Assembly: GCF_022662535.1 (NCBI RefSeq)
Contig: NZ_JAKQYM010000004.1
Span: 186,001 to 250,000 of the forward strand
Direction: 5' to 3'
Origin: Polaribacter marinus
GTDB taxonomy: Bacteria > Bacteroidota > Bacteroidia > Flavobacteriales > Flavobacteriaceae
DNA: 64,000 nucleotides
The position numbers and the translations under genes are program-made. Position 1 is the first letter of the stretch; every line of letters begins with the position of its first letter. The notes beneath the pieces were generated by a model. The model was not told where the DNA came from, did not search any database, and was given only the letters and a program-made list of their open reading frames with translations. Shown in pieces: positions 1 to 64,000 of this stretch.

Positions 1-2
1 GA

Positions 3-1718
3 AAAGATTATTTTATATCGGCCTACAAAGGTTTACGGTCTAAAATTTTAAATATAGATGTGCCTATAGCACTTGGGATTTCGGTTCTTTTTATTAGAAG
101 TACTGTAGAAATTATATTTGACTTAGGAACTGGTTTTTTTGATAGTTTAACAGGGTTGGTTTTCTTTTTGTTATTAGGGAAATTTTTTCAACAAAAAACT
201 TATAATTTTTTATCTTTTGAGAGAGATTATAAATCGTATTTCCCAATTGCGGTAACACGAATTTTATCTAGTGATAAAGAAGAAAATGTTCAAATTTATG
301 ATGTTGAAAAGGGAGATAGGTTATTAATTAGAAATCAAGAGTTAATTCCTGTAGACGGAATTTTAATCAATGGTAATGCAGAGCTAGATTATAGTTTTGT
401 AACAGGAGAAGCAGAGCCTGTAGCTAAGAAATCTGGAGATAAAATTTTTGCAGGAGGAAAGCAACTTTCTGGAGTTATAGAAATGGAAGTTTTAGCTTCT
501 GTTTCTCAAAGTTATTTAACACAATTATGGAGTAATGATGTGTTTCAAAAAAACAAAAAATCACATTATAAAACCATTACAGATAATATTAGTAAAAAAT
601 TTACCATTATTGTTTTGTTAATTGCTTTTGTGTCAACTACTTTTTGGTTGTTTATAGATGTTAGTAAAGCTTTAAATGTGTTTACTGCGGTTTTAATTAT
701 TGCATGCCCTTGCGCCATTGCTTTAGCAGCTCCGTTTGCTTTAGGGAATATGTTGCGTATTTTTGGGAAGCAAAAATTTTATCTTAAAAACACTACGGTT
801 GTAGAGCAGTTAGCGGCAATTGATACAATTATTTTTGATAAAACAGGAACATTAACGACTCATAAAGAGAATACAATTTCTTATGATGGAGTTCGGTTAA
901 ATAATCAAGAAAAAAGTATCTTGAAAAGTTCTTTAAGAGCTTCTAATCATCCATTAAGTAGAACCTTATATAGTACTTTTGATGATGTAGAAACATTAAC
1001 AATAACAGATTTTAAAGAAGTTGTAGGAAAAGGTATTGAAGTTAATTATAAAGAAACTAATCTAAAATTAGGTGCTTCATCTTATGTAAAAAATAATGAT
1101 AAAAAATCAACTTTAGATACATCTGTTTACATCAGTTTTAATGATGTTTATAAAGGTAAATTTACTTTTAAAAATTCGTATAGAAAAGGTGTAAAAGACT
1201 TATTTAATTCATTAAAAAATAATTTTAACTTAGCAGTGGTATCTGGAGATAATGAAGGGGAAAGAGTTTTTTTAGAAGAAAATTTGCCAAAAGGAACGCA
1301 ATTAATGTTTAACCAAAAACCCGAAGATAAATTAAACGTTGTTGCAAGTCTCCAAAAAAAGGATGAAAAAGTATTGATGATTGGCGATGGTTTAAATGAC
1401 GCAGGTGCTTTGGCTCAAAGTGATGTAGGTGTTGCTTTGTCAGAAAACATCAATGTATTTTCTCCTGCTTGTGATGGAATTTTAGACGCATCAAAATTTA
1501 ACAAGATAGGAACCTATATTAAGGCATCAAAAAAAGCAATACAGATTATTAAATATAGTTTTATACTTTCTTTGTGCTATAATGTAATTGGATTGTATTT
1601 TGCTGTAACGGGTCAATTAATGCCTGTAATTGCAGCTATTTTAATGCCATTGAGTTCTATTAGTATTGTTGTGTTTACAACCATTTCTACAAATTTATTA
1701 GGAAATAAAATCAAATAA
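3..1718 (+). CDS. ccoI: Copper-transporting P1B-type ATPase CcoI/FixI (5' end outside window)
   Basis: Inner-membrane copper pump that supplies copper for cbb3 oxidase assembly. The frame is open to the left edge, so the N-terminal metal-binding domain lies outside the window; the GTG at 60 is internal. Visible P1B hallmarks in order are the actuator TGE (402-410), the CPC metal-site motif in a membrane helix (705-713), the DKTGT phosphorylation motif (837-851), the HP motif of the nucleotide domain (948-953) and GDGLND (1383-1400). Two membrane helices close the C-terminus. The CcoI call rather than a generic CopA rests on the nearby ccoS-ccoNOQP cluster, although deoD and hemN lie between. 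The deoD ATG follows 2 bases after the stop. Confidence 0.9.
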
Positions 1719-1720
1719 TT

Positions 1721-2419
1721 ATGAGTGTACATATTGAAGCAAAAAAAGGAGAAATAGCAGAAACGGTATTGTTACCTGGAGATCCTATGAGAGCAAAATG
1801 GATCGCAGATACTTTTTTAAAAGAAGTCATTCAGTATAATGATGTTAGAGGAATGTTGGGTTTTACGGGGACTTATAAAGGAAATAGAGTTTCGGTCCAA
1901 GGTACAGGAATGGGAATTCCTTCTACATTAATTTATTGCACAGAGCTTATAACAGAATATGGTGTAAAAAACTTAATTAGGGTTGGTTCTGCAGGGTCAT
2001 ATCAAAAAGATGTGAAAATTAGAGATATTGTTTTTGCTATGGCAGCTTCAACAAATTCAGGATTAAATACCATTCGTTTTAATGGAGCAGATTTTGCACC
2101 AACAGCAAGTTTTAAATTATTTCAAAAAGCAATAGAAGTTGCTAAAGAGAAAAACATTACTGTAAAAGCTGGAGGTATTTTAAGTTCGGATGAGTTCTAT
2201 GCGGATGAGTTTGATAGCTATAAAAAATGGGCAGATTATGGTGTCTTATGCGTAGAAATGGAAACGTCTGGTTTGTATACTGTAGCAGCAAAACATAATG
2301 TAAATGCATTGTCAATTTTAACTATTTCTGATAGTTTGGTAACTAAAGAAAGAACTACAGCAGATGAAAGAGAGCAGACTTTTAAAGAAATGATAGAGAT
2401 CGCTTTAGAACTTGCTTAA
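1721..2419 (+). CDS. deoD: Purine nucleoside phosphorylase, DeoD type
   Basis: Cytosolic phosphorolysis of purine (deoxy)ribonucleosides to base and (deoxy)ribose 1-phosphate, in purine salvage. The 232-residue length matches hexameric DeoD enzymes. Visible are the N-terminal LPGDPMRAK phosphate-site segment, [15 protein letters not shown] and the C-terminal SDSLVTKE segment, where the family's catalytic Asp lies (D of SDS). It starts 2 bases after ccoI and ends 11 bases before hemN, so the three are probably one transcript. Its function has no obvious link to oxidase assembly. Confidence 0.93.
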
Positions 2420-2430
2420 CAAAATTAAAA

Positions 2431-3795
2431 ATGACAAAATCACTAGTTCAAAAGTATAATATTCCAGGGCCAAGATATACCAGTTATCCAACCGTACCTT
2501 ATTGGGATAAATCAGGAATAGCTAAACAAGATTGGATTCAATCATTTCAAACATCCTTTCAAGAGAGTAATTCTTTAGAAGGAATTAGTATTTATATTCA
2601 TTTACCTTTTTGTGAAAGTTTATGTACTTTTTGTGCTTGTCATAAACACATCACAAAACGGCATGAAGTAGAGGAAGAGTATATAGAAGCCGTTTTAAAA
2701 GAATGGAAATTATATGTTGCTTTGGTAGATGAAGTTCCTGTTATTAAAGAGTTACATCTAGGTGGGGGAACTCCTACTTTTTTCTCTAAAGAAAATCTAA
2801 AATTTTTAATGGAGGGTATTTTCGAAATCGCAAAGAAACATCCCGAATCAGAATTTAGTTTTGAAGGACATCCAAGTAACACCACTAAAGAACAATTACA
2901 AACGTTATTTGATGTTGGTTTTACAAGAGTAAGTTTTGGGGTGCAAGATTATAATGAAAAAGTACAAAAAGCAATTCATAGAATTCAACCTTTTGAAGCG
3001 GTAGGAAATGTAACAAAGTGGTCTAGAGAAATAGGATATACTTCTGTGAGTCACGATTTAATTTTCGGCCTTCCATTTCAAACCAAAGAAAATGTAATTT
3101 ATACCATCAATAAGACAAAAGAATTACAACCAGATAGAATTTCATTTTATAGTTATGCACACGTTCCGTGGGTAAAAGGAGTAGGACAAAGAGGTTTTAA
3201 TGAAGAAGATTTACCTAAGAATGATGAAAAAAGAGAGCTTTACGAAATAGGAAAAGAACTCTTTGCAGAATTAGGATATGTAGAAATTGGTATGGATCAT
3301 TTTGCCCTAAAAACAGATAGTTTGTTTGAGGCAACTATTAAGAAAACATTGCACAGAAACTTTATGGGATACACAGCCAATAAAACCCAATTAATGATTG
3401 GTTTAGGGATGTCGGCTATTTCAGATTCTTGGTATGCGTTTGCTCAAAATGTAAAGACGGTAAAAGAATATCAGAAAATTGTAAACGAAGGAGAAATCCC
3501 GATTTTTAGAGGACATTTATTGTCTGAAGAAGATCGAATTATTAGAAAACATATTTTAAATATTATGTGTCATTTTTCCACTTCGTGGGAAAAAACATCG
3601 ATGAAGATTAATAACGTAGAAACACATTTGGAATTATTAAAAGAACTAGAAGAAGATCATTTAGTGACTATAACTAAAAACTCATTGTCAATACCAGAAA
3701 ATGCAAGGCCTTATGTACGAAATGTTTGTATGGCTTTTGATCTTCATTTACTGAGAAATAAACCCAAAACACAACTGTTTTCAATGACCATTTAA
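2431..3795 (+). CDS. hemN: Oxygen-independent coproporphyrinogen III dehydrogenase
   Basis: Radical-SAM enzyme that oxidatively decarboxylates coproporphyrinogen III in heme synthesis without O2. The cluster-binding cysteines are C61, C65 and C68, with the HemN-specific extra C70 (pattern CX3CX2CXC). GGGTPTF follows at 111-117, and the N-terminal segment with PGPRYTSYP is the usual HemN start. At 454 residues it is a full HemN rather than the shorter HemW. Its place beside cbb3 oxidase genes fits low-oxygen growth, since cbb3 needs heme and works at micro-oxic tension. Confidence 0.93.
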   Translation: MTKSLVQKYNIPGPRYTSYPTVPYWDKSGIAKQDWIQSFQTSFQESNSLEGISIYIHLPFCESLCTFCACHKHITKRHEVEEEYIEAVLKEWKLYVALVDEVPVIKELHLGGGTPTFFSKENLKFLMEGIFEIAKKHPESEFSFEGHPSNTTKEQLQTLFDVGFTRVSFGVQDYNEKVQKAIHRIQPFEAVGNVTKWSREIGYTSVSHDLIFGLPFQTKENVIYTINKTKELQPDRISFYSYAHVPWVKGVGQRGFNEEDLPKNDEKRELYEIGKELFAELGYVEIGMDHFALKTDSLFEATIKKTLHRNFMGYTANKTQLMIGLGMSAISDSWYAFAQNVKTVKEYQKIVNEGEIPIFRGHLLSEEDRIIRKHILNIMCHFSTSWEKTSMKINNVETHLELLKELEEDHLVTITKNSLSIPENARPYVRNVCMAFDLHLLRNKPKTQLFSMTI

Positions 3796-3810
3796 CAAAA
3801 AATTAAGAAA

Positions 3811-3826
3811 TATGACAAATGTCATA
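3811..3826. promoter_or_regulatory. Perfect Crp/Fnr-type palindrome upstream of ccoS
   Basis: TATGACA and TGTCATA are perfect 7-bp inverted arms separated by AA. The core ATGAC-N4-GTCAT has the same geometry as FNR sites (TTGAT-N4-ATCAA). Its centre (3818.5) lies about 41 bases upstream of the start point predicted from the -7 box at 3848-3855, the class II activator position. Which regulator binds it is inference. Confidence 0.6.
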
Positions 3827-3847
3827 TTTTTTAAAAAGTAACAATCT

Positions 3848-3855
3848 TAATTTTG
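3848..3855 (+). promoter_or_regulatory. -7 box of the ccoS-ccoNOQPGH promoter
   Basis: TAATTTTG matches the Bacteroidota -7 consensus TAnnTTTG, 23 bases before the ccoS ATG at 3879. No -33 TTG is seen; the palindrome at 3811-3826 lies there instead, which fits an activator-dependent promoter. Confidence 0.55.
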
Positions 3856-3878
3856 AAGTATCAATTATCAGGCAAGAT

Positions 3879-4055
3879 ATGAGCGTAATATACCTTCTAC
3901 TAACTATTAGTATTATAGTAGCAATTTTATTTTTTATCGCATTTATTTATTCAGTAAAAACTGGACAATTCGACGATTCTTATACGCCATCAGTTCGTAT
4001 GTTGTTTGATGATGAATTAGTAAAAGAGAAACAAGAAAAATCAACTTTAGACTAA
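3879..4055 (+). CDS. ccoS: cbb3-type cytochrome oxidase assembly protein CcoS
   Basis: A 58-residue single-span membrane protein needed for cofactor insertion into cbb3 oxidase. The start MSVIYLLLTISI, one membrane helix, then GQFDDSYTPSVRML is the CcoS pattern. I chose the ATG at 3879. A longer reading from an ATG at 3819 adds 20 residues, but that ATG lies inside the regulatory palindrome and upstream of the -7 box, so it would not be transcribed. It is the first gene of the oxidase operon; ccoNO begins 11 bases downstream. Confidence 0.88.
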   Translation: MSVIYLLLTISIIVAILFFIAFIYSVKTGQFDDSYTPSVRMLFDDELVKEKQEKSTLD

Positions 4056-4065
4056 ATTTTATATT

Positions 4066-6261
4066 ATGGAAATGCAACAATTTTATTACGACAATAAAAT
4101 CGTTAAGAAGTTTATTTACGCTACCTTATTCTGGGGAATTGTAGGTTTCAGTGTAGGTTTGCTTCTTGCTTTTATGTTTTTATTCCCAAATCTTACAGAA
4201 GGAATTTCTTGGTTAAGTTTTGGACGTTTAAGACCATTACATACCAATGCAGTAATTTTTGCTTTTGTAGGAAATGCAATTTTTGCTGGTGTGTACTATT
4301 CTTTACAAAGACTTTTGAAAGCAAGAATGGCAAGTAATTTTTTAAGTAACTTCAACTTTTGGGGTTGGCAATTAATTATTGTTGCTGCAGCTATTACCTT
4401 ACCTTTAGGGTATTCCTCTTCTAAAGAATATGCAGAGCTTGAGTGGCCAATAGATGTTGCGATAGCTTTAGTTTGGGTTGCTTTTGGTGCCAATATGATT
4501 TGGACACTTTTACAAAGAAGACAACGTCATTTATATGTTGCAATTTGGTTTTATTTAGCCACTTTTGTAACGGTTGCCGTATTGCATATTTTTAATAGTT
4601 TAGCATTGCCAGTAACCTTTTTAAAGTCATATTCGGTTTATGCAGGTGTACAAGATGCCTTGGTACAATGGTGGTACGGACATAATGCTGTGGCATTTTT
4701 CTTAACAACACCTTTTTTAGGACTAATGTATTATTTCGTTCCAAAAGCAGCAAACAGACCTGTATATTCATACAGATTATCAATTGTTCACTTTTGGTCA
4801 TTAATCTTTATTTATATCTGGGCAGGACCTCACCATTTATTATATTCGGCACTTCCAGAATGGGCGCAAAATTTAGGAGTTGCATTTTCAGTAATGTTGC
4901 TTGCTCCTTCTTGGGGAGGAATGATAAATGGTTTATTAACTTTAAGAGGAGCTTGGGATAAAGTTAGAACAGATCCTGTTTTAAAATTCATGGTAGTTGC
5001 AATTACTGGTTACGGTATGGCAACTTTTGAAGGACCATTGTTATCGCTTAAAAATGTAAATGCAATTGCGCATTTTAGTGATTGGATTATTGCTCACGTA
5101 CACGTTGGAGCATTGGCTTGGAACGGTTTCTTAACTTTTGGGATGTTGTATTGGTTAATACCAAGAATGTTTAAAACAAAGTTATACTCAGTTGCATTAG
5201 CTAACGTGCACTTTTGGATTGGTACACTAGGAATTATAATGTATACCTTACCAATGTATGTAGCTGGTTTTGTGCAAGCTTCTATGTGGAAACAATTTAA
5301 TCCTGATGGATCTTTAACCTATGGGAACTTTTTAGAAACAGTAAACGAAATTATTCCAATGTATTGGATGCGTGCTATCGGAGGAAGTATGTATATTCTT
5401 GGAGCATTTGTAATGTTGTATAATGTTGTTAGAACAATAAGATCTGGTAGTGATGTTACAGATGAATTAGCAGAAGCTGCAGCTTTAACAAAAGTTCCAA
5501 AACACAGAACAAGAGGAGAAGGTTGGCACACTTGGTTAGAAAGAAAACCAATCAAGTTAACGATTTATGCAACGATTGCTATTTTAATTGGTGGTGCTGT
5601 ACAGATTATTCCAACAATATTAGTAAAATCAAACATTCCTACTATTAGTAGTGTGAAACCATATACACCATTAGAGTTACAAGGACGTGATATTTATATT
5701 AGAGAAGGATGTGTGGGGTGTCACTCTCAAATGATAAGACCTTTTAGAAGTGAAGTTGAACGCTATGGAGAATACTCTAAAGCTGGTGAATATGTATATG
5801 ATCATCCATTTTTATGGGGATCTAAACGTACAGGTCCAGATTTACATAGAGTTGGAGCTAAATACTCTGATAGCTGGCATTTAAATCATATGTACGACCC
5901 GCAAAGTACTTCTCCTGGTTCTATTATGCCATCTTATAAATGGTTGATAAATAATGAACTTGATAAATCGGATATAGAAAGCAAGATGAAAGTCATGGTT
6001 ACTTTAGGTGTTCCATATACCGAAGAAGAAATTGAAAATGCACAACAACACATGTTAGATCAAGGAACTAAAATTGAAGAAAATTTACATTCAGATCCAG
6101 ATTTTGCAAAAAATTACGAAGCGGATAAAAAATACGCTGAAGAAAATGGAGAAACTTTTATAGAAATGAAAAACAGAGAGATTGTAGCTGTGATTGCTTA
6201 TCTACAACGTTTGGGAACTGATATAAAAGTTAAAGAAGAACAAAAAATCAATAAAAAATAG
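4066..6261 (+). CDS. ccoNO: Fused cbb3 cytochrome c oxidase subunits I and II (CcoN-CcoO)
   Basis: High-affinity terminal oxidase core. Residues 1 to about 480 are the multi-helix heme-copper subunit CcoN, with histidine-bearing helices (HTNAVIF, WWYGHNAVAFF, GPHHLLYSA, AHVHVGALAWN). The remainder is CcoO, a membrane-anchored monoheme cytochrome c with CVGCH at 549-553 followed by SQMIRPF. CcoN and CcoO are usually separate in Proteobacteria; the 731-residue fusion is typical of Bacteroidota. The join is in frame with no sign of frameshift. It is followed after 5 bases by ccoQ. Confidence 0.96.
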   Translation: MEMQQFYYDNKIVKKFIYATLFWGIVGFSVGLLLAFMFLFPNLTEGISWLSFGRLRPLHTNAVIFAFVGNAIFAGVYYSLQRLLKARMASNFLSNFNFWGWQLIIVAAAITLPLGYSSSKEYAELEWPIDVAIALVWVAFGANMIWTLLQRRQRHLYVAIWFYLATFVTVAVLHIFNSLALPVTFLKSYSVYAGVQDALVQWWYGHNAVAFFLTTPFLGLMYYFVPKAANRPVYSYRLSIVHFWSLIFIYIWAGPHHLLYSALPEWAQNLGVAFSVMLLAPSWGGMINGLLTLRGAWDKVRTDPVLKFMVVAITGYGMATFEGPLLSLKNVNAIAHFSDWIIAHVHVGALAWNGFLTFGMLYWLIPRMFKTKLYSVALANVHFWIGTLGIIMYTLPMYVAGFVQASMWKQFNPDGSLTYGNFLETVNEIIPMYWMRAIGGSMYILGAFVMLYNVVRTIRSGSDVTDELAEAAALTKVPKHRTRGEGWHTWLERKPIKLTIYATIAILIGGAVQIIPTILVKSNIPTISSVKPYTPLELQGRDIYIREGCVGCHSQMIRPFRSEVERYGEYSKAGEYVYDHPFLWGSKRTGPDLHRVGAKYSDSWHLNHMYDPQSTSPGSIMPSYKWLINNELDKSDIESKMKVMVTLGVPYTEEEIENAQQHMLDQGTKIEENLHSDPDFAKNYEADKKYAEENGETFIEMKNREIVAVIAYLQRLGTDIKVKEEQKINKK

Positions 6262-6266
6262 AAACC

Positions 6267-6434
6267 ATGTTAAAATTTGTAAAAAATTATATGGTAAGTA
6301 TGACAGGTATAGAAATCTATCCCTTGATATCATTACTCATATTTTTCACTTTTTTTGTAGTCTTATTTTGGTGGGTTATTACGGCTAAAAAAGAATATAT
6401 TAATACGGTAAGTCATTTACCTTTAGACAATTAA
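6267..6434 (+). CDS. ccoQ: cbb3 oxidase small subunit CcoQ/FixQ
   Basis: A 55-residue ORF beginning ATG TTA AAA TTT and ending TTAGACAAT TAA. It encodes a short amphipathic start, one membrane helix rich in Leu, Phe and Trp (about residues 18-40), then a KKEY stop-transfer. Size, topology and position between ccoNO and ccoP identify CcoQ, which stabilises the CcoNO-CcoP interaction. It lies 5 bases after ccoNO and 12 before ccoP. Confidence 0.82.
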   Translation: MLKFVKNYMVSMTGIEIYPLISLLIFFTFFVVLFWWVITAKKEYINTVSHLPLDN

Positions 6435-6446
6435 ATCGAAAAAATC

Positions 6447-7310
6447 ATGAAAAAATATTTTCAATCTACGGTATATGTAATTTTTGTAATTGTTACTTTT
6501 TTAGCGCTTGCAAAGTCGTTTATGGTGTACGAAAACCCATTTAATATTTATGAAAACCCATTAGTTTGGATAGCACTAATTGGTTTTGTTTTAGTCGTTG
6601 TTTTAAAAGAGATGGTAAACGTCATCGCTATTAATAAAGCAAAAGAACTACAAAATGAAAAAGATGGAGTAGTGCCAGAAGCAGAGAATTTATGGCTGAA
6701 AAAACTATTACAATCTTGGACAAAATCGAAAGATATTGATAGTGAAGAAGAGATCATTTTAGATCATAATTACGATGGAATTAGAGAACTAGATAATACT
6801 TTACCACCATGGTGGGTGTATATGTTTTATGCAAGTATTGTTTTTGCTGTAGTGTATTTAGTAAGATTTGAAGTTTTGGATGGAGATAACCAAATTGTTG
6901 AATATGAAAAAGAAGTTGCACAAGCAAGAATGGAGATTAATAAGTATAAATCTACCGCTACAGATCTAATTACCGCAGAAAATGTAACGCTTCTTACTGA
7001 AGAAAAAGATCTTAAAAGAGGAAAAGCAGTATTTAATTTAAACTGTGCTTCTTGTCATATAGCTGATGGTGGTGGATCAATTGGTCCAAATCTAACAGAT
7101 GAATTCTGGATTCTTGGAGGTGGAATTAAAAATGTTTTTACCACTATTTCTAATGGAGGTAGAGATGGTAAAGGTATGATTGCTTGGAATAAAACTTTGA
7201 AAGGTGATGACATTGCTAAAGTAGCGAGTTATGTAATCTCTTTACAAGGAACTACTCCTGCTAATCCAAAAGCGCCACAAGGTGAAAAATGGGTTGAAAA
7301 AGAAAATTAA
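6447..7310 (+). CDS. ccoP: cbb3 oxidase subunit III CcoP (monoheme form)
   Basis: Membrane-bound c-type cytochrome that passes electrons to CcoNO. There is an N-terminal helix (about 5-25), a second (38-57), then LDHNYDGIRELDNTLPPWW, which is the CcoP N-terminal signature, a third helix (about 127-145), and a C-terminal cytochrome c domain. The only CXXCH is at 200-204 (CASCH), with a likely distal Met in GMIAW. Proteobacterial CcoP carries two hemes c, so this is a single-heme version, 287 residues long. Confidence 0.92.
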   Translation: MKKYFQSTVYVIFVIVTFLALAKSFMVYENPFNIYENPLVWIALIGFVLVVVLKEMVNVIAINKAKELQNEKDGVVPEAENLWLKKLLQSWTKSKDIDSEEEIILDHNYDGIRELDNTLPPWWVYMFYASIVFAVVYLVRFEVLDGDNQIVEYEKEVAQARMEINKYKSTATDLITAENVTLLTEEKDLKRGKAVFNLNCASCHIADGGGSIGPNLTDEFWILGGGIKNVFTTISNGGRDGKGMIAWNKTLKGDDIAKVASYVISLQGTTPANPKAPQGEKWVEKEN

Positions 7311-7345
7311 ACTAAAGAAGTAAAATAAAGTTATTTAATGTAGTT

Positions 7346-8767
7346 ATGGAAACTCCGGAAAACGAACAATTTAGAGATAGTATCGGTACAATTGATAAAT
7401 CGGGTAAACGTTCTTGGGTTTTTCCAAAAAAACCTAGTGGGATCTTTTATAAGTACAGGACATATGTAAGTTATTTTTTACTAATTTTTTTATTGTCTGC
7501 TCCTTTTATAAAAATTAATGGAAATCAGTTTTTACTGTTTAATATTTTAGAACGTAAATTTAATATTTTTGGGTTTCCTTTTTGGCCACAAGATTTTCAT
7601 TTATTAGTTATCTCAATGATAATTGGGGTTGTATTTGTAATATTATTTACCGTTGTTTTTGGGCGTATTTTTTGTGGGTGGATTTGCCCACAAACCATTT
7701 TTTTAGAAATGGTTTTTAGAAAAATAGAATATTGGATTGATGGTGATAGAGGAAAGCAAATTCGTTTAGATAAACAGCCTTGGAATGCTGAGAAAATTAG
7801 AAAAAGACTTTTAAAATGGTTTATTTTCTTTGTGATTTCTTTTATAATTGCCAATGTGTTTTTAGCGTATTTAATAGGCGGGGATGTAGTGATTAGTTAT
7901 GTTACAGGGAATCCATTTGACAATATTAATACTTTAATTTCATTAACAATTTTTACATGTGTTTTCTATTTTATATTTGCTTGGTTTAGAGAACAAGTAT
8001 GTATTATAGCTTGTCCCTACGGAAGACTACAAGGGGTTTTATTAGATAATAAAACCATTAATGTAGCTTATGATTATGTTCGTGGAGAAGGAAAGAAGGG
8101 GAGAGCTAAATTTAAGAAAAATGAAGACAGATCTTCTACAGGAAAAGGAGATTGTATAGATTGTAAACAATGTGTTGTGGTTTGTCCTACAAACATAGAT
8201 ATTAGAAATGGTACTCAATTAGAGTGTGTAAATTGTACCGCTTGTATTGATGAGTGTGATCATATGATGGAAAGTGTTGGCTTACCAAAAGGATTGATTA
8301 GGTATGCAAGTGAAGATAATATAGCCAAAAAAGAACCATTTAAATTTACCGCAAGAATTAAAGGATATACTGCAGTATTATTGATTTTAATTGGTATTTT
8401 AATAGGGATGTTGTTTCTAAGAAATGATGTTGAAGCTACTATTTTAAGACTACCAGGGCAACTATATCAACATAAAGAGAATAATATTATAAGTAATGTT
8501 TACACCTTTAAAGTGATCAATAAAACCACTAAAGATATTAAAGATGTAAACTATAAAATACTTTCTCATAAAGGAACCATTAAATTAGTATCGAACCATG
8601 ATTTTATGGTTCCTAAACAAGGTTTAGCTGAAGGAACATTATTTATAGAAATAAATTCTTCCGCTTTAGAGAAAGATAAAATTAAGCTAGAAATTGGTGT
8701 TTTTAGTGGTGATAAATTAATAGAGACAACCATAACCAACTTTTTAGGACCAAGAAGTTATAAATAA
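7346..8767 (+). CDS. ccoG: Cytochrome c oxidase accessory protein CcoG (RdxA/FixG)
   Basis: Polyferredoxin-like membrane protein associated with cbb3 assembly; homologues reduce copper. It has several membrane helices, C110-x3-C114 (FCGWIC), and two classical [4Fe-4S] sets at C270/273/276/280 and C294/297/300/304. A further helix (about 342-360) is followed by a C-terminal Ig-like domain (about 375-473). The 473 residues match the family. It lies 35 bases after ccoP and is followed by ccoH. Confidence 0.94.
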   Translation: METPENEQFRDSIGTIDKSGKRSWVFPKKPSGIFYKYRTYVSYFLLIFLLSAPFIKINGNQFLLFNILERKFNIFGFPFWPQDFHLLVISMIIGVVFVILFTVVFGRIFCGWICPQTIFLEMVFRKIEYWIDGDRGKQIRLDKQPWNAEKIRKRLLKWFIFFVISFIIANVFLAYLIGGDVVISYVTGNPFDNINTLISLTIFTCVFYFIFAWFREQVCIIACPYGRLQGVLLDNKTINVAYDYVRGEGKKGRAKFKKNEDRSSTGKGDCIDCKQCVVVCPTNIDIRNGTQLECVNCTACIDECDHMMESVGLPKGLIRYASEDNIAKKEPFKFTARIKGYTAVLLILIGILIGMLFLRNDVEATILRLPGQLYQHKENNIISNVYTFKVINKTTKDIKDVNYKILSHKGTIKLVSNHDFMVPKQGLAEGTLFIEINSSALEKDKIKLEIGVFSGDKLIETTITNFLGPRSYK

Positions 8768-8775
8768 CTAAGATT

Positions 8776-9222
8776 ATGAAATTTAATTGGGGAACTGGAA
8801 TTGTTATTGCCATTGTGGCTTTTATGGGGTTTATTTTATACATGGTAATCACTATGAGTACTGATAAAACCTATAGTTATGATTTAGTTACTGAAAAGTA
8901 TTATCAACAAGAATTAAAATATCAAAATGAAATTGATGCAGAAGAAAATGCATCAAAATTAGATGAAAACATAAGTGTTTTAAAAACAAAAGACGGTTTA
9001 CAGATAAAATTTCCTTCTAATTTTTTTCCTAAAAAAATTAAAGGAAAGGTGTTCCTATATAGACCATCTAATAAACAATTAGATTTCGAAATACCTATTT
9101 CAATCTCTAATACATATTTGCTCGTGCCTGAGAAACGTTTGTTAGATGGTCGTTGGAACATTATTGTTTCTTGGAACTATAAAAATAAAGATTATTTATT
9201 TAAAAAAGAGATAGTTTACTAA
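8776..9222 (+). CDS. ccoH: cbb3 oxidase assembly protein CcoH/FixH
   Basis: A 148-residue FixH-family protein. It has one N-terminal membrane helix (about 6-26), the ATMSTDK-like turn seen here as TMSTDKTYSYDLV, and YYQQELKYQ, which recurs in Bacteroidota FixH proteins. A periplasmic beta domain ends in RWNIIVSW. It acts in maturation of the cbb3 complex. The stop TAA overlaps the next gene's ATG by one base (TAATG), suggesting translational coupling. Confidence 0.9.
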   Translation: MKFNWGTGIVIAIVAFMGFILYMVITMSTDKTYSYDLVTEKYYQQELKYQNEIDAEENASKLDENISVLKTKDGLQIKFPSNFFPKKIKGKVFLYRPSNKQLDFEIPISISNTYLLVPEKRLLDGRWNIIVSWNYKNKDYLFKKEIVY

Positions 9223-9920
9223 TGTTTCTATCGGCAATCTTATTTGGTTTATTGGGTAGCTTTCATTGCGTTGGAATGTGTGGCCCCATAGCTTTTATGT
9301 TGCCAATTGATAGGCAAAACCCTGTTAAAGGATTTTTTCAGATTTTAAGTTATCATTTTGGAAGGTTGTTAACTTATAGTTTGATAGGTTTGCTTTTTGG
9401 TTTTCTTGGAAAAGGTTTTTATTTCTTTGGGTTTCAACAACAATTATCCATTTTAGTAGGTGCAAGTATGATCTTAATCATACTCTTTCCAAAGCTTTTT
9501 AAAAAAGTAAATTTCTCTAAAAATATTAATAAAATTATCTTTAAAGTTAAAAGTAGTTTAGGAAAAGAGCTAAAAAAGAAAGGAAACGATACCTTTTTTA
9601 CAATTGGATTTTTAAATGGATTTCTACCTTGTGGATTGGTGTATATGGCCGTTTTTGGAGCCATAGCAACCACAAATGCTTTTTTTGGGGCTTTGTATAT
9701 GTTTTTGTTTGGTTTAGGAACAATACCGTTAATGACAAGTGTTGTTTATTTAGGGAATTTTACCAAAGGAGCTTTTAGAAAAAAAATACAAGCAGTAATA
9801 CCTGTTTTTGTGATTTTTATTGGATGCTTGTTTATTTTAAGGGGTTTAGGTTTAGGTATTCCTTATATTTCGCCTGCTCCAGTATTAGATTTAGTATCTT
9901 CTTCAAATGCCTGCCATTAA
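9222..9920 (+). CDS. TauE/SafE (UreH/DsbD_2-like) family membrane protein
   Basis: A 232-residue protein with about six membrane helices. Near the N-terminus is GSFHCVGMCGP (H15, C16, C20), and FLPCGLVYMA starts the second half; together these give the two-fold, cysteine-bearing pattern of the DsbD-transmembrane/UreH-like branch annotated as sulfite exporter TauE/SafE. Homologues often close cbb3 clusters in Bacteroidota, so a role in copper or thiol-redox handling during oxidase assembly is more likely than sulfite export; that is inference from context. It is last in the cco operon. Confidence 0.75.
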   Translation: MFLSAILFGLLGSFHCVGMCGPIAFMLPIDRQNPVKGFFQILSYHFGRLLTYSLIGLLFGFLGKGFYFFGFQQQLSILVGASMILIILFPKLFKKVNFSKNINKIIFKVKSSLGKELKKKGNDTFFTIGFLNGFLPCGLVYMAVFGAIATTNAFFGALYMFLFGLGTIPLMTSVVYLGNFTKGAFRKKIQAVIPVFVIFIGCLFILRGLGLGIPYISPAPVLDLVSSSNACH

Positions 9921-10047
9921 GAAGTTAAGCTCTTTTTTTACTATAGATTTTATTTATTCTATATTAAAAACAATAAAAACTTTAAAAAAATGTTGAATTA
10001 GTGTGTTAAAACTTTAAGTTGAAAAGTATTTATTATTATAAAAACGA

Positions 10048-10055
10048 TATATTTG
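10048..10055 (+). promoter_or_regulatory. -7 box of the porP/sprF-like gene
   Basis: TATATTTG matches TAnnTTTG, 26 bases before the ATG at 10082. It supports that ATG over an in-frame TTG at 10019, which would lie upstream of the promoter. Confidence 0.5.
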
Positions 10056-10081
10056 AAAACTTAATAAAGAACCTTACTTTA

Positions 10082-11065
10082 ATGAAGTTTAATTATATAC
10101 AATTATGTTTTTTATGTTTTGCCTTTTTATCTTTAAAAAGCAATGCTCAAGAAACTTTGCCAATTTATACAGATTATTTATCTGACAATGTTTATTTAAT
10201 TCATCCATCTGCAGCAGGAATTGGAAATTCAAGCAAGTTGCGTTTAACTGCAAGACAGCAGTGGTCAGGAATCCCGAATGCTCCTTCATTACAAACATTA
10301 AGTTTTCATACAAGACTGAGTGAAGAATCTAAGGTAGGGTATGGTCTTATTTTATTTAATGATGAAAATGGTTATCATTCACAAAAAGGAGTTCAAGGTA
10401 CATTTGCATATCATTTACCTTTAGGTAATGGTAAGTTTTTTCAACAATTATCTTTTGGTTTATCTTTTACGTTTGTTCAAAATCAATCGGATCAAAGAAC
10501 ATTTTTTGGTGATCCACAGGTAGCGTCTATTATCGAAAGCACAAGTTATTATAATGCAGATTTTAGTGTTGCTTATCATAGAGGAGGAATATTTTCTTAT
10601 TTTACAGTAAAAAACTTATTGCTTACAGCTAAAAACAATTTAAACGTACAAGAGCCTTTAGATTTAAAAAACTATATATTTTCTGCGGGTTATTATTTTG
10701 GAGAAGATAATTTTGTACAGTTAGAACCTTCTATTATGCTTCAGTTTAGAGAGAGTACAGGACAAAGAATTGCAGATTTTAATATTAAAGCATATAAAAC
10801 GTATTCTCAAACTCAATTTTGGGCAGCCCTTTCTTATAGAAGAAGTTTTGATCCCAATGCTATCGAAAACTCACAGTTTGTTTCTCCTGTTTTAGGGATT
10901 AATTATAAAAACTTTATGTTTTCATATACTTATACCAAACAAATGAATGATATCGTTCTAACAGACTCTGGATTTCATCAAGTATCTTTAGGAATTAATT
11001 TATGGACTAGAAAGCAAAGAGCAGCAGCTTGTCCTAATATCAATTCTTCTTTTGGAAGTTTTTAA
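10082..11065 (+). CDS. PorP/SprF family type IX secretion outer-membrane protein
   Basis: A 327-residue predicted outer-membrane beta-barrel. A signal peptide (MKFNYIQLCFLCFAFLSL, cleaved near SNAQE) leads into the family's opening, with YTDYLSDNVYLIHPSAAG and RLTARQQWSGIPNAP. The barrel ends with short strands and a C-terminal SFGSF. PorP/SprF proteins help attach or secrete type IX substrates; many paralogues sit alone or beside large adhesins, and no partner adhesin is in this window. Its 3' end overlaps the end of convergent murI by 4 bases. Confidence 0.85.
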   Translation: MKFNYIQLCFLCFAFLSLKSNAQETLPIYTDYLSDNVYLIHPSAAGIGNSSKLRLTARQQWSGIPNAPSLQTLSFHTRLSEESKVGYGLILFNDENGYHSQKGVQGTFAYHLPLGNGKFFQQLSFGLSFTFVQNQSDQRTFFGDPQVASIIESTSYYNADFSVAYHRGGIFSYFTVKNLLLTAKNNLNVQEPLDLKNYIFSAGYYFGEDNFVQLEPSIMLQFRESTGQRIADFNIKAYKTYSQTQFWAALSYRRSFDPNAIENSQFVSPVLGINYKNFMFSYTYTKQMNDIVLTDSGFHQVSLGINLWTRKQRAAACPNINSSFGSF

Positions 11066-11856
11066 AAATCTTTTTCAATAATATTTATTGACTTAGACTT
11101 TTTAGATACTAACATTTCTAAAACGTCTTTTTCTTTGTTGATATAGAATTGATGAAAACTCTCTTGTTTGCTTTTATTTAAGAGTTTGTATTTTGTAAGT
11201 ATATTTTTAGTTTGTTTAGCCACGGCTTCTCCAGAATCTATGATTTGTACTGTATCACCTACAATTTCTCTGATTTGAGAAATTAAATAGGGATAATGTG
11301 TACAACCCAAAACTAAACAATCAACATTGTTTTGAAGCATTGGTTTTATGTAAGAAGACAGTAAGTTTGTCATTTCATTTGAATGAAGTTTCCCTTTTTC
11401 AATAAGTTCTACCAATCCTTTTCCTACTTTTTCTATAATACTAATTCTATGACCTAATGAATTAGATGTTTTTTCAAATAATTCGCTATTTAAGGTACCT
11501 TTAGTTGCTAGAATACCAATAGTATTCGTTTTTGTTTTTAGTGCAGCAGATTTGATAGCAGGCTCTATGCCGATAAAGGGTTGTGTATATTTTTCTCTTA
11601 AAACTTTTATGGCATTAGTTGTTGCTGTATTACATGCAACTACTATTATTTTACAGTTTAATTTTAGTAAAAACTCTGTGTTTTTTATTGATAAATCGAT
11701 GATTTCTTGTTTGCTCTTTTCACCATAAGGAGCATTTTTGCTGTCAGATAAATAAATAATATTTTCATTTGGTAAAAGAGATGCTATTTCTTTCCAAATA
11801 GAAGTTCCTCCAACACCAGAGTCAAAAACACCAATAGGTAAATTATTAGATTCCAT
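11062..11856 (-). CDS. murI: Glutamate racemase
   Basis: Interconverts L- and D-glutamate for peptidoglycan. The N-terminal GVFDSGVGGTS carries the conserved Asp-Ser, with catalytic cysteines C75 in VACNTATT and C185 in LGCTHYPYL. At 264 residues it has the normal length. It is the last gene of a long minus-strand envelope block but is separated from the Skp genes by a terminator hairpin, so it probably has its own promoter. Confidence 0.95.
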   Translation of the reverse strand: MESNNLPIGVFDSGVGGTSIWKEIASLLPNENIIYLSDSKNAPYGEKSKQEIIDLSIKNTEFLLKLNCKIIVVACNTATTNAIKVLREKYTQPFIGIEPAIKSAALKTKTNTIGILATKGTLNSELFEKTSNSLGHRISIIEKVGKGLVELIEKGKLHSNEMTNLLSSYIKPMLQNNVDCLVLGCTHYPYLISQIREIVGDTVQIIDSGEAVAKQTKNILTKYKLLNKSKQESFHQFYINKEKDVLEMLVSKKSKSINIIEKDF

Positions 11857-11870
11857 ATACTTGTAAAAAT

Positions 11871-11904
11871 AAAAAAAACCTACTTAGTTAAGTAGGTTTT
11901 TTTT
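11871..11904 (-). terminator. Intrinsic terminator after the bamA-skp block
   Basis: Dyad CCTACTTA/TAAGTAGG flanked by A8 and T8 runs. It is symmetrical enough to act in either direction, but on the minus strand it directly follows the skp-like gene ending at 11926. Confidence 0.85.
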
Positions 11905-11925
11905 AAGTCTTTTATTGTAAAGATT

Positions 11926-12471
11926 TTACTTTTGTGCTTGTGGCTTTGGTTCTGGTAAGTTTTTTAATAAACCTAATTTTGTTTTAAGATCATTATAAAT
12001 ATCTACACCGTTAGCTACTAAAACACCTCCGTTTTGAGAAGCATCTAATACATATGTAAGTCCTTTTGTTTTTGCTATTTCTTTAATTGCATCTTGAGCT
12101 TTTTTAACAATAGGTTGCATTTTAGTTGCATATCTATTTTGCATGTCTTCTACAGCACCTTTTTCTGTTTGTTGCATTCTTAATTGCTCTGATTGTAATT
12201 CTTGACCTCTCTTTTCATTAGTTTGTTTAGTTTGAGTAGGTGCTTCTGCTTGATATTTTTTTATTTTAGCTTCATATTTTTTAGCTAAACCATCCATATC
12301 ATCTTTATAACTTTTTCTTAATTTTACCAGTTCGTCTTGTAGGGCTCTAGTTTCAGGCATGTTTGCTATGACTCTCTGAAGGTCTACATGTCCTATTTTT
12401 TGTGCATTTGCAACACCACCAACACTTAAGGTCAATACAGCAATTAATAGTAACGTTTTTAAATTTTTCAT
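11926..12471 (-). CDS. OmpH/Skp-family periplasmic chaperone
   Basis: A 181-residue exported protein with a signal peptide ending around GGVANAQKIG, followed by the OmpH opening HVDLQRVIANMPE. A long charged coiled coil (about 45-130) is followed by the closing beta segment with YVLDASQNGGVLVA. Skp-type trimers hold unfolded outer-membrane proteins for BamA. The C-terminal tail is Pro/Lys/Gln-rich. It is the second of two tandem skp-like genes, 12 bases after the first. Confidence 0.88.
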   Translation of the reverse strand: MKNLKTLLLIAVLTLSVGGVANAQKIGHVDLQRVIANMPETRALQDELVKLRKSYKDDMDGLAKKYEAKIKKYQAEAPTQTKQTNEKRGQELQSEQLRMQQTEKGAVEDMQNRYATKMQPIVKKAQDAIKEIAKTKGLTYVLDASQNGGVLVANGVDIYNDLKTKLGLLKNLPEPKPQAQK

Positions 12472-12483
12472 TTTTGTTTTAAT

Positions 12484-13278
12484 TTAATTATTATTCTTGT
12501 CTTCTTGTTCTTGTTCTTGTTCTTGTTCTTTTTTCTTTTTCTGAGCTTCTTTTTTCTCTCTTAATAGTTTTCTTTTTTCTTCACGTTGTTTTAAAAGAGC
12601 TTCTCTTTTTTCTGCAATAGCTTTCTTTTTGGCTTCTCTATCTGCAATTTTTTTAGCAATTAGTGCTTCTTTTTTTGATAGAGCTTCTTTTTGTTTTTCA
12701 CTTAACTCTTTTGGAGTGTTAAGTATTTCTTTTCTTTTAGCATTTTTTTGATTTACTAATCTTGTTCTATCTATGGTAGACAAAACAAGGGCGCTAATAT
12801 CGTATTTTTTATTTGAATATAGCATGACTAAGTCACTAGATTTATCAAAAACAAAATCAAATTTTTTTCTTTTTGCAATACTTTGTATAGCATTGTAAAC
12901 CTGATCTTGAATTGGTTTTACTAATTGTTTTCTAACAGAAAACATATCGCCATTTGGACCAAAGTATAAAGATTCTAATCTTCGAAGTTCTTCTTGCTTT
13001 AAAGTAATCTCTTCTTCTTTTTCTTCGATTAGATCTTTTGTTAGTATGGCTTTTTCATTAGCTAAGTCCGTTTTTAATACTTCTATATGTCTTGCTTGAG
13101 TGTCTAGCTTTTTTCTCCATTTAGCAATTTTAGCATCTAAAGTGTTTTGTGCTTCTAAATATTCAGGAACATTTTCTAAAATATATTCCATATCTATATA
13201 TGCAATAATTTGATTTCGTTGTGACCAAAAATTTGTAACAGTAAATAAAAGAACGGTAAATAAAAATATTTTTTTCAT
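12484..13278 (-). CDS. OmpH/Skp-family periplasmic chaperone with long charged tail
   Basis: A 264-residue paralogue of the following gene. I chose the ATG at 13278 because it begins a clean signal peptide (MKKIFLFTVLLFTVTNFWSQ); an ATG 27 bases upstream adds non-signal residues. The OmpH core is followed, from about residue 175, by a long Lys/Glu/Ala helix and a C-terminal (QE) repeat encoded by repeated TTGTTC units (minus-strand GAACAA) near 12500-12525. The tail is absent from the paralogue, so the two may not be interchangeable. Confidence 0.87.
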   Translation of the reverse strand: MKKIFLFTVLLFTVTNFWSQRNQIIAYIDMEYILENVPEYLEAQNTLDAKIAKWRKKLDTQARHIEVLKTDLANEKAILTKDLIEEKEEEITLKQEELRRLESLYFGPNGDMFSVRKQLVKPIQDQVYNAIQSIAKRKKFDFVFDKSSDLVMLYSNKKYDISALVLSTIDRTRLVNQKNAKRKEILNTPKELSEKQKEALSKKEALIAKKIADREAKKKAIAEKREALLKQREEKRKLLREKKEAQKKKKEQEQEQEQEDKNNN

Positions 13279-13326
13279 TTGTATAATGTATTTAGAAAAA
13301 ATCATGCCAAAAAAACTTTGACACTA

Positions 13327-13334
13327 CAAATGTA
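13327..13334 (-). promoter_or_regulatory. Possible internal promoter for the two skp-like genes
   Basis: On the minus strand this reads TACATTTG, a TAnnTTTG match, 48 bases before the skp-like ATG at 13278. A TTG lies 22 bases upstream. It would let the chaperones be expressed separately from bamA. Confidence 0.4.
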
Positions 13335-13342
13335 CAGTTTTC

Positions 13343-15868
13343 TTAGAATTGTCTTCCAATAATAAAATGTGTTTGCCAACCAGATTTATCAACAAATCCT
13401 GGTAAAGGATCAAAACCATGCGCAAAGTCTATACCTAATAAACCAAATGCAGGCATAAAGATTCTAATTCCCAAACCGGCTGAACGTTTTAATTCAAACG
13501 GATTATAACTGCTAAAATTGTCATAAGAATTTCCTGCTTCTAAAAACCCTAAAGTATAGATAGATGCTGAAGGTGAATCTGTTATTGAATATCTTAGCTC
13601 TAATTGAAATTTGTTATATAATGTACCTCCATTTGTAGACGAAAGTCTGTTGTTTTCATATCCTCTTACTCCGATCACTTCTCTTCCGTCTAATTGAAAA
13701 GCTGCAATACCATCTCCTCCTACAAAAAATCTTTCTACAGGTGGTGCTCCAACTTTTTCACTATAATGACCTAAGAATCCAAATTCTGCATTGGTCATTA
13801 ATACTAATTTATCAGTAAATGCTGTGTACCATTTTCCTTTTGCATTGAATTTATAGTATTCTAGCCATTTGTATTTTTCTTCGGATTCTAAGCTTGAATA
13901 ATCTTTATTGTTAACTAAAGAGTAAGGAAATGTTGCTTTTACTCCAAAAGAAAATTCCGACCCATATGTTGGGAAAATTAAACTTGGACCTGATGAATTT
14001 CTACTGATAACAGCACTATATGCTAAGTTATTTAAAGTTCCGTTATTAATTAAAACTCCACCTAATCCAAAACTATAATTGTTAACTTTTAATGCTTGAT
14101 AACTAATAGATTGAGACAATTGGAAAAAATCATCTGGCCATTTTAATCTTTTTCCTAAACCTACAGAAGCTCCAATAATATTTAAACTTTGAGATTTATC
14201 AACATCATAAGTTGTATTGTTAATACCATATTGATTTGAAGAGTATACCGAGAATGATAAAGATTGTGGTCTTTTACCACCTAACCAAGGCTCTGTAAAT
14301 GAAAAACTATATGTGTTGTATGTTCTACTAGATTGTAAACGTAGGGATAGTTTTTGACCATCTCCCATTGGTAGTGGTTTGTATGCCGATTTGTTAAATA
14401 AATTTCTGATTGAGAAATTATTGAAAGACAAACCTAAAGTACCAATAAAAGATCCACCACCGTAACCACCTTGTAATTCTATTTGGCTACCTCCTTTTTC
14501 TACAACTGTAAAATCTATATCTGCAGTTTTATTTAGGTAATCTGGAACAACATCTGGTGTAACATTAGAGTCGAAAAAACCTAATTGACCGATTTCTCTA
14601 ATAGACCTGATAATTTCTCGTCTACTAAATAAATCACCTGGTTTTACACGCAATTCTCTAAAAATTACATGGTCGTTTGTTTTGTCATTACCAGAAACAG
14701 TTACTTTTCTAATACGTGCTTTCTCGTCTTCTCTAATTCTTATTTCTACAGTAATCGAATCGTTTTTAACTTTAGTTTCTACAGCATTTACTTGAGAAAA
14801 TAAAAATCCATTATCTTGATATAAAGTAGAGATATCTTGAGAGGTTGGTGTTCCATCACCTTTTACACGTTCTTTTAAAACAGCTCCATTATAAACATCT
14901 CCTTTTTCTATTTTTAGATAGCGATTTAAATACTCATCAGAATATTCTTTATTTCCAACAAATATTATTTCTGCAAATCGATATTGTCTTCCTTCTTCTA
15001 AGTCTATATTTATATTGATTGTGTTGTCGTCATTCCAAGTAATTTTATCACTTAAAATACGTGCATCTCTATAACCAAGTCTACTATATTTGTCTAAAAT
15101 ACTTTCTAAGTCTTCTTCGTAGTCTTCTTCTATATATTTTGATGATTTCCAAAAACGACCAATAAATTTTTGTTTTGTATGAGACATTGCTTTTCTAAGC
15201 TTAGTAGCAGAAAGAGCTTTGTTACCTGTAAAGACAATGTTTTTTATTTTTATTTTTTTTCCTTTATCAATAAAAATAGTCATATCAACTGTATTGATAT
15301 CTGAAGTGTCTTTTTTAACATCTAAATTTACTTTGGTTTTTAAAAAACCTTTGTCTGTATATTTTTTTGTAAAATAGTTTTTGGTAGTTACAATTAAGTT
15401 GTCTGTAACCATTGCGCCTTGTTTTAATTCTGCGTCTTTTATAAGTTCTTTTGCTTTAGATTTTTTAATACCATCTATTTTAACACTGTTTAATTGTGGT
15501 AGTTCTTTAACATCAAATTGTAAATAAACACTATTACCATCTATTTTAGCTAAGTAAACATCAACATCACTAAATTGTTTACTCTCGTAAAGTTTTTTAA
15601 TAGCACTGGTAAGTTTGTCTCCTGGTAATTTTATTGGTTGTCCGTTTCTTAACCCGGTAAAAACCCTAACGGTTTCTTCGCTAAACTTTTTAAGACCTGT
15701 AACACTTATACCACCAAGAATATATTCTTTTCCTTTTTCAAAAGAAATGTCTTTAGTAGATATTGTGTCTTTTTTTGTTGTTGCTATACTATCTTTTACG
15801 GTTTGAGCCTTAGCGTTAAAAGTAAAAAATAGTGATGTAAACACTAATGCAGCAGAAAATAATTTCAT
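13343..15868 (-). CDS. bamA: Outer membrane protein assembly factor BamA (Omp85)
   Basis: An 841-residue outer-membrane insertase. A signal peptide (MKLFSAALVFTSLFF, cleaved near FNAKAQT) precedes tandem POTRA domains over roughly residues 45-430, then the barrel with the conserved VRGYENN loop motif near residue 690 and a C-terminal strand ending in F. I chose the ATG at 15868; an upstream in-frame ATG at 15907 lies within the end of uppS and adds 13 charged residues before the signal peptide. It lies between uppS and the Skp pair, a common Bacteroidota order. Confidence 0.93.
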   Translation of the reverse strand: MKLFSAALVFTSLFFTFNAKAQTVKDSIATTKKDTISTKDISFEKGKEYILGGISVTGLKKFSEETVRVFTGLRNGQPIKLPGDKLTSAIKKLYESKQFSDVDVYLAKIDGNSVYLQFDVKELPQLNSVKIDGIKKSKAKELIKDAELKQGAMVTDNLIVTTKNYFTKKYTDKGFLKTKVNLDVKKDTSDINTVDMTIFIDKGKKIKIKNIVFTGNKALSATKLRKAMSHTKQKFIGRFWKSSKYIEEDYEEDLESILDKYSRLGYRDARILSDKITWNDDNTININIDLEEGRQYRFAEIIFVGNKEYSDEYLNRYLKIEKGDVYNGAVLKERVKGDGTPTSQDISTLYQDNGFLFSQVNAVETKVKNDSITVEIRIREDEKARIRKVTVSGNDKTNDHVIFRELRVKPGDLFSRREIIRSIREIGQLGFFDSNVTPDVVPDYLNKTADIDFTVVEKGGSQIELQGGYGGGSFIGTLGLSFNNFSIRNLFNKSAYKPLPMGDGQKLSLRLQSSRTYNTYSFSFTEPWLGGKRPQSLSFSVYSSNQYGINNTTYDVDKSQSLNIIGASVGLGKRLKWPDDFFQLSQSISYQALKVNNYSFGLGGVLINNGTLNNLAYSAVISRNSSGPSLIFPTYGSEFSFGVKATFPYSLVNNKDYSSLESEEKYKWLEYYKFNAKGKWYTAFTDKLVLMTNAEFGFLGHYSEKVGAPPVERFFVGGDGIAAFQLDGREVIGVRGYENNRLSSTNGGTLYNKFQLELRYSITDSPSASIYTLGFLEAGNSYDNFSSYNPFELKRSAGLGIRIFMPAFGLLGIDFAHGFDPLPGFVDKSGWQTHFIIGRQF

Positions 15869-15875
15869 AAAAAAT

Positions 15876-16619
15876 TTATTCTGTAATTTGTTCGCTTGTT
15901 TTTCCAAATCTTCTTTCTCTATTCTGATATTCTATTATTGCATCATAAAAATGCTCTTCTCTAAAATCTGGCCAAAGTATATCTGTAAAATATAATTCGG
16001 CATATGCCATCTGCCATAATAAGAAATTACTAATGCGTTGTTCTCCGCTAGTTCTTATCATTAAATCAACATCGGGCAAATTAAATGTATATAAATGGTT
16101 ATTAATAATATTTTCATCAATTTTTTCTAAATTAAGTTCTTTATTAACAACTTTTTTAGATATGTTTTTGATTGCGTTAACAATTTCTTCTCTTGAACCG
16201 TAACTTAATGCAAAAGTTAAAGTAATTTTTTTGTTATTACTAGTTTCTGAAATAACATCATTTAAAACTTTTTGAGCTTTTTTTGGCAAAGCATTTATTG
16301 CACCTATAGAATTTACCTTTACTCCATTTTTCATAAAGTCTGGTAATTCTTTTTTAAGAGAGTTGATTAATAAGCTCATAAGAGCATCTACTTCTAGTTT
16401 TGGACGATTCCAATTTTCTGTAGAAAAAGCATAAAGTGTAATGGCTTCTATTTTAACATTTGAAGCTGCTTGTACAGATTCTCTAACAGCAGTTAGAGCA
16501 TTTCTGTGGCCAAAAATTCTACTCATTCCTTTACTTTTAGCCCAACGTCCATTGCCATCCATAATAATGGCGACGTGTTTTGGTACTCTTTGTAAGTCAA
16601 TTCGTAGTTTTTTATCCAT
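15876..16619 (-). CDS. uppS: Isoprenyl transferase (undecaprenyl diphosphate synthase)
   Basis: Makes the C55 lipid carrier for peptidoglycan and surface glycans from FPP and IPP. Family marks are IIMDGNGRWAK with catalytic D21, SYGSREEIV, and the C-terminal RTSGEQRISNF followed by ELYFTDILWPDF. The ATG at 16619, 5 bases after the upstream gene's stop, gives a normal 247 residues; longer starts at 16634 and 16658 run into the DUF6089 gene. Only 7 bases separate it from bamA. Confidence 0.94.
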   Translation of the reverse strand: MDKKLRIDLQRVPKHVAIIMDGNGRWAKSKGMSRIFGHRNALTAVRESVQAASNVKIEAITLYAFSTENWNRPKLEVDALMSLLINSLKKELPDFMKNGVKVNSIGAINALPKKAQKVLNDVISETSNNKKITLTFALSYGSREEIVNAIKNISKKVVNKELNLEKIDENIINNHLYTFNLPDVDLMIRTSGEQRISNFLLWQMAYAELYFTDILWPDFREEHFYDAIIEYQNRERRFGKTSEQITE

Positions 16620-16623
16620 ATTT

Positions 16624-17301
16624 TTATAATCCATCTGTGTAACAAGAAGGCCTTCCAAAAGTATAAATTAAGGAAACACCAGTAAACATATACCAATCAT
16701 TACTATTACCACCAAAATTCAAAGCTGGTATTTTATTGGTAGAATAGTCTAAGTCGTCTTCAAATGTATATCTAAATTTAGCTTCTATTGAAAAGGCTAA
16801 AGTACCATATAATTTAGACTTATAACCAACTCCAAAAGGAATTGCATAAGATGTTTTTTTACTGTAATTAAATTGTCCTGGTTGAGGTTCTGAACTTACA
16901 TAGTTATAATTAAACGCAACAAGTTCTAATAGGATATATGGAGTCCAGCTCTTATCAGACGAATTTAATTCATATTCATAAAAATTCCATTCCATTCCTA
17001 CCGCCAATTCATTTATAGTATTTGTAAAATTTAAACCTCTATTTCTTTTAAAATCGGTATCTGCATTTTTATCATCTGCTTCAATAGGTAAATAACTATA
17101 GGTTGCTCTTAAAGCAATTCTAGGATTCCAATTGTATTTAAAAAACACTGCACCTGCAGGCTTGTTAGGGTAGATGTAGTTTGTTCTACCGATATCTCCT
17201 GAATAGTTTGTGCCGCCTAAAGTTAACCCAACTTCATATACTTGACCTAGGATTATTGAGGAAAAGCTAACCAATACGATAAATAATATACCTTTTTTCA
17301 T
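16624..17301 (-). CDS. DUF6089 family outer-membrane beta-barrel protein
   Basis: A 225-residue exported protein: a signal peptide (MKKGILFIVLVSFSSIILG) then amphipathic strands typical of a small 8-stranded barrel, with the family opening EVGLTLGGTNYSGDIG. No biochemical role is known to me. The family sits between nadK and uppS/bamA in many Flavobacteriia, which hints at envelope biogenesis. It ends in TFGRPSCYTDGL, the Cys being near the C-terminus. Confidence 0.8.
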   Translation of the reverse strand: MKKGILFIVLVSFSSIILGQVYEVGLTLGGTNYSGDIGRTNYIYPNKPAGAVFFKYNWNPRIALRATYSYLPIEADDKNADTDFKRNRGLNFTNTINELAVGMEWNFYEYELNSSDKSWTPYILLELVAFNYNYVSSEPQPGQFNYSKKTSYAIPFGVGYKSKLYGTLAFSIEAKFRYTFEDDLDYSTNKIPALNFGGNSNDWYMFTGVSLIYTFGRPSCYTDGL

Positions 17302-17317
17302 TCTAAAAAATAGCGTG

Positions 17318-17325
17318 CAAATATA
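17318..17325 (-). promoter_or_regulatory. -7 box of the DUF6089-uppS-bamA transcript
   Basis: Minus-strand TATATTTG, 16 bases before the ATG at 17301. No -33 TTG is evident. Confidence 0.45.
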
Positions 17326-17407
17326 TGATTTTCAATTTGCTTTATAAAGTTAATATTCAGTCTTTTTTGAATAACAACTATTTTAAAGATTTATTGTAGT
17401 TGTAATG

Positions 17408-18307
17408 TTAAAGATTGGTTTCATTTCTTGTGTCTTCTCCCCATAATAATTTACTGCGAAGAGTTTGTAAAAAGGATTGATTATTAGGAATAATACTTTT
17501 AACGGTAAAAGCAGCTTTTTTAACAAAGACTTTTGTATTTTTAGGAACAGTCGTTATTCTTGAGTCTAAAGAAATTAAAAAATCTTTTTCTCTTGAGTCT
17601 ACTTCTAATTGTATGCTGGTATCATCAGAAATAACCATTGGTCTTGCATTTAGGTTATGGGGTGCAATAGGTGTAATCACTAAATTTTTAGAGTCAGGAG
17701 ATATTACAGGTCCATTACAGCTTAAAGAATAACCTGTAGAACCAGTAGGCGTTGCAATAATTAACCCATCTGCCCAGTAATTTGTTAAATATTCGTTATT
17801 TAGGTTGGTTCTTACTCCAATCATAGAAGTAGTATTTTTTCTTGCAATGGTAACTTCGTTTAATGCAAAGTTTAATTCAGAAAATTCGAGAGTTTTAGGG
17901 ATCGTATTTACAGAGAGTAGGGTTCTTTCTTGTATAGAATACTCCCCTTTTAAAATGAGTTCTACACTTTCTTTGATTGAATTTTTATTAATAGTAGCCA
18001 AAAAACCTAATCTTCCTGTATTGATACCAAGAATAGGAATTCCTAAATCTCTTATAAATGTAACGGCTCTTAAAATAGTACCATCTCCACCTAAAGTAAA
18101 CATGGTTTCAAAAGAATTGTTTAAGTCTGAAAATTCTGAAAAGGTAGGATATTTTTTGTCTAAAATATTTCCTTCAACTAATAAATTGTAAAAATCCTTT
18201 TCTATAAAAGATACAATGTTGTTTTTTTGTAAAACTTTTAAAAGAATCTTTATTTCTTTTTCTGCTGAAATAGAATAAGACTGACCATAAATTGCAACTT
18301 TTTTCAT
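17408..18307 (-). CDS. nadK: NAD kinase
   Basis: Phosphorylates NAD to NADP in the cytosol. Visible motifs are GGDGT at 73-77, GFLA after NTGRL, the NE...T segment, and TPTGSTGYSLSCNGP. At 299 residues it is normal length. It follows the CBS-protein gene after 62 bases and precedes the DUF6089 gene after 106 bases. Confidence 0.95.
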   Translation of the reverse strand: MKKVAIYGQSYSISAEKEIKILLKVLQKNNIVSFIEKDFYNLLVEGNILDKKYPTFSEFSDLNNSFETMFTLGGDGTILRAVTFIRDLGIPILGINTGRLGFLATINKNSIKESVELILKGEYSIQERTLLSVNTIPKTLEFSELNFALNEVTIARKNTTSMIGVRTNLNNEYLTNYWADGLIIATPTGSTGYSLSCNGPVISPDSKNLVITPIAPHNLNARPMVISDDTSIQLEVDSREKDFLISLDSRITTVPKNTKVFVKKAAFTVKSIIPNNQSFLQTLRSKLLWGEDTRNETNL

Positions 18308-18369
18308 TTTTTTTAATTCATTATCTTACTTAAAATATATACGAAACTATTTTAATCATATTTATTGAG

Positions 18370-19029
18370 TTACATCTCTAAGTATTTTTGTAAATAATCA
18401 GATCTGTTTTTTAAATCCTCTAAATAAATATCGTTTTCATGAGTAGAAATTATTTTATAATCATAACGCCTAAAGGTTTGAATCATTTCATTGATTTCAT
18501 TAGAAACTATTCTTAGTGTAACCTGAATAAAATCATTTGTTTTTTCTGAAATATATACACCTAATAATTTGCCACCATTAGCTTCTACAATTTGAGCGAT
18601 TTCTCCCATAGAATAATCATTTTCTAATTTTTCAACAACTAAGGTTTCACTTTCTTCTAACATAAATGGGCTTGTAGAAAAAACATCTAATACATCACAC
18701 AAATCATAATAACCGACGTAAATTTTATCTTTATTTAAAACAGGAACAATATTGGTGTTGTTATCTGCAAAAATTTTTAAAAGTTCTAAAACTGTTGCTT
18801 TTTCATTTGCAAAAAAAGAATTTAATAAATGTGCATGCGCAACTAACTCTTCGTCTTTATGCTCTAACGTTTGTATGTCTTCTTCTGCAAAAGAGCCAAG
18901 TAATTGATTATTTTCAACGACAGGGAAATGAGTAATAGGGAAATTTTTAAATACTTTTTGTGCGCTTTTTACACTGTCTTTTAATCGAAGTGCCTTAATC
19001 TCTTTTAGTATGTAATCGTTAATGTTCAT
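18370..19029 (-). CDS. CBS-domain protein
   Basis: A 219-residue soluble protein with two CBS repeats (about 1-60 and 70-125), including PITHFPVVENNQLLGSF and TNIVPVLNKDKIYVGY, and an ACT-like C-terminal region (about 140-205). CBS pairs bind adenosine nucleotides. The place next to nadK and divergent from pdxJ is conserved in Flavobacteriia, but the ligand and target are unknown. A TATATTCG box on the minus strand (19036-19043) is a plausible promoter. Confidence 0.8.
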   Translation of the reverse strand: MNINDYILKEIKALRLKDSVKSAQKVFKNFPITHFPVVENNQLLGSFAEEDIQTLEHKDEELVAHAHLLNSFFANEKATVLELLKIFADNNTNIVPVLNKDKIYVGYYDLCDVLDVFSTSPFMLEESETLVVEKLENDYSMGEIAQIVEANGGKLLGVYISEKTNDFIQVTLRIVSNEINEMIQTFRRYDYKIISTHENDIYLEDLKNRSDYLQKYLEM

Positions 19030-19064
19030 TCTTTACGAATATAGGATAAAATGATTTAATGAGT

Positions 19065-19072
19065 TATCTTTG
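19065..19072 (+). promoter_or_regulatory. -7 box of pdxJ
   Basis: TATCTTTG, 17 bases before the pdxJ ATG at 19090, in the divergent region shared with the CBS gene. Confidence 0.5.
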
Positions 19073-19089
19073 TAAGCTAATTTTAGACA

Positions 19090-19803
19090 ATGACAAAGTT
19101 AAGTGTAAATATTAATAAAATAGCAACTTTACGTAATTCTCGTGGCGGAAACGTGCCAAATTTACTAAAAGTTGCCAAAGATATTGAAGAGTTTGGTGCA
19201 GAAGGAATTACAATTCATCCAAGACCAGATGAAAGGCATATTCGTTATCAAGATGCAAGAGATTTAAAAAATAGTGTTACCACAGAATTTAATATAGAAG
19301 GAAACCCTATTCAATCTTTTATAGATTTGGTTTTAGAAACAAAACCAACGCAAGTTACTTTGGTGCCAGATGCTGTTGATGCGATTACGTCTAATGCAGG
19401 TTGGGATACCATTACTCATCAATCTTTTTTGCAAGAAGTTATTAAAGAGTTTCAACAAAATGGAATTAGAACTTCTGTTTTTATTGACGCAGATTTAAAA
19501 TTGATTGAAGCTGCGGCAAAAACAGGAGCAGACAGGATAGAATTATATACAGAAGAATTTGCCTCGCAATTTGATTTGGGCAATTTTGATGCTGTAAAAC
19601 CTTATACAGAAGCAGCTATTTTAGCTAATAATTTAGGGTTAGGAATTAATGCTGGACATGATTTAAGTCTAGATAATATTAAATTCTTTAAAGAGAGCAT
19701 ACCTAATTTAGCAGAAGTTTCAATTGGGCATGCACTAATAGCAGAAAGTTTATATTTGGGCTTAGAAAATGTTGTTAATATGTATTTGCATCGTCTTAAA
19801 TAA
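19090..19803 (+). CDS. pdxJ: Pyridoxine 5'-phosphate synthase
   Basis: Condenses 1-deoxyxylulose 5-phosphate with 3-amino-2-oxopropyl phosphate to form pyridoxine 5'-phosphate. A TIM barrel of 237 residues with [17 protein letters not shown] at the start, [13 protein letters not shown], and the C-terminal NAGHDLS and [11 protein letters not shown] segments of the phosphate site. A hydrolase gene follows after 53 bases. Confidence 0.95.
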
Positions 19804-19856
19804 CTGTAAACATTTAGACCTCAACTGCATTCGATCTGATAAAATATTAAATATAA

Positions 19857-20630
19857 ATGTCAAAAAATCCAATACTACATTCAACAATACTTGGAGCAGG
19901 AAAACCGCTTTTAATTTTACACGGTTATTTTGGTATGTCTGATAACTGGAAAACGCTAGGAAATCAGTTTTCTAAAGATTATCAAGTTCATTTAATAGAC
20001 CAAAGAAATCATGGTAGGAGTTTTCATGAAGATGAATTTAATTATGAAGTTTTAGTAGAAGATTTATATAATTATATTCAGCATTATCAATTAGAAAAAG
20101 TCTATTTAATCGGTCATTCAATGGGTGGGAAAACAGCAATGTTATTTGCAGTAACTTATCCTAGTTTGGTAGAGAAACTAGTTGTTGTAGATATTTCTCC
20201 AAGAATGTATCAGCCTCATCACAACGCAATTTTAGCAGGTTTAAATTCAGTTGATTTTTCTGTACAAAATTCAAGAAAATTAGTAGAAGAAAAAATAGCC
20301 GAATTAATCCCAGAATTTGGAGTTCGTCAGTTTTTAATGAAAAATGTGTATTGGAAAGAAAAAGGGCAATTAGATTACCGTTTTAATTTAGAATCTTTAA
20401 CAGCAAATAACTCAGAAGTAGGAGAAGGGTTGCCTTCTTTCACTGTTTTTGAAAAAGAAACATTATTTTTAAAAGGTTCTAAGTCCAATTACCTTACAGA
20501 AGATGAAATGCCAATTATAGAAGCGCATTTTCCGAATTCTAAAATTGTAGAAATTAAAGATGCAGGTCATTGGTTACATGCAGAAAATCCGAAAGATTTT
20601 TATAATGAAGTTTGTGCTTTTTTAGGGTAA
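19857..20630 (+). CDS. Alpha/beta-fold hydrolase (YbfF-like esterase)
   Basis: A 257-residue cytosolic alpha/beta hydrolase. The oxyanion segment LILHGYFG is followed by the nucleophile elbow GHSMGG with S88, and a C-terminal AGHWLHAENP supplies the catalytic His. The sequence DQRNHGRSFH is typical of the YbfF acyl-CoA esterase branch. The physiological substrate cannot be read from the sequence. Its 3' end faces the small gene at 20647. Confidence 0.83.
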   Translation: MSKNPILHSTILGAGKPLLILHGYFGMSDNWKTLGNQFSKDYQVHLIDQRNHGRSFHEDEFNYEVLVEDLYNYIQHYQLEKVYLIGHSMGGKTAMLFAVTYPSLVEKLVVVDISPRMYQPHHNAILAGLNSVDFSVQNSRKLVEEKIAELIPEFGVRQFLMKNVYWKEKGQLDYRFNLESLTANNSEVGEGLPSFTVFEKETLFLKGSKSNYLTEDEMPIIEAHFPNSKIVEIKDAGHWLHAENPKDFYNEVCAFLG

Positions 20631-20646
20631 AAAAAAGGTAAGTTAA

Positions 20647-20880
20647 TTATCCAACTTCACCTCTGTGAGGCTTTAAAGCATCTCTATAAATTTTCATGTC
20701 GGTTTCATCAATAGTAATAAAAGCAGAAAACAGCATTGGGTTCTTTTCTTGAATATCAATTTCATGAAAGGCTAAGTTTTCAATGGTTGCAAATTCTTTT
20801 AAATGAATGGTATGATGTTTAGCTGTTTCTTGAGCATCTGGACCTCTAAAGTCCCATAGTAATTTTATTTTTCTACTCAT
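20647..20880 (-). CDS. Conserved hypothetical protein, 77 aa
   Basis: I do not recognise a named family. The ATG at 20880 starts MSRKIKLLWDFRGPDA; a longer in-frame start at 20922 runs into the upstream gene. It is a small soluble protein, rich in His (AKHHTIHLKEF), with mixed alpha/beta character and a DETDMKIYRDALKPHRG ending. It starts 10 bases after the thiamine pyrophosphokinase gene, so it is probably co-transcribed with it. Confidence 0.6.
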   Translation of the reverse strand: MSRKIKLLWDFRGPDAQETAKHHTIHLKEFATIENLAFHEIDIQEKNPMLFSAFITIDETDMKIYRDALKPHRGEVG

Positions 20881-20890
20881 TTTTTTATTT

Positions 20891-21496
20891 TTAATGATTG
20901 ATGAAAATGAATAACTCGCCACTTTCGAACGTAATTTTTAGTTTGTTTTTGATGGATTTATTTCTGGTGCCAATTCTTTGTCCAAAAGTTAAATCCTCTT
21001 TAAATAACGGATATTGCAATCCTTCAGTAATAATATTGGTTGCTTTTGGGAAAGGAACTAAAGAAACAATTTTGTCTTTAGAAATTGTAAGTTCTGTGCT
21101 TTTATCAGCTAAAAAATAACGGCTATGATTGTCAAAAAAAGTGAGTTGTAATTTTTCTTTCCATTGAATTGTAGTGTGCAGATTACCTAAAAAATGATCT
21201 TGTTCTTTACCACTTGCACCAAAAATATCAATCTGTTTAAAGCCTTTATCGAACAAAATTTGAAGTATTTTATCAAAATCCGTAAATTCTTGATTTGGTG
21301 TATGAATAAGCTCAATATTTTTTGGTAGATTTTCTAAAGAATCAAAATCGCCACTTATAAAATTAGGAATTATCTGTTGTTCTTTTAAGAATTGATAAGC
21401 GCCATCTGTGGCACAAATAATTTCATAATCAGAAAATTCTGGAAGCGTTTTTGGTGGTTCTCCGTTTAAAAGTAAGAAGATTTTTTTTTGTTTCAT
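20891..21496 (-). CDS. Thiamine diphosphokinase
   Basis: Transfers pyrophosphate from ATP to thiamine to make thiamine diphosphate. Visible are the CATDGA segment, FISGDFDSL with the catalytic Asp pair, TDFDKILQ (the TDxxK motif), and GASGKEQDHFLGNL. The ATG at 21496 gives 201 residues, normal for the family; an upstream TTG at 21517 would overlap the terminator stem. A TATTTTTG box lies just upstream on the minus strand. Confidence 0.88.
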   Translation of the reverse strand: MKQKKIFLLLNGEPPKTLPEFSDYEIICATDGAYQFLKEQQIIPNFISGDFDSLENLPKNIELIHTPNQEFTDFDKILQILFDKGFKQIDIFGASGKEQDHFLGNLHTTIQWKEKLQLTFFDNHSRYFLADKSTELTISKDKIVSLVPFPKATNIITEGLQYPLFKEDLTFGQRIGTRNKSIKNKLKITFESGELFIFINH

Positions 21497-21502
21497 CAAC
21501 CA

Positions 21503-21510
21503 CAAAAATA
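21503..21510 (-). promoter_or_regulatory. -7 box of thiamine diphosphokinase, nearly leaderless
   Basis: Minus-strand TATTTTTG ends 6 bases before the ATG at 21496, so the predicted transcript has a 5' leader of only a few bases. Confidence 0.4.
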
Positions 21511-21516
21511 CAAACA

Positions 21517-21554
21517 AAAAAGCATCATTTCTAAAAATTAGAAAGATGCTTTTC
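21517..21554 (-). terminator. Terminator of the MotA/TolQ-like gene
   Basis: Stem AAAAGCATC/GATGCTTTT with an inner TTTCT/AGAAA extension and a T-rich end on the minus strand, directly after the gene ending at 21581. Confidence 0.7.
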
Positions 21555-21580
21555 TAGCTTACTAAAAAAGAAATTTGATA

Positions 21581-21919
21581 TTACTTTTTCACCCAAGTTA
21601 AAATGATGGTAAATAGTTTTCCTATTAAAAAGATAACCATTCCAAAAGTAGGTGATAATAAGCCAACTTTAAATCCTCCAGCTAAAACTTGTGGAGAAAT
21701 ATCACCTGTAGCCACTGAGATGTCTTTTAAAGCACCTAAAAGACCAATAACAAAACCTAAAACTCCAAATACAAATGCAAATAAAGCCAAGGCATTAATT
21801 AGTTTGTACGTTTTTTCTGAATTGTCTTTTAATCCTTTCACAAATAAAAGGACAATAACAACTAATAAAATTAATAAAGGAACCATAAAAATTAGCCCAC
21901 CATCTAAAATAAAATTCAT
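21581..21919 (-). CDS. Small MotA/TolQ/ExbB-family membrane protein
   Basis: A 112-residue protein with three predicted membrane helices: an N-terminal one (about 8-27), a Gly-rich one (about 42-65, GVLGFVIGLLGAL), and a C-terminal one (about 85-108). The central GLLGALKDIS and the Pro-Thr-Phe-Gly (SPTFGMV) turn recall the MotA/TolQ proton-channel core, but it is about half the usual length and lacks the N-terminal cytoplasmic domain. No ExbD/TolR partner is adjacent. The family assignment is moderate and the function unknown. Confidence 0.65.
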   Translation of the reverse strand: MNFILDGGLIFMVPLLILLVVIVLLFVKGLKDNSEKTYKLINALALFAFVFGVLGFVIGLLGALKDISVATGDISPQVLAGGFKVGLLSPTFGMVIFLIGKLFTIILTWVKK

Positions 21920-22123
21920 AATATGTGTTTTAAGATTATGTTGCTAAAGTATTTACTAAATAGTTTCTCCCTTTTTTTTTGCGACCAATTACCCATTTGG
22001 ATTGGGTTTTAACAAATATCGTAAATTTAAATTTTACGCTATAAAATATGTAGAAACACTACTTAATTTGGTATTTCGCCTATTTTTACTGTAAATAAAT
22101 TATAAAATGAGTTTATTTGTAAG

Positions 22124-23179
22124 ATGACCAAAATAATTATTAAAATTTTAAAGAAAGCCTTTTTACATTTTCTTTTTTGGATGGTGGTTTGGTTTTTCTT
22201 TATTAGTTTTTTTAGTGTAGGTTCTACAAACGAAAATTTTATTTTCTGGTTTTCTGCAATTTTAAGCAGTATTTCAATTGTATCATCTTACGTTTTTGTG
22301 TATCATTTAATTCCAGGCTTTTTAATTGCTAAAAAGGAAAAGCTATTTATTTTATATACTTTTTACGCAAGTGTTTTTATTGTGTGTGCCGTTTTAATGA
22401 CAGTGGTTTTTGGGTTTGTGTTTTTCTATAATTTAGAATATCAAAAAATGCCAGGATTAACCAAGAACTCTGGCGTAATTTTGGTGTGTGTTTTTCTGAT
22501 AATTGCACTCGCAAGCGGATTTAAAATTTTAAAGAACAATTATAAATCTTTGGATGAAAAGAAAACGTTAGAAAATAAAATTTTACAAACTCGGTTACAA
22601 TTAAAAGAACAAGAATTAAAGTTTTTAAAGATGCAAATTCATCCGGATTTTTTGTTTAATACGTTAAATACTTTGTACGGATTTGCTTTAAAAAAGTCTG
22701 ACAAAGCGCCAGAAATGATTTTAAAATTATCTAACTTGTTAGATTATATTTTATATCAAGTTGATAAACCAAAAGTGCTTTTACAAGATGAAATTATTCA
22801 TATTGAAGATTATATTTCTTTAGAAAAGTTGAGGTTTCAAGAGAGTTTACAAGTGGTTTTTAACAAAGGTCTAGATAATAATCAATTTGAAATTGCACCT
22901 ATGTTATTATTGCCTTTTGTAGAAAATGCTTTTAAACATGGAAATCAAATTGATGGCGCTCATAAAGTAAATATATCTGTAAAGATTGATAAAAATGAAC
23001 TGAACTTTACAGTTGAAAATTCAGCCATTAAAAAAGAACATTCTAAAAACGGAATTGGTTTAGAAAACATAAAAAAGCGATTAGAAATGTTGTATAAAAA
23101 TCAATATTTTCTTAAAATTTCTGCAGAAGAAAAATTGTTTAAAGTCCATTTAAAAATCTCTATAAAAAATGAGAAATAA
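22124..23179 (+). CDS. LytS-family sensor histidine kinase with altered H-box
   Basis: A 351-residue membrane kinase: four N-terminal helices (about 12-135), a coiled coil (about 145-170), the His_kinase dimerisation segment, and a C-terminal ATPase domain with LPFVENAFKHG (N-box) and NGIGLENIKKRL (G-box). In the family the H-box is usually NPHFLFN with the phosphorylated His after the Pro. Here it reads QIHPDFLFN (H173, D175), so the usual position is Asp. It overlaps the response regulator gene by 11 bases. Confidence 0.88.
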   Translation: MTKIIIKILKKAFLHFLFWMVVWFFFISFFSVGSTNENFIFWFSAILSSISIVSSYVFVYHLIPGFLIAKKEKLFILYTFYASVFIVCAVLMTVVFGFVFFYNLEYQKMPGLTKNSGVILVCVFLIIALASGFKILKNNYKSLDEKKTLENKILQTRLQLKEQELKFLKMQIHPDFLFNTLNTLYGFALKKSDKAPEMILKLSNLLDYILYQVDKPKVLLQDEIIHIEDYISLEKLRFQESLQVVFNKGLDNNQFEIAPMLLLPFVENAFKHGNQIDGAHKVNISVKIDKNELNFTVENSAIKKEHSKNGIGLENIKKRLEMLYKNQYFLKISAEEKLFKVHLKISIKNEK

Positions 23180-23855
23180 ACTAAAATGTGTTGTTGTAGA
23201 TGATGAACCAATGGCAAGAGAAATTATTGAAAGTTATATTGCAAAAACACCAAATTTAGAATTGATGAAAAGTTGTAAAAACGCTTCTGAAGCAATTTTA
23301 TTTCTAGAAGAAAACATTGCGGATTTATTTTTTCTAGATATTAATATGCCAGAAATTACTGGTTTAAGTTTAGCTAAAATCATCAATCAAAAAGCACAGA
23401 TAATTTTTACAACCGCATACAGAGATTATGCAGTTGATGGTTTTAACTTAAATGTGGTAGATTATTTGTTAAAACCTATTGGTTTTGATCGATTTTTTCA
23501 AGCAGTTCAAAAGGTTTCAATATCAGAAAATACAGAAAATAATACCGATTTTATGTTTGTGAGAGCAGACAGAAAAATGGTGAAAGTAGATTTTAATTCC
23601 ATTTTATATCTTGAAAGTTTAAGTGATTATGTAAAGATTTTTACATCAGATAAGACAATTGTAATAAGAGAAACTATTAGTAATTTAGAAGAAAAATTAC
23701 CATCAAAAAAATTCATCAGAATTCATAGGTCATTTATTATTTCTTTAAAAAATATTACTTCCTATACCAATGAATTTATCGAAATAAATCAGAAAGCGTT
23801 GCCAATAAGTAGAAGTTATAAAGAATCCGTTTTACAAAAATTAGCAGAAGTGTAG
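23169..23855 (+). CDS. LytTR-type response regulator
   Basis: A 228-residue regulator. The receiver domain has the acidic pair DDE at 11-13, phosphoacceptor D57 in FFLDINMPE, the TTAY Thr segment and KP at the beta5 end. A LytTR DNA-binding domain (about 130-228) contains FIRIHRSFIISL and PISRSYK. It is the partner of the overlapping LytS-like kinase. Target genes are unknown. Confidence 0.92.
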   Translation: MRNKLKCVVVDDEPMAREIIESYIAKTPNLELMKSCKNASEAILFLEENIADLFFLDINMPEITGLSLAKIINQKAQIIFTTAYRDYAVDGFNLNVVDYLLKPIGFDRFFQAVQKVSISENTENNTDFMFVRADRKMVKVDFNSILYLESLSDYVKIFTSDKTIVIRETISNLEEKLPSKKFIRIHRSFIISLKNITSYTNEFIEINQKALPISRSYKESVLQKLAEV

Positions 23856-23865
23856 GAATAAACTT

Positions 23866-23873
23866 TATCTTTG
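23866..23873 (+). promoter_or_regulatory. -7 box of the mevalonate-pathway genes
   Basis: TATCTTTG, 18 bases before the TTG start chosen at 23892. It overlaps an earlier in-frame TTG at 23871, which therefore cannot be the start. Confidence 0.5.
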
Positions 23874-23891
23874 TTTCAAATTTTTTATACC

Positions 23892-24971
23892 TTGAATACA
23901 GATCAATTTTTAGTAAAATCGGCATTAAAATATATTGATAAAATTTCTTTTACTTGGCAAACACCAAGTAATATTGCATTGGTAAAATATTGGGGAAAAA
24001 GCAATCCTCAAATACCTAAAAATGCATCAATCAGTTTTACTTTAAATAATTGTCATACAGTAACTACTGTTGATTTTGAAAAGAAAGAAAAATCCAAAGT
24101 AATAGATTTTGATTTGTTTTTTGAAGGCAAACAAAAAGAAGACTTTAAACCTAAAATCGCAGAATTTTTTAAAAGGATTCAAGAATATTGTCCCTATATT
24201 TTTGATTATAAAATGACAATCAATTCAGAGAATTCTTTTCCACATTCTAGCGGAATTGCATCTTCTGCTAGTGGATTAAGCGCAATTGCTATGTGTTTAA
24301 TGAGTTTAGAAAAAGAAATAAATCCTGATTTATCTGAAGAATTTATGAATAAAAAGGCTTCTTTTTTAGCTCGATTAGGCTCAGGAAGCGCAAGTAGGAG
24401 TATAGAAGGTCCATTAGTGGTATGGGGAAATCACCCAGCAATTGAAGGGAGTTCAGACTTATTTGGAGTAAAGTTTCCATATAAAGTACATGATGTTTTT
24501 CAGAATTATCAAGATGCCATTTTATTGGTAGATAAAGGAGAAAAACAAGTTTCGAGTACGGTTGGTCATAATTTAATGCACAATCATCCGTATGCCAAAA
24601 ATCGATTTTTACAAGCCAATGAAAATTTAGCTACAATTTCTAAAATTCTTCAAGAGGGTAACGTGAAAGAATTTGTAAGTTTGGTAGAAAGTGAAGCTTT
24701 AACATTACACGCAATGATGCTTACAAGCAATCCCTATTTTATTTTGATGAAGCCTAATACCTTAGAAATTATCAATAAGATTTGGGAATACCGACAAGAA
24801 AAAAATAGCAATATTTGTTTTACCTTAGATGCAGGAGCAAATGTGCATGTTTTATATCCAGAGAATGAAAAAGAAACTGTAAATGAATTCATTAATAGTG
24901 AGTTAGCGAAATATTGTCAGAAATATCAGTATATTTGTGATAGTGTAGGTTTTGGAGCTAAAAAGTTTTAA
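23892..24971 (+). CDS. mvaD: Diphosphomevalonate decarboxylase
   Basis: ATP-dependent decarboxylation of mevalonate 5-diphosphate to isopentenyl diphosphate, last step of the classical mevalonate pathway. GHMP-fold marks are SNIALVKYWGKSN, the SSGIASSASGLSA loop and SGSASRSIEG. I chose the TTG at 23892 (LNTDQFLV..., 359 residues): it follows the -7 box, and no ATG occurs before the conserved WQTPSNIALVKYWG core. It heads a group with the MORN-like gene, a GHMP kinase and a prenyltransferase. Confidence 0.92.
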   Translation: MNTDQFLVKSALKYIDKISFTWQTPSNIALVKYWGKSNPQIPKNASISFTLNNCHTVTTVDFEKKEKSKVIDFDLFFEGKQKEDFKPKIAEFFKRIQEYCPYIFDYKMTINSENSFPHSSGIASSASGLSAIAMCLMSLEKEINPDLSEEFMNKKASFLARLGSGSASRSIEGPLVVWGNHPAIEGSSDLFGVKFPYKVHDVFQNYQDAILLVDKGEKQVSSTVGHNLMHNHPYAKNRFLQANENLATISKILQEGNVKEFVSLVESEALTLHAMMLTSNPYFILMKPNTLEIINKIWEYRQEKNSNICFTLDAGANVHVLYPENEKETVNEFINSELAKYCQKYQYICDSVGFGAKKF

Positions 24972-24997
24972 AATTTATGTTTTAATTAAAGTAAAGT

Positions 24998-25381
24998 ATG
25001 AGAATTTTAGTGTTTTTTTTTCTTTTAATTTCGAGTAATTTATTTGCTCAAAAAACAATTTGGTTAGATGCAGAAATGTCTAAAACAAATCAATCTAATG
25101 CAAAGTATTATAAAGTAGGAGATGAATTAAATGGAGAAGTTTCTTTTTTTTATAAAGGAAGAACTATTTACAGAAAAGTGTATTATTTAAACGGAAAACC
25201 GGATGGTAGATTTTTTGAATATTATAAAACAGGAGAAATTAAAACGATAGGTAATTACGAAAATGGAGTTAAAGAAGGAAGTTGGAAAACCTATTATGTT
25301 AATGGAAAAATAAAAGAAAAAGGAAAATACAAAAATGGAGAGAAAGTAGGAATTTGGAAAACTTTTTACAAGAACCTTTAA
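24998..25381 (+). CDS. Exported MORN/YwqK-type repeat protein
   Basis: A 127-residue protein with a signal peptide (MRILVFFFLLISSNLFAQ) and three YwqK/MORN-like repeats in its second half: LNGKPDGRFFEYYKTGE, NYENGVKEGSWKTYYVNG, and KYKNGEKVGIWKTFYKN. Such proteins are common in Bacteroidota; most have no known function. It lies between two mevalonate-pathway genes in the same direction, but I see no functional link. Confidence 0.72.
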   Translation: MRILVFFFLLISSNLFAQKTIWLDAEMSKTNQSNAKYYKVGDELNGEVSFFYKGRTIYRKVYYLNGKPDGRFFEYYKTGEIKTIGNYENGVKEGSWKTYYVNGKIKEKGKYKNGEKVGIWKTFYKNL

Positions 25382-25407
25382 TAAAGATTTGGTAACATAA
25401 AAAATTG

Positions 25408-25415
25408 TATTTTTG
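25408..25415 (+). promoter_or_regulatory. -7 box of the GHMP kinase gene
   Basis: TATTTTTG, 20 bases before the ATG at 25436; a TTTG at 25388-25391 could be a slightly close -33 element (16-base spacer). Confidence 0.45.
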
Positions 25416-25435
25416 TATAACTATTGTTAAGAAAA

Positions 25436-26362
25436 ATGAAAGGACCTTTATTTTACGCTAAAATATTGCTATTTGGTGAATATGGAATTATAAAAGACTC
25501 AAAAGGTCTTGCAATTCCTTTTAACGCTTACAGAGGAGCATTAAAATCTACAAACGATTTGTCAGGAGTTTCAAAAAAGTCTAATGAAAATTTAGAGCTT
25601 TTTTACAAGTATATTTCTAATTTAAAAACGGATATAGTTTCTTTTAACTTGTCCGAATTTAAAACAGATATAGAAAATGGGATGTATTTTGATTCTTCAA
25701 TACCTCAAGGTTATGGTGTGGGAAGTTCTGGTGCTTTAGTGGCATCTGTTTATGATAAATACGCTACAAATAAAATAACTGTTTTAGAAAACTTAACCAG
25801 AGAGAAGTTATTGAAACTGAAAGAAGTATTTTCTTTAATGGAATCTTTCTTTCATGGAAAAAGTTCTGGTTTAGATCCGTTAAATTCATACTTAAGTTTA
25901 CCTATATTAATCAATTCTAAAACAAATATAGAACCCGCAGGAATTCCTTCACAAAAAGAAGGAAAGGGAGCTGTTTTTCTTTTAGACTCTCAACAAATTG
26001 GAGAAACTGAGCCGATGGTTAACATCTTTATGAATAAGATGAAAAACGAAGGTTTTAGAAAAATGATTAGCGAAGAATTTGCAACGACAACTGATGCTTG
26101 TATAGAAGACTTTTTAGGCGGAAACGTCAAATCTCTATTTGGTAATGTCAAATTGCTTTCTAAAATAGTGTTAAAGAATTTTAAACCTATGATTCCTAAT
26201 GCTTTTCATAAAGTTTGGGAGAAAGGAATTAAAACAAACGATTACTATTTAAAACTTTGCGGTTCTGGTGGCGGTGGCTATATTTTAGGTTTTACTGAAG
26301 ACTTTGAAAAAGCTCAAAAAAGTTTAAAAGAATATAAACTAGAACTGGTTTACAGATTCTAA
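25436..26362 (+). CDS. GHMP kinase, probable mevalonate kinase
   Basis: A 308-residue small-molecule kinase. KILLFGEYGI at the N-terminus and PQGYGVGSSGALVAS (the ATP-binding GHMP loop) are clear, followed by SGLDPLNSYL and the C-terminal LCGSGGGGYILG. With mvaD upstream and a prenyltransferase downstream, phosphorylation of mevalonate is the likely reaction, but phosphomevalonate kinase cannot be excluded from sequence alone. I used the ATG at 25436; the earlier in-frame TTG adds only four residues. Confidence 0.82.
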   Translation: MKGPLFYAKILLFGEYGIIKDSKGLAIPFNAYRGALKSTNDLSGVSKKSNENLELFYKYISNLKTDIVSFNLSEFKTDIENGMYFDSSIPQGYGVGSSGALVASVYDKYATNKITVLENLTREKLLKLKEVFSLMESFFHGKSSGLDPLNSYLSLPILINSKTNIEPAGIPSQKEGKGAVFLLDSQQIGETEPMVNIFMNKMKNEGFRKMISEEFATTTDACIEDFLGGNVKSLFGNVKLLSKIVLKNFKPMIPNAFHKVWEKGIKTNDYYLKLCGSGGGGYILGFTEDFEKAQKSLKEYKLELVYRF

Positions 26363-26369
26363 TTATTGT

Positions 26370-27287
26370 ATGATTTCCTTTAGAGTAAAAAGAATAATTT
26401 TTAAAGCATTTAGTTTAGTATCTGTTATTAGAGGCTATAACATTTTAGCTTTAATTTTTGCTCAATATTTAGCTTCTGTATTTATTTTTTCTCCACAAAA
26501 ATCTTTCAAACATGTAATTTTTGATTTGCACCTGTTATATATAATTATAGCAACAGTTTGTGTAGTTGCTGCAGGTTATATTATTAATAATTTTTACGAT
26601 GTTAAAGTTGATAGAATTAATAGACCTGTAAAAACAGGTATAGATAACTATGTAAAGCAAGAAACTAAATTAACACTCTATTTTTTCTTAAATTTTGTTG
26701 GTTTTATTTTTGGTCTGTTTGTTTCATGGAAAGCAGCTTTGTTTTTTGCTATTTATATTTTTGGAATTTGGTTTTATTCTCACAAACTTAAAAAATATCC
26801 TTTTATGGGTTTAATTTCCGCTACAATTTTAACAATTTTACCTTTTTTTGCAATCTTTGTTTATTATAAAAATTTTTCAAAAATTATCTTTGTACATGCT
26901 GTTTTTTTATTTTTGGTGATAATGCTAAGAGAACTTATTAAGGATTTAGAAAACATTAAAGGAGCAATTGCTAATAATTACGATACATTTCCGGTGGTTT
27001 ATGGAGAGAAAAAAACGAAGCAATTATCTATCTTATTAATTATTCTTACAGCTTTTCCTGTTGTTATTTTGTTTAATTACCCAGCATTAAGTTATATGAA
27101 ATACTATTTTTATTTAGCACTTATAACCTTAATCTTTATAGCCATATATCTATGGAAATCTAACAGTATCAATCAATATAGAATTTTACATAACATCTTA
27201 AAAATGTTGTTATTAGTAGGGGTTTTTAGTTTGGTTTTTATTGATACATCTTTACTTATAGAAAAAGTGATAGATAAACTGAATTAG
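26370..27287 (+). CDS. UbiA-family prenyltransferase (GGGP geranylgeranyltransferase-like)
   Basis: A 305-residue integral membrane protein with about eight helices. The first Asp-rich motif is NNFYDVKVDRINRP; the second region is DLENIKGAIANNYDTFP. This is the UbiA fold, which attaches a prenyl chain to an aromatic or glycerol-phosphate acceptor. Bacteroidota members are often annotated as geranylgeranylglycerol-phosphate geranylgeranyltransferase; the acceptor is not proven by the sequence. It starts 7 bases after the GHMP kinase, which would supply isoprenoid precursors. Confidence 0.8.
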   Translation: MISFRVKRIIFKAFSLVSVIRGYNILALIFAQYLASVFIFSPQKSFKHVIFDLHLLYIIIATVCVVAAGYIINNFYDVKVDRINRPVKTGIDNYVKQETKLTLYFFLNFVGFIFGLFVSWKAALFFAIYIFGIWFYSHKLKKYPFMGLISATILTILPFFAIFVYYKNFSKIIFVHAVFLFLVIMLRELIKDLENIKGAIANNYDTFPVVYGEKKTKQLSILLIILTAFPVVILFNYPALSYMKYYFYLALITLIFIAIYLWKSNSINQYRILHNILKMLLLVGVFSLVFIDTSLLIEKVIDKLN

Positions 27288-27300
27288 ATATTCTATTTAT

Positions 27301-27308
27301 TATCTTTG
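27301..27308 (+). promoter_or_regulatory. -7 box of rluB
   Basis: TATCTTTG, 15 bases before the ATG at 27324. It also overlaps an in-frame upstream start (27306), ruling that start out. Confidence 0.5.
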
Positions 27309-27323
27309 CAAAAATTTTTTATA

Positions 27324-28157
27324 ATGAATTCAAATAAAAACTCGTCGAGAGGACGACAAGAAGGAAAAAAAAGTACTCCTCTAAGTAGAAAAAACACTAA
27401 AAAAGACTTCAAAAAAGCAAAACCAGCTCCAAAATCGGATGAATCTTCAGGAATCCGTTTAAACAAGTACATTGCCAATTCAGGGGTTTGTTCTCGTAGA
27501 GAAGCAGATACCTATATAGAACATGGTAGTGTAGAAGTAAATGGGAAGTTAGTAACAGAAATGGGGTACAAAGTACAACCAGGGGATGTTGTTAGGTTTG
27601 ACGGAACGTCTATTACTCCAGAGCAAAAAAGATATATTCTTTTAAATAAGCCGAAAAATTATATTACGACCATGGATGATGATCGTGGAAGAAAAACGGT
27701 TATGGAATTAATTGCAAACGCATCAAAAGAAAGAATTTATCCTGTTGGAAGATTGGATAGAAATACAACAGGTTTACTTTTGTTTACGAATGATGGAGAT
27801 TTGGCAAAGAAATTAACCCATCCAAAACACAATGTTCGTAAATTATATCATGCTTCTTTAGATAGAAAGTTAGATTTAAAAGATTTAGAAAAGTTACGAG
27901 GAGAGGTTGTCATAGAAGGTAGAAAAGTATTTATTGATGCCGTTTCTTATGTAGATGGACAACCAAAATCTGAAATAGGTATAGAAATCCATTCAGGAAG
28001 AAACAGAATTGTTCGTAAGATTTTTGAACATGTTGGTTATAAAGTAAATAAACTTGATAGAGTTATTTTTGCTGAATTAACAAAGAAAAATTTACCAAGA
28101 GGAAGATGGAGAGAATTGACAAATCTTGAGTTGAACAACTTATTGATGATGAAATAA
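27324..28157 (+). CDS. rluB: RsuA/RluB-family 23S rRNA pseudouridine synthase
   Basis: Isomerises uridine to pseudouridine in rRNA. A basic, low-complexity N-terminal tail (about 45 residues, Lys/Ser-rich) precedes an S4 RNA-binding domain (IRLNKYIANSGVCSRREAD), then the catalytic GRLDRNTTGLLLFTNDG with its Asp, and GRNRIVRKIFEHVG. RluB versus RluE/RsuA is decided by length and S4 domain, so the symbol is probable. A strong terminator follows. Confidence 0.85.
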   Translation: MNSNKNSSRGRQEGKKSTPLSRKNTKKDFKKAKPAPKSDESSGIRLNKYIANSGVCSRREADTYIEHGSVEVNGKLVTEMGYKVQPGDVVRFDGTSITPEQKRYILLNKPKNYITTMDDDRGRKTVMELIANASKERIYPVGRLDRNTTGLLLFTNDGDLAKKLTHPKHNVRKLYHASLDRKLDLKDLEKLRGEVVIEGRKVFIDAVSYVDGQPKSEIGIEIHSGRNRIVRKIFEHVGYKVNKLDRVIFAELTKKNLPRGRWRELTNLELNNLLMMK

Positions 28158-28175
28158 AAATGCTTATTTAGAATA

Positions 28176-28207
28176 AAAAACCCGAACAATCTGTTCGGGT
28201 TTTTTTA
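28176..28207 (+). terminator. Bidirectional terminator between rluB and hmuY
   Basis: Stem ACCCGAACA/TGTTCGGGT with A-run upstream and T7 downstream; it serves convergent rluB and the HmuY gene. Confidence 0.9.
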
Positions 28208-28227
28208 CTTTAATTCTTAAGAAAATA

Positions 28228-29310
28228 TTATTGCAATAGACTATAAATAAACTTAGGATATCCACGAACACCATCTGCATTTGTAAGTGCTATAAATTGT
28301 AGTTTGTATAAATTACCATCAGTATCATTGATAATGTAAAAAACATTTTCTTTTAAAGAAGGTAAACTACCTGGACCTCCACCATTTCTCCAGCTACTTC
28401 CAATACTACGTTGGTCATCTGTAAAATTTGTAGCAGTAACATCTGCTAAGGTAAAAGTATCATAAGTAAAAGAATCTACATCTGTGTCTATCATATAAAC
28501 TTTAGCATCACCCTTAACATTATTAACAACAAAATCAGAGTATCCGTAAGAACCATATCCAGTAATTTCATTTGTAAAAACGGTAAAATTTAAATCCCAA
28601 TCTTTTTTTGCTGGTTCTACAATAACTTCATTTTCTGTTTTTAAGCTGAAGAAAGTATAATTATAGATTGCATTTTTAGAAATAATTACCTCCTTATGTG
28701 TTGTATCATCTAAATTGGCATATTGTAGTATATAATTATTTCCACTTCTTAAAATTCGTATTTTTTTCCATCCTCTCGAATCATCAGAAATATCTACACT
28801 TCCTGTGGCAGGAGTATCAGTTCCAATTTCATATCCTAAATTTAGTAAATACACATTATTATTAGCATCTGTACTAGAAATTTCGTCAATAGCTGTTTCT
28901 GTTATTGTCCCATAAGGAGAATCTACATAAGCAGTATTTGCAGCATCAAATGTACCAACAGCAACTTTAGGTTGTAGATCTTGTACTTCTGTAGAGCTAG
29001 AAGTAACAGCGTCAATATCTGTTGATGTCAATTTTCCTACAGCCATATATATAGCTCCATTTATTACAACTCTAAAATCTGAACCAGTATAAAAACCTAA
29101 TTCCCATGCGTCTCTTTGTGAAGAAATACTTGTGTTTGTACTTAAGTCTAAGTATACTTGGTTTGGTTGGTTTGGTCCACCAACTTCTGGAGAAACTTCT
29201 GCCCCATCTATTACAATTGTTATGGGCCCTGTTGGAGTATCGTCTTTATCGCAACTCGTAAATGAAAACACAGCTACGCATAAAATAAAAGTTAAAAATT
29301 TGTTTGTCAT
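28228..29310 (-). CDS. HmuY-family heme-binding lipoprotein
   Basis: A 360-residue surface or periplasmic lipoprotein with a lipobox (FSFTSC, C20). Two HmuY-type strand blocks, DAWELGFYTGSDFRVVING and KDWDLNFTVFTN...YSDFVVNN, are visible. HmuY hemophores take heme from host or environmental proteins and pass it to a TonB receptor. The protein contains a single histidine (in DTTHKE), so the bis-His ligation of Porphyromonas HmuY is not possible; Met in IYMAVG and VYMIDT are alternatives. It lies 11 bases after the receptor gene. Confidence 0.85.
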   Translation of the reverse strand: MTNKFLTFILCVAVFSFTSCDKDDTPTGPITIVIDGAEVSPEVGGPNQPNQVYLDLSTNTSISSQRDAWELGFYTGSDFRVVINGAIYMAVGKLTSTDIDAVTSSSTEVQDLQPKVAVGTFDAANTAYVDSPYGTITETAIDEISSTDANNNVYLLNLGYEIGTDTPATGSVDISDDSRGWKKIRILRSGNNYILQYANLDDTTHKEVIISKNAIYNYTFFSLKTENEVIVEPAKKDWDLNFTVFTNEITGYGSYGYSDFVVNNVKGDAKVYMIDTDVDSFTYDTFTLADVTATNFTDDQRSIGSSWRNGGGPGSLPSLKENVFYIINDTDGNLYKLQFIALTNADGVRGYPKFIYSLLQ

Positions 29311-29321
29311 GATTAATGAAT

Positions 29322-31445
29322 TTAAAAATTAAGGTTATATAATAGTTTTAAGTAATAAGAGCGTCCATAGCCCAATAGTAAAGAGTTGTTGTTAGAAGAA
29401 TGTGTTCCTCCTGAATTTACGCTACTAACATTTACATTAGTAACATCAAATAAATTTCTTCCGCCTAAAGTGGCTTGAATGTTATTGTTAAAGAAAGATT
29501 TTTTTATGGAAGCATCTAACCAATTATATGCACTTGTAGTTGATTTAGAAAAAATAGCATTTCCTTCTGTATCTACACCAGAGGCAGTATAGTTTTGTTG
29601 GCTTCCATTGTGTTTAAATAGCAAGCTGATTGCTGTTTGCCATTTTTTTATTTTGTAGTTTACACTAGTGTTTAGTTGAAAGGAGTACAGGAAATCATTT
29701 TCTGCATTTACTTCATTGTTTGCAATTCTAGAAACACCTTGTAAATTAGCACCTAAGTTAAAGGTCCAATTATCTTTTTTGATGCTATTTTCGGAAGTAA
29801 TTCCCCATAATTTATAAGCATCAATATTGATATACTGATATTGTAAGGGAGAAGCATTTACAATTGCTAAATCTATTTTATCTACTACATCTAAATAACT
29901 AAATTTGATTGTATTTAATAGTGAAGTATTATTAATATAGCTATATTTTTTTAAGTTGATGAATGCTGTAAATCCGTTTTCTGGGTTTAAATTTTCATTA
30001 CCTCTTACATCATGGTTTGAATCTACGAAGTAGTAATATAATTCCTCAAAATTGGGGGTTCTATAAGATGTACCAATATTTCCTCTTAACTCAAATCCGT
30101 TATTCATTAAATAACGCGCACTTAAAGAAGCTAATAATTTCGATTTAAATAAAGAGTTGTATTCGTACCTTATTCCTGGTCTTAATAGAAATGCTTCTGA
30201 AACTTTAAATTCTGATGAACCAAAAAAAGCATAATTTTCTTGGTTTTGTGTTTTATCTTTTTGTGTAACATCTCCAGATGCCTGTGTGTCAAAACCACTT
30301 ATTATTTTTGTTTCGTAACCTAATTGAAAGTTGAAAGAATTACTTTTTATAAGATTATTGATGCTTCCTTTAGAAAAGAAAACTTTACTTGATTGGTAAA
30401 TTTCATCTGTTTCATTACTTCTTTCTTTACTTAAAATATAGTAATTAAACTCGTTCAAGTATCGCTTTTGTTGTTGGTATGAGAGAGCAATATTATAATT
30501 TGCTCCAGAGTTTAAATTACCTATTAGATTTACATTATTTACAAATCTATTTGTTTTAAATATTTTATCGGTTGCCGAAGGATTACTTGTTTGTGATCCT
30601 GTATCTATATTAGCTCTTACAGATGAGTCTGAGTAGTTGATTAACTCATTAAAATATTCAAACTTATAAGAAAGTTTAAAGTTTTCTTTTTTATATTGTA
30701 ATAGCGCATTGGTGTTGTTTTGTGTTTTTGGTAACCAATCATAACCTCTTAATCCATCATTTTGGTAATGGTTTTGACCTTTTCTACCATTGTAAAATCC
30801 AGCGAATTGATTTCTATTAAAACCTATTCTAGCAAACCAATTTTTATTAATAGTATTTGCAATATTTGTAGCCTGTATGTGCCTTCCTTTATCAAACCAA
30901 TCATATTCATTACTTACGGTTTCTTCTTGTAGCGAAGTCTGAATTTTCCATTTTGTTTTAATTGAATTTTTTGTAATAATATTTATGACTCCAGATACAG
31001 CATTGGCACCATATTCTACTCCCATAGCACCTTCTACAATCTCAATACGCTCTACATTGTCTAAGTTTATTTGAGTTAAATCGATGTTATTTCCTAATCC
31101 GTTGTCGCTTACCAAAGGAATATTATCAACTAAAATATTGAAGTATTGAGAGTTTAAGCCAAAAAAAGAAATGGTTGATTTTCCTGTTTGAGAACTCGGA
31201 ATAACAGTTAAATTTAAATTGAAGTTTAATAAATCTGCTAAATTATTAGCAGCCTGATTTTCTATTTGTTCTCTTTTAATAACAATTACATTATGAACAG
31301 ATTTTTTTATTGATTTAGGATTGTATTGCCCAGTAATTACTACTTCTTCTAAAACAGTAGTTTTTGTTGTGTCTATTTTTTTTTGACTAAAAAGAGTAAT
31401 AGTGAAAAGTAAAAATACAGTTGCAATCTTTTTATTTAGAAACAT
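29322..31445 (-). CDS. TonB-dependent outer-membrane receptor (HmuR-like)
   Basis: A 707-residue receptor: signal peptide (MFLNKKIATVFLLFTITLFS), plug domain with LEEVVITGQYNPK, LADLLNFN, RIEIVEGAMGVEYGANAVSGVINI, then a 22-strand-type barrel ending in aromatic residues (LYNLNF). The segment SYRTPNFEELYYYF followed by NENLNPENG resembles the FRAP/NPNL region of heme receptors. Pairing with HmuY supports heme or heme-like substrate uptake, energised by TonB-ExbBD encoded elsewhere. Confidence 0.88.
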   Translation of the reverse strand: MFLNKKIATVFLLFTITLFSQKKIDTTKTTVLEEVVITGQYNPKSIKKSVHNVIVIKREQIENQAANNLADLLNFNLNLTVIPSSQTGKSTISFFGLNSQYFNILVDNIPLVSDNGLGNNIDLTQINLDNVERIEIVEGAMGVEYGANAVSGVINIITKNSIKTKWKIQTSLQEETVSNEYDWFDKGRHIQATNIANTINKNWFARIGFNRNQFAGFYNGRKGQNHYQNDGLRGYDWLPKTQNNTNALLQYKKENFKLSYKFEYFNELINYSDSSVRANIDTGSQTSNPSATDKIFKTNRFVNNVNLIGNLNSGANYNIALSYQQQKRYLNEFNYYILSKERSNETDEIYQSSKVFFSKGSINNLIKSNSFNFQLGYETKIISGFDTQASGDVTQKDKTQNQENYAFFGSSEFKVSEAFLLRPGIRYEYNSLFKSKLLASLSARYLMNNGFELRGNIGTSYRTPNFEELYYYFVDSNHDVRGNENLNPENGFTAFINLKKYSYINNTSLLNTIKFSYLDVVDKIDLAIVNASPLQYQYINIDAYKLWGITSENSIKKDNWTFNLGANLQGVSRIANNEVNAENDFLYSFQLNTSVNYKIKKWQTAISLLFKHNGSQQNYTASGVDTEGNAIFSKSTTSAYNWLDASIKKSFFNNNIQATLGGRNLFDVTNVNVSSVNSGGTHSSNNNSLLLGYGRSYYLKLLYNLNF

Positions 31446-31462
31446 TCTTAATAATTTTTTTG

Positions 31463-31470
31463 CAAATATA
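31463..31470 (-). promoter_or_regulatory. -7 box of the receptor-hmuY transcript
   Basis: Minus-strand TATATTTG, 17 bases before the receptor ATG at 31445. The dyad at 31474-31498 lies immediately upstream. Confidence 0.55.
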
Positions 31471-31473
31471 TTG

Positions 31474-31498
31474 TTTATTTTTAATCAGTCTAAATAAA
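31474..31498. promoter_or_regulatory. Candidate metal/heme operator between divergent promoters
   Basis: TTTATTTTTA-ATCAG-TCTAAATAAA: a dyad with 8 of 10 arm positions paired and outer 7-bp arms perfect (TTTATTT/AAATAAA). It fills the spacer between the two opposed -7 boxes, where one repressor could block both arms of the locus. Fur is a guess; no consensus was searched. Confidence 0.4.
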
Positions 31499-31503
31499 TT
31501 TTA

Positions 31504-31511
31504 TATTTTTG
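31504..31511 (+). promoter_or_regulatory. -7 box of the DUF6607-ankyrin-DUF2271-PepSY transcript
   Basis: TATTTTTG, 42 bases before the ATG at 31554. It overlaps an upstream in-frame TTG (31509) that is therefore rejected as a start. Confidence 0.5.
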
Positions 31512-31553
31512 TCAAAAATTATTTTAACCTATAAAAATCAAATAAATCGTAAA

Positions 31554-32459
31554 ATGAATAAATTATTATTAAGCAGTTTACTATTCGTAATTGCTATTTC
31601 AGTTAGTGCACAAAGCAAAAAAACAAAAGATCAAAATGCCATAAAAGAGATGTGTGGTTGTTTTGAGGTAACCTTCAACTTTGCAGAAACTTTTAATTAT
31701 AGTAAAGATTCTACATACAAACCTTCTAAAACAAAAGTGGATAAAGGTTTAGAATGGGCTGGATTAGTAGAAGATGGAAAAAACAAAATTTCAATTCAAC
31801 ATATTTTACAAGTTGGTAATCCTGCAAAACCAATAATTGTTAAACATTGGAGACAGGATTGGATGTATGAAAACACAAATTTTTACATATATAACGGAGA
31901 TAATAACTGGGCTTTTGAAAAGAAAGATAAGAAAGAAGTAAAAAAACAATGGACACAAAAAGTGTATCAAGTAGATGATAGTCCACGTTATGAAGGTTCA
32001 GGAACTTGGGTGCATGTTGATGGGAAAAGTTATTGGGAGAATACCACAACAGCTCCTTTACCTAGAAGAGAATACACCAAAAGAAGTGATTATAACATCA
32101 CTTTAAGAGGGAATAGACATGAAATTACCAGTTATGGTTGGGTACATGATCAGGATAATAGTAAGCTAATTCGTGAAAAAGGAAAAGAAGATGTGGTTTT
32201 AGCGAAAGAAAAAGGATACAATACCTATGTAAGGGTTGCTGATAGTAGATGTAAAGCGGCTTCAGATTGGTGGAAAGCAAACAATAATAAATGGAAATTG
32301 GTTAGAAATAAATGGGATGAGGTTTTTAATAGAAATACAAATTTAACACTTCAAACCAAAGTAAATAACAAACCACTTTACAAACACTTATTTTCTGATA
32401 AAGTTGTAGAAGAGAAAGAAATGAATGAAATAATTGAATCATTTGTAAAAAAGAAATAA
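31554..32459 (+). CDS. DUF6607 family exported protein
   Basis: A 301-residue protein with a signal peptide (MNKLLLSSLLFVIAISVSAQS). Family marks I recognise are KEMCGCFEVTFNFAETF, KHWRQDWMYEN and NDSPRYEG-type segments (here VDDSPRYEGSGTWVHV). CGC near the mature N-terminus and several Trp and His residues are notable, but no catalytic function is known to me. It is first in the right arm of the heme locus; its stop and the next ATG overlap by one base (TAATG). Confidence 0.78.
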   Translation: MNKLLLSSLLFVIAISVSAQSKKTKDQNAIKEMCGCFEVTFNFAETFNYSKDSTYKPSKTKVDKGLEWAGLVEDGKNKISIQHILQVGNPAKPIIVKHWRQDWMYENTNFYIYNGDNNWAFEKKDKKEVKKQWTQKVYQVDDSPRYEGSGTWVHVDGKSYWENTTTAPLPRREYTKRSDYNITLRGNRHEITSYGWVHDQDNSKLIREKGKEDVVLAKEKGYNTYVRVADSRCKAASDWWKANNNKWKLVRNKWDEVFNRNTNLTLQTKVNNKPLYKHLFSDKVVEEKEMNEIIESFVKKK

Positions 32460-33931
32460 TGAAAAATTCATATAAAGCAACAGTACTTTTTTTCTTAATA
32501 AGCATATCCGCTTTGGGTCAAAAATCAAATATTTTTCATCAGAGGAGTTTTTGGAAAACAAATCCAAGTATAGAAATTGTAAATCAAAAAATTGCAGAAG
32601 GAAACGATGTTTCTGCTTTTAATAATAATGCTTTCGATGGTGTGATGTATGCTATTTTAGAAAAAGTAGATAATAAAACCATCAAATACCTTTTAACTAA
32701 AAAAGGAAATGAAGTCAATAAATTAACACACGATGGAAGGACCTATATTTTTTGGGCTGCTTATAAAGATAATTTAGAAATAATGAAACACCTTATTTCT
32801 AAAGGTGCAAAAATAGATGTGGTTGATACGCATGGAAATACATTTATGAATTTTGCAGCCTCTTCAGGACAGTTAAATTTAGATTTGTACAAGTATAGTT
32901 TTAAGGTAGGGGCAAACATCACCAAAGAGAAAAATCATGATGGGGCAAATGCTTTATTATTGATTGCTTCACATTTAAAAGACTTTAAAATTGTAGAGTA
33001 TTTTATTTCTAAAGGAGCATCATTAAAAGATAAAGACAATGACGGAAATGGGCTTTTTGAATATGCAGCAAAAGGAGGAAATACACACTTCTTAAAAATC
33101 CTTTTAAATAAAGGGATTGATAAAGGGAAAAATGCTATGTTATTTGCAAGCCAAGGATCTCGAAATAAAAAAAACACATTAGAAACATATCAGTTTTTAG
33201 AAAAAAACGGAGTAAAATTAAATGTAGTTGACTCTAAAAATAGAAATCCACTTCATTTTATTGCTAGAAATAATAAAGAGATTAGGGTTTACAAATACTT
33301 TATTGATAAAGGTGTTGATGTAAACCTCCAAGATGAAGAAGGAAATTCTCCTTTTATAAATGCAGCAAGTAGTAGCACTTTAGAGGTAATCAAGTTTTTG
33401 TCTAAATATGTTAAGAATATTAACTTAAAAAATAAAAAAGGACTTACTGCTTTGACCAATGCTGTTCATAGAAATTCTGTAGATGTTGTTGAGTTTTTAT
33501 TAGAAAAAGGTGCAGATATTACTACTACAGATAAAGAGGGGAATACACTTTCATATTATTTAATTAATAATTTTAGTACAAAGAAACCAGAAGTATTTGA
33601 GAATAAACTAAAAGTGTTAGAAAAGAATGGACTTGTTGTAAATAAGCTTCAGAGTTCAGGAAATACCTTATTGCATATTGCAACTCAAAAAAACAATTTA
33701 GCATTATTAAAAAGATTAGCTTCTTTTAAAATTGATGTAAATACAAAGAATAAAAAAAATCTGTCGGCATTGCAAATTGCTGTAATGAAAGCAAAAGATG
33801 TTAAAATTATAAAGTATTTGCTAAGTATTGGTGCAGATAAAAGTGTAAAAACAGATTTTGAAGAATCTATTTTTGATTTGGCATCAGAAAATGAATTATT
33901 AAAAAAGCACAACATTAATTTTTTGAAATAA
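32459..33931 (+). CDS. Exported ankyrin-repeat protein
   Basis: A 490-residue protein that begins with a signal peptide (MKNSYKATVLFFLISISALG) and then carries roughly a dozen ankyrin repeats of about 33 residues. Examples are DGRTYIFWAAYKDNLEIMKHLISKGA, here spanning about 91-116, and similar units ending VEFLLEKGADI and KFLSKYV. Ankyrin repeats are protein-interaction modules and usually cytosolic; an exported one next to a receptor and reductase suggests a periplasmic scaffold, which is inference. Some repeats are degenerate. Confidence 0.85.
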   Translation: MKNSYKATVLFFLISISALGQKSNIFHQRSFWKTNPSIEIVNQKIAEGNDVSAFNNNAFDGVMYAILEKVDNKTIKYLLTKKGNEVNKLTHDGRTYIFWAAYKDNLEIMKHLISKGAKIDVVDTHGNTFMNFAASSGQLNLDLYKYSFKVGANITKEKNHDGANALLLIASHLKDFKIVEYFISKGASLKDKDNDGNGLFEYAAKGGNTHFLKILLNKGIDKGKNAMLFASQGSRNKKNTLETYQFLEKNGVKLNVVDSKNRNPLHFIARNNKEIRVYKYFIDKGVDVNLQDEEGNSPFINAASSSTLEVIKFLSKYVKNINLKNKKGLTALTNAVHRNSVDVVEFLLEKGADITTTDKEGNTLSYYLINNFSTKKPEVFENKLKVLEKNGLVVNKLQSSGNTLLHIATQKNNLALLKRLASFKIDVNTKNKKNLSALQIAVMKAKDVKIIKYLLSIGADKSVKTDFEESIFDLASENELLKKHNINFLK

Positions 33932-33940
33932 AATTTAAAA

Positions 33941-34435
33941 ATGAAAACAAACAAAAACTTACTAATTATCCCTTTATTTTTATTTACAATAGTGGCGTTA
34001 TTTAGTTTTAAAAAGTATAGCGAAAGTTCTGCTTACAAATGTATGATACAAATGAAAAATTATACAGGAGAAGGAGCTTATGTAGTAATTTCTTTGTTAA
34101 CCCCTAAAGGGGAATATGAGGAGACTTTGTATGTACAAGGTGATGATGATGAATGGTACTTTGATATTACAGAGTGGTGGAGTTTTCAAGGTAAAAAAAG
34201 AGCCGATATAGATGCTATTACCGGTGCAACAATTAGTGGTGGTCAACGTAGTATTAGTGTTATTAGAATTGATAATGACAAGTTAAATAAAGGATATAAA
34301 ATCCGTTTTGAAACCGCTGTAGAAGATCAAGAATATCATAAAGATGATGTAGAATTTGAGTTGACATCAGAAAACATAAAGTCTAAAATTGAAGGAAAAG
34401 GCTTTATCCGATATGTGAGAATGTTGCCACAATAA
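33941..34435 (+). CDS. DUF2271 protein with covalent-flavin-like motif
   Basis: A 164-residue protein with one N-terminal membrane or signal segment (about 8-24) and a periplasmic beta domain containing YVVISLLTPKGEYEETLYV and the DUF2271-type WWSFQGK region. Residues 91-97 read DAITGAT (T97 encoded at 34229-34231), the pattern at which ApbE attaches FMN in NqrC/RnfG-type domains. DUF2271 proteins are commonly next to PepSY proteins, as here, 10 bases upstream. No ApbE gene is in the window. Covalent flavinylation is inference. Confidence 0.78.
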   Translation: MKTNKNLLIIPLFLFTIVALFSFKKYSESSAYKCMIQMKNYTGEGAYVVISLLTPKGEYEETLYVQGDDDEWYFDITEWWSFQGKKRADIDAITGATISGGQRSISVIRIDNDKLNKGYKIRFETAVEDQEYHKDDVEFELTSENIKSKIEGKGFIRYVRMLPQ

Positions 34436-34445
34436 AAATTAAAAA

Positions 34446-36644
34446 ATGACAATTTCTATTTGGAGATATAGCCACTTAACCTTGGCTATATCTTCTGCTT
34501 TATTTATTATAATTGCTTCTGTTACGGGAATCATATTAGCTTTTGAGCCTATTTCTAATAAGCTAAATTCCTATGATGTTGTTCTTTTAAAAGATGTTTC
34601 TATTTCTGAAACGATTTCTGTTTTACAGCAAAAATATGATGAAGTAATCACTATAGAAGTTGATGAGAATGATTTTGTTTTGGCAAATGTTGTTTTAGAA
34701 AATGGTAAAAGTGAAACTTTTTATATCAACCCAAAAACAGGAGAAAAGGTTGGGGAAATTTTAGAAAAACAAGCGATTTTTGAATTCGCAACTACCTTGC
34801 ACCGTTCTTTATTTTTAAAATCTACAGGAAGATTTATTATAGGATTTGTTTCGTTTTTACTCTTTTTAATTGCTGTTACAGGAATTCTATTGATTGTAAA
34901 AAGACAAGGGGGTGTTTCTAAGTTTTTTTCTAAAATAATTAAAGAAGATTTAAACCAATATTACCATATTATTATAGGTAGATACGCTTTGATTCCTATT
35001 ATAATGATAACAATAACAGGAGTTTATTTGTCTTTAGAAAAATTTTCTTTATTGCCAAAAAATAAAAGTTTTCATCAAAGTATTGCACCTCTAAAAAATG
35101 CAAAAAAAATAAAAACTTCTGATTTTGAATTTTTTAAATCAACAAAACTAGAGGAGGTTAAAAAGATAGAATTTCCATTTTCTACAGATGAAGAAGATTA
35201 TTTCTTTGTAAAACTAGTTGATAAAGAAATGGCTGTTCATCAGTTAACGGGGCAAATAGTTAGTCAAAAAAAACAATCTTTAATTGCACTTGGTTCTTAT
35301 TATAGTTTGCTACTTCATACCGGAAAAGGATCTATTTTATGGTCAATGGTATTATTGCTAGCTTGTTTTGCTATTTTGTTTTTTATTTTTTCTGGTTTTT
35401 CTATGACTTTAAAAAGGAAGAAAACAACAACCCTTATTAAAAACAAGTTCAACAAAGATGCAGCAACATATATCATTCTTGTGGGCTCAGAAACGGGTAG
35501 CACATTTAATTTTGCTGTTGCATTTTATAATGCTTTGTTAACTGCAGGGAAAAGTGTTTTTCTGTCGGAATTAAATGAATATACCACTTATAAAAAAGCA
35601 CAAAATATTATCATTTTTACGGCAACTTATGGCGAAGGTGAGGCACCTGTAAATGCAAATAAATTTATTAGAAAAGTTAATAAAATAGATCAAAAAAGAG
35701 TTTTAAGTTTTTCTGTAGTTGGCTTTGGTTCAGTAGAGTATGAATATTTCTGTAAATATGCAATCTTAGTGCAATCTCATTTGCAAATTCAAGAAAAATT
35801 CAGGTCAGTTTTACCTATTTTTAAAATTAATAATCAATCTTTTTCTGATTTTAATAATTGGTTAAAAGAATGGAGTTCGTTTTATAAAATACCACTTAAA
35901 ATAAAAAAAGAAGCGTTTCAGTTTTCTGATGAAAAGAAACAAGAATTTACGGTTATATCTAAAACTGAAATCAATATAGATGATACATTTTTAGTTCAGT
36001 TAAAATCTAATAAAAAAATAAAATTCGAATCAGGTGATTTGCTTTCTATCACTCCTAAAAACGAAAACAGAAATCGTTTATACTCTATTGGGAAAATAGA
36101 TAAAACTATACTTTTAAGTATTAAAAAACACGAATTTGGAAGTTGTTCTAGTTATTTTAATAGCTTAGAGATAGGTGATAAAGTTGTAGCTAGTATCCAG
36201 AAGAATAAAGAATTTTATTTTCCTAAAAAAACGAAAGAAGTCATTTTAATTGCCAATGGTACAGGAATTGCACCTTTTTTAGGGATGATATATAAAAACA
36301 AAACTGCTAAAAAAATACATTTATTTTGGGGAGGAAGAACAAAAGAATCGTGTGGAATTTATAAGGAAAAGATCAAGGCTGCTTTAGAAGATCAATCTCT
36401 AACTTCATTTTATAGTAGTTTTTCTCAAGAACAAGAAGAGAAAATTTATATTCAGGATATCATATTAAATTACCCAAAGTTAATTTCTAGCGCTTTGGAA
36501 AGAGGAAGTTCTATTATGATTTGTGGCTCTTTAAATATGCAAAAAAGTGTCCTGAAAGTTTTGGAAGAAATTACTAAAAAACATCTAAAAACTTCTTTAA
36601 AAAAATTTGAAGAAAATCATCAAATTAAAACGGATTGTTATTAA
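34446..36644 (+). CDS. PepSY-flavodoxin-ferredoxin reductase fusion (transmembrane reductase)
   Basis: A 732-residue membrane flavoprotein. Residues 1 to about 320 form a PepSY-associated module with four helices (about 12-33, 130-151, 176-197, 296-318) and histidines next to them at H10, H119, H174 and H291, suited to two b hemes. A flavodoxin domain follows (GSETGST 347-353, TATYGEGEAP), then an FAD/NAD(P)-binding reductase half with RLYSIGK, ANGTGIAPFLG and FWGGRT. It should move electrons from NAD(P)H across the inner membrane to a periplasmic acceptor, plausibly iron or heme. Confidence 0.87.
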   Translation: MTISIWRYSHLTLAISSALFIIIASVTGIILAFEPISNKLNSYDVVLLKDVSISETISVLQQKYDEVITIEVDENDFVLANVVLENGKSETFYINPKTGEKVGEILEKQAIFEFATTLHRSLFLKSTGRFIIGFVSFLLFLIAVTGILLIVKRQGGVSKFFSKIIKEDLNQYYHIIIGRYALIPIIMITITGVYLSLEKFSLLPKNKSFHQSIAPLKNAKKIKTSDFEFFKSTKLEEVKKIEFPFSTDEEDYFFVKLVDKEMAVHQLTGQIVSQKKQSLIALGSYYSLLLHTGKGSILWSMVLLLACFAILFFIFSGFSMTLKRKKTTTLIKNKFNKDAATYIILVGSETGSTFNFAVAFYNALLTAGKSVFLSELNEYTTYKKAQNIIIFTATYGEGEAPVNANKFIRKVNKIDQKRVLSFSVVGFGSVEYEYFCKYAILVQSHLQIQEKFRSVLPIFKINNQSFSDFNNWLKEWSSFYKIPLKIKKEAFQFSDEKKQEFTVISKTEINIDDTFLVQLKSNKKIKFESGDLLSITPKNENRNRLYSIGKIDKTILLSIKKHEFGSCSSYFNSLEIGDKVVASIQKNKEFYFPKKTKEVILIANGTGIAPFLGMIYKNKTAKKIHLFWGGRTKESCGIYKEKIKAALEDQSLTSFYSSFSQEQEEKIYIQDIILNYPKLISSALERGSSIMICGSLNMQKSVLKVLEEITKKHLKTSLKKFEENHQIKTDCY

Positions 36645-36655
36645 AAAGGGAAAAA

Positions 36656-37009
36656 ATGTGTTATAAAACTAAAATTATCTCAAGAGTTAAGAGTGGTGAA
36701 TTGTCTGTTTGCAATGGCTGTAAAATATATAGCTTAACATTTAACAATGTGTTTTTTCAGTTTGAAGCAGATGAATTGAATCAGTTTAAACAATATATAT
36801 TAAATCTAGATATCGAATATTGGTTAGATCATTATTCTGTGACTACCCGAAAAAGAAAAATTCCTGTTCCAACATTTCATCAAAATTTGATTTTAATTTT
36901 TGATATTTATGAAATGGAAGAATTGAAAGTACTTTTAGGAATAAATGATAGTGTTAAGAAAGTAGTTTTATCGCCTCAAGATGTAGATTACACTTTAATC
37001 CTCAACTAA
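36656..37009 (+). CDS. DUF6686 family small protein
   Basis: A 117-residue cytosolic protein. I start at the ATG at 36656; an upstream TTG at 36635 would overlap the PepSY gene. The N-terminus has C2 and a C19-x2-C22 pair (SVCNGCKIY) that could bind metal, followed by FNNVFFQFEADELNQF. It matches the Flavobacteriia DUF6686 family as I recall it; function unknown. It ends the right arm of the heme locus, before a terminator. Confidence 0.68.
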   Translation: MCYKTKIISRVKSGELSVCNGCKIYSLTFNNVFFQFEADELNQFKQYILNLDIEYWLDHYSVTTRKRKIPVPTFHQNLILIFDIYEMEELKVLLGINDSVKKVVLSPQDVDYTLILN

Positions 37010-37069
37010 GTTTGTAAGGACTTAAAAAAAGTGAATTTTATTATCAATATTTAATACCCTAAAAACAGA

Positions 37070-37102
37070 AAACCCTATAAACGTAAAGTTTATAGGGTTT
37101 TT
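37070..37102. terminator. Bidirectional terminator between DUF6686 and tRNA-Phe
   Basis: Stem AACCCTATAAAC/GTTTATAGGGTT with loop GTAAA and T-run; it serves the plus-strand heme locus and the minus-strand tRNA. Confidence 0.88.
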
Positions 37103-37105
37103 AAG

Positions 37106-37178
37106 TGGTACCTCCAGGAATCGAACCAGGGACACAAGGATTTTCAGTCCTTTGCTCTACCAACTGAGCTAAGGTACC
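37106..37178 (-). tRNA. tRNA-Phe (GAA anticodon)
   Basis: A 73-nt cloverleaf on the minus strand. The acceptor arms GGTACCT/AGGTACC pair perfectly, the D-arm reads AGCTCAGTTGGTAGAGC, the anticodon loop CTGAAAA gives GAA, and the T-arm contains GGTTCGATTCC. The discriminator is A. CCA is not encoded, as is common in this phylum. Confidence 0.96.
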
Positions 37179-37248
37179 ATTGCCTTAGCGGATGCAAATA
37201 TAAAATGTTTTTTTATATCTCCTAAAGAAAATTTAAAAAAATGTGTTG

Positions 37249-37256
37249 TATTTTTG
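37249..37256 (+). promoter_or_regulatory. -7 box of coaX
   Basis: TATTTTTG, 21 bases before the ATG at 37278; it overlaps the in-frame TTG at 37254, excluding that start. Confidence 0.5.
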
Positions 37257-37277
37257 AATTTTTATAAATTTGGTAAA

Positions 37278-38006
37278 ATGAATCTAATTATAGATGTTGG
37301 TAATACAAGTGTTAAGGTAGCTGTTTTTAAGCAAGATAAAGTTGTTGAACTTGCTTTTTTTGATAAAAAAAGAATTTTATCAGAAGTAAAAAAAATAGTA
37401 AAAAAATATAAAATTAGTATAGGAATTATGTCTAGCGTAGCCTTAATTTCTAAAATGAAGCTCGAAAAACTTCAAAAAACACTAAAATTAAAGCTAGTTT
37501 CTTCTAAAACAAAAGTTCCTTTTGTAAATCTTTATAAAACTCCAAAAACATTAGGAGTAGATAGAATAGCATTAGTTGTTGGGGCTGTTAAAAATTTTCC
37601 TCAAAAAAATGTGTTAGTTATTGATGCAGGTACTTGTATTACTTTTGATTTTGTAAACAAAGAATCAGAATATTTAGGTGGTGCAATATCTCCAGGGATA
37701 TTGATGAGATACAAAGCATTAAAAAAATTTACTTCAAAACTACCCCTTTTAGATAAAAAGAAACCAAATAATTTAATAGGGGATAGTACAATTGAGAGTA
37801 TTCATTCTGGTATTGTAAATGGTGTTGTTCAAGAAATTGACGGAGTAATTGAACAATATAAAATGAAATATTCCGATTTAACAATTGTTTTAACAGGAGG
37901 AGATACAATTTTCTTGTCAAAACAATTAAAAAGTAGCATATTTGCCAATCAAAATTTTCTCCTTGAAGGATTAAATGAAATATTGATTTTTAACGAAAAC
38001 AAATGA
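37278..38006 (+). CDS. coaX: Type III pantothenate kinase
   Basis: First step of coenzyme A synthesis, phosphorylating pantothenate. Family marks are LIIDVGNTSVKVAVF at the N-terminus (phosphate-binding DVGNT), LGVDRIALVVGA, IDAGTCITFDFV, and GGAISPGI. It is 242 residues, normal for CoaX. The TGA overlaps the ATG of the next gene by 4 bases (ATGA), so translation is coupled. Confidence 0.94.
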   Translation: MNLIIDVGNTSVKVAVFKQDKVVELAFFDKKRILSEVKKIVKKYKISIGIMSSVALISKMKLEKLQKTLKLKLVSSKTKVPFVNLYKTPKTLGVDRIALVVGAVKNFPQKNVLVIDAGTCITFDFVNKESEYLGGAISPGILMRYKALKKFTSKLPLLDKKKPNNLIGDSTIESIHSGIVNGVVQEIDGVIEQYKMKYSDLTIVLTGGDTIFLSKQLKSSIFANQNFLLEGLNEILIFNENK

Positions 38007-39283
38007 TTAGAAAGATTCTTGTAGCTCTTTTATTGATAATTACAACAACTTTATCAGCACAAAGAACAAATTCATCACCATATTCTTTTTTTGGTATTGG
38101 TGAAGAGTTTAATCCTTTAACAGTAGAGCAGAGTAGTATGGGGGGAATTGGTGTTGCTTTTAGCCACTATAAATATTTAAATTTTACAAACCCTGCAGCC
38201 CTTGCAGATTTAAGGTACACAACTTATTCTTTTGGAATGTTAAATAATGATTTAACAGTTGACAACGGAGTTGCAAAACAAAATGTTACTTCTACTAGTT
38301 TAAGTTATGGGGCTATTGCTTTTCCTATTGGAAAAAAAGCAGGTTTCTCTGTTGGAATACAACCTGTGTCTTCAGTAGGTTATTCTTTATCAGATCCAGA
38401 TCCAGATGTAGATCCTACTCAAATTACCGTTTATTCGGGGTCGGGTGGTGTAAATCGATTTTATGGTAGTTTTGGTATTAAAGTAACCAAAGAATTTTCA
38501 TTAGGAATAGAAGGAGATTTTAGTTTTGGTAATGTAGATAATAACATAACAAATCAAAGAATTGATGTTGCATTAGCTACAAAATATCACGAAAATTTAA
38601 ACGTAAGAGGTGGTTCTGTAAAAATTGGAACACAATATCAGAAAGAACTAAAAAATAAATTAACAATAAATGCTGGTGCTACCTTAAAACTTGGAAATAG
38701 TTTAAATGTAACGGGTAATGAATATTTGTATTCTTTATCTTTTAGTGGAGCGGGTGAGATTCCTAGAGATACAATTTCTGCAACTAGTATTAAAGGAAGT
38801 TACGACTTACCAATGAAAACAACTTTAGGTTTTGGTTTAGGTAAATTTGATAAATGGTATGCTGGTTTTGAGTATGAAAATCAAAATGCTATAGAAAATG
38901 TTGGTTTTTTAAATAATACTACAACAGCATACAAGTATGGCAAGTCAAATAGAATTTCTTTAGGTGGTTTTTATTTACCTAAAATAAACTCGATTTCAAG
39001 TTACTGGGAAAGAGTTACTTATAGGGCAGGTGTTCGTTTTCAAAAGACAGGTTTACTTGTAGATGGATCAGGAACTGGTACAAATTTTAATTCTATAAAT
39101 GACTTTGGCATATCTTTTGGTTTAGGTTTACCATTGAAGCAATTAACTAATATAAATGCAGGGTTTGAGTTTGGTAAAAGAGGAACCACAAATAATAATT
39201 TATTACAAGAAAATTATTTTAATTTTAGATTAAGTTTATCTTTGACAGATATTAATTGGTTCATTAAAAGGAAGATTGATTAA
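38003..39283 (+). CDS. Putative outer-membrane barrel protein (FadL/OMPP1-like shape)
   Basis: A 426-residue exported protein: signal peptide (MIRKILVALLLIITTTLSAQ), then SSPYSFFGIGE and SSMGGIGVAF, a pattern shared by Bacteroidota outer-membrane transporters of the FadL/PorV type, and alternating strands to a C-terminal aromatic region (FIKRKID). The position before the TPR protein and lptC is conserved in Flavobacteriia. The exact function is not known; a role in envelope or LPS export is inferred only from neighbours. Confidence 0.75.
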   Translation: MIRKILVALLLIITTTLSAQRTNSSPYSFFGIGEEFNPLTVEQSSMGGIGVAFSHYKYLNFTNPAALADLRYTTYSFGMLNNDLTVDNGVAKQNVTSTSLSYGAIAFPIGKKAGFSVGIQPVSSVGYSLSDPDPDVDPTQITVYSGSGGVNRFYGSFGIKVTKEFSLGIEGDFSFGNVDNNITNQRIDVALATKYHENLNVRGGSVKIGTQYQKELKNKLTINAGATLKLGNSLNVTGNEYLYSLSFSGAGEIPRDTISATSIKGSYDLPMKTTLGFGLGKFDKWYAGFEYENQNAIENVGFLNNTTTAYKYGKSNRISLGGFYLPKINSISSYWERVTYRAGVRFQKTGLLVDGSGTGTNFNSINDFGISFGLGLPLKQLTNINAGFEFGKRGTTNNNLLQENYFNFRLSLSLTDINWFIKRKID

Positions 39284-39298
39284 CATAAAAATATTAAA

Positions 39299-40657
39299 AT
39301 GAAGAAAATTACGTTTTTATTAGCAGCAACATTATTTTTAACAACTGTAAAAACAAATGCCCAGGAAGATACAAAAAGAGAATGCCAAGAAAAGTATAAT
39401 CTTTTTAAAGGGGATTTTAGATCTAAAAAGTATGATGATGCTTATACGAATTGGATTTTTTTAATGGACAATTGTAAAGATCTATCTGTAAATATTTATA
39501 AATATGGATCTACTTTAGCAGAGGATGTAAGAAAAGATCCTGTTTTAGCTAAAAGAGTTTATGAACAAAGATTAGAGTTTTTTCCAGAACATCACGATAC
39601 AAAAAATAATCTAGCAAAAGCACATAGTGATTATGCAACATATTTGGCTAAAAATAAATTAGCTTCTGATGCAGAAATTTTTGCAATATTAGAAAAAGCT
39701 TACAAAATATCTCCTAAAGATATGGGAGTGAAAAATATTTATAGATACTTTCACGGAGTTACAGATAAATATAAAGATACAAATCCTCAAAAAGTATTTG
39801 ATACTTATGATGATGTTGTTGAATCAGTTGGAGAAAAATTAGATGATTATGCTGTTAAAATTGCAAAATTAACAAAAGATTCAACTAAAATTTTACAAGG
39901 TAGAGATAAAAGAAATTTAAGAGCTTATACTATTAATTCTAAATCTCTAGGTCAAGTAGAGGGTGGTTTAGATGCAATTATTTCAGAAATTGCTACCTGC
40001 GACAGATTGATTCCTTTATATAAAAGAGATTTTGAGGCTAATAAATCTAATTCAGTTTGGTTAAGAAGAGCAGTGTCTAGAATGTTCAATAAAGGATGTC
40101 AAGAAGATCCAATGTTTGAAACATTAGCAAAAGCTTATGCAGAATCTGCACCTTCTCCAGATTCATATTCATTTTATGCGGGAATTTTAGAAAAGAATGG
40201 AGATGCAAGTGGAGCAGCTGCAATGAGACAAAAAGCTTTTGATTTAGAAACAGATCCTTTAAAGAAAGCAAAAACAAAATTAAAATTTGCACATGCGGCA
40301 AAGTCTAGAGGGCAGTTAAGTAAAGCTAGAAGTTTAGCAAGAGAGGCTTTAAAGTTTAATCCAAATTACGGAAAAGCTTATTTATTTATTGGAAGATTAT
40401 ACCAATCTAGTGTTAATAATTGTGGTTCTGGTGAATTTGAAAAAAGAATGGTGTATGCAGCCGCTTTAAGACAAGCTCAAAAAGCATTATCAGTAGACCC
40501 TAGTATTTCTTCTGTAGCAAAAAGATACATTAATAATTATAGAGCTAACTTACCAAGTAACAAGGTAATATTTACAGCAAATGCTAAGGTAGGAGATTCT
40601 TACACAATAAAATGTTGGATAGGAGAAACTGTAAGAGTTGCTTCAAGTGGTAAATAA
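39299..40657 (+). CDS. Exported TPR-repeat protein
   Basis: A 452-residue protein with a signal peptide (MKKITFLLAATLFLTTVKTNAQ) and TPR-like helical pairs through most of its length, clearest at about 275-375 (SYSFYAGILEKNGDASGAAAM, here at 286-306; ARSLAREALKFNPNYGKAYLFIGRLY region at 342-367). The closing beta segment ends GETVRVASSGK. TPR proteins act as scaffolds. The neighbour lptC overlaps its stop by one base (TAATG). Confidence 0.82.
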   Translation: MKKITFLLAATLFLTTVKTNAQEDTKRECQEKYNLFKGDFRSKKYDDAYTNWIFLMDNCKDLSVNIYKYGSTLAEDVRKDPVLAKRVYEQRLEFFPEHHDTKNNLAKAHSDYATYLAKNKLASDAEIFAILEKAYKISPKDMGVKNIYRYFHGVTDKYKDTNPQKVFDTYDDVVESVGEKLDDYAVKIAKLTKDSTKILQGRDKRNLRAYTINSKSLGQVEGGLDAIISEIATCDRLIPLYKRDFEANKSNSVWLRRAVSRMFNKGCQEDPMFETLAKAYAESAPSPDSYSFYAGILEKNGDASGAAAMRQKAFDLETDPLKKAKTKLKFAHAAKSRGQLSKARSLAREALKFNPNYGKAYLFIGRLYQSSVNNCGSGEFEKRMVYAAALRQAQKALSVDPSISSVAKRYINNYRANLPSNKVIFTANAKVGDSYTIKCWIGETVRVASSGK

Positions 40658-41232
40658 TGAACCAAGCCCATAAATTTTTAGAAATATTTAAAAAAAGCAT
40701 TACTGTTCTTTTAGTAACAGTAATGCTTTTTTCTTGTTCTAATAATACTCAAAAAGTTAGAGATTTTTTGGCTGCTAAGAACTTGCCTACAGGGAAAGCA
40801 AAAGAAGCTTACCATGTTTATAAAGATTCTGGTAGAATAACCTCTAAATTATTTGCTCCTTTAATGTACGATTTTAGTAATCGAAAACAACATCCTTATA
40901 GTGAGTTCCCGTCAGGAATTAAAATTATAAATTTTGATAAAAATGGAAAGGATTCTGTTACAATTACGGGTGATTATGCCCTGTCTTTTTCAAAAACAAA
41001 AATATCAGAAATAAAAGGAAATGTAATTGTTTTAAATCATACAGATAATTCTAGGTTAGAAACCGAACAACTATTTTGGGATGAAGACACTAAATATTTT
41101 GTATCTGAAGAAGCATTTAAATTAATGAAAGAAAACGATACTATCTTTGGTATTGGGTTTGAGTGTAAAGATGATTTGTCAAAACACTTATCAAAAAAAA
41201 CAACAGGAAAACTAGAAACATCAGAAGAATAA
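40657..41232 (+). CDS. lptC: LPS export periplasmic lipoprotein LptC
   Basis: A 191-residue lipoprotein-like LptC. The N-terminus MNQAHKFLEIFKKSITVLL leads to a lipobox (MLFSC, C27). The LptC beta-jellyroll domain (about 75-170) shows YDFSNRKQHPYSEFPSGI, the ETEQLFWDEDTKYF segment and FGIGFECKDDLSKH. It bridges LptBFG to LptA in LPS transport. The signal-peptide codons contain a perfect 17-bp hairpin followed by T6 (40691-40732), shaped like an intrinsic terminator. Confidence 0.85.
   Translation: MNQAHKFLEIFKKSITVLLVTVMLFSCSNNTQKVRDFLAAKNLPTGKAKEAYHVYKDSGRITSKLFAPLMYDFSNRKQHPYSEFPSGIKIINFDKNGKDSVTITGDYALSFSKTKISEIKGNVIVLNHTDNSRLETEQLFWDEDTKYFVSEEAFKLMKENDTIFGIGFECKDDLSKHLSKKTTGKLETSEE
40691..40732 (+). 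promoter_or_regulatory. Terminator-shaped hairpin within lptC codons
   Basis: Arms of 17 nt (A6-GCATTACTGTT and AACAGTAATGC-T6) pair perfectly around the 8-nt loop CTTTTAGT. It is inside the coding frame for KKSITVLLVTVMLF. It could attenuate transcription when lptC is not being translated. Confidence 0.6.
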
Positions 41233-41236
41233 AATT

Positions 41237-41437
41237 ATGAATAAACTTTGGAAACTTTTTCAATACGGATATTTAATTGTTGCTGTATTTTTTTTTATTG
41301 AAGCTATAATTAGTTGGAGCACAGATCGTGAGAAATCATATTTGTTTCTTGGCTTTTCAATTTTTATTACCTTAGTGTTTTTCTTTAAAAGACATTTTAG
41401 AAAAAAAATAGAAATAAGAAATAACCAAAATAAATAG
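41237..41437 (+). CDS. Small two-helix membrane protein, 66 aa
   Basis: A 66-residue hydrophobic protein with two predicted membrane helices (about 9-26 and 34-50) separated by SWSTDREKS, then a basic tail (KRHFRKKIEI). No family I can name. It sits 4 bases after lptC and 15 before the CNNM-type gene, so it is probably part of that operon. Confidence 0.65.
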   Translation: MNKLWKLFQYGYLIVAVFFFIEAIISWSTDREKSYLFLGFSIFITLVFFFKRHFRKKIEIRNNQNK

Positions 41438-41452
41438 GAAGCACATCTCTAC

Positions 41453-42718
41453 ATGGAAACTGAGCTCATTATTATAATTGTATCAGTATTACTTTCTGCC
41501 TTTTTTTCGGGTATGGAAATTGCTTTCATATCAGCGAATAAACTTCATATAGAATTAGAGAAAAAAAGAGAAGGTTTTATTCCAAAAATTTTAAATAAAA
41601 TTACCCACAAATCATCAAAATTTATTACCACAATGTTAGTGGGTAATAATATTTCATTGGTCATATACAGTTATTATATGGGTAAATTATTGATAAAAAT
41701 TTTACCTTTAAATGGGTTTAATGACTTTTCAATACTTTTAATACAAACCATAATTTCTACTATAATTATTCTGATAACCGCAGAATTTTTACCAAAAGCA
41801 ATTTTTAGAATTTATGCAAATGAGGTTTTAAAAATATTTGCCATACCAGCATATATCTTTTATTATTTATTTCATTTCTTTTCAGAGTTTATAACAGTTA
41901 TTTCAGATTTCTTTTTACGTGTTTTTTTTAAAACTCAAGCAGATGAGCAGCAAACAGAATTTAGTAAAGAAGAATTAGGAAATTATATTACAGAACAATT
42001 AGAAACTGGAAACGATGATGATGAATTAGATTCTGAAATCCAAATCTTTCAAAATGCTTTAGAGTTTCATAATGTAAAAGCAAGAGAGGTAATGGTTCCA
42101 AGAACCGAAATTATATCTGTAGAAATACACGAGAATGTAACCAACTTAAAGAATACTTTTATAGAAACAGGTTTGTCAAAAATTTTAGTATACAAAACAT
42201 CTTTAGACGATGTGGTTGGTTATGTAAATGCTTTTGAATTATTTAAAAAACCAAAAGCAATAAAAACGATTTTATTACCTGTAGAAATTGTACCAGAATC
42301 TATGATGATAAATGATGTGCTTAACAGTTTAATGAAAAAACGGAAAAGTGTAGCAGTTGTTGTAGATGAATACGGAGGGACATCTGGTATGATAACAGTA
42401 GAAGATATTGTAGAAGAATTATTTGGTGAAATAGAAGACGAGCATGATGTGCAAGAATTTTTAGAAGAAGTAATTACAGAAACAGAATTTAATTTTTCTG
42501 CAAGATTAGAAGTAGACTATTTAAATGAAGAATATAATTTAAGTATACCAAAATCAGAAGCATACGAAACTTTGGGAGGATTTATAATTGAACATACAGA
42601 AAATATTCCAGAAGAAAATGAACTTGTAGAAATAGATAATTTTGAAATTAAAATTTTAAAAACTAGTAGCGCAAAAATAGATGATGTAAATCTAAAAATT
42701 TTGAATTCTGAAGATTAA
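41453..42718 (+). CDS. CNNM/HlyC-CorC family membrane protein with CBS pair
   Basis: A 421-residue protein. The DUF21 (CNNM) membrane domain (about 1-180) starts with FSGMEIAFISANK and has four helices; a CBS pair follows (about 205-330) with VMVPRTEIISV and VVVDEYGGTSGMITVEDIVEELFGEIEDE; a CorC_HlyC domain ends the protein. Members are annotated as hemolysin-related or Mg2+/Co2+ efflux proteins; a transport role is more likely than haemolysis. GldE of gliding motility belongs to this superfamily, but nothing here shows a motility link. Confidence 0.86.
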   Translation: METELIIIIVSVLLSAFFSGMEIAFISANKLHIELEKKREGFIPKILNKITHKSSKFITTMLVGNNISLVIYSYYMGKLLIKILPLNGFNDFSILLIQTIISTIIILITAEFLPKAIFRIYANEVLKIFAIPAYIFYYLFHFFSEFITVISDFFLRVFFKTQADEQQTEFSKEELGNYITEQLETGNDDDELDSEIQIFQNALEFHNVKAREVMVPRTEIISVEIHENVTNLKNTFIETGLSKILVYKTSLDDVVGYVNAFELFKKPKAIKTILLPVEIVPESMMINDVLNSLMKKRKSVAVVVDEYGGTSGMITVEDIVEELFGEIEDEHDVQEFLEEVITETEFNFSARLEVDYLNEEYNLSIPKSEAYETLGGFIIEHTENIPEENELVEIDNFEIKILKTSSAKIDDVNLKILNSED

Positions 42719-42784
42719 AATTTACTTCTAAAAATCCTTATCAAAAAAGTACAGGTAACACTCTATTAATAAGTATAAAATCGG

Positions 42785-42815
42785 TTGCAATATTAAAACC
42801 CAAATCGTATATTCG
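42785..42815 (+). promoter_or_regulatory. Promoter of the PpiD-like gene
   Basis: TTG (42785-42787), 20-base spacer and TATATTCG (42808-42815), a close -33/-7 pair for the Bacteroidota housekeeping sigma factor, 25 bases before the ATG at 42841. Confidence 0.55.
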
Positions 42816-42840
42816 CCAACTGAAAATAAATTAATGACGT

Positions 42841-44934
42841 ATGGCAATTTTATCAAAAATTAGAGAACGTTCAATGTTCTTAATTATCATAATTGGATTA
42901 GCACTTTTTGCTTTTGTTTTAGATCCTTCTACTTTAGGAGATTTTTTTAACTCAAGTAAGGTTAATGAAATTGGAGAAATTAACGGAGAATCAATATCTA
43001 GACAAGAGTTTGTTAAAGAATTAGAGGCTTATAAACAACAAGTTGGAGGTGGTGTATCAGAAATACAAGCAGCAAAGACAGTTTGGGATAATACTGTAAG
43101 AAAGAAAATTTATCAAAATCAGTTAACACAAGCTGGTATTACAATTGGTGAAGCAGATGTTTGGAATGAAATTATTAACTCTCCATCAGTACAAAATAGT
43201 CCTCAGTATCAAAATGAGGCAGGTTTATTTGATGAAGGTCTTTTTAAGCAATTTTTAGCAGATGCTAAAAACTCTGATGATCAAAGGTTATGGTTGGCTT
43301 GGTCTAATTATATGAATCAAATTAGAGACAACGCAGAAAGAAATACTTATAATAACTTAGTTACTGCTGGTTTAGGAGCTTCTTTAAAAGAAGGAGAAAC
43401 AGAATATCTTATAGATAATACAAAACTAAATGCACAATTTGTTTACGTTCCTTATACTACAGTTGCAGATAGTTTAGTGAAAATAAAAAAATCTGAAGTT
43501 GCTAGTTATATTAAAGAGCACGCAGCAGATTATACTGTAGAGGCATCTAGAGATCTTTCATATGTAAAGTTTGATGTTGTTCCTACAAGTGAAGATGAAG
43601 CCGTAATAAAGAATGGTGTTGCAGAATTAATTGAAGATTTTAAAAAATCTACAGATGATAAATTATTCGTTTCTGAAAATAATTCTGAATTTAGCTTAAA
43701 CTCAAACTATCAATTTAAAAACTTTTTAAATCAAGAAGTTGCCGATTTAATTTTTGCAGGTTCTAAAGGAGATGTTGTAGGTCCGTATAAAGATAAAGAC
43801 TTTATTAAAATTTCTAAAATTACTGAAATTGCAAAAATGCCAGATTCAGTAAAAGCTAGTCATATTTTAATTTCTTATGTTGGTTCGCAAAGAGCAACTC
43901 CGGAAGTTACAAGAACAAAAGAACAAGCTAAAAAATTAGCAGATAGTATTTTAACAGTAGTTAAGAAAAGTAAATCAAAATTTGCAGACTTAGCAAAAGA
44001 GTTTTCTGCTGATAATACTAATTCAGAAAAAGGAGGAGATTTAGATTGGTTTAATTACAATAGAATGACACCTGCATTTAGAGATTTTACTTTTGAAAAT
44101 AAAAAAGGAGATATTGATGTTGTAGAAACTCCATTTGGTTTTCATATTGTAAAAATTGATGAACAAAAAAATATTCAAACAGTTTTAAAATTATCAACTT
44201 TTGGTAAAAATATTGTTCCATCTGAAGCAACAGAAAATGCTATTTATAGAAAAGCAGAGCAATTTGCATTGGCTGTTTCTAATGGTAGTAATTTTGCAGA
44301 TGTAGCCAAAGAAAATAATTATTCAGCAAGATTAGCTGTTGGTGTAAAAACTTTAGATGAAAATGTTGTTGGTTTAGGAAATCAAAGACAAATTGTTAGT
44401 TGGGCTTTTGGTAAAGAAACTAAAGTTGGCGATTTTAAACGTTTTGATTTAGAGGGAAGTCATGTTGTTGCTTATGTAATGGGAATTACCAAAAAAGGGT
44501 TAATGCCTGTAGAAAAAGCTACAAGTAGCGTCAGATCTATTTTAGTAAATAAAAAGAAAGCCGATTTAATTTCAGCTAAATTAGTTGGGAATACTTTACA
44601 AGAATTAGCTACGGCTAATAGTACAGCAGTAAGAAGTGCTACAAATGTTACTTTAAAAAGCCCTACTTTATCTGGTGTTGGTTCAGAACCAAAAATTGTT
44701 GGTGCAATGTACAATGCAGAGTTGAATAAGGTTTATAATAAAGTTGTTGGCGATAGAGGTGTATATGCTTTTAAAGTTACCAATAAAGAAGAGCCTACTG
44801 CTTTACCAAATTATGATGCTAATAGAAAAAGAATAGCAGAAGCAAGAAAAAGATTAACTTTTAAAATGTATGAAGCTATTAAAGGAGCTTCTGAAATAGA
44901 AGATTATAGAGGAGAAATGTATAGTGCCAATTAA
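42841..44934 (+). CDS. PpiD/SurA-like peptidylprolyl isomerase
   Basis: A 697-residue membrane-anchored periplasmic folding factor. MAILSKIRERS precedes one helix (about 13-28), then a SurA-N-like helical region (GEINGESISRQEFVKELE), and a parvulin-type PPIase domain at about 335-440 (VKASHILISYVG, FADLAKEFSADNTNSEKGGDL, TPFGFHIVKID). A second degenerate PPIase-like region follows. It assists folding of exported and outer-membrane proteins. A strong terminator lies just after it. Confidence 0.9.
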   Translation: MAILSKIRERSMFLIIIIGLALFAFVLDPSTLGDFFNSSKVNEIGEINGESISRQEFVKELEAYKQQVGGGVSEIQAAKTVWDNTVRKKIYQNQLTQAGITIGEADVWNEIINSPSVQNSPQYQNEAGLFDEGLFKQFLADAKNSDDQRLWLAWSNYMNQIRDNAERNTYNNLVTAGLGASLKEGETEYLIDNTKLNAQFVYVPYTTVADSLVKIKKSEVASYIKEHAADYTVEASRDLSYVKFDVVPTSEDEAVIKNGVAELIEDFKKSTDDKLFVSENNSEFSLNSNYQFKNFLNQEVADLIFAGSKGDVVGPYKDKDFIKISKITEIAKMPDSVKASHILISYVGSQRATPEVTRTKEQAKKLADSILTVVKKSKSKFADLAKEFSADNTNSEKGGDLDWFNYNRMTPAFRDFTFENKKGDIDVVETPFGFHIVKIDEQKNIQTVLKLSTFGKNIVPSEATENAIYRKAEQFALAVSNGSNFADVAKENNYSARLAVGVKTLDENVVGLGNQRQIVSWAFGKETKVGDFKRFDLEGSHVVAYVMGITKKGLMPVEKATSSVRSILVNKKKADLISAKLVGNTLQELATANSTAVRSATNVTLKSPTLSGVGSEPKIVGAMYNAELNKVYNKVVGDRGVYAFKVTNKEEPTALPNYDANRKRIAEARKRLTFKMYEAIKGASEIEDYRGEMYSAN

Positions 44935-44954
44935 TATTTCTTACTTAATACAAT

Positions 44955-44990
44955 AAAAAATCCGTTCAAATTATTTGAACGGATTTTTTT
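44955..44990 (+). terminator. Terminator of the PpiD-like gene
   Basis: Stem AAAAAATCCGTTCAAA/TTTGAACGGATTTTTT, loop TTAT, followed by T-run; very strong. Confidence 0.93.
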
Positions 44991-45171
44991 ATGCCCTTAT
45001 TTCCTTATAAATTAGTCATAAACAATTTATAGAATAGATTTGTTTGATTTTAAATTGAGGATATGTTAGAAAATAGATCTAGCATTCTTTAAACTATTTT
45101 TATCTTCTTTTGATTTACGAAAGGCAATTAAGAAGCCTTCTTTTTCTTCATAAAAAGAATTAATATGCCAT
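44991..45171. other. Non-coding stretch between ppiD and rho terminators
   Basis: AT-rich, with no ORF of convincing size on either strand. The minus strand has a 41-codon open stretch without start (about 45063-45185) that reads like a charged protein C-terminus (YEEKEGFLIAFRKSK) and might be a remnant, but it runs into the rho terminator. Confidence 0.3.
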
Positions 45172-45204
45172 AAAAAAACCTTTCTGATTTCTCAAAAAGG
45201 TTTT
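45172..45204 (-). terminator. Terminator of rho
   Basis: On the minus strand, stem AAAACCTTT/AAAGGTTTT followed by T7, 36 bases after the rho stop. Confidence 0.8.
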
Positions 45205-45239
45205 GTATAAAAGATTGTTTTGTAATCTAAGGGGTATTT

Positions 45240-46964
45240 CTAGCCATTCATAGAAATTAAAAACTCATCATTATTTTTAGAAAACTTAATTTTATCATTA
45301 ATAAACTCCATTGCTTCAATAGGATTCATATCTGCTAAATATTTTCGCAATATCCACATTCTTTGTACCGTTTTTGCGTCTAATAATAAATCATCTCTTC
45401 TTGTTGAAGATTTAATTAAATCAATAGCTGGATAAATTCTTCTGTTAGAAATATTTCTGTCTAACTGAAGTTCCATGTTTCCAGTACCTTTAAATTCTTC
45501 AAAGATAACTTCATCCATCTTAGAACCTGTTTCTGTAAGTGCTGTAGCAATAATGGTTAAAGAACCACCACCTTCTATATTTCTTGCAGCACCAAAGAAA
45601 CGTTTTGGTTTGTGTAATGCATTTGCATCGATACCACCAGAAAGTATTTTTCCTGATGCAGGTGCAACTGTATTATAAGCTCTTGCTAAACGTGTAATAG
45701 AGTCTAAAAGAATAACAACATCATGTCCACATTCTACCAAACGTTTTGCTTTTTCTAAAACTATGTTAGCCACTTTTACATGTTTGTCTGCAGGTTCATC
45801 AAAAGTAGAAGCAACTACTTCTCCACGAACACTTCGTTGCATATCTGTAACTTCTTCCGGTCTTTCATCAATTAATAATACAATTTGATAAACTTCTGGG
45901 TGATTCATTGCAATTGCATTTGCAACTTCCTTTAGTAGCATGGTTTTACCCGTTTTTGGTTGTGCTACAATCATACCTCTTTGTCCTTTTCCTAACGGAG
46001 AAAATAAATCGATAATTCTTGTTGAAAGAGAACTTCCTTTTTCTGCTAAATTAAATTTTTCTTGAGGAAATAATGGTGTTAAATGCTCAAAAGAAACTCT
46101 ATCTCTAACAATATTTGGATTTAATCCATTAATTTTTGATACTCTAATTAAAGGGAAATATTTTTCACCTTCTTTTGGAGGTCGAACATTTCCTCTTACG
46201 GTGTCACCTGTTTTTAATCCAAATAATTTTATTTGAGATTGAGAAACATAAATATCATCTGGAGATGATAAATAATTGTAATCAGAAGAACGTAAGAAAC
46301 CATAACCATCTGGCATCATTTCTAATACACCTTCACTTTCAATAATTCCATCAAATTCAAAATCGGGATCTTTATAACGGTTTCCAGATTTGTTCCCATT
46401 ATTTCTATTAGAGTTGTTTTTGTCTCTATTTTGGTTAGGGTTTTTCTTAGGAAGTGGATTGTTTGATTGAGGTTTGTTAGATTGTGGTTTGTTTGGTTGA
46501 GGCTTATTTTGATTATTAACAGTTTTTTGTTCTTGATTTTCAACCTTTTTTACAATTCTTTCTTTTGTTTTATCTCCTTGTTCTATTTTTGCTTCTACTT
46601 TTTTCTGTACAACTTTCCTAGCAATAGGTTTTCTTTGAGGTACTTTTTCTTGTTTTGGCTTTTCTGGTATTTTTTCTACAATTGGTGTAGAAACTGTTTC
46701 TGGAGATGTTTTTGCTATTTCTGTTACAGTTACTGCTTTTGGAGCAGGTGTAGAAACTTTAGAAACACGTTTTCTTTTTGTTTTCTCTGTTTTAGAATCC
46801 TCTTGTTTAGTAGTTGTAACTTTAGGATTTGCAGCCTGTGTATCTAATATTTGATATACTAAATCTAACTTTTTTAATTGACTTGTTTTTGTAAGTCCAA
46901 TAGATTTAGCAATCACTTGTAAGTCGGCAAGAGTTTTTGCTTTTAGTTCTGAAATTTCGAACAT
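45240..46964 (-). CDS. rho: Transcription termination factor Rho with long disordered insert
   Basis: RNA-dependent helicase for termination; 574 residues against about 420 in E. coli. The Rho N-terminal helical domain (1-45) is followed by a Lys/Pro/Thr region and a Gln/Asn/Pro/Lys repeat ([16 protein letters not shown]) to about residue 195. The RNA-binding domain has [15 protein letters not shown]; the ATPase has QPKTGKT (P-loop) and [13 protein letters not shown] (Walker B). The insert is typical of Bacteroidota Rho and may aid RNA binding. Confidence 0.96.
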
Positions 46965-47037
46965 TTTTTATATGTTAAGTTTAAAGTGTAAATCTTTATT
47001 ATTAAGATTTTTATAATTTTTTTGATTGATATTACTG

Positions 47038-47053
47038 TATATAGTACTATATA
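47038..47053. repeat. Perfect 16-bp palindrome upstream of rho
   Basis: TATATAGTACTATATA reads identically on both strands, about 75 bases upstream of the rho ATG and 85 bases before the DUF4293 -7 box. It could be an operator or chance in AT-rich DNA. Confidence 0.4.
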
Positions 47054-47135
47054 GTAATTTTTTGTGCGGTTAATTATAAAACAAATATATGCTTTTTTTT
47101 TAAGTTTTAAGTTTTCTTTTTAAAAAAGAAAGATT

Positions 47136-47143
47136 TACTTTTG
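47136..47143 (+). promoter_or_regulatory. -7 box of the DUF4293 gene
   Basis: TACTTTTG, 18 bases before the ATG at 47162. Confidence 0.5.
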
Positions 47144-47161
47144 TATTTCTATTTTTAAAGC

Positions 47162-47593
47162 ATGATTCAAAGAATACAAACAATCTATTTATTATTAGCA
47201 TCCGCAATTTCTGGTGGATTGATATTTGTATTTAATTTATGGAGTACTTTAAACAAAGATGTTTTTGCATTGGATCTAATTTCTAATAAAGAAATAACAT
47301 TAAAAATCATTCCTGTTTCATTCTTTGCTTCTGCAATCATTTCATTTGTGGCTATTTTTTTATATAACAATAGAAAGTTGCAATTTGTAATAGGAAGAAT
47401 TATAATCTTGATTAACCTTTTTTTATTAGGGTTGTTGATTTATTTGTCTCTAACATTATCTGGAGAAACCATTGTTTCGGAGAAAGGTATTGGGATGTTT
47501 ATACCAATTTTAGCTATTTTGCTTGTTGTTTTGGCAAACAAAGCTATAAAGAAGGATGAAGATCTTGTAAAATCTGTAGATAGATTACGATAA
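47162..47593 (+). CDS. DUF4293 family membrane protein
   Basis: A 143-residue protein with four predicted membrane helices (about 5-25, 48-67, 74-96, 108-128). The opening MIQRIQTIYLLLA is the family's signature, and divergence from rho is common in Flavobacteriia. No function is known to me. A terminator follows 27 bases after the stop. Confidence 0.8.
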   Translation: MIQRIQTIYLLLASAISGGLIFVFNLWSTLNKDVFALDLISNKEITLKIIPVSFFASAIISFVAIFLYNNRKLQFVIGRIIILINLFLLGLLIYLSLTLSGETIVSEKGIGMFIPILAILLVVLANKAIKKDEDLVKSVDRLR

Positions 47594-47620
47594 TTTTAAT
47601 AACATAGTATATTTAGTGCG

Positions 47621-47656
47621 AAAAAAAACCGAGAAAATTTCTCGGTTTTTTGTTTT
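47621..47656 (+). terminator. Terminator of the DUF4293 gene
   Basis: Stem AAAACCGAGAAA/TTTCTCGGTTTT with A-run upstream and T6G T5 downstream. Confidence 0.9.
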
Positions 47657-47747
47657 TATAATATTATTGAATTATTTTACAAGAAACTTTTTTTTGTGAT
47701 ATATAATAAAGTTATCTTGTTGTTTATTAGTGATTTGTGTTCTTTGG

Positions 47748-47800
47748 TTCACCATTTATAGTGAAGCCTTTCACCAAAAATGGTGATGTGTAAATTTCAC
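47748..47800. promoter_or_regulatory. Cluster of TTCAC/GTGAA inverted repeats upstream of a response regulator gene
   Basis: TTCAC-N8-GTGAA at 47748-47765, a perfect TCACCA-AAAA-TGGTGA hairpin at 47771-47786, and GTG-TAAATTT-CAC at 47788-47800. All lie just upstream of the -33/-7 pair of the gene at 47855. Likely a regulator-binding region; the hairpin could also act as RNA if transcribed. Confidence 0.45.
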
Positions 47801-47812
47801 TAATAATGGGTA

Positions 47813-47843
47813 TTGTATAATGTAAAGATGTAGTGTAAATTTG
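47813..47843 (+). promoter_or_regulatory. Promoter of the response regulator gene
   Basis: TTG at 47813-47815, 20-base spacer, TAAATTTG at 47836-47843, 11 bases before the ATG at 47855. Confidence 0.55.
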
Positions 47844-47854
47844 TAAAGTAAAAA

Positions 47855-48520
47855 ATGAAAAAAAAAATATACGTTCACGTAGCAGATGATCATAAAATCT
47901 TGATAGAAGGTATTATGGCTGTTATAAATACAGATAAAGAAATTGAAATTACTGGTTATTCATTAACGGGCCAAGAAGTTGTAGATTGGTTTCATGTAAA
48001 AGGAAATAAAGCAGATGTTTTAATCTTAGATATTACCATGCCTGTTTTAGATGGTTTTGAAGTTTTAAAACATTTTGCAAAAGAAAAAATTGACCAAAAA
48101 GTAATTGTACTTTCTAGTTATGATGATGTTAAAATAGTTCAAGAGGTTTTAAATCTAGGATGTAAAGGATATATTTCTAAGAATAGTGCTGGCGAGCATA
48201 TCATTAATGCTATAAAAGCAGTTGCAAATGGTGAACAATATTTCAGTAATGATATTCAGAGCAGTCTTTTAAAATCTATATCAGGACAAATTGTTCCAAA
48301 AGGTGATGTTCCTGATAAATTTTTATTAAATAGTTTAACAGAAAGAGAACTAGATGTTTTAAAGCTAATTACAAAAGAATATAGTTCTATTGAAATAGCA
48401 GATGCAATGAGTCTTAGTACAAATACTATAGATACATATAGAAAAAGTTTATTAAAAAAATTAAAAGTAAAAAATGCTGTTGGTTTAGCAATGTATGCTG
48501 TAAAAAATAAAATAGTATAA
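47855..48520 (+). CDS. NarL/FixJ-type response regulator (LuxR HTH)
   Basis: A 221-residue regulator. The receiver has the acidic pair at D11-D12, phosphoacceptor D59 in LILDITMP, an LSSY Ser/Thr segment and the Lys in GYISKNS. The LuxR helix-turn-helix (about 158-215) has LTERELDVLKLITKEYSS and TNTIDTYRKSLLKKL. It is the partner of the HisKA_3 kinase downstream at 49340, with a lipoprotein gene between. Confidence 0.93.
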   Translation: MKKKIYVHVADDHKILIEGIMAVINTDKEIEITGYSLTGQEVVDWFHVKGNKADVLILDITMPVLDGFEVLKHFAKEKIDQKVIVLSSYDDVKIVQEVLNLGCKGYISKNSAGEHIINAIKAVANGEQYFSNDIQSSLLKSISGQIVPKGDVPDKFLLNSLTERELDVLKLITKEYSSIEIADAMSLSTNTIDTYRKSLLKKLKVKNAVGLAMYAVKNKIV

Positions 48521-48656
48521 GTATCGTTCCCCCTAAAATGCCCCGCTTAAAAAAAAGGAATCTCTAGTTATAATATTTGTTGTATAAATTTCTAAATCAA
48601 CCCCTAATAAGTTATCCCCCAATTTTAACCTAAACAAATATTAAAACTTAATTATC

Positions 48657-49340
48657 ATGAAAAAACTTAACTTACTTTCATTAGCTGTTGTAGTTACACT
48701 TGTATTTACATCTTGTTCATCAAATGAAGGATTAGAATTAGCAAACCCTTCATCAGATTTATTAAAATCATATACTCTTAAAAGAGATGCAACTGGAGCT
48801 TATTCTTTAGATTTTGATTTAAATGATAAAACAAAAACAGATTATGTTAAAGACGAAAAAACAAATACTAATCAAATTTACTTATATACATCAGATAATC
48901 AAGAAACTCAAAAAGTAACACAAGATTTGTTTATTGACGGCGAATTACTTAAAGTTGGTTTTATAGATACAAAGTCAAATAAGTCTTCTAATGTTACAAT
49001 TCTTGATACAAATAGCTCTTTTTCTAGAAATTCTGACGATGAAATGTTAGAAGAATATAGTATTACTAGCAATTTTGATGGAACTTTTAATTTAGATTTT
49101 AAGGTTGATCAAAATGTAACGGTAGACTTTATTTATAACCAAGAAGATAGTGCTTATGAAATTCATTTAGAAGATGGTGCTAGTGATCTTAGAGATTTTT
49201 CTAGAGTACTAGAAAAAGAAGATGGTAAACCATTAAAATTTGATTTTGTAAATCATTTTTCAGCTAATTCAAGCTCTAGATCATCTTTATTAGAAACAAT
49301 TCTTAAAAGACCAAGGGTTATAATAGATCAAATAGATTAA
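48657..49340 (+). CDS. Internally duplicated lipoprotein between response regulator and kinase
   Basis: A 227-residue lipoprotein, not in a family I recognise. It has a lipobox FTSC (C20) and two homologous blocks of about 75 residues: 36-113 (SYTLKRDATGAYSLDFDL...VGFIDTKSNKSS) and 131-207 (EYSITSNFDGTFNLDFKV...FDFVNHFSANSS). Each block looks like a small beta sandwich. The basic C-terminus (LKRPRVIIDQID) is outside the repeats. Its stop overlaps the kinase ATG by one base (TAATG), so the two are translationally coupled, which suggests a shared signalling role. Confidence 0.75.
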   Translation: MKKLNLLSLAVVVTLVFTSCSSNEGLELANPSSDLLKSYTLKRDATGAYSLDFDLNDKTKTDYVKDEKTNTNQIYLYTSDNQETQKVTQDLFIDGELLKVGFIDTKSNKSSNVTILDTNSSFSRNSDDEMLEEYSITSNFDGTFNLDFKVDQNVTVDFIYNQEDSAYEIHLEDGASDLRDFSRVLEKEDGKPLKFDFVNHFSANSSSRSSLLETILKRPRVIIDQID

Positions 49341-51148
49341 TGAAATTTAAAATACTTTTCATATCCACTAACTTATTATTTTGTTTTAATTTGTATAGTG
49401 CTATAAATAAGGAGGCTGTAAATAAAACAGCTTCTTTGTTTGTTATACAAGATTCTACAATTTATAAAAAACTTTTTTTTCTAAAACAAAAGAGTGAACA
49501 AGATAGTATTTTAAAAACTCTAGAAATTGGCTTAAAATTAGCCGATGAATCTCTAATTGAAGGGAAAGTCGATGTTTCAATTGAAGCAAATTCAATAATA
49601 GCAGAAGCATATACCAAATCTGGAAATTATAAAAAAGCAATTTCTTATTATAGAAAAGTGCTTAAACTAATACAAGAATATGAGCTTGTTGATAATGCTT
49701 TAGAGAATAGTGGCATTGATTTGATAAAAAATAAAGTAACTCTTCAACTTGGAAGTACTTATCAAAATTTAAGTTTAAAAGAAAAGTCAATTATATATAA
49801 AGATAGCTCCTTGTATTTTTACAATAAGATTATTTATAATAAATCAATTACAAATAATGTAGAGTTATTGCGTTTAAAAGCGAAAGCATATAGTAATTTA
49901 TCTGGGATTTTTAGTGCAGATAAAAAGTATGAATTAGCAGAAAGTTATGCAAATAGCGCCATAAAAATTCATAGAAAGCAAAACAATAAATTATCTGAAG
50001 CAGCAGCTATGAGTAATTTAGCCAACGTATATATTTACTTAGAAGATTATAAGAGGGCAAAAGAAATTTATAAAGAAGCTTTAAGTTTAATAGAGCATGA
50101 TAAATCTAATTTAGCAACTAAATTTAAAGAAGCTTTGTATGAAAATATAGCTTACTCTATGTATAAACTTAAAGATTACAAAGCCTATGAAGTACAAACA
50201 ATATCTTATGATTTAAAAGATAGTTTAAGAGATAAAGAAGTTAGAGGAATGATTGAGAAGTTAGCTTTTCAGTATGATTATAACAAAGGAAAAGCATTAG
50301 GAAAAAAAGAAGAAGAAAATAAACGATTAAAAGATCAAAGAGCCTTTTGGATTTTTGGTATTGGTAGTTTTATGGTAGTACTTTCTTTATTGTATTGGCT
50401 TAATATTTTTAAATTAAAACAAAAAAACCTAAAGTTAAAATTATCTCAATCTGAGTTAATTCAAAATCAAAATATAGAAAAAATCAAATCAGATTCTCAA
50501 GTTAGAATTTTAAATGCTACTATAGATGGTAAAGAAACTGAAAGAAAACAAATTGCCGAAACTTTACACGATAGTGTAAGTGCTTTATTGTCTTCCGCAA
50601 ACTTACATTTACAAGCAACCAGAAAACAATTTAACGGAGAAACTCCTATAGAAATAGATAAAACGCAACAAATAATTACAGAGGCATCACAAAAAATTAG
50701 AGACTTATCTCACACTTTAGTTTCTTCCGTTTTATTAAAATTTGGGTTAAACTATGCTATAAAAGATATGGCAGAAAAATATTCTAATTCTCAAATAAAA
50801 ATAGAAACAGAAATTACAGATATTAGAAGGTATCATCAAAATTTTGAAATTAAAGTATATAATATTATTCAAGAGTTTGTAAATAATATTTTAAAACATA
50901 GTAATGCAAAAAATGCTACAATTACGTTAAGCGAAGAAGAACACAAACTTTCTTTTGTTATTGTAGATGATGGTGTTGGTTTCGATAAATCTAAAATAAG
51001 AAACAAAGATGGTTTAGGAATCAATCAAATTGAAGCAAGAATTCAAATGATGAAAGGTAAACTCTCTATAAAATCATCTAAAAATAAAGGGACAAGGATA
51101 GAAGTAGAATTGCCAATTTTAGAAAAAGAACTATTTAACCACGCTTAG
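49340..51148 (+). CDS. TPR-sensor histidine kinase (NarX/DesK class)
   Basis: A 602-residue kinase. A signal-like N-terminus (MKFKILFISTNLLFCFNLYS) is followed by periplasmic TPR repeats (about 75-290), a membrane helix (about 335-355), a coiled coil, and a HisKA_3 domain with ERKQIAETLHDSVSALLSS (H410), then an ATPase domain (EFVNNILKHSNAKN, VDDGVGFD, DGLGINQIEARI). It should phosphorylate the LuxR-type regulator two genes upstream. Its last 14 bases overlap the end of the convergent phosphoesterase gene. Confidence 0.92.
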   Translation: MKFKILFISTNLLFCFNLYSAINKEAVNKTASLFVIQDSTIYKKLFFLKQKSEQDSILKTLEIGLKLADESLIEGKVDVSIEANSIIAEAYTKSGNYKKAISYYRKVLKLIQEYELVDNALENSGIDLIKNKVTLQLGSTYQNLSLKEKSIIYKDSSLYFYNKIIYNKSITNNVELLRLKAKAYSNLSGIFSADKKYELAESYANSAIKIHRKQNNKLSEAAAMSNLANVYIYLEDYKRAKEIYKEALSLIEHDKSNLATKFKEALYENIAYSMYKLKDYKAYEVQTISYDLKDSLRDKEVRGMIEKLAFQYDYNKGKALGKKEEENKRLKDQRAFWIFGIGSFMVVLSLLYWLNIFKLKQKNLKLKLSQSELIQNQNIEKIKSDSQVRILNATIDGKETERKQIAETLHDSVSALLSSANLHLQATRKQFNGETPIEIDKTQQIITEASQKIRDLSHTLVSSVLLKFGLNYAIKDMAEKYSNSQIKIETEITDIRRYHQNFEIKVYNIIQEFVNNILKHSNAKNATITLSEEEHKLSFVIVDDGVGFDKSKIRNKDGLGINQIEARIQMMKGKLSIKSSKNKGTRIEVELPILEKELFNHA

Positions 51149-51632
51149 CTAATTCAATAATTTCTAAATCTTTAATTTCTCCGTTATCTAAAGTAAAACG
51201 AAGCATTGTTCTTATTTTATGAAAACCATAATTACCAGCAGCACCAGGATTTAGGTGAAGTAAATTCAGCTTTTTGTCAAATTGAACTTTTAAGATATGT
51301 GAATGTCCCGAAATAAAGATCTTGGGAGGATTTTTAATAAGTTCTTCTCTAATTCTTAAATTATACTTATTAGGATATCCACCTATATGAGTCATCCAAA
51401 CAGAAACATTTTCTACCAAAAATTTTGCATCTAAAGGAAATTCCAATCTTGCATCTGCATTATCAATATTTCCAAAAACAGCTCGTAAAGGCTTTAGTTT
51501 TTTTATTGTATCGGTCACTTTTAAATCACCAATATCACCAACATGCCAAACCTCATCTGCTTGTTTTACAAACTTTAAAATTTGATTATCAATAAAACTA
51601 TGCGTGTCAGAAAGTAGTAAGATTTTTTTCAT
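51135..51632 (-). CDS. YfcE/MJ0936-type metallophosphoesterase
   Basis: A 165-residue cytosolic metallophosphoesterase. The metal-binding motifs appear in order: LSDTHS, VWHVGDIGD, GNIDN, MTHIGG and SGHSHI. Family members hydrolyse phosphodiesters in vitro; the natural substrate is not known. The length matches the YfcE branch. Confidence 0.88.
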   Translation of the reverse strand: MKKILLLSDTHSFIDNQILKFVKQADEVWHVGDIGDLKVTDTIKKLKPLRAVFGNIDNADARLEFPLDAKFLVENVSVWMTHIGGYPNKYNLRIREELIKNPPKIFISGHSHILKVQFDKKLNLLHLNPGAAGNYGFHKIRTMLRFTLDNGEIKDLEIIELAKRG

Positions 51633-51700
51633 TAAAAAAAAGTAAGAAAAGCTTAATGCCTCTTAGAAGCTCAAAAGTACAAATAACAAAATAAATTCCG

Positions 51701-51708
51701 TAATTTTG
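51701..51708 (+). promoter_or_regulatory. -7 box of truA
   Basis: TAATTTTG, 22 bases before the TTG start of truA at 51731. Confidence 0.5.
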
Positions 51709-51730
51709 AAGTCTTCAAAAACAATATTTC

Positions 51731-52456
51731 TTGAGATATTTTATAGAACTTTCTTATAACGGAAAAAATTATCATGGTTGGCAAATTCAACCAGATGTAG
51801 TTTCTGTGCAACAAAAATTAAACAATGCGCTTTCTACGATCTTTCAACAACAAATAGCAGTTGTAGGAGCTGGAAGAACAGATACAGGTGTTCATGCCTC
51901 ACAAATGTTTGCACATTTTGATATTGATATAGAACTAAAAGGAGATGTTGTTTTTAAACTCAATTCTATTTTGCCAAATGATATTGCAGTCTATAAAGTA
52001 TTTTTGGTTGATGATGAAAAGCATGTAAGGTTTGATGCAATTTCTAGAAGTTATGAATACAGAATTTGGTTAGGTAGAAACCCTTTTTTATTAGATTTTT
52101 CTTGGCAAATTCATTCTCAAAATTTAGATGTAAGTTTGATGAATGAAGCTGCAAAATTACTTTTAGAATATGAAGATTTTCAAACATTTTCTAAAGTAAA
52201 AACAGACGTTTATACTTTTAATTGTAATGTTACTGAAGCTTTTTGGAAACAAGAAAAAGAACAACTTACTTTTTATATTTCTGCCAACAGATTTTTAAGA
52301 AATATGGTAAGAGCTATTGTTGGTACTTTAGTAGACGTGGGATTAGGTAAAATTTCAGTTGAAGATTTTAGGGCAATTATAGAAAGTAAAAGTAGAAGTA
52401 ATGCAGGATTGTCGGTTCCTGCAAAAGGATTATTTTTAACCAACATTAAATATTAA
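51731..52456 (+). CDS. truA: tRNA pseudouridine(38-40) synthase TruA
   Basis: Modifies U38-40 in tRNA anticodon stems. The TTG at 51731 must be the start: the next residues RYFIELSYNGKNYHGWQIQ are the conserved N-terminus and no ATG precedes them after the promoter. Catalytic D51 lies in GAGRTDTGVHA; RFDAISRSYEYRIW and RFLRNMVRAIVG follow. At 241 residues it is normal length. The ABC exporter begins 3 bases after the stop. Confidence 0.94.
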   Translation: MRYFIELSYNGKNYHGWQIQPDVVSVQQKLNNALSTIFQQQIAVVGAGRTDTGVHASQMFAHFDIDIELKGDVVFKLNSILPNDIAVYKVFLVDDEKHVRFDAISRSYEYRIWLGRNPFLLDFSWQIHSQNLDVSLMNEAAKLLLEYEDFQTFSKVKTDVYTFNCNVTEAFWKQEKEQLTFYISANRFLRNMVRAIVGTLVDVGLGKISVEDFRAIIESKSRSNAGLSVPAKGLFLTNIKY

Positions 52457-52459
52457 ATT

Positions 52460-54226
52460 TTGGCAGATAAAACAGGTAAAGCTTTCGATTTACAAATTTT
52501 TTTAAGACTTATGGGTTTTGCAAAACGCTATAAATTAAATTTTTTTATAGCCGCTGCTTCTACAATTTTATTAGCAATTGTTTCTTTAATAAATCCATAT
52601 TTAATAAAAGTAACCATAGATAAATATATTACCGAAAAAGATACAGAAGGACTTGTGCATAATATAATGTTAATGTCTGGAGTTATTTTGTTAGAAGTAC
52701 TTTTGCGTTTTACATTTATTTATTTTGCAAATTGGGTTGGGCAACATATTATAAGAGATATCAGAGCAAAAATATTTAGACATATTTTACAATTTAAAAT
52801 GTCTTATTTCGATACAAATTCTGTTGGTAAATTAGTAACAAGAGTTGTGTCTGATATAGAAACAATTGCAGCTTTTTTTAGTAGTGGCGTATTTACAATT
52901 GTAAGTGATGTTTTACAAATGTTTGCTGTTGCTGCGTTAATGTTTTATTTTAATTGGAAACTAGCCTTAATTGCTTTGGCAGTATTGCCAATACTTATTT
53001 ATGCTACCAAAATTTTTCAAAAAGCTATAAAAGCAACATTTCAAGAAGTTAGAAATCAAGTTGCCAATTTAAACGGATTTGTACAAGAAAGAGTTACAGG
53101 AATGAAAATTGTACAACTTTTTAATAGAGAAAAAATAGAGTATAAAAATTTTATGGAAATTAATAATAAGCACAAAAAAGCTTATGTAAAAACCATTTGG
53201 TATTTTTCTATATTCTTTCCAATTGCAGAAATTTTATCTTCTATAGGTATTGGTTTAATTGTTTGGTTTGGAAGCAAACAAATCATTACAGGTGAAGTTC
53301 CGGGGCCTGGAACTGTAATTGCATTTGTTCAAATGGCACAAATGTTATTTAGACCTTTACGTCAAATTGCAGATAAGTTTAATCAACTTCAAATGGGAAT
53401 TGTTTCTGGAGAACGTGTTTTTAAAGTAATAGATACAGAAAGTTCAATTGCTAAAAATGGTAATATAAAAGCAAATAAATTAAAAGGAAACATTAAGTTT
53501 AAAGATGTTAGATTTAGTTATATAAAAGACGAAGAGGTTTTAAAAGGAATTTCTTTTGATGTTAAAAGCGGGCAAACGGTTGCTATTGTTGGGGCAACAG
53601 GGGCAGGAAAATCTACGATTATTAATCTAATAAATCGTTTTTATGAAATTGATAGTGGAACTATTTCTATTGATGGTATTTCTGTTGAAGATTATACGAT
53701 AGAGAGTTTAAGAGATCAAGTGGCCATTGTATTGCAAGATGTGTTTTTGTTTTCAGATTCGATTTTAAATAACATCACATTAAAAAATGATCAAATTGGT
53801 TTAGAAGAGGTTCAAAATGCAGCAAAACAAATAGGAATTCACGATTTTATTATGACGCTTCCAGAAGGGTATAATTATAATGTAAAAGAAAGAGGAGCCA
53901 TGTTGTCATCGGGTCAAAGACAATTAATTGCCTTTTTACGAGCTTATGTTAGTAAACCTAGTATTTTAATTTTAGACGAAGCTACATCCTCTGTAGATGC
54001 CAATGCAGAACAAATGATTCAATATGCAACAGAAACAATTACAAAAGGAAGAACTTCAATTGTAATTGCACATAGATTGGCAACAATAAAACAAGCAGAT
54101 AAAATTATTGTAATGGATAAAGGCTTCATTGTAGAAGAAGGCTCTCATCAAGAACTATTAGAAAAGGAAAATGGTTATTATAAAAACTTGTATGACAAAC
54201 AGTTTAGTTTAGATCAAGTTTCTTAA
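52460..54226 (+). CDS. ABC exporter, fused permease-ATPase (MsbA/MDR-like)
   Basis: A 588-residue half-transporter that works as a homodimer or heterodimer in the inner membrane. Six helices (about 25-310) carry the type I exporter fold; the ATPase has GATGAGKST (Walker A), LSSGQRQLIAFLRA (signature), LILDEATSSVDA (Walker B) and AHRLATI (switch His). It starts with TTG (LADKTGKAFDL) three bases after truA. The substrate, whether lipid, drug or peptide, cannot be told from the sequence. Confidence 0.9.
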   Translation: MADKTGKAFDLQIFLRLMGFAKRYKLNFFIAAASTILLAIVSLINPYLIKVTIDKYITEKDTEGLVHNIMLMSGVILLEVLLRFTFIYFANWVGQHIIRDIRAKIFRHILQFKMSYFDTNSVGKLVTRVVSDIETIAAFFSSGVFTIVSDVLQMFAVAALMFYFNWKLALIALAVLPILIYATKIFQKAIKATFQEVRNQVANLNGFVQERVTGMKIVQLFNREKIEYKNFMEINNKHKKAYVKTIWYFSIFFPIAEILSSIGIGLIVWFGSKQIITGEVPGPGTVIAFVQMAQMLFRPLRQIADKFNQLQMGIVSGERVFKVIDTESSIAKNGNIKANKLKGNIKFKDVRFSYIKDEEVLKGISFDVKSGQTVAIVGATGAGKSTIINLINRFYEIDSGTISIDGISVEDYTIESLRDQVAIVLQDVFLFSDSILNNITLKNDQIGLEEVQNAAKQIGIHDFIMTLPEGYNYNVKERGAMLSSGQRQLIAFLRAYVSKPSILILDEATSSVDANAEQMIQYATETITKGRTSIVIAHRLATIKQADKIIVMDKGFIVEEGSHQELLEKENGYYKNLYDKQFSLDQVS

Positions 54227-54265
54227 AATTGTTGTATTTAATACTGATACCTATTTATATTCTCT

Positions 54266-54273
54266 TAACTTTG
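54266..54273 (+). promoter_or_regulatory. -7 box of the small lipoprotein gene
   Basis: TAACTTTG, 23 bases before the ATG at 54297. Confidence 0.5.
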
Positions 54274-54296
54274 TAATTCAATCTAAAACAAAAAAA

Positions 54297-54731
54297 ATGA
54301 AAAAAATTGTATTATCAGTATTTGTAGTTGCTGCATTATTAATTACTTCTTGTAAAGGAGAAAAAAAAGATGCTAAAGAAGTAGTTGAAGGAGCTAAAAC
54401 AGAAATTAAAAAAGAAGCAGAAAAAGTTGAAACAAAATTGGTAGAAACAAAAAAAGAAGTTTCTGACAAAATAGAATCGGCTTTAGAGGGGGTTTCTATT
54501 CCAAAATTTGAAAATATAGAAGTAACAAAGCATTTAGAATCTTACGCAACTTATGCTAAAGAATATATTGCAGCAAAAGGAGATGTGTTAAAAAACGCAA
54601 AACTTGCTAAAGAAGGTGTAGAATTAGCTAAAAAAGGTAAAGAAATATTAGCTTCTTTAGATGATGAAAGCGCTAAGAAATTTAAAAGTGTTATGAATGC
54701 TATTCAATCTAAAATGGCTCCTGCAAATTAA
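54297..54731 (+). CDS. Small helical lipoprotein
   Basis: A 144-residue lipoprotein with a lipobox (LITSC, C19) and a Lys/Glu-rich, apolipoprotein-like helical body (KEVVEGAKTEIKKEAEKVET), then a less charged helix with HLESYATYAKEYI. No known family. Monocistronic, with its own promoter and a strong terminator. Confidence 0.72.
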   Translation: MKKIVLSVFVVAALLITSCKGEKKDAKEVVEGAKTEIKKEAEKVETKLVETKKEVSDKIESALEGVSIPKFENIEVTKHLESYATYAKEYIAAKGDVLKNAKLAKEGVELAKKGKEILASLDDESAKKFKSVMNAIQSKMAPAN

Positions 54732-54750
54732 TTGCGGTTATTTTAAATAT

Positions 54751-54787
54751 AAAAAAAAGGTTCTCAATTTTGAGAACCTTTTTTTTA
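54751..54787 (+). terminator. Terminator of the small lipoprotein gene
   Basis: Stem AAGGTTCTCA/TGAGAACCTT, loop ATTT, with A8 upstream and T-run downstream; it may also serve cdaA on the other strand. Confidence 0.92.
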
Positions 54788-54825
54788 TATTATTATTTCT
54801 GTTGAATGCTGTAGGAATATTTTTT

Positions 54826-55602
54826 TTACATTAAATCTTTTCTAAGTTTTTCGTTTAGATCTTTGTAATCAGAATAGAGTTCAAAACCACCATCTTTTAT
54901 ATATGAGATTTCTCCGGTTTCTTCAGAAACTAATAAACAAGCTGCATCAGTTTTTTCGGAAACTCCAATTGCTGCTCTATGTCTTAAACCAAATCTTGCC
55001 GGAATTCTTGTACTGTCAGAAATTGGTAAAACAACTCTAGTTGCTACAATAAAATTGTCTCTAATAATTATCGCTCCATCATGTAAAGGACTGTTTTTAT
55101 AAAAAATACTTTGTAAAATGGCTTCATTTACAGAAGCATTCATTCTATCTCCAGTATTTATTAAAAAATCTAAACTATTTGTTCTTTCAATAACAATTAG
55201 TGCGCCTGTTTTGGTTTTCGATAAATTTTTACATGCTTCTAAAATAACATCAGTATCAATTTCTGTGGTAATCTCTGTTTGTAAAAATTTTAATTGCTTT
55301 AAAAAACTACGTTTATTTGTGAAGTTTGTGGTCCCAATCATTAATAAAAATTTTCGGATTTCTTGCTGAAAAACAATGATTAACGCAATAACTCCACCAG
55401 ACAAAAGGTAGCCTAAGATACCACTTAACATTTCCATTTTTAAGGCTTGTGTAATTTTCCAAATAAGAAAAATAAACGCAATACCAATTACAATATTAAT
55501 GGCAACGGTACCTTTTAATAATTTGTATATATAGTAGAGAAGTATTGCTACAAGTAAAATATCTAATACATCTAACAAAGAAAATTCAATAAAATCTAAC
55601 AT
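54826..55602 (-). CDS. cdaA: Diadenylate cyclase CdaA
   Basis: Membrane-bound synthase of the second messenger c-di-AMP from two ATP. Three N-terminal helices (about 12-80) precede the DAC domain, with GALIVIER, the substrate motif SPLHDGAIII and the RHRAAIGVSE motif. At 258 residues it is standard length. In many Bacteroidota it follows folP directly; here an exbD gene and 275 bases lie between. Confidence 0.94.
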   Translation of the reverse strand: MLDFIEFSLLDVLDILLVAILLYYIYKLLKGTVAINIVIGIAFIFLIWKITQALKMEMLSGILGYLLSGGVIALIIVFQQEIRKFLLMIGTTNFTNKRSFLKQLKFLQTEITTEIDTDVILEACKNLSKTKTGALIVIERTNSLDFLINTGDRMNASVNEAILQSIFYKNSPLHDGAIIIRDNFIVATRVVLPISDSTRIPARFGLRHRAAIGVSEKTDAACLLVSEETGEISYIKDGGFELYSDYKDLNEKLRKDLM

Positions 55603-55654
55603 GAAAATTGACTGATTTTAGGCTAAAATACTAATAAATTTATTGATATTACTA

Positions 55655-56260
55655 TCAATTATTTATTTCAACATCTGATAATAATAAAGGATATTTTTCT
55701 CTTATTAATTTTATTTTTTGATATAAGGCTTCATTTTTAGGATTAGATTTTTTATAATCTTCTAATAAACTCATATAATTTTGTTGATATAATTTAGAGG
55801 AAAGTTTATTGCGTAAATGTGAATAAGCAGAATTTAAATTGTCTAAAACGTTTATATAAGTTTCGTAATTTGTAGTTCTATCTGCTTTAATCGATAGAAT
55901 TGCCTTAGTTGGGTGTTCTGATGAACTTATTATTTTTTCTCCATTACACCATTCACAAGCATTTTTATTAATATCTAAACCACCACCATTATCTATAAAG
56001 TTAATGGCAATTTGTTTTAAGTCTTTTAGTTGGGTTATTTTTCCGTCTACAAAAAGTTTATTGTTGCTATTAATATTTACTTCTAAAATATTTCGCTCTT
56101 TGATGTCCATAACAAAATTATCTTTTGGTTTTTGTGGAATTTTTCTTGCAATTCCAGAATCTACATTCATAGTTGTTGTTACTAAAAAGAAGATTAATAA
56201 TAAAAAAGCAATATCTGCCATAGAGCCAGTATTGATTTCGGGTGTTTTTTTTCTACTCAT
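55655..56260 (-). CDS. ExbD/TolR-type biopolymer transport protein
   Basis: A 201-residue single-span protein: cytosolic MSRKKTPEINTGSMADIAFLLLIFFLV includes the helix (about 17-33) with its conserved Asp (D16 of MADIAFL), and a periplasmic domain follows. A CEWCNGEK insert (CxxC) and TKAILSIKADRTTNYETYI are typical of Flavobacteriia ExbD. It would pair with an ExbB proton channel for TonB energisation, but no exbB is adjacent. Confidence 0.85.
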   Translation of the reverse strand: MSRKKTPEINTGSMADIAFLLLIFFLVTTTMNVDSGIARKIPQKPKDNFVMDIKERNILEVNINSNNKLFVDGKITQLKDLKQIAINFIDNGGGLDINKNACEWCNGEKIISSSEHPTKAILSIKADRTTNYETYINVLDNLNSAYSHLRNKLSSKLYQQNYMSLLEDYKKSNPKNEALYQKIKLIREKYPLLLSDVEINN

Positions 56261-56536
56261 AATTTCTAGTTATAAAAGTTAATAAATTGAGTTTTCTTTT
56301 CGATACAAAACGAAAGAAATTATTAAAGTTTAACTAGCTAGATTTTTGGCGTTAACATTTATTTAACAATAAAGATGCCAAGATTTTGAGAAGTAAAAAG
56401 TTTGTAAATAAGTTTAGCTTTGATTAACTCTACTTTTATATTTTATTGAGTCGTTGAATGTTTTACATCTGAAACGATTTGTTTAAGCTCTTTTGAAGAA
56501 CGAAAAAAACGAGTAGTGAAAGTAGGAAATAGCATC
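56261..56536. other. Intergenic stretch between exbD and folP
   Basis: AT-rich, no credible ORF. It holds weak dyads: TTTCG-N8-CGAAA near 56300 and a TTGGC/GCCAA pair near 56345-56385. A promoter for exbD-cdaA is probably here, but I cannot place it with confidence. Confidence 0.3.
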
Positions 56537-57361
56537 TTATAAAGAAATTTGTTTTACAATATTAACGGCTTCAATAGCTTCTTTTACATCATGAACGCGT
56601 AAAACATTGGCGCCATTTAAAAGAGCGATTGTGTTGGCAGAAGTAGTCGCATTCAATGCTTCTTGTGCAGAAATATCTAAGGTTTTATACAACATCGATT
56701 TTCTTGAAATTCCAGCTAAAATAGGTGTGTCTAAACTTTTAAAAAGTGATAAGTTCTTTAGGATTTCAAAATTATGATTGATTGTTTTTCCAAAACCAAA
56801 ACCAACATCAATAATAATATCATTGAGTTTTAATTGATGTAATTTAAAAATTTGTGCAGCAAAAAAGGAAATAATTTCTTTTATTACATCTTCATAAACA
56901 GGATTCATTTGCATATTCTGAGGCGTACCTAACATGTGCATTAAAATATATGGAACTTGTAAATTGGCTACAGTTTCAAACATTTTATCGTCCATTTTTC
57001 CTCCAGAAATATCATTAATAATTGCAGCTCCAGAATTCACCGTTTCTTTGGCCACTTTACTTCTAAAAGTATCCACAGAAATTATAATTTCTGGAAAGTT
57101 TTTTATCAACAAATCTATTACAGGAACAATTCGTTGTAGTTCTTCTTCTTCAGTAATATGCTTTGCTCCAGGTCTTGAAGAATAGGCACCAACATCAATA
57201 AAAGTAGCTCCTTCAAAAAGCATTTTTTCAACTTGATAAAGAATATCTGTTTCGTTTTTGTATTTCCCTCCATCAAAAAAAGAATCTGGAGTAATATTTA
57301 AAATCCCCATTACTTTAGGAGTTGCTAAATCAATTAAAGTTCCTTTACAATTTACAGTCAT
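56537..57361 (-). CDS. folP: Dihydropteroate synthase
   Basis: Joins p-aminobenzoate to dihydropterin pyrophosphate in folate synthesis, the sulfonamide target. Family marks are MGILNITPDSFFDGGKY, SVDTFRSKVAKE, INDISGGK and DVGFGFGKTINHN, with SRKSM toward the end. At 274 residues it is normal. Its ATG is directly next to the stop of the LOG-family gene. Confidence 0.95.
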   Translation of the reverse strand: MTVNCKGTLIDLATPKVMGILNITPDSFFDGGKYKNETDILYQVEKMLFEGATFIDVGAYSSRPGAKHITEEEELQRIVPVIDLLIKNFPEIIISVDTFRSKVAKETVNSGAAIINDISGGKMDDKMFETVANLQVPYILMHMLGTPQNMQMNPVYEDVIKEIISFFAAQIFKLHQLKLNDIIIDVGFGFGKTINHNFEILKNLSLFKSLDTPILAGISRKSMLYKTLDISAQEALNATTSANTIALLNGANVLRVHDVKEAIEAVNIVKQISL

Positions 57362-57943
57362 TTAACTTACTACTTTACGAATTACATGCTCAATTTCTGG
57401 GGCTTGGTAATTGTTCATTTTTTGCATTAAATCATTTACAGAAGCACCAACAATTAACATATTTCTATTGGTTTGTTTTAAATAACCTTCATCTACCATT
57501 TTGTCTAATTGTAGCAGTATAGGATCAAAAAAACCATTTATATTTAAAAGACCTACGGGTTTTTGTTCTATGTGTAATTGATTTAAAGTTAATGCTTCAA
57601 AAAGTTCATCTAAGGTTCCAAACCCTCCAGGAAGCGTAATATAGCCATTAATTAATTTACTCATGATAACTTTACGTTCGCTCATTTTTTTACAAACAAT
57701 CATTTCTTCAACTCCTGCATGAACAACTTCTTCTTTTTCTAATAATTGGGGAATTACACCAATAACTTCACCATTATGGGCAAGAATTGTATCTGCAAGA
57801 ATACCCATCATTCCAATTTTTCCTCCACCATAGACTAAAGCAATTTTGTTTTTAGCAAAATAATTCCCTAGTTCTGTAGCGGCTTCTTTGTAAATAGGAT
57901 TAAAGCCAAGACTTGAACCACAAAAAACAACAATTCTTTTCAT
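57362..57943 (-). CDS. LOG family protein (nucleotide 5'-monophosphate nucleosidase-like)
   Basis: A 193-residue Rossmann-type protein. The LOG signature PGGFGTLDE is preceded by the ERKVIMSK segment, and the N-terminus has VFCGSSLG and VYGGGKIGMMG. LOG enzymes release cytokinin-like bases from their riboside monophosphates; bacterial members more broadly cleave AMP-type nucleotides. The substrate here is not proven. Confidence 0.88.
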   Translation of the reverse strand: MKRIVVFCGSSLGFNPIYKEAATELGNYFAKNKIALVYGGGKIGMMGILADTILAHNGEVIGVIPQLLEKEEVVHAGVEEMIVCKKMSERKVIMSKLINGYITLPGGFGTLDELFEALTLNQLHIEQKPVGLLNINGFFDPILLQLDKMVDEGYLKQTNRNMLIVGASVNDLMQKMNNYQAPEIEHVIRKVVS

Positions 57944-57996
57944 ATTATAGTTGATAAATTCATTGTAAAAATAAATGAAATGCTTTGAAGATTTAC

Positions 57997-58004
57997 TACA
58001 TTTG
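57997..58004 (+). promoter_or_regulatory. -7 box of the DUF1599 operon
   Basis: TACATTTG, 21 bases before the ATG at 58026. It lies downstream of an in-frame start at 57975, which is therefore rejected. Confidence 0.5.
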
Positions 58005-58025
58005 AAGAAATACTTTTTTATACAA

Positions 58026-58562
58026 ATGCAAGATACCTCAAAACAATACGATGCTGTTATAGATGAATGTAGAAGTTTATTTATTAAAAAAATGTCTGAT
58101 TATGGTTCTGCGTGGAGAATTCTACGTTTGCCATCCTTAACAGATCAGATTTTTATAAAAGCGCAAAGAATTCGTCAGTTACAAGAAAATGAGGTGAGAA
58201 AAGTTGATGAAGATGAGAAATCTGAATTTATTGGCATCATTAATTATTCTATTATGGCCTTAATTCAGTTGGAAAATGGTGTTGTAGCAAATCCAGATTT
58301 AACCACAGAACAAGCAACAGTTTTGTATGATAAACATAGCAAAATTACTAAAGAATTAATGCTAAATAAAAATCATGATTATGGTGAAGCTTGGAGAGAT
58401 ATGCGTGTTTCTAGTTTAACAGATTTAATTTTACAGAAATTATTACGAGTAAAACAAATTGAAGATAATAAGGGTAAAACTATTGTTTCTGAAGGGATTG
58501 ATGCAAATTATCAAGACATGATTAATTATGCTGTTTTTGCGATGATTCATTTAGAAGAATAG
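58026..58562 (+). CDS. DUF1599 protein with two nucleotide-modification-associated domains
   Basis: A 178-residue protein made of two homologous halves. Each has the DYG-x-AWR core: MSDYGSAWRILRLPSLTDQI in the first and NHDYGEAWRDMRVSSLTDLI in the second, each closing with INYSIMALIQLE or INYAVFAMIHLEE. DUF1599 is linked by its family name to nucleotide modification, but the Flavobacteriia members are chromosomal housekeeping neighbours of folP. The biochemical role is unknown. It probably heads the operon with the DoxX-like gene and crcB. Confidence 0.82.
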   Translation: MQDTSKQYDAVIDECRSLFIKKMSDYGSAWRILRLPSLTDQIFIKAQRIRQLQENEVRKVDEDEKSEFIGIINYSIMALIQLENGVVANPDLTTEQATVLYDKHSKITKELMLNKNHDYGEAWRDMRVSSLTDLILQKLLRVKQIEDNKGKTIVSEGIDANYQDMINYAVFAMIHLEE

Positions 58563-58599
58563 AATATAAATTTATTTGATTTTTTTTAACAAGAATAGT

Positions 58600-59562
58600 A
58601 TGAAGTTATTAGTGCAATTTTCAAGAATAATAGTAGGAGTCTTATTTATTTTTTCAGGCTTTGTAAAATTGGTCGATCCAATAGGTTCTCAATATAAATT
58701 TCAAGAATATTTCTCGGAAGGGGTTTTAAATATAGAATTTTTAATTCCGTATACGTTACCGTTTGCAATCTTGTTAATTGTTGCAGAAGTTGTTTTAGGA
58801 ATAGCTCTTTTAGTTGGATGGAAACCTAAATTAACAATTTTTAGTTTACTCATTTTAATAATTGTATTCTTATTTTTAACTTGGTATTCTGCATATTATA
58901 ATAAAGTTACAGATTGTGGTTGTTTTGGAGATGCAATTAAATTAACACCTTGGCAATCATTTTATAAAGATGTTTTACTAACACTTTTAATTTTGTTCTT
59001 AACATTTAGAATCAAAGATATTAAACCGATTTTTGCAGGGAAACTTCCAACGATTATAACCTATATTTCTATATTTAGTTCTTTATTGGTTACATATTAT
59101 GTCCTTGTGCATTTACCAATTATTGATTTTAGACCCTATGCAATTGGTAAAAATATATCCGAAGGAATGAAATATCCCGAAGATGGAAGTATTCCTCTAG
59201 TGCATGATTTTGTTTTAGAAGATTCTCAAAACGATTTGGCTCCAGAAATTTTAGCTAAAGAAAAAGTGATGTTGGTTATTGTTTATAATTTAGATAAGTC
59301 TGATGAAAACGGATTTTTTAAAATTACGGAAGTAGCTAATAAAGCAATTAAAAAAGGATATACCGTGTATGGTGTTTCGGCATCATTTGCAGACGAACTA
59401 ATTCTTGCGCAAAACAAATACAATTTACCTTTCGAGTTTCTTTTTTGTGATGAAACAACACTTAAAACAATAGTTAGAGCAAATCCTGGGGTTTTGATTT
59501 TAAATAAAGGAACCGTTGTTGATAAAAGGAATTGGGTAGATGTTGATGAAATAAAATTATAA
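58600..59562 (+). CDS. DoxX/BT_3928-type membrane protein
   Basis: A 320-residue protein. The N-terminal half has four helices and the DoxX-like SRIIVGVLFIFSGFVKL start, with a D-CGCFG cysteine motif (TDCGCFGDAIKLTPW) between helices 3 and 4; a fifth helix is near 155. The C-terminal half looks like a thioredoxin-fold domain without an obvious CxxC. The family is common in Bacteroidota; function unproven, perhaps redox-related. I start at the ATG at 58600; the upstream TTG adds eight residues. The stop overlaps the crcB ATG by one base. Confidence 0.8.
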   Translation: MKLLVQFSRIIVGVLFIFSGFVKLVDPIGSQYKFQEYFSEGVLNIEFLIPYTLPFAILLIVAEVVLGIALLVGWKPKLTIFSLLILIIVFLFLTWYSAYYNKVTDCGCFGDAIKLTPWQSFYKDVLLTLLILFLTFRIKDIKPIFAGKLPTIITYISIFSSLLVTYYVLVHLPIIDFRPYAIGKNISEGMKYPEDGSIPLVHDFVLEDSQNDLAPEILAKEKVMLVIVYNLDKSDENGFFKITEVANKAIKKGYTVYGVSASFADELILAQNKYNLPFEFLFCDETTLKTIVRANPGVLILNKGTVVDKRNWVDVDEIKL

Positions 59563-59933
59563 TGAAGCAATTACTATTTGTTTTTATTGGTGGTGGGTTT
59601 GGAAGCGTTTTACGGTTTATTATTGGCAAATGGTTAAATAATACAGAAAACGGAATTCCATATGGTACTTTTTTCGCCAATATTTTAGGAAGCTTTTTAA
59701 TAGGAATCATTTTAGGTTATGCTGCAAAAAATGATACCTTAAGTCAGAATAGTACTTTACTTTTAGCAACAGGATTTTGTGGAGGTTTTACCACTTTTTC
59801 AACTTTTGCTTATGAAAATCATGTGTTTTTAAAATCGGGAGATTTTACCAGCTTTGCATTTTATACAATAGCAAGTTTTGCTGTTGGTTTCCTTGCTGTT
59901 TTTACTGGGATGTATTTGGTTAAATTTATTTAA
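59562..59933 (+). CDS. crcB: Fluoride efflux channel CrcB/Fluc
   Basis: A 123-residue four-helix membrane protein that forms an antiparallel dimeric fluoride channel. Family marks are GGGFGSVLRF at the start, IPYGTFFANILGSF with its Asn, and GFCGGFTTFSTF with the Phe-box. Translation is coupled to the DoxX-like gene by TAATG. No fluoride riboswitch precedes it, as it is internal to the operon. Confidence 0.93.
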   Translation: MKQLLFVFIGGGFGSVLRFIIGKWLNNTENGIPYGTFFANILGSFLIGIILGYAAKNDTLSQNSTLLLATGFCGGFTTFSTFAYENHVFLKSGDFTSFAFYTIASFAVGFLAVFTGMYLVKFI

Positions 59934-59942
59934 AATTAAAAA

Positions 59943-60644
59943 ATGAACAAATTGGTTACTTATCAATCAGAAGAAAATTTTGCAATTGTTACTATTAATA
60001 ACGGAAAAGCAAATGCAATTTCCCATGAGGTTATTGAAGGATTAAATGCAAGTTTAGACAAAGCTGAAAAAGAAAATAAGGTTGTAATCTTAACAGGTAA
60101 AGCAGGGATTTTTTCTGGAGGATTTGATTTAAAAGTGATGAAAGAATCACCTGAATCAGCAAAAGAATTGGTAACAAAAGGATCTAAGTTCTCACTAAGA
60201 ATGTTGTCTTTTCCACAGCCCATAATTGTAGCTTGTTCTGGTCATGCCATTGCAAAAGGAGCTTTTTTATTGTTGTCGGCAGATTATAGAATAGGTGTAG
60301 AGGGTGATTTTAAAATAGGCTTAAATGAAGTAATGATTGGTATGACAATGCACAATGCAGGTATTGCCATTGCAAAATCACGCTTATCGGAAGTGTATTT
60401 AAATAGAAGTGTAAACAATGCAGAAATTTACAATCCTAAACAGGCAATAGATGTAGGATTTTTAGATGTAATTGTTCCAGAAAAACATTTGTTATCAACA
60501 GCAATTAAAATTGCAGAAATGTTTTCTAAACTTAATAAAAAAGCACATTCTGAAACAAAATTAAAGGTAAGGAAACATCATTTACAAGATTTAGAAAATG
60601 CTATTGAATTAGATTTACAAAGCAATATTTCTATAAATGCATAG
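59943..60644 (+). CDS. Enoyl-CoA hydratase/isomerase (crotonase) family protein
   Basis: A 233-residue crotonase-fold enzyme. Oxyanion-hole segments are GKAGIFSGGFDLKVM and CSGHAIAKGAFLLL. Where typical hydratases have two Glu for water activation, this protein shows DFKIGLNEVMIGM with one Glu in a comparable position, so hydratase versus isomerase activity cannot be decided. It is 10 bases after crcB and last in the operon. Confidence 0.84.
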   Translation: MNKLVTYQSEENFAIVTINNGKANAISHEVIEGLNASLDKAEKENKVVILTGKAGIFSGGFDLKVMKESPESAKELVTKGSKFSLRMLSFPQPIIVACSGHAIAKGAFLLLSADYRIGVEGDFKIGLNEVMIGMTMHNAGIAIAKSRLSEVYLNRSVNNAEIYNPKQAIDVGFLDVIVPEKHLLSTAIKIAEMFSKLNKKAHSETKLKVRKHHLQDLENAIELDLQSNISINA

Positions 60645-60653
60645 TTTTTAATA

Positions 60654-61268
60654 TTAATGCTTCTTAAAAATTTTTACTCCAGCTTTAATTTCTATATCTA
60701 AATGATTTTTTCTAGGTGTTAATGGGCAAGAATATTTATCATTATATGCACAATAAGGGTTATAAGTATTGTTAAAGTTTAAAACAATGGTATTTTCAGT
60801 AGAAATATCTGTAGTCATTACATCCATATAACGTCCGCCGCCATAAGATTCTTCACCAGAAGTATCATCTGTAAATGGTAAAAATAAGTAGTTTTTGTAC
60901 TTTTCATCAGTCAAATCATCTTGACTTTGATAGATTGTTAATTGGAATTTTTGCCCTTTTAAAGTAAAATTTAAAATTCCATATTCTTTATACAAAGGTT
61001 TTCTACTTGTTGTAGTTGCCATTTCAAAGGTTGGAGCATTCTCTGTTTTTATTAATTTTGCTGTGACAATAAAAGAGGAGTCTACAGGAAAGAAATCGAG
61101 TCCTTTAAAATTTTTTAAATCTTTCCTTTTTAAAGGCGATTTTGAAGCGTCTTTGTATTCTGCATTTAATTTTTGTTGGTATTCCGTTTTTCCAATTAAT
61201 GGTCTTTTACCTTGTGAATTACATGAGATCATCAAAAACAACGAAAAAAGTAAACTAATTTTTTTCAT
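60654..61268 (-). CDS. DUF1684 family lipoprotein
   Basis: A 204-residue lipoprotein (lipobox FLMISC, C16) of the DUF1684 family. Family marks are a KSPLKRKDLKNFKGLDFFP opening, PFTDDTSGEESYGGGRYMDV and YNPYCAYNDKYSCPLTP, the last with two Cys. The biochemical role is unknown. The ATG at 61268 starts the signal peptide; a longer start at 61319 adds 17 hydrophobic residues and lies upstream of the promoter. Confidence 0.85.
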   Translation of the reverse strand: MKKISLLFSLFLMISCNSQGKRPLIGKTEYQQKLNAEYKDASKSPLKRKDLKNFKGLDFFPVDSSFIVTAKLIKTENAPTFEMATTTSRKPLYKEYGILNFTLKGQKFQLTIYQSQDDLTDEKYKNYLFLPFTDDTSGEESYGGGRYMDVMTTDISTENTIVLNFNNTYNPYCAYNDKYSCPLTPRKNHLDIEIKAGVKIFKKH

Positions 61269-61272
61269 AGTA

Positions 61273-61280
61273 CAAAAATA
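61273..61280 (-). promoter_or_regulatory. -7 box of the DUF1684 gene, apparently leaderless
   Basis: Minus-strand TATTTTTG ends 4 bases before the ATG at 61268, so the start point should fall on or next to the ATG. Confidence 0.4.
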
Positions 61281-61422
61281 GAAAATTAGTTGCAATTTTT
61301 TTAAAAAAAGAGAAATCAATAAAGATGGTTTGGTAACAGGTGTTTTTTTTTGATAAAAATTTACACTTCAAAAATATAATATTCAATTATTTTATGTAGT
61401 TTTATCGCTTAATTAATTAAAA

Positions 61423-61497
61423 ATGAGGAATATCATTACATATAGAACCAAACAATCGTGTGTTTCACGAAAAAATCGGTATGTTTATATGTTTTGA
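61423..61497 (+). CDS. Possible 24-codon leader ORF
   Basis: ATG AGG AAT ATC ATT ACA ... TTT TGA, basic with two Arg-Lys-Asn-Arg residues near the end. It ends 29 bases before a strong terminator and 82 bases before the MFS gene. It could be a leader peptide or chance. Confidence 0.2.
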   Translation: MRNIITYRTKQSCVSRKNRYVYMF

Positions 61498-61525
61498 TGA
61501 TATCAATATAAAATCAAACAATTAT

Positions 61526-61560
61526 AAAAAGTCCGACTTCACAGTCGGACTTTTTATTTT
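61526..61560 (+). terminator. Orphan terminator upstream of the MFS gene
   Basis: Stem AAAAAGTCCGACT/AGTCGGACTTTTT with a 4-base loop (TCAC) and T-run. No plus-strand gene of normal size lies upstream since crcB-crotonase; it must end a short RNA or act as an attenuator for the MFS gene 19 bases later. Confidence 0.85.
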
Positions 61561-61578
61561 TAAATAAATTAACAAACC

Positions 61579-62787
61579 ATGAAAAAACTTTATCATAATT
61601 ACATAGATACTTTTAGAGGGCTCTCTTTAGAAGTTTGGTGGTTATCATTAATAACACTTATAAATAGAGCGGGCACTATGGTAATTCCGTTTTTGTCAAT
61701 TTATCTATCAGATAGTTTAAATTTTACGTTGCCAGATGTTGGTTGGATTATGACATTCTTTGGTTTAGGTTCTGTCTTAGGAACTTGGATGGGTGGAAAG
61801 TTAACAGACAAAATTGGTTATTATAAGGTAATGTTGGTTAGTTTGCTTGGAACAGGAATTCTTTTTGTCTTACTACAATTTGCAAAAACTTTTGAAGCTT
61901 TTTGTGCCGGAATTTTCTTAGTGATGTTGGTTGCAGATGCATTTAGACCTGCAATGTTTGTAGCTTTAAGTGCGTATAGCAAACCAGAAAATAAAACGCG
62001 TTCTGTTACTTTAATTCGTTTGGCAATTAATTTAGGTTTTTCTGCAGGACCAGCAATTGGTGGAGTTATTATTACTGGTATTGGTTATCAAGGACTATTT
62101 TGGGTTGATGGTATTACTTGTGTTTTGGCTGCTTTTTTATTGCTAAAAGTTTTACATCCTAAGAAAGCGAAAATATTAGATGTTGTTAAAGTTGAAAACC
62201 CTGTTTCTGCTTATAAAGACAAAGCTTTTTGGATATTTTTTATTGCCATGTTTATTTTTGGTTTTACATTTTTACAATATTTTTCTACAATGCCACTTTA
62301 TTATAAGGAAGTAAGACTTTTAACTGTTTTAGAAGTAGGTTTATTAATGGGATTTAATGGGTTTTTTATCTTCCTTTTTGAAATGCCTTTGATTAATTGG
62401 TTAGAAAATATGAAGAACTCAAAAACTAAATTAATTGCATTTGGTTTATTTTTAGTTGCTATAAGTTTTATAGTTTTAAACTTTACTTCTTGGGTAGGAA
62501 TTCTAATTATAGGTATGTTATTAATGACAATTGGAGAAATGATTGCTTTTCCTTTTTCAAATGCTTTTGCAGTAGAAAGAGCTAAAAAAGGAAATCAAGG
62601 AGAATATATGGCGCTTTATGCTATTGCTTTTTCTCTGTCGCATATTTTTAGTCATAATGTTGGTATGCAAATGGTTGATAAATATGGTTACGAATTCACC
62701 TGGAACTTTATAACGATATTAGCATTGCTAGGTGTCTTTACCTTGTTTATTTTACTTAAAGTATTAAAAAAAGAAAAAAACACATAA
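61579..62787 (+). CDS. Major facilitator superfamily transporter (DHA1-like)
   Basis: A 402-residue protein with twelve predicted helices. Between helices 2 and 3 is GTWMGGKLTDKIGYYKV, the MFS motif A (Gly-x4-Asp), and helix 5 has INLGFSAGPAIGG, motif C-like of proton antiporters of the drug-efflux branch. The substrate is not identifiable. It lies directly behind an orphan terminator, which may regulate it. Confidence 0.86.
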   Translation: MKKLYHNYIDTFRGLSLEVWWLSLITLINRAGTMVIPFLSIYLSDSLNFTLPDVGWIMTFFGLGSVLGTWMGGKLTDKIGYYKVMLVSLLGTGILFVLLQFAKTFEAFCAGIFLVMLVADAFRPAMFVALSAYSKPENKTRSVTLIRLAINLGFSAGPAIGGVIITGIGYQGLFWVDGITCVLAAFLLLKVLHPKKAKILDVVKVENPVSAYKDKAFWIFFIAMFIFGFTFLQYFSTMPLYYKEVRLLTVLEVGLLMGFNGFFIFLFEMPLINWLENMKNSKTKLIAFGLFLVAISFIVLNFTSWVGILIIGMLLMTIGEMIAFPFSNAFAVERAKKGNQGEYMALYAIAFSLSHIFSHNVGMQMVDKYGYEFTWNFITILALLGVFTLFILLKVLKKEKNT

Positions 62788-62824
62788 AAGTAAAATCTAT
62801 TTTTTAATAGGTTTTACTTTTTTT
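62786..62824. terminator. Bidirectional terminator between MFS and exchanger genes
   Basis: Stem AAAAGTAAAA...CTATT / AATAG...TTTTACTTTT with one mismatch and T-runs both sides; overlaps both stop codons. Confidence 0.8.
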
Positions 62825-63755
62825 ATAATGTTACAATAACAAAAGCGATGTAAGTAATTAATAATAGAATACCATCTTTCCAGTTTAAACGATGTCCTTT
62901 GGGGAAAAAAACAAGAGGTAAGATTATAAAAGAAATTCCCAACATCCAGAAAATATCATTAGAAATTAGTCTGTTGTCTACCAGGGTAATAGGTGTAATC
63001 ATTGATGTAATTCCTAAAACGGCTAAAATATTAAAGATATTAGACCCAATTAGGTTACCTAAAGAAATAGCTTTTTCTTTCTTTAAAACGGCTATAATAG
63101 ACGCAGCTAACTCAGGGATACTCGTTCCTATAGATACAACTGTTACGGCAATAACGCGTTCACTTACTCCAAAGTCTAGTGCAAGTTTGGTAGCTCCCTT
63201 AATTAATAATTCCGAACCTCCCCATAAGGCTAATCCTCCAATAACAAAAAACAAAACAGTTTTATATAAAGGTAAAGGCACATCATCTTCAGGTAACTCA
63301 TCTATAACTGCTGTTTTTTGAAAACGTAAAAGAAATATTAAAAAGACAACTAATAAAGAAAAAAGAATAATTCCTTCATATTGAACGATTACATTATCTC
63401 CTGTTAAAAATAGATATAATAACCCGGAAGCGATTATCATTACGGGCCAATCGGTTTTATAAAAACTTTTTTGAACTTCCATGGTTCCAAATAATAAAGT
63501 AATTCCTAATACCAAACCTAAATTAGCGATATTAGATCCAATAACATTTCCTAAAGCTAAATCTGAAGAGCCACTTAAAGCGGCATTGACACTAACAATA
63601 AGCTCTGGTGCAGAAGTAGCAAAAGAAACCACTGTCATTCCAATTACAATCTTAGGGATTTCTAGTTTTAAAGATAAGGCTACCGCAGATTTTAGGAGCC
63701 AATTTCCTCCTAAAATTAATAAAATTAAACCACCAATTATTAGTAGAAAGTTCAT
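62823..63755 (-). CDS. Na+/Ca2+ exchanger (YrbG/CaCA family)
   Basis: A 310-residue antiporter with about ten helices in two inverted halves. The two alpha repeats are TSAPELIVSVNAAL with GNVIGSNIANLGLVLG, and TSIPELAASIIAVL with GNLIGSNIFNILAVLG; the Glu in PEL and the Asn in GSN bind cation. I start at the ATG at 63755, which opens with MNFLLIIGGLILLILGG; an earlier start at 63791 adds 12 charged residues. Confidence 0.93.
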   Translation of the reverse strand: MNFLLIIGGLILLILGGNWLLKSAVALSLKLEIPKIVIGMTVVSFATSAPELIVSVNAALSGSSDLALGNVIGSNIANLGLVLGITLLFGTMEVQKSFYKTDWPVMIIASGLLYLFLTGDNVIVQYEGIILFSLLVVFLIFLLRFQKTAVIDELPEDDVPLPLYKTVLFFVIGGLALWGGSELLIKGATKLALDFGVSERVIAVTVVSIGTSIPELAASIIAVLKKEKAISLGNLIGSNIFNILAVLGITSMITPITLVDNRLISNDIFWMLGISFIILPLVFFPKGHRLNWKDGILLLITYIAFVIVTL

Positions 63756-63915
63756 GAATTTTAATTTTGAGCGAAGATACATTTTTATCACTTTATGAAG
63801 AAGTGAAAAAGATAAAAAGCCCTAAAACAAACTTTTATGGCATGAATTTTCCTTTACTTTTTATTAAATTAATAAAAACACCCTTTACTCTCTAATAGTT
63901 TTTAAGTTTTAATTG

Positions 63916-63923
63916 TATTTTTG
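63916..63923 (+). promoter_or_regulatory. -7 box near the right edge
   Basis: TATTTTTG, 46 bases before the ATG at 63970. It suggests a plus-strand gene leaving the window. Confidence 0.4.
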
Positions 63924-63969
63924 GTTATAAATTACAACTTATTTTAAAGGTAATTGGTTTTATATTATA

Positions 63970-64000
63970 ATGATAAATGTTTTTTTTGTTTTAAATGTAA
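63970..64000 (+). CDS. Possible partial gene at right edge
   Basis: ATG followed by nine open codons (MINVFFVLNV) to the window end. It could be the start of a signal peptide, but too little is visible to name it. Confidence 0.25.
   Translation, partial: MINVFFVLNV

Follow-up and report, generated by a model that had tools for sequence, protein, structure and literature searches.

A Polaribacter locus that may pair haem capture with a transmembrane electron module

Introduction

How does iron leave haem in genomes without the classical enzymes? A locus of Polaribacter marinus bears on this question. It lies at positions 28228–37009 of the window, by which we mean the whole 64,000-nucleotide stretch of DNA that was analysed. 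The sequence-only reading of this DNA had listed seven genes in two divergent arms, with an HmuY lipoprotein and a TonB receptor on the left and a DUF6607 protein, an ankyrin protein, a DUF2271 protein, a PepSY-flavodoxin-reductase fusion and a DUF6686 protein on the right, and a Pfam search of the open reading frames of the window confirmed all seven at their positions. The parts of the locus are of known kinds. For the pairing of haem capture with an electron module, we found no description in the literature searched.

Results

The DUF6607 protein (31554–32459, + strand, 301 aa; Pfam DUF6607, 1.4e-96) starts at the ATG at 31554, the TTG at 31509 being a mechanical open reading frame start only. 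It matched RhuH (PDB 8XJC, 8xjc_A) with a phmmer E-value of 1.1e-86 over residues 7–300 of 302, and with a profile E-value of 3.4e-117. The equivalents of RhuH His96, which is the iron ligand, and of R143, Y144, R170, R183 and Q198 are identical in 81 of 81 sequences (the window protein and 80 relatives), where the numbering uses an offset of +3 taken from the alignment of the window DUF6607 protein with 8XJC. By these matches, the DUF6607 protein and RhuH, a haemophore known from Riemerella anatipestifer, are orthologues. It had been proposed as a scaffold, a role that is ruled out by the RhuH match; together with the haem-contact residues, this match points to a haemophore instead. The available part of the R. 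anatipestifer study (PMC11967795) reports experiments in which RhuH bound haem tightly and removed it from haemoglobin and in which rhuH proved to be under Fur control, and its abstract describes a conserved function for three RhuH homologues. No paper with the label DUF6607 was found in the literature searched, and this Pfam family is now tied to RhuH.

The two genes of the left arm lie on the − strand. The HmuY-family surface lipoprotein (28228–29310), with two HmuY stretches in tandem, has HmuY PF14064 (2.9e-27) as its sole Pfam match, and a XusB-type (DUF4374) lipoprotein was not matched. Its lipobox cysteine, Cys20, is followed by acidic residues (judged by eye) and is conserved in all 20 rows of tandem HmuY proteins, the window included. 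No His/Met pair that could ligate haem was clearly conserved in these 20 rows (H205 in 75%, M89 in 80%), and phmmer found nothing in the PDB for the window HmuY protein at E 1. The TonB-dependent receptor (29322–31445; Pfam plug 1.3e-20, barrel 1.3e-17) matched the TonB-hemin model TIGR01785 over its full length with 89.9 bits, below the cut-off of 316.85, and is 37–38% identical to receptors adjoining HemS. At one locus (L048), an orthologous receptor/HmuY pair stands in an operon with HemS, FecCD, an ABC ATPase and ChaN, and the gene layout is the same at two further loci (L049 and L050), with HemS in the corresponding place. These operons support the haem capture that had been assigned to the left arm, and the substrate of the receptor is probably haem. 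FRAP/NPNL-type motifs are known from haem receptors; the region concerned (461–497) is just moderately conserved in 74 receptor rows, and the motifs were not used.

On the + strand, DUF6607 is followed by the gene of an ankyrin-repeat protein (32459–33931, 490 aa; Pfam Ank_2, 1.8e-56), whose signal-like N-terminus, judged by eye, predicts export. We refer to the ankyrin, DUF2271 and PepSY reductase genes as the trio. The ankyrin gene is directly upstream of the DUF2271 gene in 19 of 19 genomes carrying the trio, so that the exported ankyrin protein is a constant neighbour of DUF2271 in these genomes. The DUF2271 protein (33941–34435, +; PF10029, 3.1e-40) has TGAT at residues 94–97, a site predicted to be flavinylated by ApbE. 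The canonical [ST]GA[ST] is found in 50 of 69 DUF2271 rows including the window and is departed from in 19, with the last Thr present in all 69. Searched by sequence, the PDB gave no convincing relative of this protein (best E 0.2); flavinylation has been shown for the DUF2271 protein of another species (PMC8238504).

The next gene (34446–36644, +) codes for a PepSY_TM-flavodoxin-FAD-NADPH diflavin reductase fusion, with Pfam matches to PepSY_TM (PF03929, 2.9e-33), Flavodoxin_1 (1.9e-13) and NAD_binding_1 (1.4e-10), and FAD_binding_6 at 0.0074, below the cut-off. It begins 10 bases after the DUF2271 gene, which places a PepSY protein and a flavinylation substrate in one cluster. Four haem-ligating histidines of the membrane domain (His10, His119, His174 and His291) are conserved in 64 of 64 proteins, from which the PepSY_TM half is predicted to be bis-haem, and residues 335–732 have the P450-reductase (diflavin) fold. 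FoxB, whose haems have been shown experimentally, gave a weak profile match (7ABW; E 2.7e-4, residues 10–197) and was not among the matches listed by Foldseek or VIA-align, where the lists were filled by the reductase half. The window genome has two ApbE proteins, none of them encoded within the window, and one is 52–59% identical to nine trio-linked ApbEs; ApbE is trio-linked in 9 of the 19 genomes. The same genome has two FeoB_C matches. The domains, the four histidines, the TGAT site, the diflavin fold and the DUF2271/PepSY precedent (PMC8238504) bear out, as a prediction, the path proposed earlier from NAD(P)H through FAD, FMN and membrane haems to the DUF2271 flavin. The last gene (+) runs from the ATG at 36656 to 37009 and codes for DUF6686, a small CxxC protein (Pfam 2.8e-41) and an optional member present in 18 of 80 loci. 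Its AlphaFold2 model (pLDDT 77.5) had no Foldseek match at 0.001, the best being a protein of unknown function at E 0.07.

The genes of the right arm are tightly spaced, as had been claimed: DUF6607 and the ankyrin gene overlap by 1 base (TAATG), and the next gaps are 9, 10 and 11 bases. The right arm may be co-transcribed. Between the receptor start codon (31445) and the DUF6607 ATG (31554) are 108 bases, with −7-like elements on both strands and, in part reaching over the first codons of the receptor, two Fur-box-like sites. The −7-like elements, TATTTTTG for the right arm (31504–31511, +) and TATATTTG for the receptor arm (31463–31470, −), are presumably of the Bacteroidota type; no good −33 element was seen in this region. 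The receptor-arm element recurs in relatives: 62 of the 64 divergent intergenic regions, the window included, carry CAAATATA on the + strand. Fur-box-like site 1 (31434–31452, +) agrees with the R. anatipestifer consensus at 16 of 19 positions and overlaps the receptor start codon, and site 2 (31477–31495, −) agrees at 15 of 19, a score also reached at three other places in the 64-kb window. When the Fur-box pattern was loosened, the window had 17 matches against 11.6 expected; since 11 of 100 shuffles reached 17, this is no evidence by itself. A scan for sigma-70 promoters, with 46 found against 53.9 expected, was uninformative. Fur control of this locus is putative. The left arm is separated from its convergent neighbour by a symmetrical terminator-like hairpin (28175–28205, listed on +), and a tRNA-Phe gene (37105–37178, −) lies beyond the right arm.

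Among the 80 loci closest to the window DUF6607, the complete set is present in 61, at least one trio gene is missing in 15, and 8 have no receptor beside HmuY. The full locus is seen, for example, in a Winogradskyella strain and in Cellulophaga baltica (L063 and L126). As the gene set recurs in relatives, the arrangement in the window is not due to chance. On the DUF6607 tree, the receptor arm changed place at least seven times (72 loci with a receptor beside HmuY). In a sample of the order, DUF6607 is linked to the trio in just 2 of 18 DUF6607 genomes and unlinked in the other 16; one genome of the same genus as the window genome (G072) has both, apart. Presence of both in the same genome is more frequent than expected (8 of 119 order genomes versus 1.5; Fisher 2e-6, kinship uncorrected), and in the family of the window genome both are found in 5 of 15 genomes (p 0.04). 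A TonB receptor was absent by HMM from the stretch examined around the trio in 11 of 19 trio genomes, and HmuY was near the trio in only 2 of 19. The earlier claim that the two arms belong together is upheld by the conserved neighbourhood of the closest loci, while farther out the result that would have spoken against it is partly seen: the trio is found mostly without a receptor and, in the order sample, DUF6607 mostly unlinked. Four trio copies (L040, L041, L136 and L137) stand with a TonB receptor and an unrelated lipoprotein of ~430 aa, for which there was no Pfam match in two members scanned and no PDB match from an alignment of the four (best E 0.95). Since the trio occurs without a receptor, or with another receptor and lipoprotein, it is not specific to haem.

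In the window genome (G000), no match was found to HemS, haem oxygenase (PF01126) or CobN/HmuS (PF02514), the three families searched. Further haem-degrading families are HugZ/HutZ, IsdG and the radical-SAM types. CobN/HmuS is found in 1 of 119 order genomes, which is G072. A distribution of HemS complementary to that of the trio (both in 1 genome versus 1.3 expected, p 1.0) or of DUF6607 (1 versus 2.4 expected, p 0.46) was not found, and avoidance of haem oxygenase was not seen either (with DUF6607 in 4 versus 3.0 expected, with the trio in 3 versus 1.7 expected). The argument is therefore limited to the absence of the three families from the window genome itself.

Discussion

We think it reasonably probable that this locus serves the acquisition of haem iron under Fur control, and that electrons from NADPH pass through the inner membrane to DUF2271, a periplasmic protein that is flavinylated, and reduce iron supplied by the haemophore and the receptor. 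Homology, conserved cofactor residues, conserved linkage and Fur-box-like sites are observed for this locus. The RhuH-type haemophore would take haem off haemoproteins outside the cell, and the TonB receptor, with a surface lipoprotein of the HmuY type, would bring it into the periplasm. In the cytosolic half of the fusion, the diflavin reductase, FAD and FMN would take up electrons from NADPH. These would cross the inner membrane by way of two b-haems in the PepSY half and reach the DUF2271 flavin, which ApbE, encoded elsewhere in the genome, would attach; the exported ankyrin protein perhaps docks this flavin. We infer that the flavin would reduce the iron in delivered haem, or Fe3+ freed from haem, and that Fe2+ would enter by FeoB.

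This reading draws on the orthology to RhuH, in which all six haem-contact residues are kept, a divergent layout that matches that of rhuH/rhuR-rhuA, with Fur-like sites, the haem-operon context of the receptor/HmuY orthologues, the persistence of the complete set through the moves of the receptor arm, the co-occurrence of DUF6607 with the trio, and the cofactor sites and fold of the electron module with ApbE and FeoB_C matches in the same genome. Against it stand the frequent occurrence of the trio without a receptor or HmuY or with an unrelated lipoprotein, the rare linkage in the order, the closest loci that lack a trio gene or a receptor beside HmuY, the account of haem use via rhuH in R. 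anatipestifer in which no such module is named, and the variation at the DUF2271 site.

The locus can be compared with several known systems. As far as the available text of the study goes (PMC11967795), rhuH/rhuR-rhuA of R. anatipestifer encodes a haemophore of this family, with the conserved His ligand, divergently to a TonB receptor and an outer-membrane haem-binding protein, and the short intergenic region has a Fur box. Unlike in the window, only rhuH, rhuR and rhuA are described there, the main text being without PepSY, ankyrin or reductase, and haem use via rhuH is reported with no PepSY-type module named. With PepSY-like flavinylation systems (PMC8238504), of which 231 clusters have a TonB receptor, the locus shares PepSY_TM with an NAD-binding domain, DUF2271 with TGAT, and the association with iron and TonB; it differs in having the ankyrin protein, the haemophore and HmuY and in lacking apbE and DUF4198, and the main text of that paper names neither ankyrin nor HmuY. 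In the hfpR-hfpY locus of Flavobacterium psychrophilum, according to the available part of the report (PMC9331221), hfpR and hfpY are separated by a DoxX-family gene, unlike the pair in the window. HmuY and a TonB receptor are shared with HmuYRSTUV (PMC12583661), whose de-chelatase HmuS carries out NADH-dependent Fe(II) release from haem, followed by FeoB import in the authors' scheme; in the window genome, without a CobN/HmuS match, electrons would come via PepSY/DUF2271. Reductive siderophore uptake by XusABC and HiuABC/FoxB (PMC13142918, PMC13001220) likewise uses a TonB receptor and a PepSY inner-membrane protein, with a surface lipoprotein in Xus, whereas the window has HmuY/RhuH in place of XusB and adds a diflavin reductase domain, DUF2271 and the ankyrin protein.

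It is possible, though we do not think it probable, that the two arms are merely neighbours in one regulon, with the right arm serving as a general reductase of ferric iron or ferri-siderophores, which shares the promoter region and never touches haem-derived iron. The trio is indeed found beside other receptors together with another lipoprotein, or without any receptor, the PepSY reductases HiuB and FoxB act for siderophores, and a Caulobacter PepSY-DUF2271-DUF4198-ApbE cluster is Fur-regulated and matters when cells are stressed with EDTA, the available part of the source naming no gene for haem uptake. Yet both modules are co-located in most of the closest loci despite the repeated moves of the receptor arm, and three known haem-iron release families are unmatched in the window genome. 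That the electrons serve protein redox chemistry rather than iron release, be it thiol or methionine-sulfoxide repair or the keeping of periplasmic haem in a reduced state for safe handling, seems very improbable to us. PepSY has its core fold in common with MsrQ and with further membrane cytochromes linked to flavinylation, and a Bordetella PepSY_TM protein is reported, in the accessible portion of its source, to support haem-copper oxidases, but neither a methionine sulfoxide reductase nor a thioredoxin-like domain was matched by Pfam in the seven proteins, and the linkage is to haem/iron receptors.

Within the haem-iron reading, a more specific proposal is that haem iron is freed in the periplasm without haem oxygenase, HemS or HmuS, by the DUF2271 flavin and NADPH electrons passed on through PepSY, with the ankyrin protein joining the haem carrier and the flavin and with Fe2+ passing to FeoB. 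We put this forward tentatively and consider it rather unlikely. If true, periplasmic DUF2271/PepSY haem-iron release would be a Flavobacteriaceae counterpart of HmuS. As a recently described haemophore is paired with a transmembrane electron module in a locus kept among close relatives, reductive haem-iron release would be directly testable there.

Results

The locus at 28228-37009 comprises seven genes in two divergent arms, and the Pfam and sequence assignments in the window bear out the set first noted there. The left arm, on the minus strand, encodes a lipoprotein of the HmuY family, in which the HmuY stretch occurs twice, and a TonB-dependent receptor. The right arm, on the plus strand, begins with a DUF6607 gene and ends with DUF6686 (36656-37009); the trio between them encodes an ankyrin-repeat protein whose N-terminus is signal-like, a DUF2271 protein and a fusion of PepSY_TM with a flavodoxin-FAD-NAD(P) reductase. 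Right-arm neighbours overlap by 1 base or lie 9 to 11 bases apart in operon-like fashion, and we infer that they are co-transcribed.

The window's DUF6607 protein alone matched PDB entry 8xjc_A at E 1.1e-86, and an 18-protein family profile placed this 'haemophore' far ahead (E 3.4e-117) of the runner-up (0.033). This structure corresponds to Riemerella anatipestifer RhuH, which is reported to bind haem with a Kd of 3.4e-11 M and to strip it from haemoglobin, with His96 as iron ligand and R143, Y144, R170, R183 and Q198 modelled on the propionates (PMC11967795). The equivalents of all six residues are identical in 81/81 proteins (window and 80 relatives). The scaffold role proposed from sequence for DUF6607 is not borne out by this match and the six retained haem-contact positions; DUF6607 is predicted to be a haemophore of the RhuH type. 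No paper in the literature searched mentions the label DUF6607. Across a Fur-boxed promoter region of 122 bp, R. anatipestifer rhuH diverges from rhuR-rhuA, and its expression rises under iron limitation and upon fur deletion (PMC11967795). The divergence of haemophore and receptor arm is common to both species. The main text of that paper on RhuH makes no mention of PepSY, ankyrin or reductase.

Orthologues of the receptor (37-38% identical) and of the tandem HmuY protein (42-46%) were found in three genomes of the order, at the fetched loci L048 to L050. Pfam identifies the next genes in L048 as encoding a periplasmic binding protein, FecCD, an ABC ATPase, a methyltransferase, a HemS/ChuX protein and ChaN; L049 and L050 share this layout with HemS at the matching place. 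These orthologues beside HemS genes support the haem capture earlier ascribed to the HmuY/TonB arm, which is predicted to serve haem uptake. Another methyltransferase gene, in a genome of the window's genus, lies between DUF2271 and the PepSY reductase (L047:9592-10278). Elsewhere in the window, a MauE/DoxX-type membrane protein is encoded at 58576-59562; in F. psychrophilum, a DoxX-family gene is reported between hfpR and hfpY (PMC9331221).

In an AlphaFold2 model of the PepSY fusion built from 47 sequences (pLDDT 85.9, pTM 0.59), the C-terminal half (335-732) aligns structurally with NADPH-cytochrome P450 reductase 3qe2_A (Z 28.6, rmsd 7.9, 382 residues) and with the FAD/NADPH domain of that reductase alone (3qfs) at an rmsd of 1.8 over 235 residues. 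In the membrane half, His10, 119, 174 and 291 are present in 64/64 proteins, and a weak profile match (E 2.7e-4) was obtained to FoxB 7abw, a reductase described as having two haem sites. The window's DUF2271 carries TGAT, an ApbE flavinylation-type motif; flavinylation at such a site has been reported for DUF2271 of another species (PMC8238504), in a paper on PepSY/DUF2271 flavinylation systems whose main text mentions neither ankyrin nor HmuY. We predict that the right arm forms an electron path; the predicted diflavin fold, the four histidines and TGAT sustain the flavin/membrane-haem route of the sequence-only reading.

Among 69 DUF2271 sequences the motif was canonical in 50 and off-type in 19, the last Thr always being kept. 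Since Ala is replaced by Glu in 16 (TGET 8, VGET 5, SGET 3) and three have TGST, some of these proteins may have lost flavinylation. No ApbE gene was found in the 64-kb window. The genome has two, one of them 52-59% identical to nine trio-linked ApbEs of other genomes and the other 22-26%. At 60-8767, the window also encodes a cbb3 oxidase-like cluster with a P-type ATPase, a COX1-FixO (CcoN-CcoO) fusion and a FixG-type ferredoxin protein.

A scan of the genome contig collection gave at least 583 places encoding a DUF6607 relative, of which the best 80 by similarity were retained; this biases the set towards Flavobacteriaceae close to the window. Within ~10 kb around DUF6607 (some loci shorter; matches below 25 bits dropped), these best 80 had a TonB receptor in 75, HmuY in 72 and both in 72; ankyrin in 66, DUF2271 in 68, the PepSY-flavin reductase in 68 and the whole trio in 65. 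The complete set was present in 61/80, which supports the conserved neighbourhood that the sequence-only reading had proposed to check. ApbE, HemS and FecCD were found in 0/80 with HMMs that were each derived from just 3 or 4 sequences. DUF6686 occurred in 18/80 and adjoins DUF6607 even without the trio in two loci (L030, L110); its CxxC is invariant in 19/19 rows, and it gave no fold match.

For Fur control, sites were scored against the 19-base R. anatipestifer consensus (PMC5609570). Candidates lie at 31434-31452 (16/19 bases; partly coding sequence) and 31477-31495 (15/19). Within the 64 kb, the former alone comes within three mismatches of the consensus. Counted once per strand, it gives two matches, where 0.67 are expected on average by chance and 16/100 shuffles reach two; 15/19 also occurs at 33696, 37251 and 53195. 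A single site is weak evidence because of these chance matches and further places. That at 37251-37269 (15/19) lies right at the next gene's start (37254) and may be chance. The comparative count is stronger sequence evidence for putative Fur control: 64 divergent intergenic regions were collected, including the window's, the others with ~30 bases of each gene; three were too short, and 59 of the remaining 61, which are related loci and not independent trials, had a site of at least 15/19, against 4.7% of shuffled copies.

Discussion

How far the two arms belong together depends on the sample. Of the best 80 loci, 63 have a HmuY-adjacent receptor upstream and divergently oriented, five have it upstream in the same orientation and four downstream, and eight lack one. 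On a quick, single-gene DUF6607 tree its place changes at least seven times among loci having it, or 12 times with absence as a state. The same partners kept through several rearrangements are better evidence than inherited order, and whole-locus horizontal transfer could mimic such a partnership. In a sample of 119 genomes of the window's order, all used in each search, DUF6607 is present in 18 and the trio in 10, an eleventh having a partial reductase match only. Both occur in eight against 1.5 expected (p 2e-6 without kinship correction), and in 5/15 genomes of the window's family (p 0.04). Speaking against one invariant system, they are linked in only two order genomes, the window's and G074, where the order on one strand is DUF6607-HmuY-receptor-HmuY-ankyrin-DUF2271-PepSY.

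The ankyrin protein was found in 19 genomes (16 of 395 in the class and three more from the order sample), with the same trio order in all, interrupted by a methyltransferase gene in one (G072). In the fetched stretches, mostly 20 kb, DUF6607 was near the trio in four of the 19, window included, HmuY in two, ApbE in nine and a TonB receptor in eight, although SusC-type receptors can evade the HMM used. The proposed tie of the right arm to a receptor and haem capture is seen in 61 of the best 80 DUF6607 loci and is loose in these 19 genomes. In four of them, a ~430-aa lipoprotein stands with the receptor in place of HmuY, between receptor and trio (L040:5636-6910, L041:11970-13253, L136:7474-8853, L137:7732-9042). 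Neither of the two members scanned matched Pfam, and the four-sequence alignment gave no PDB match; the lipoprotein is perhaps a siderophore or iron binder.

As to the fate of the electrons, the PepSY chain would feed reductive iron release from haem. The window's genome (99.86% complete) gave no match to HemS, haem oxygenase PF01126 or CobN/HmuS PF02514 and two to FeoB_C. All three families are absent from 6/10 trio genomes and 13/18 DUF6607 genomes, three of these 13 being drafts (G066 95%, G091 66% and G107 68% complete). The trio did not significantly avoid HemS (1 shared against 1.3 expected, 119 order genomes). Bacteroides HmuS is reported to free Fe(II) from haem with NADH, with FeoB import in the authors' scheme (PMC12583661). 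Given these absences, FeoB_C and the HmuS precedent, reductive release is a testable reading, not a result.

We consider a Fur-controlled haem-iron locus, passing NADPH electrons via PepSY to a flavin on DUF2271, the best and a reasonably probable explanation, and the mechanism likely in outline. The first interpretation is supported in part: locus, haem capture and the predicted electron path stand as first read, and DUF6607 has changed from scaffold to predicted haemophore by its RhuH match. HmuY and PepSY are named together in PMC10434189 and PMC12106395, and no paper on such a locus appeared, by title, among the matches listed for PepSY/ankyrin/DUF2271 pairs; within these searches, the pairing of haem capture with a PepSY-DUF2271 module is new. 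The locus joins RhuH/HmuY haem capture with a PepSY-DUF2271 electron module, all parts being of known kinds. As the trio is linked to DUF6607 in two order genomes and has HmuY nearby in 2/19, it is a general module that was joined to haem capture in the window's lineage.
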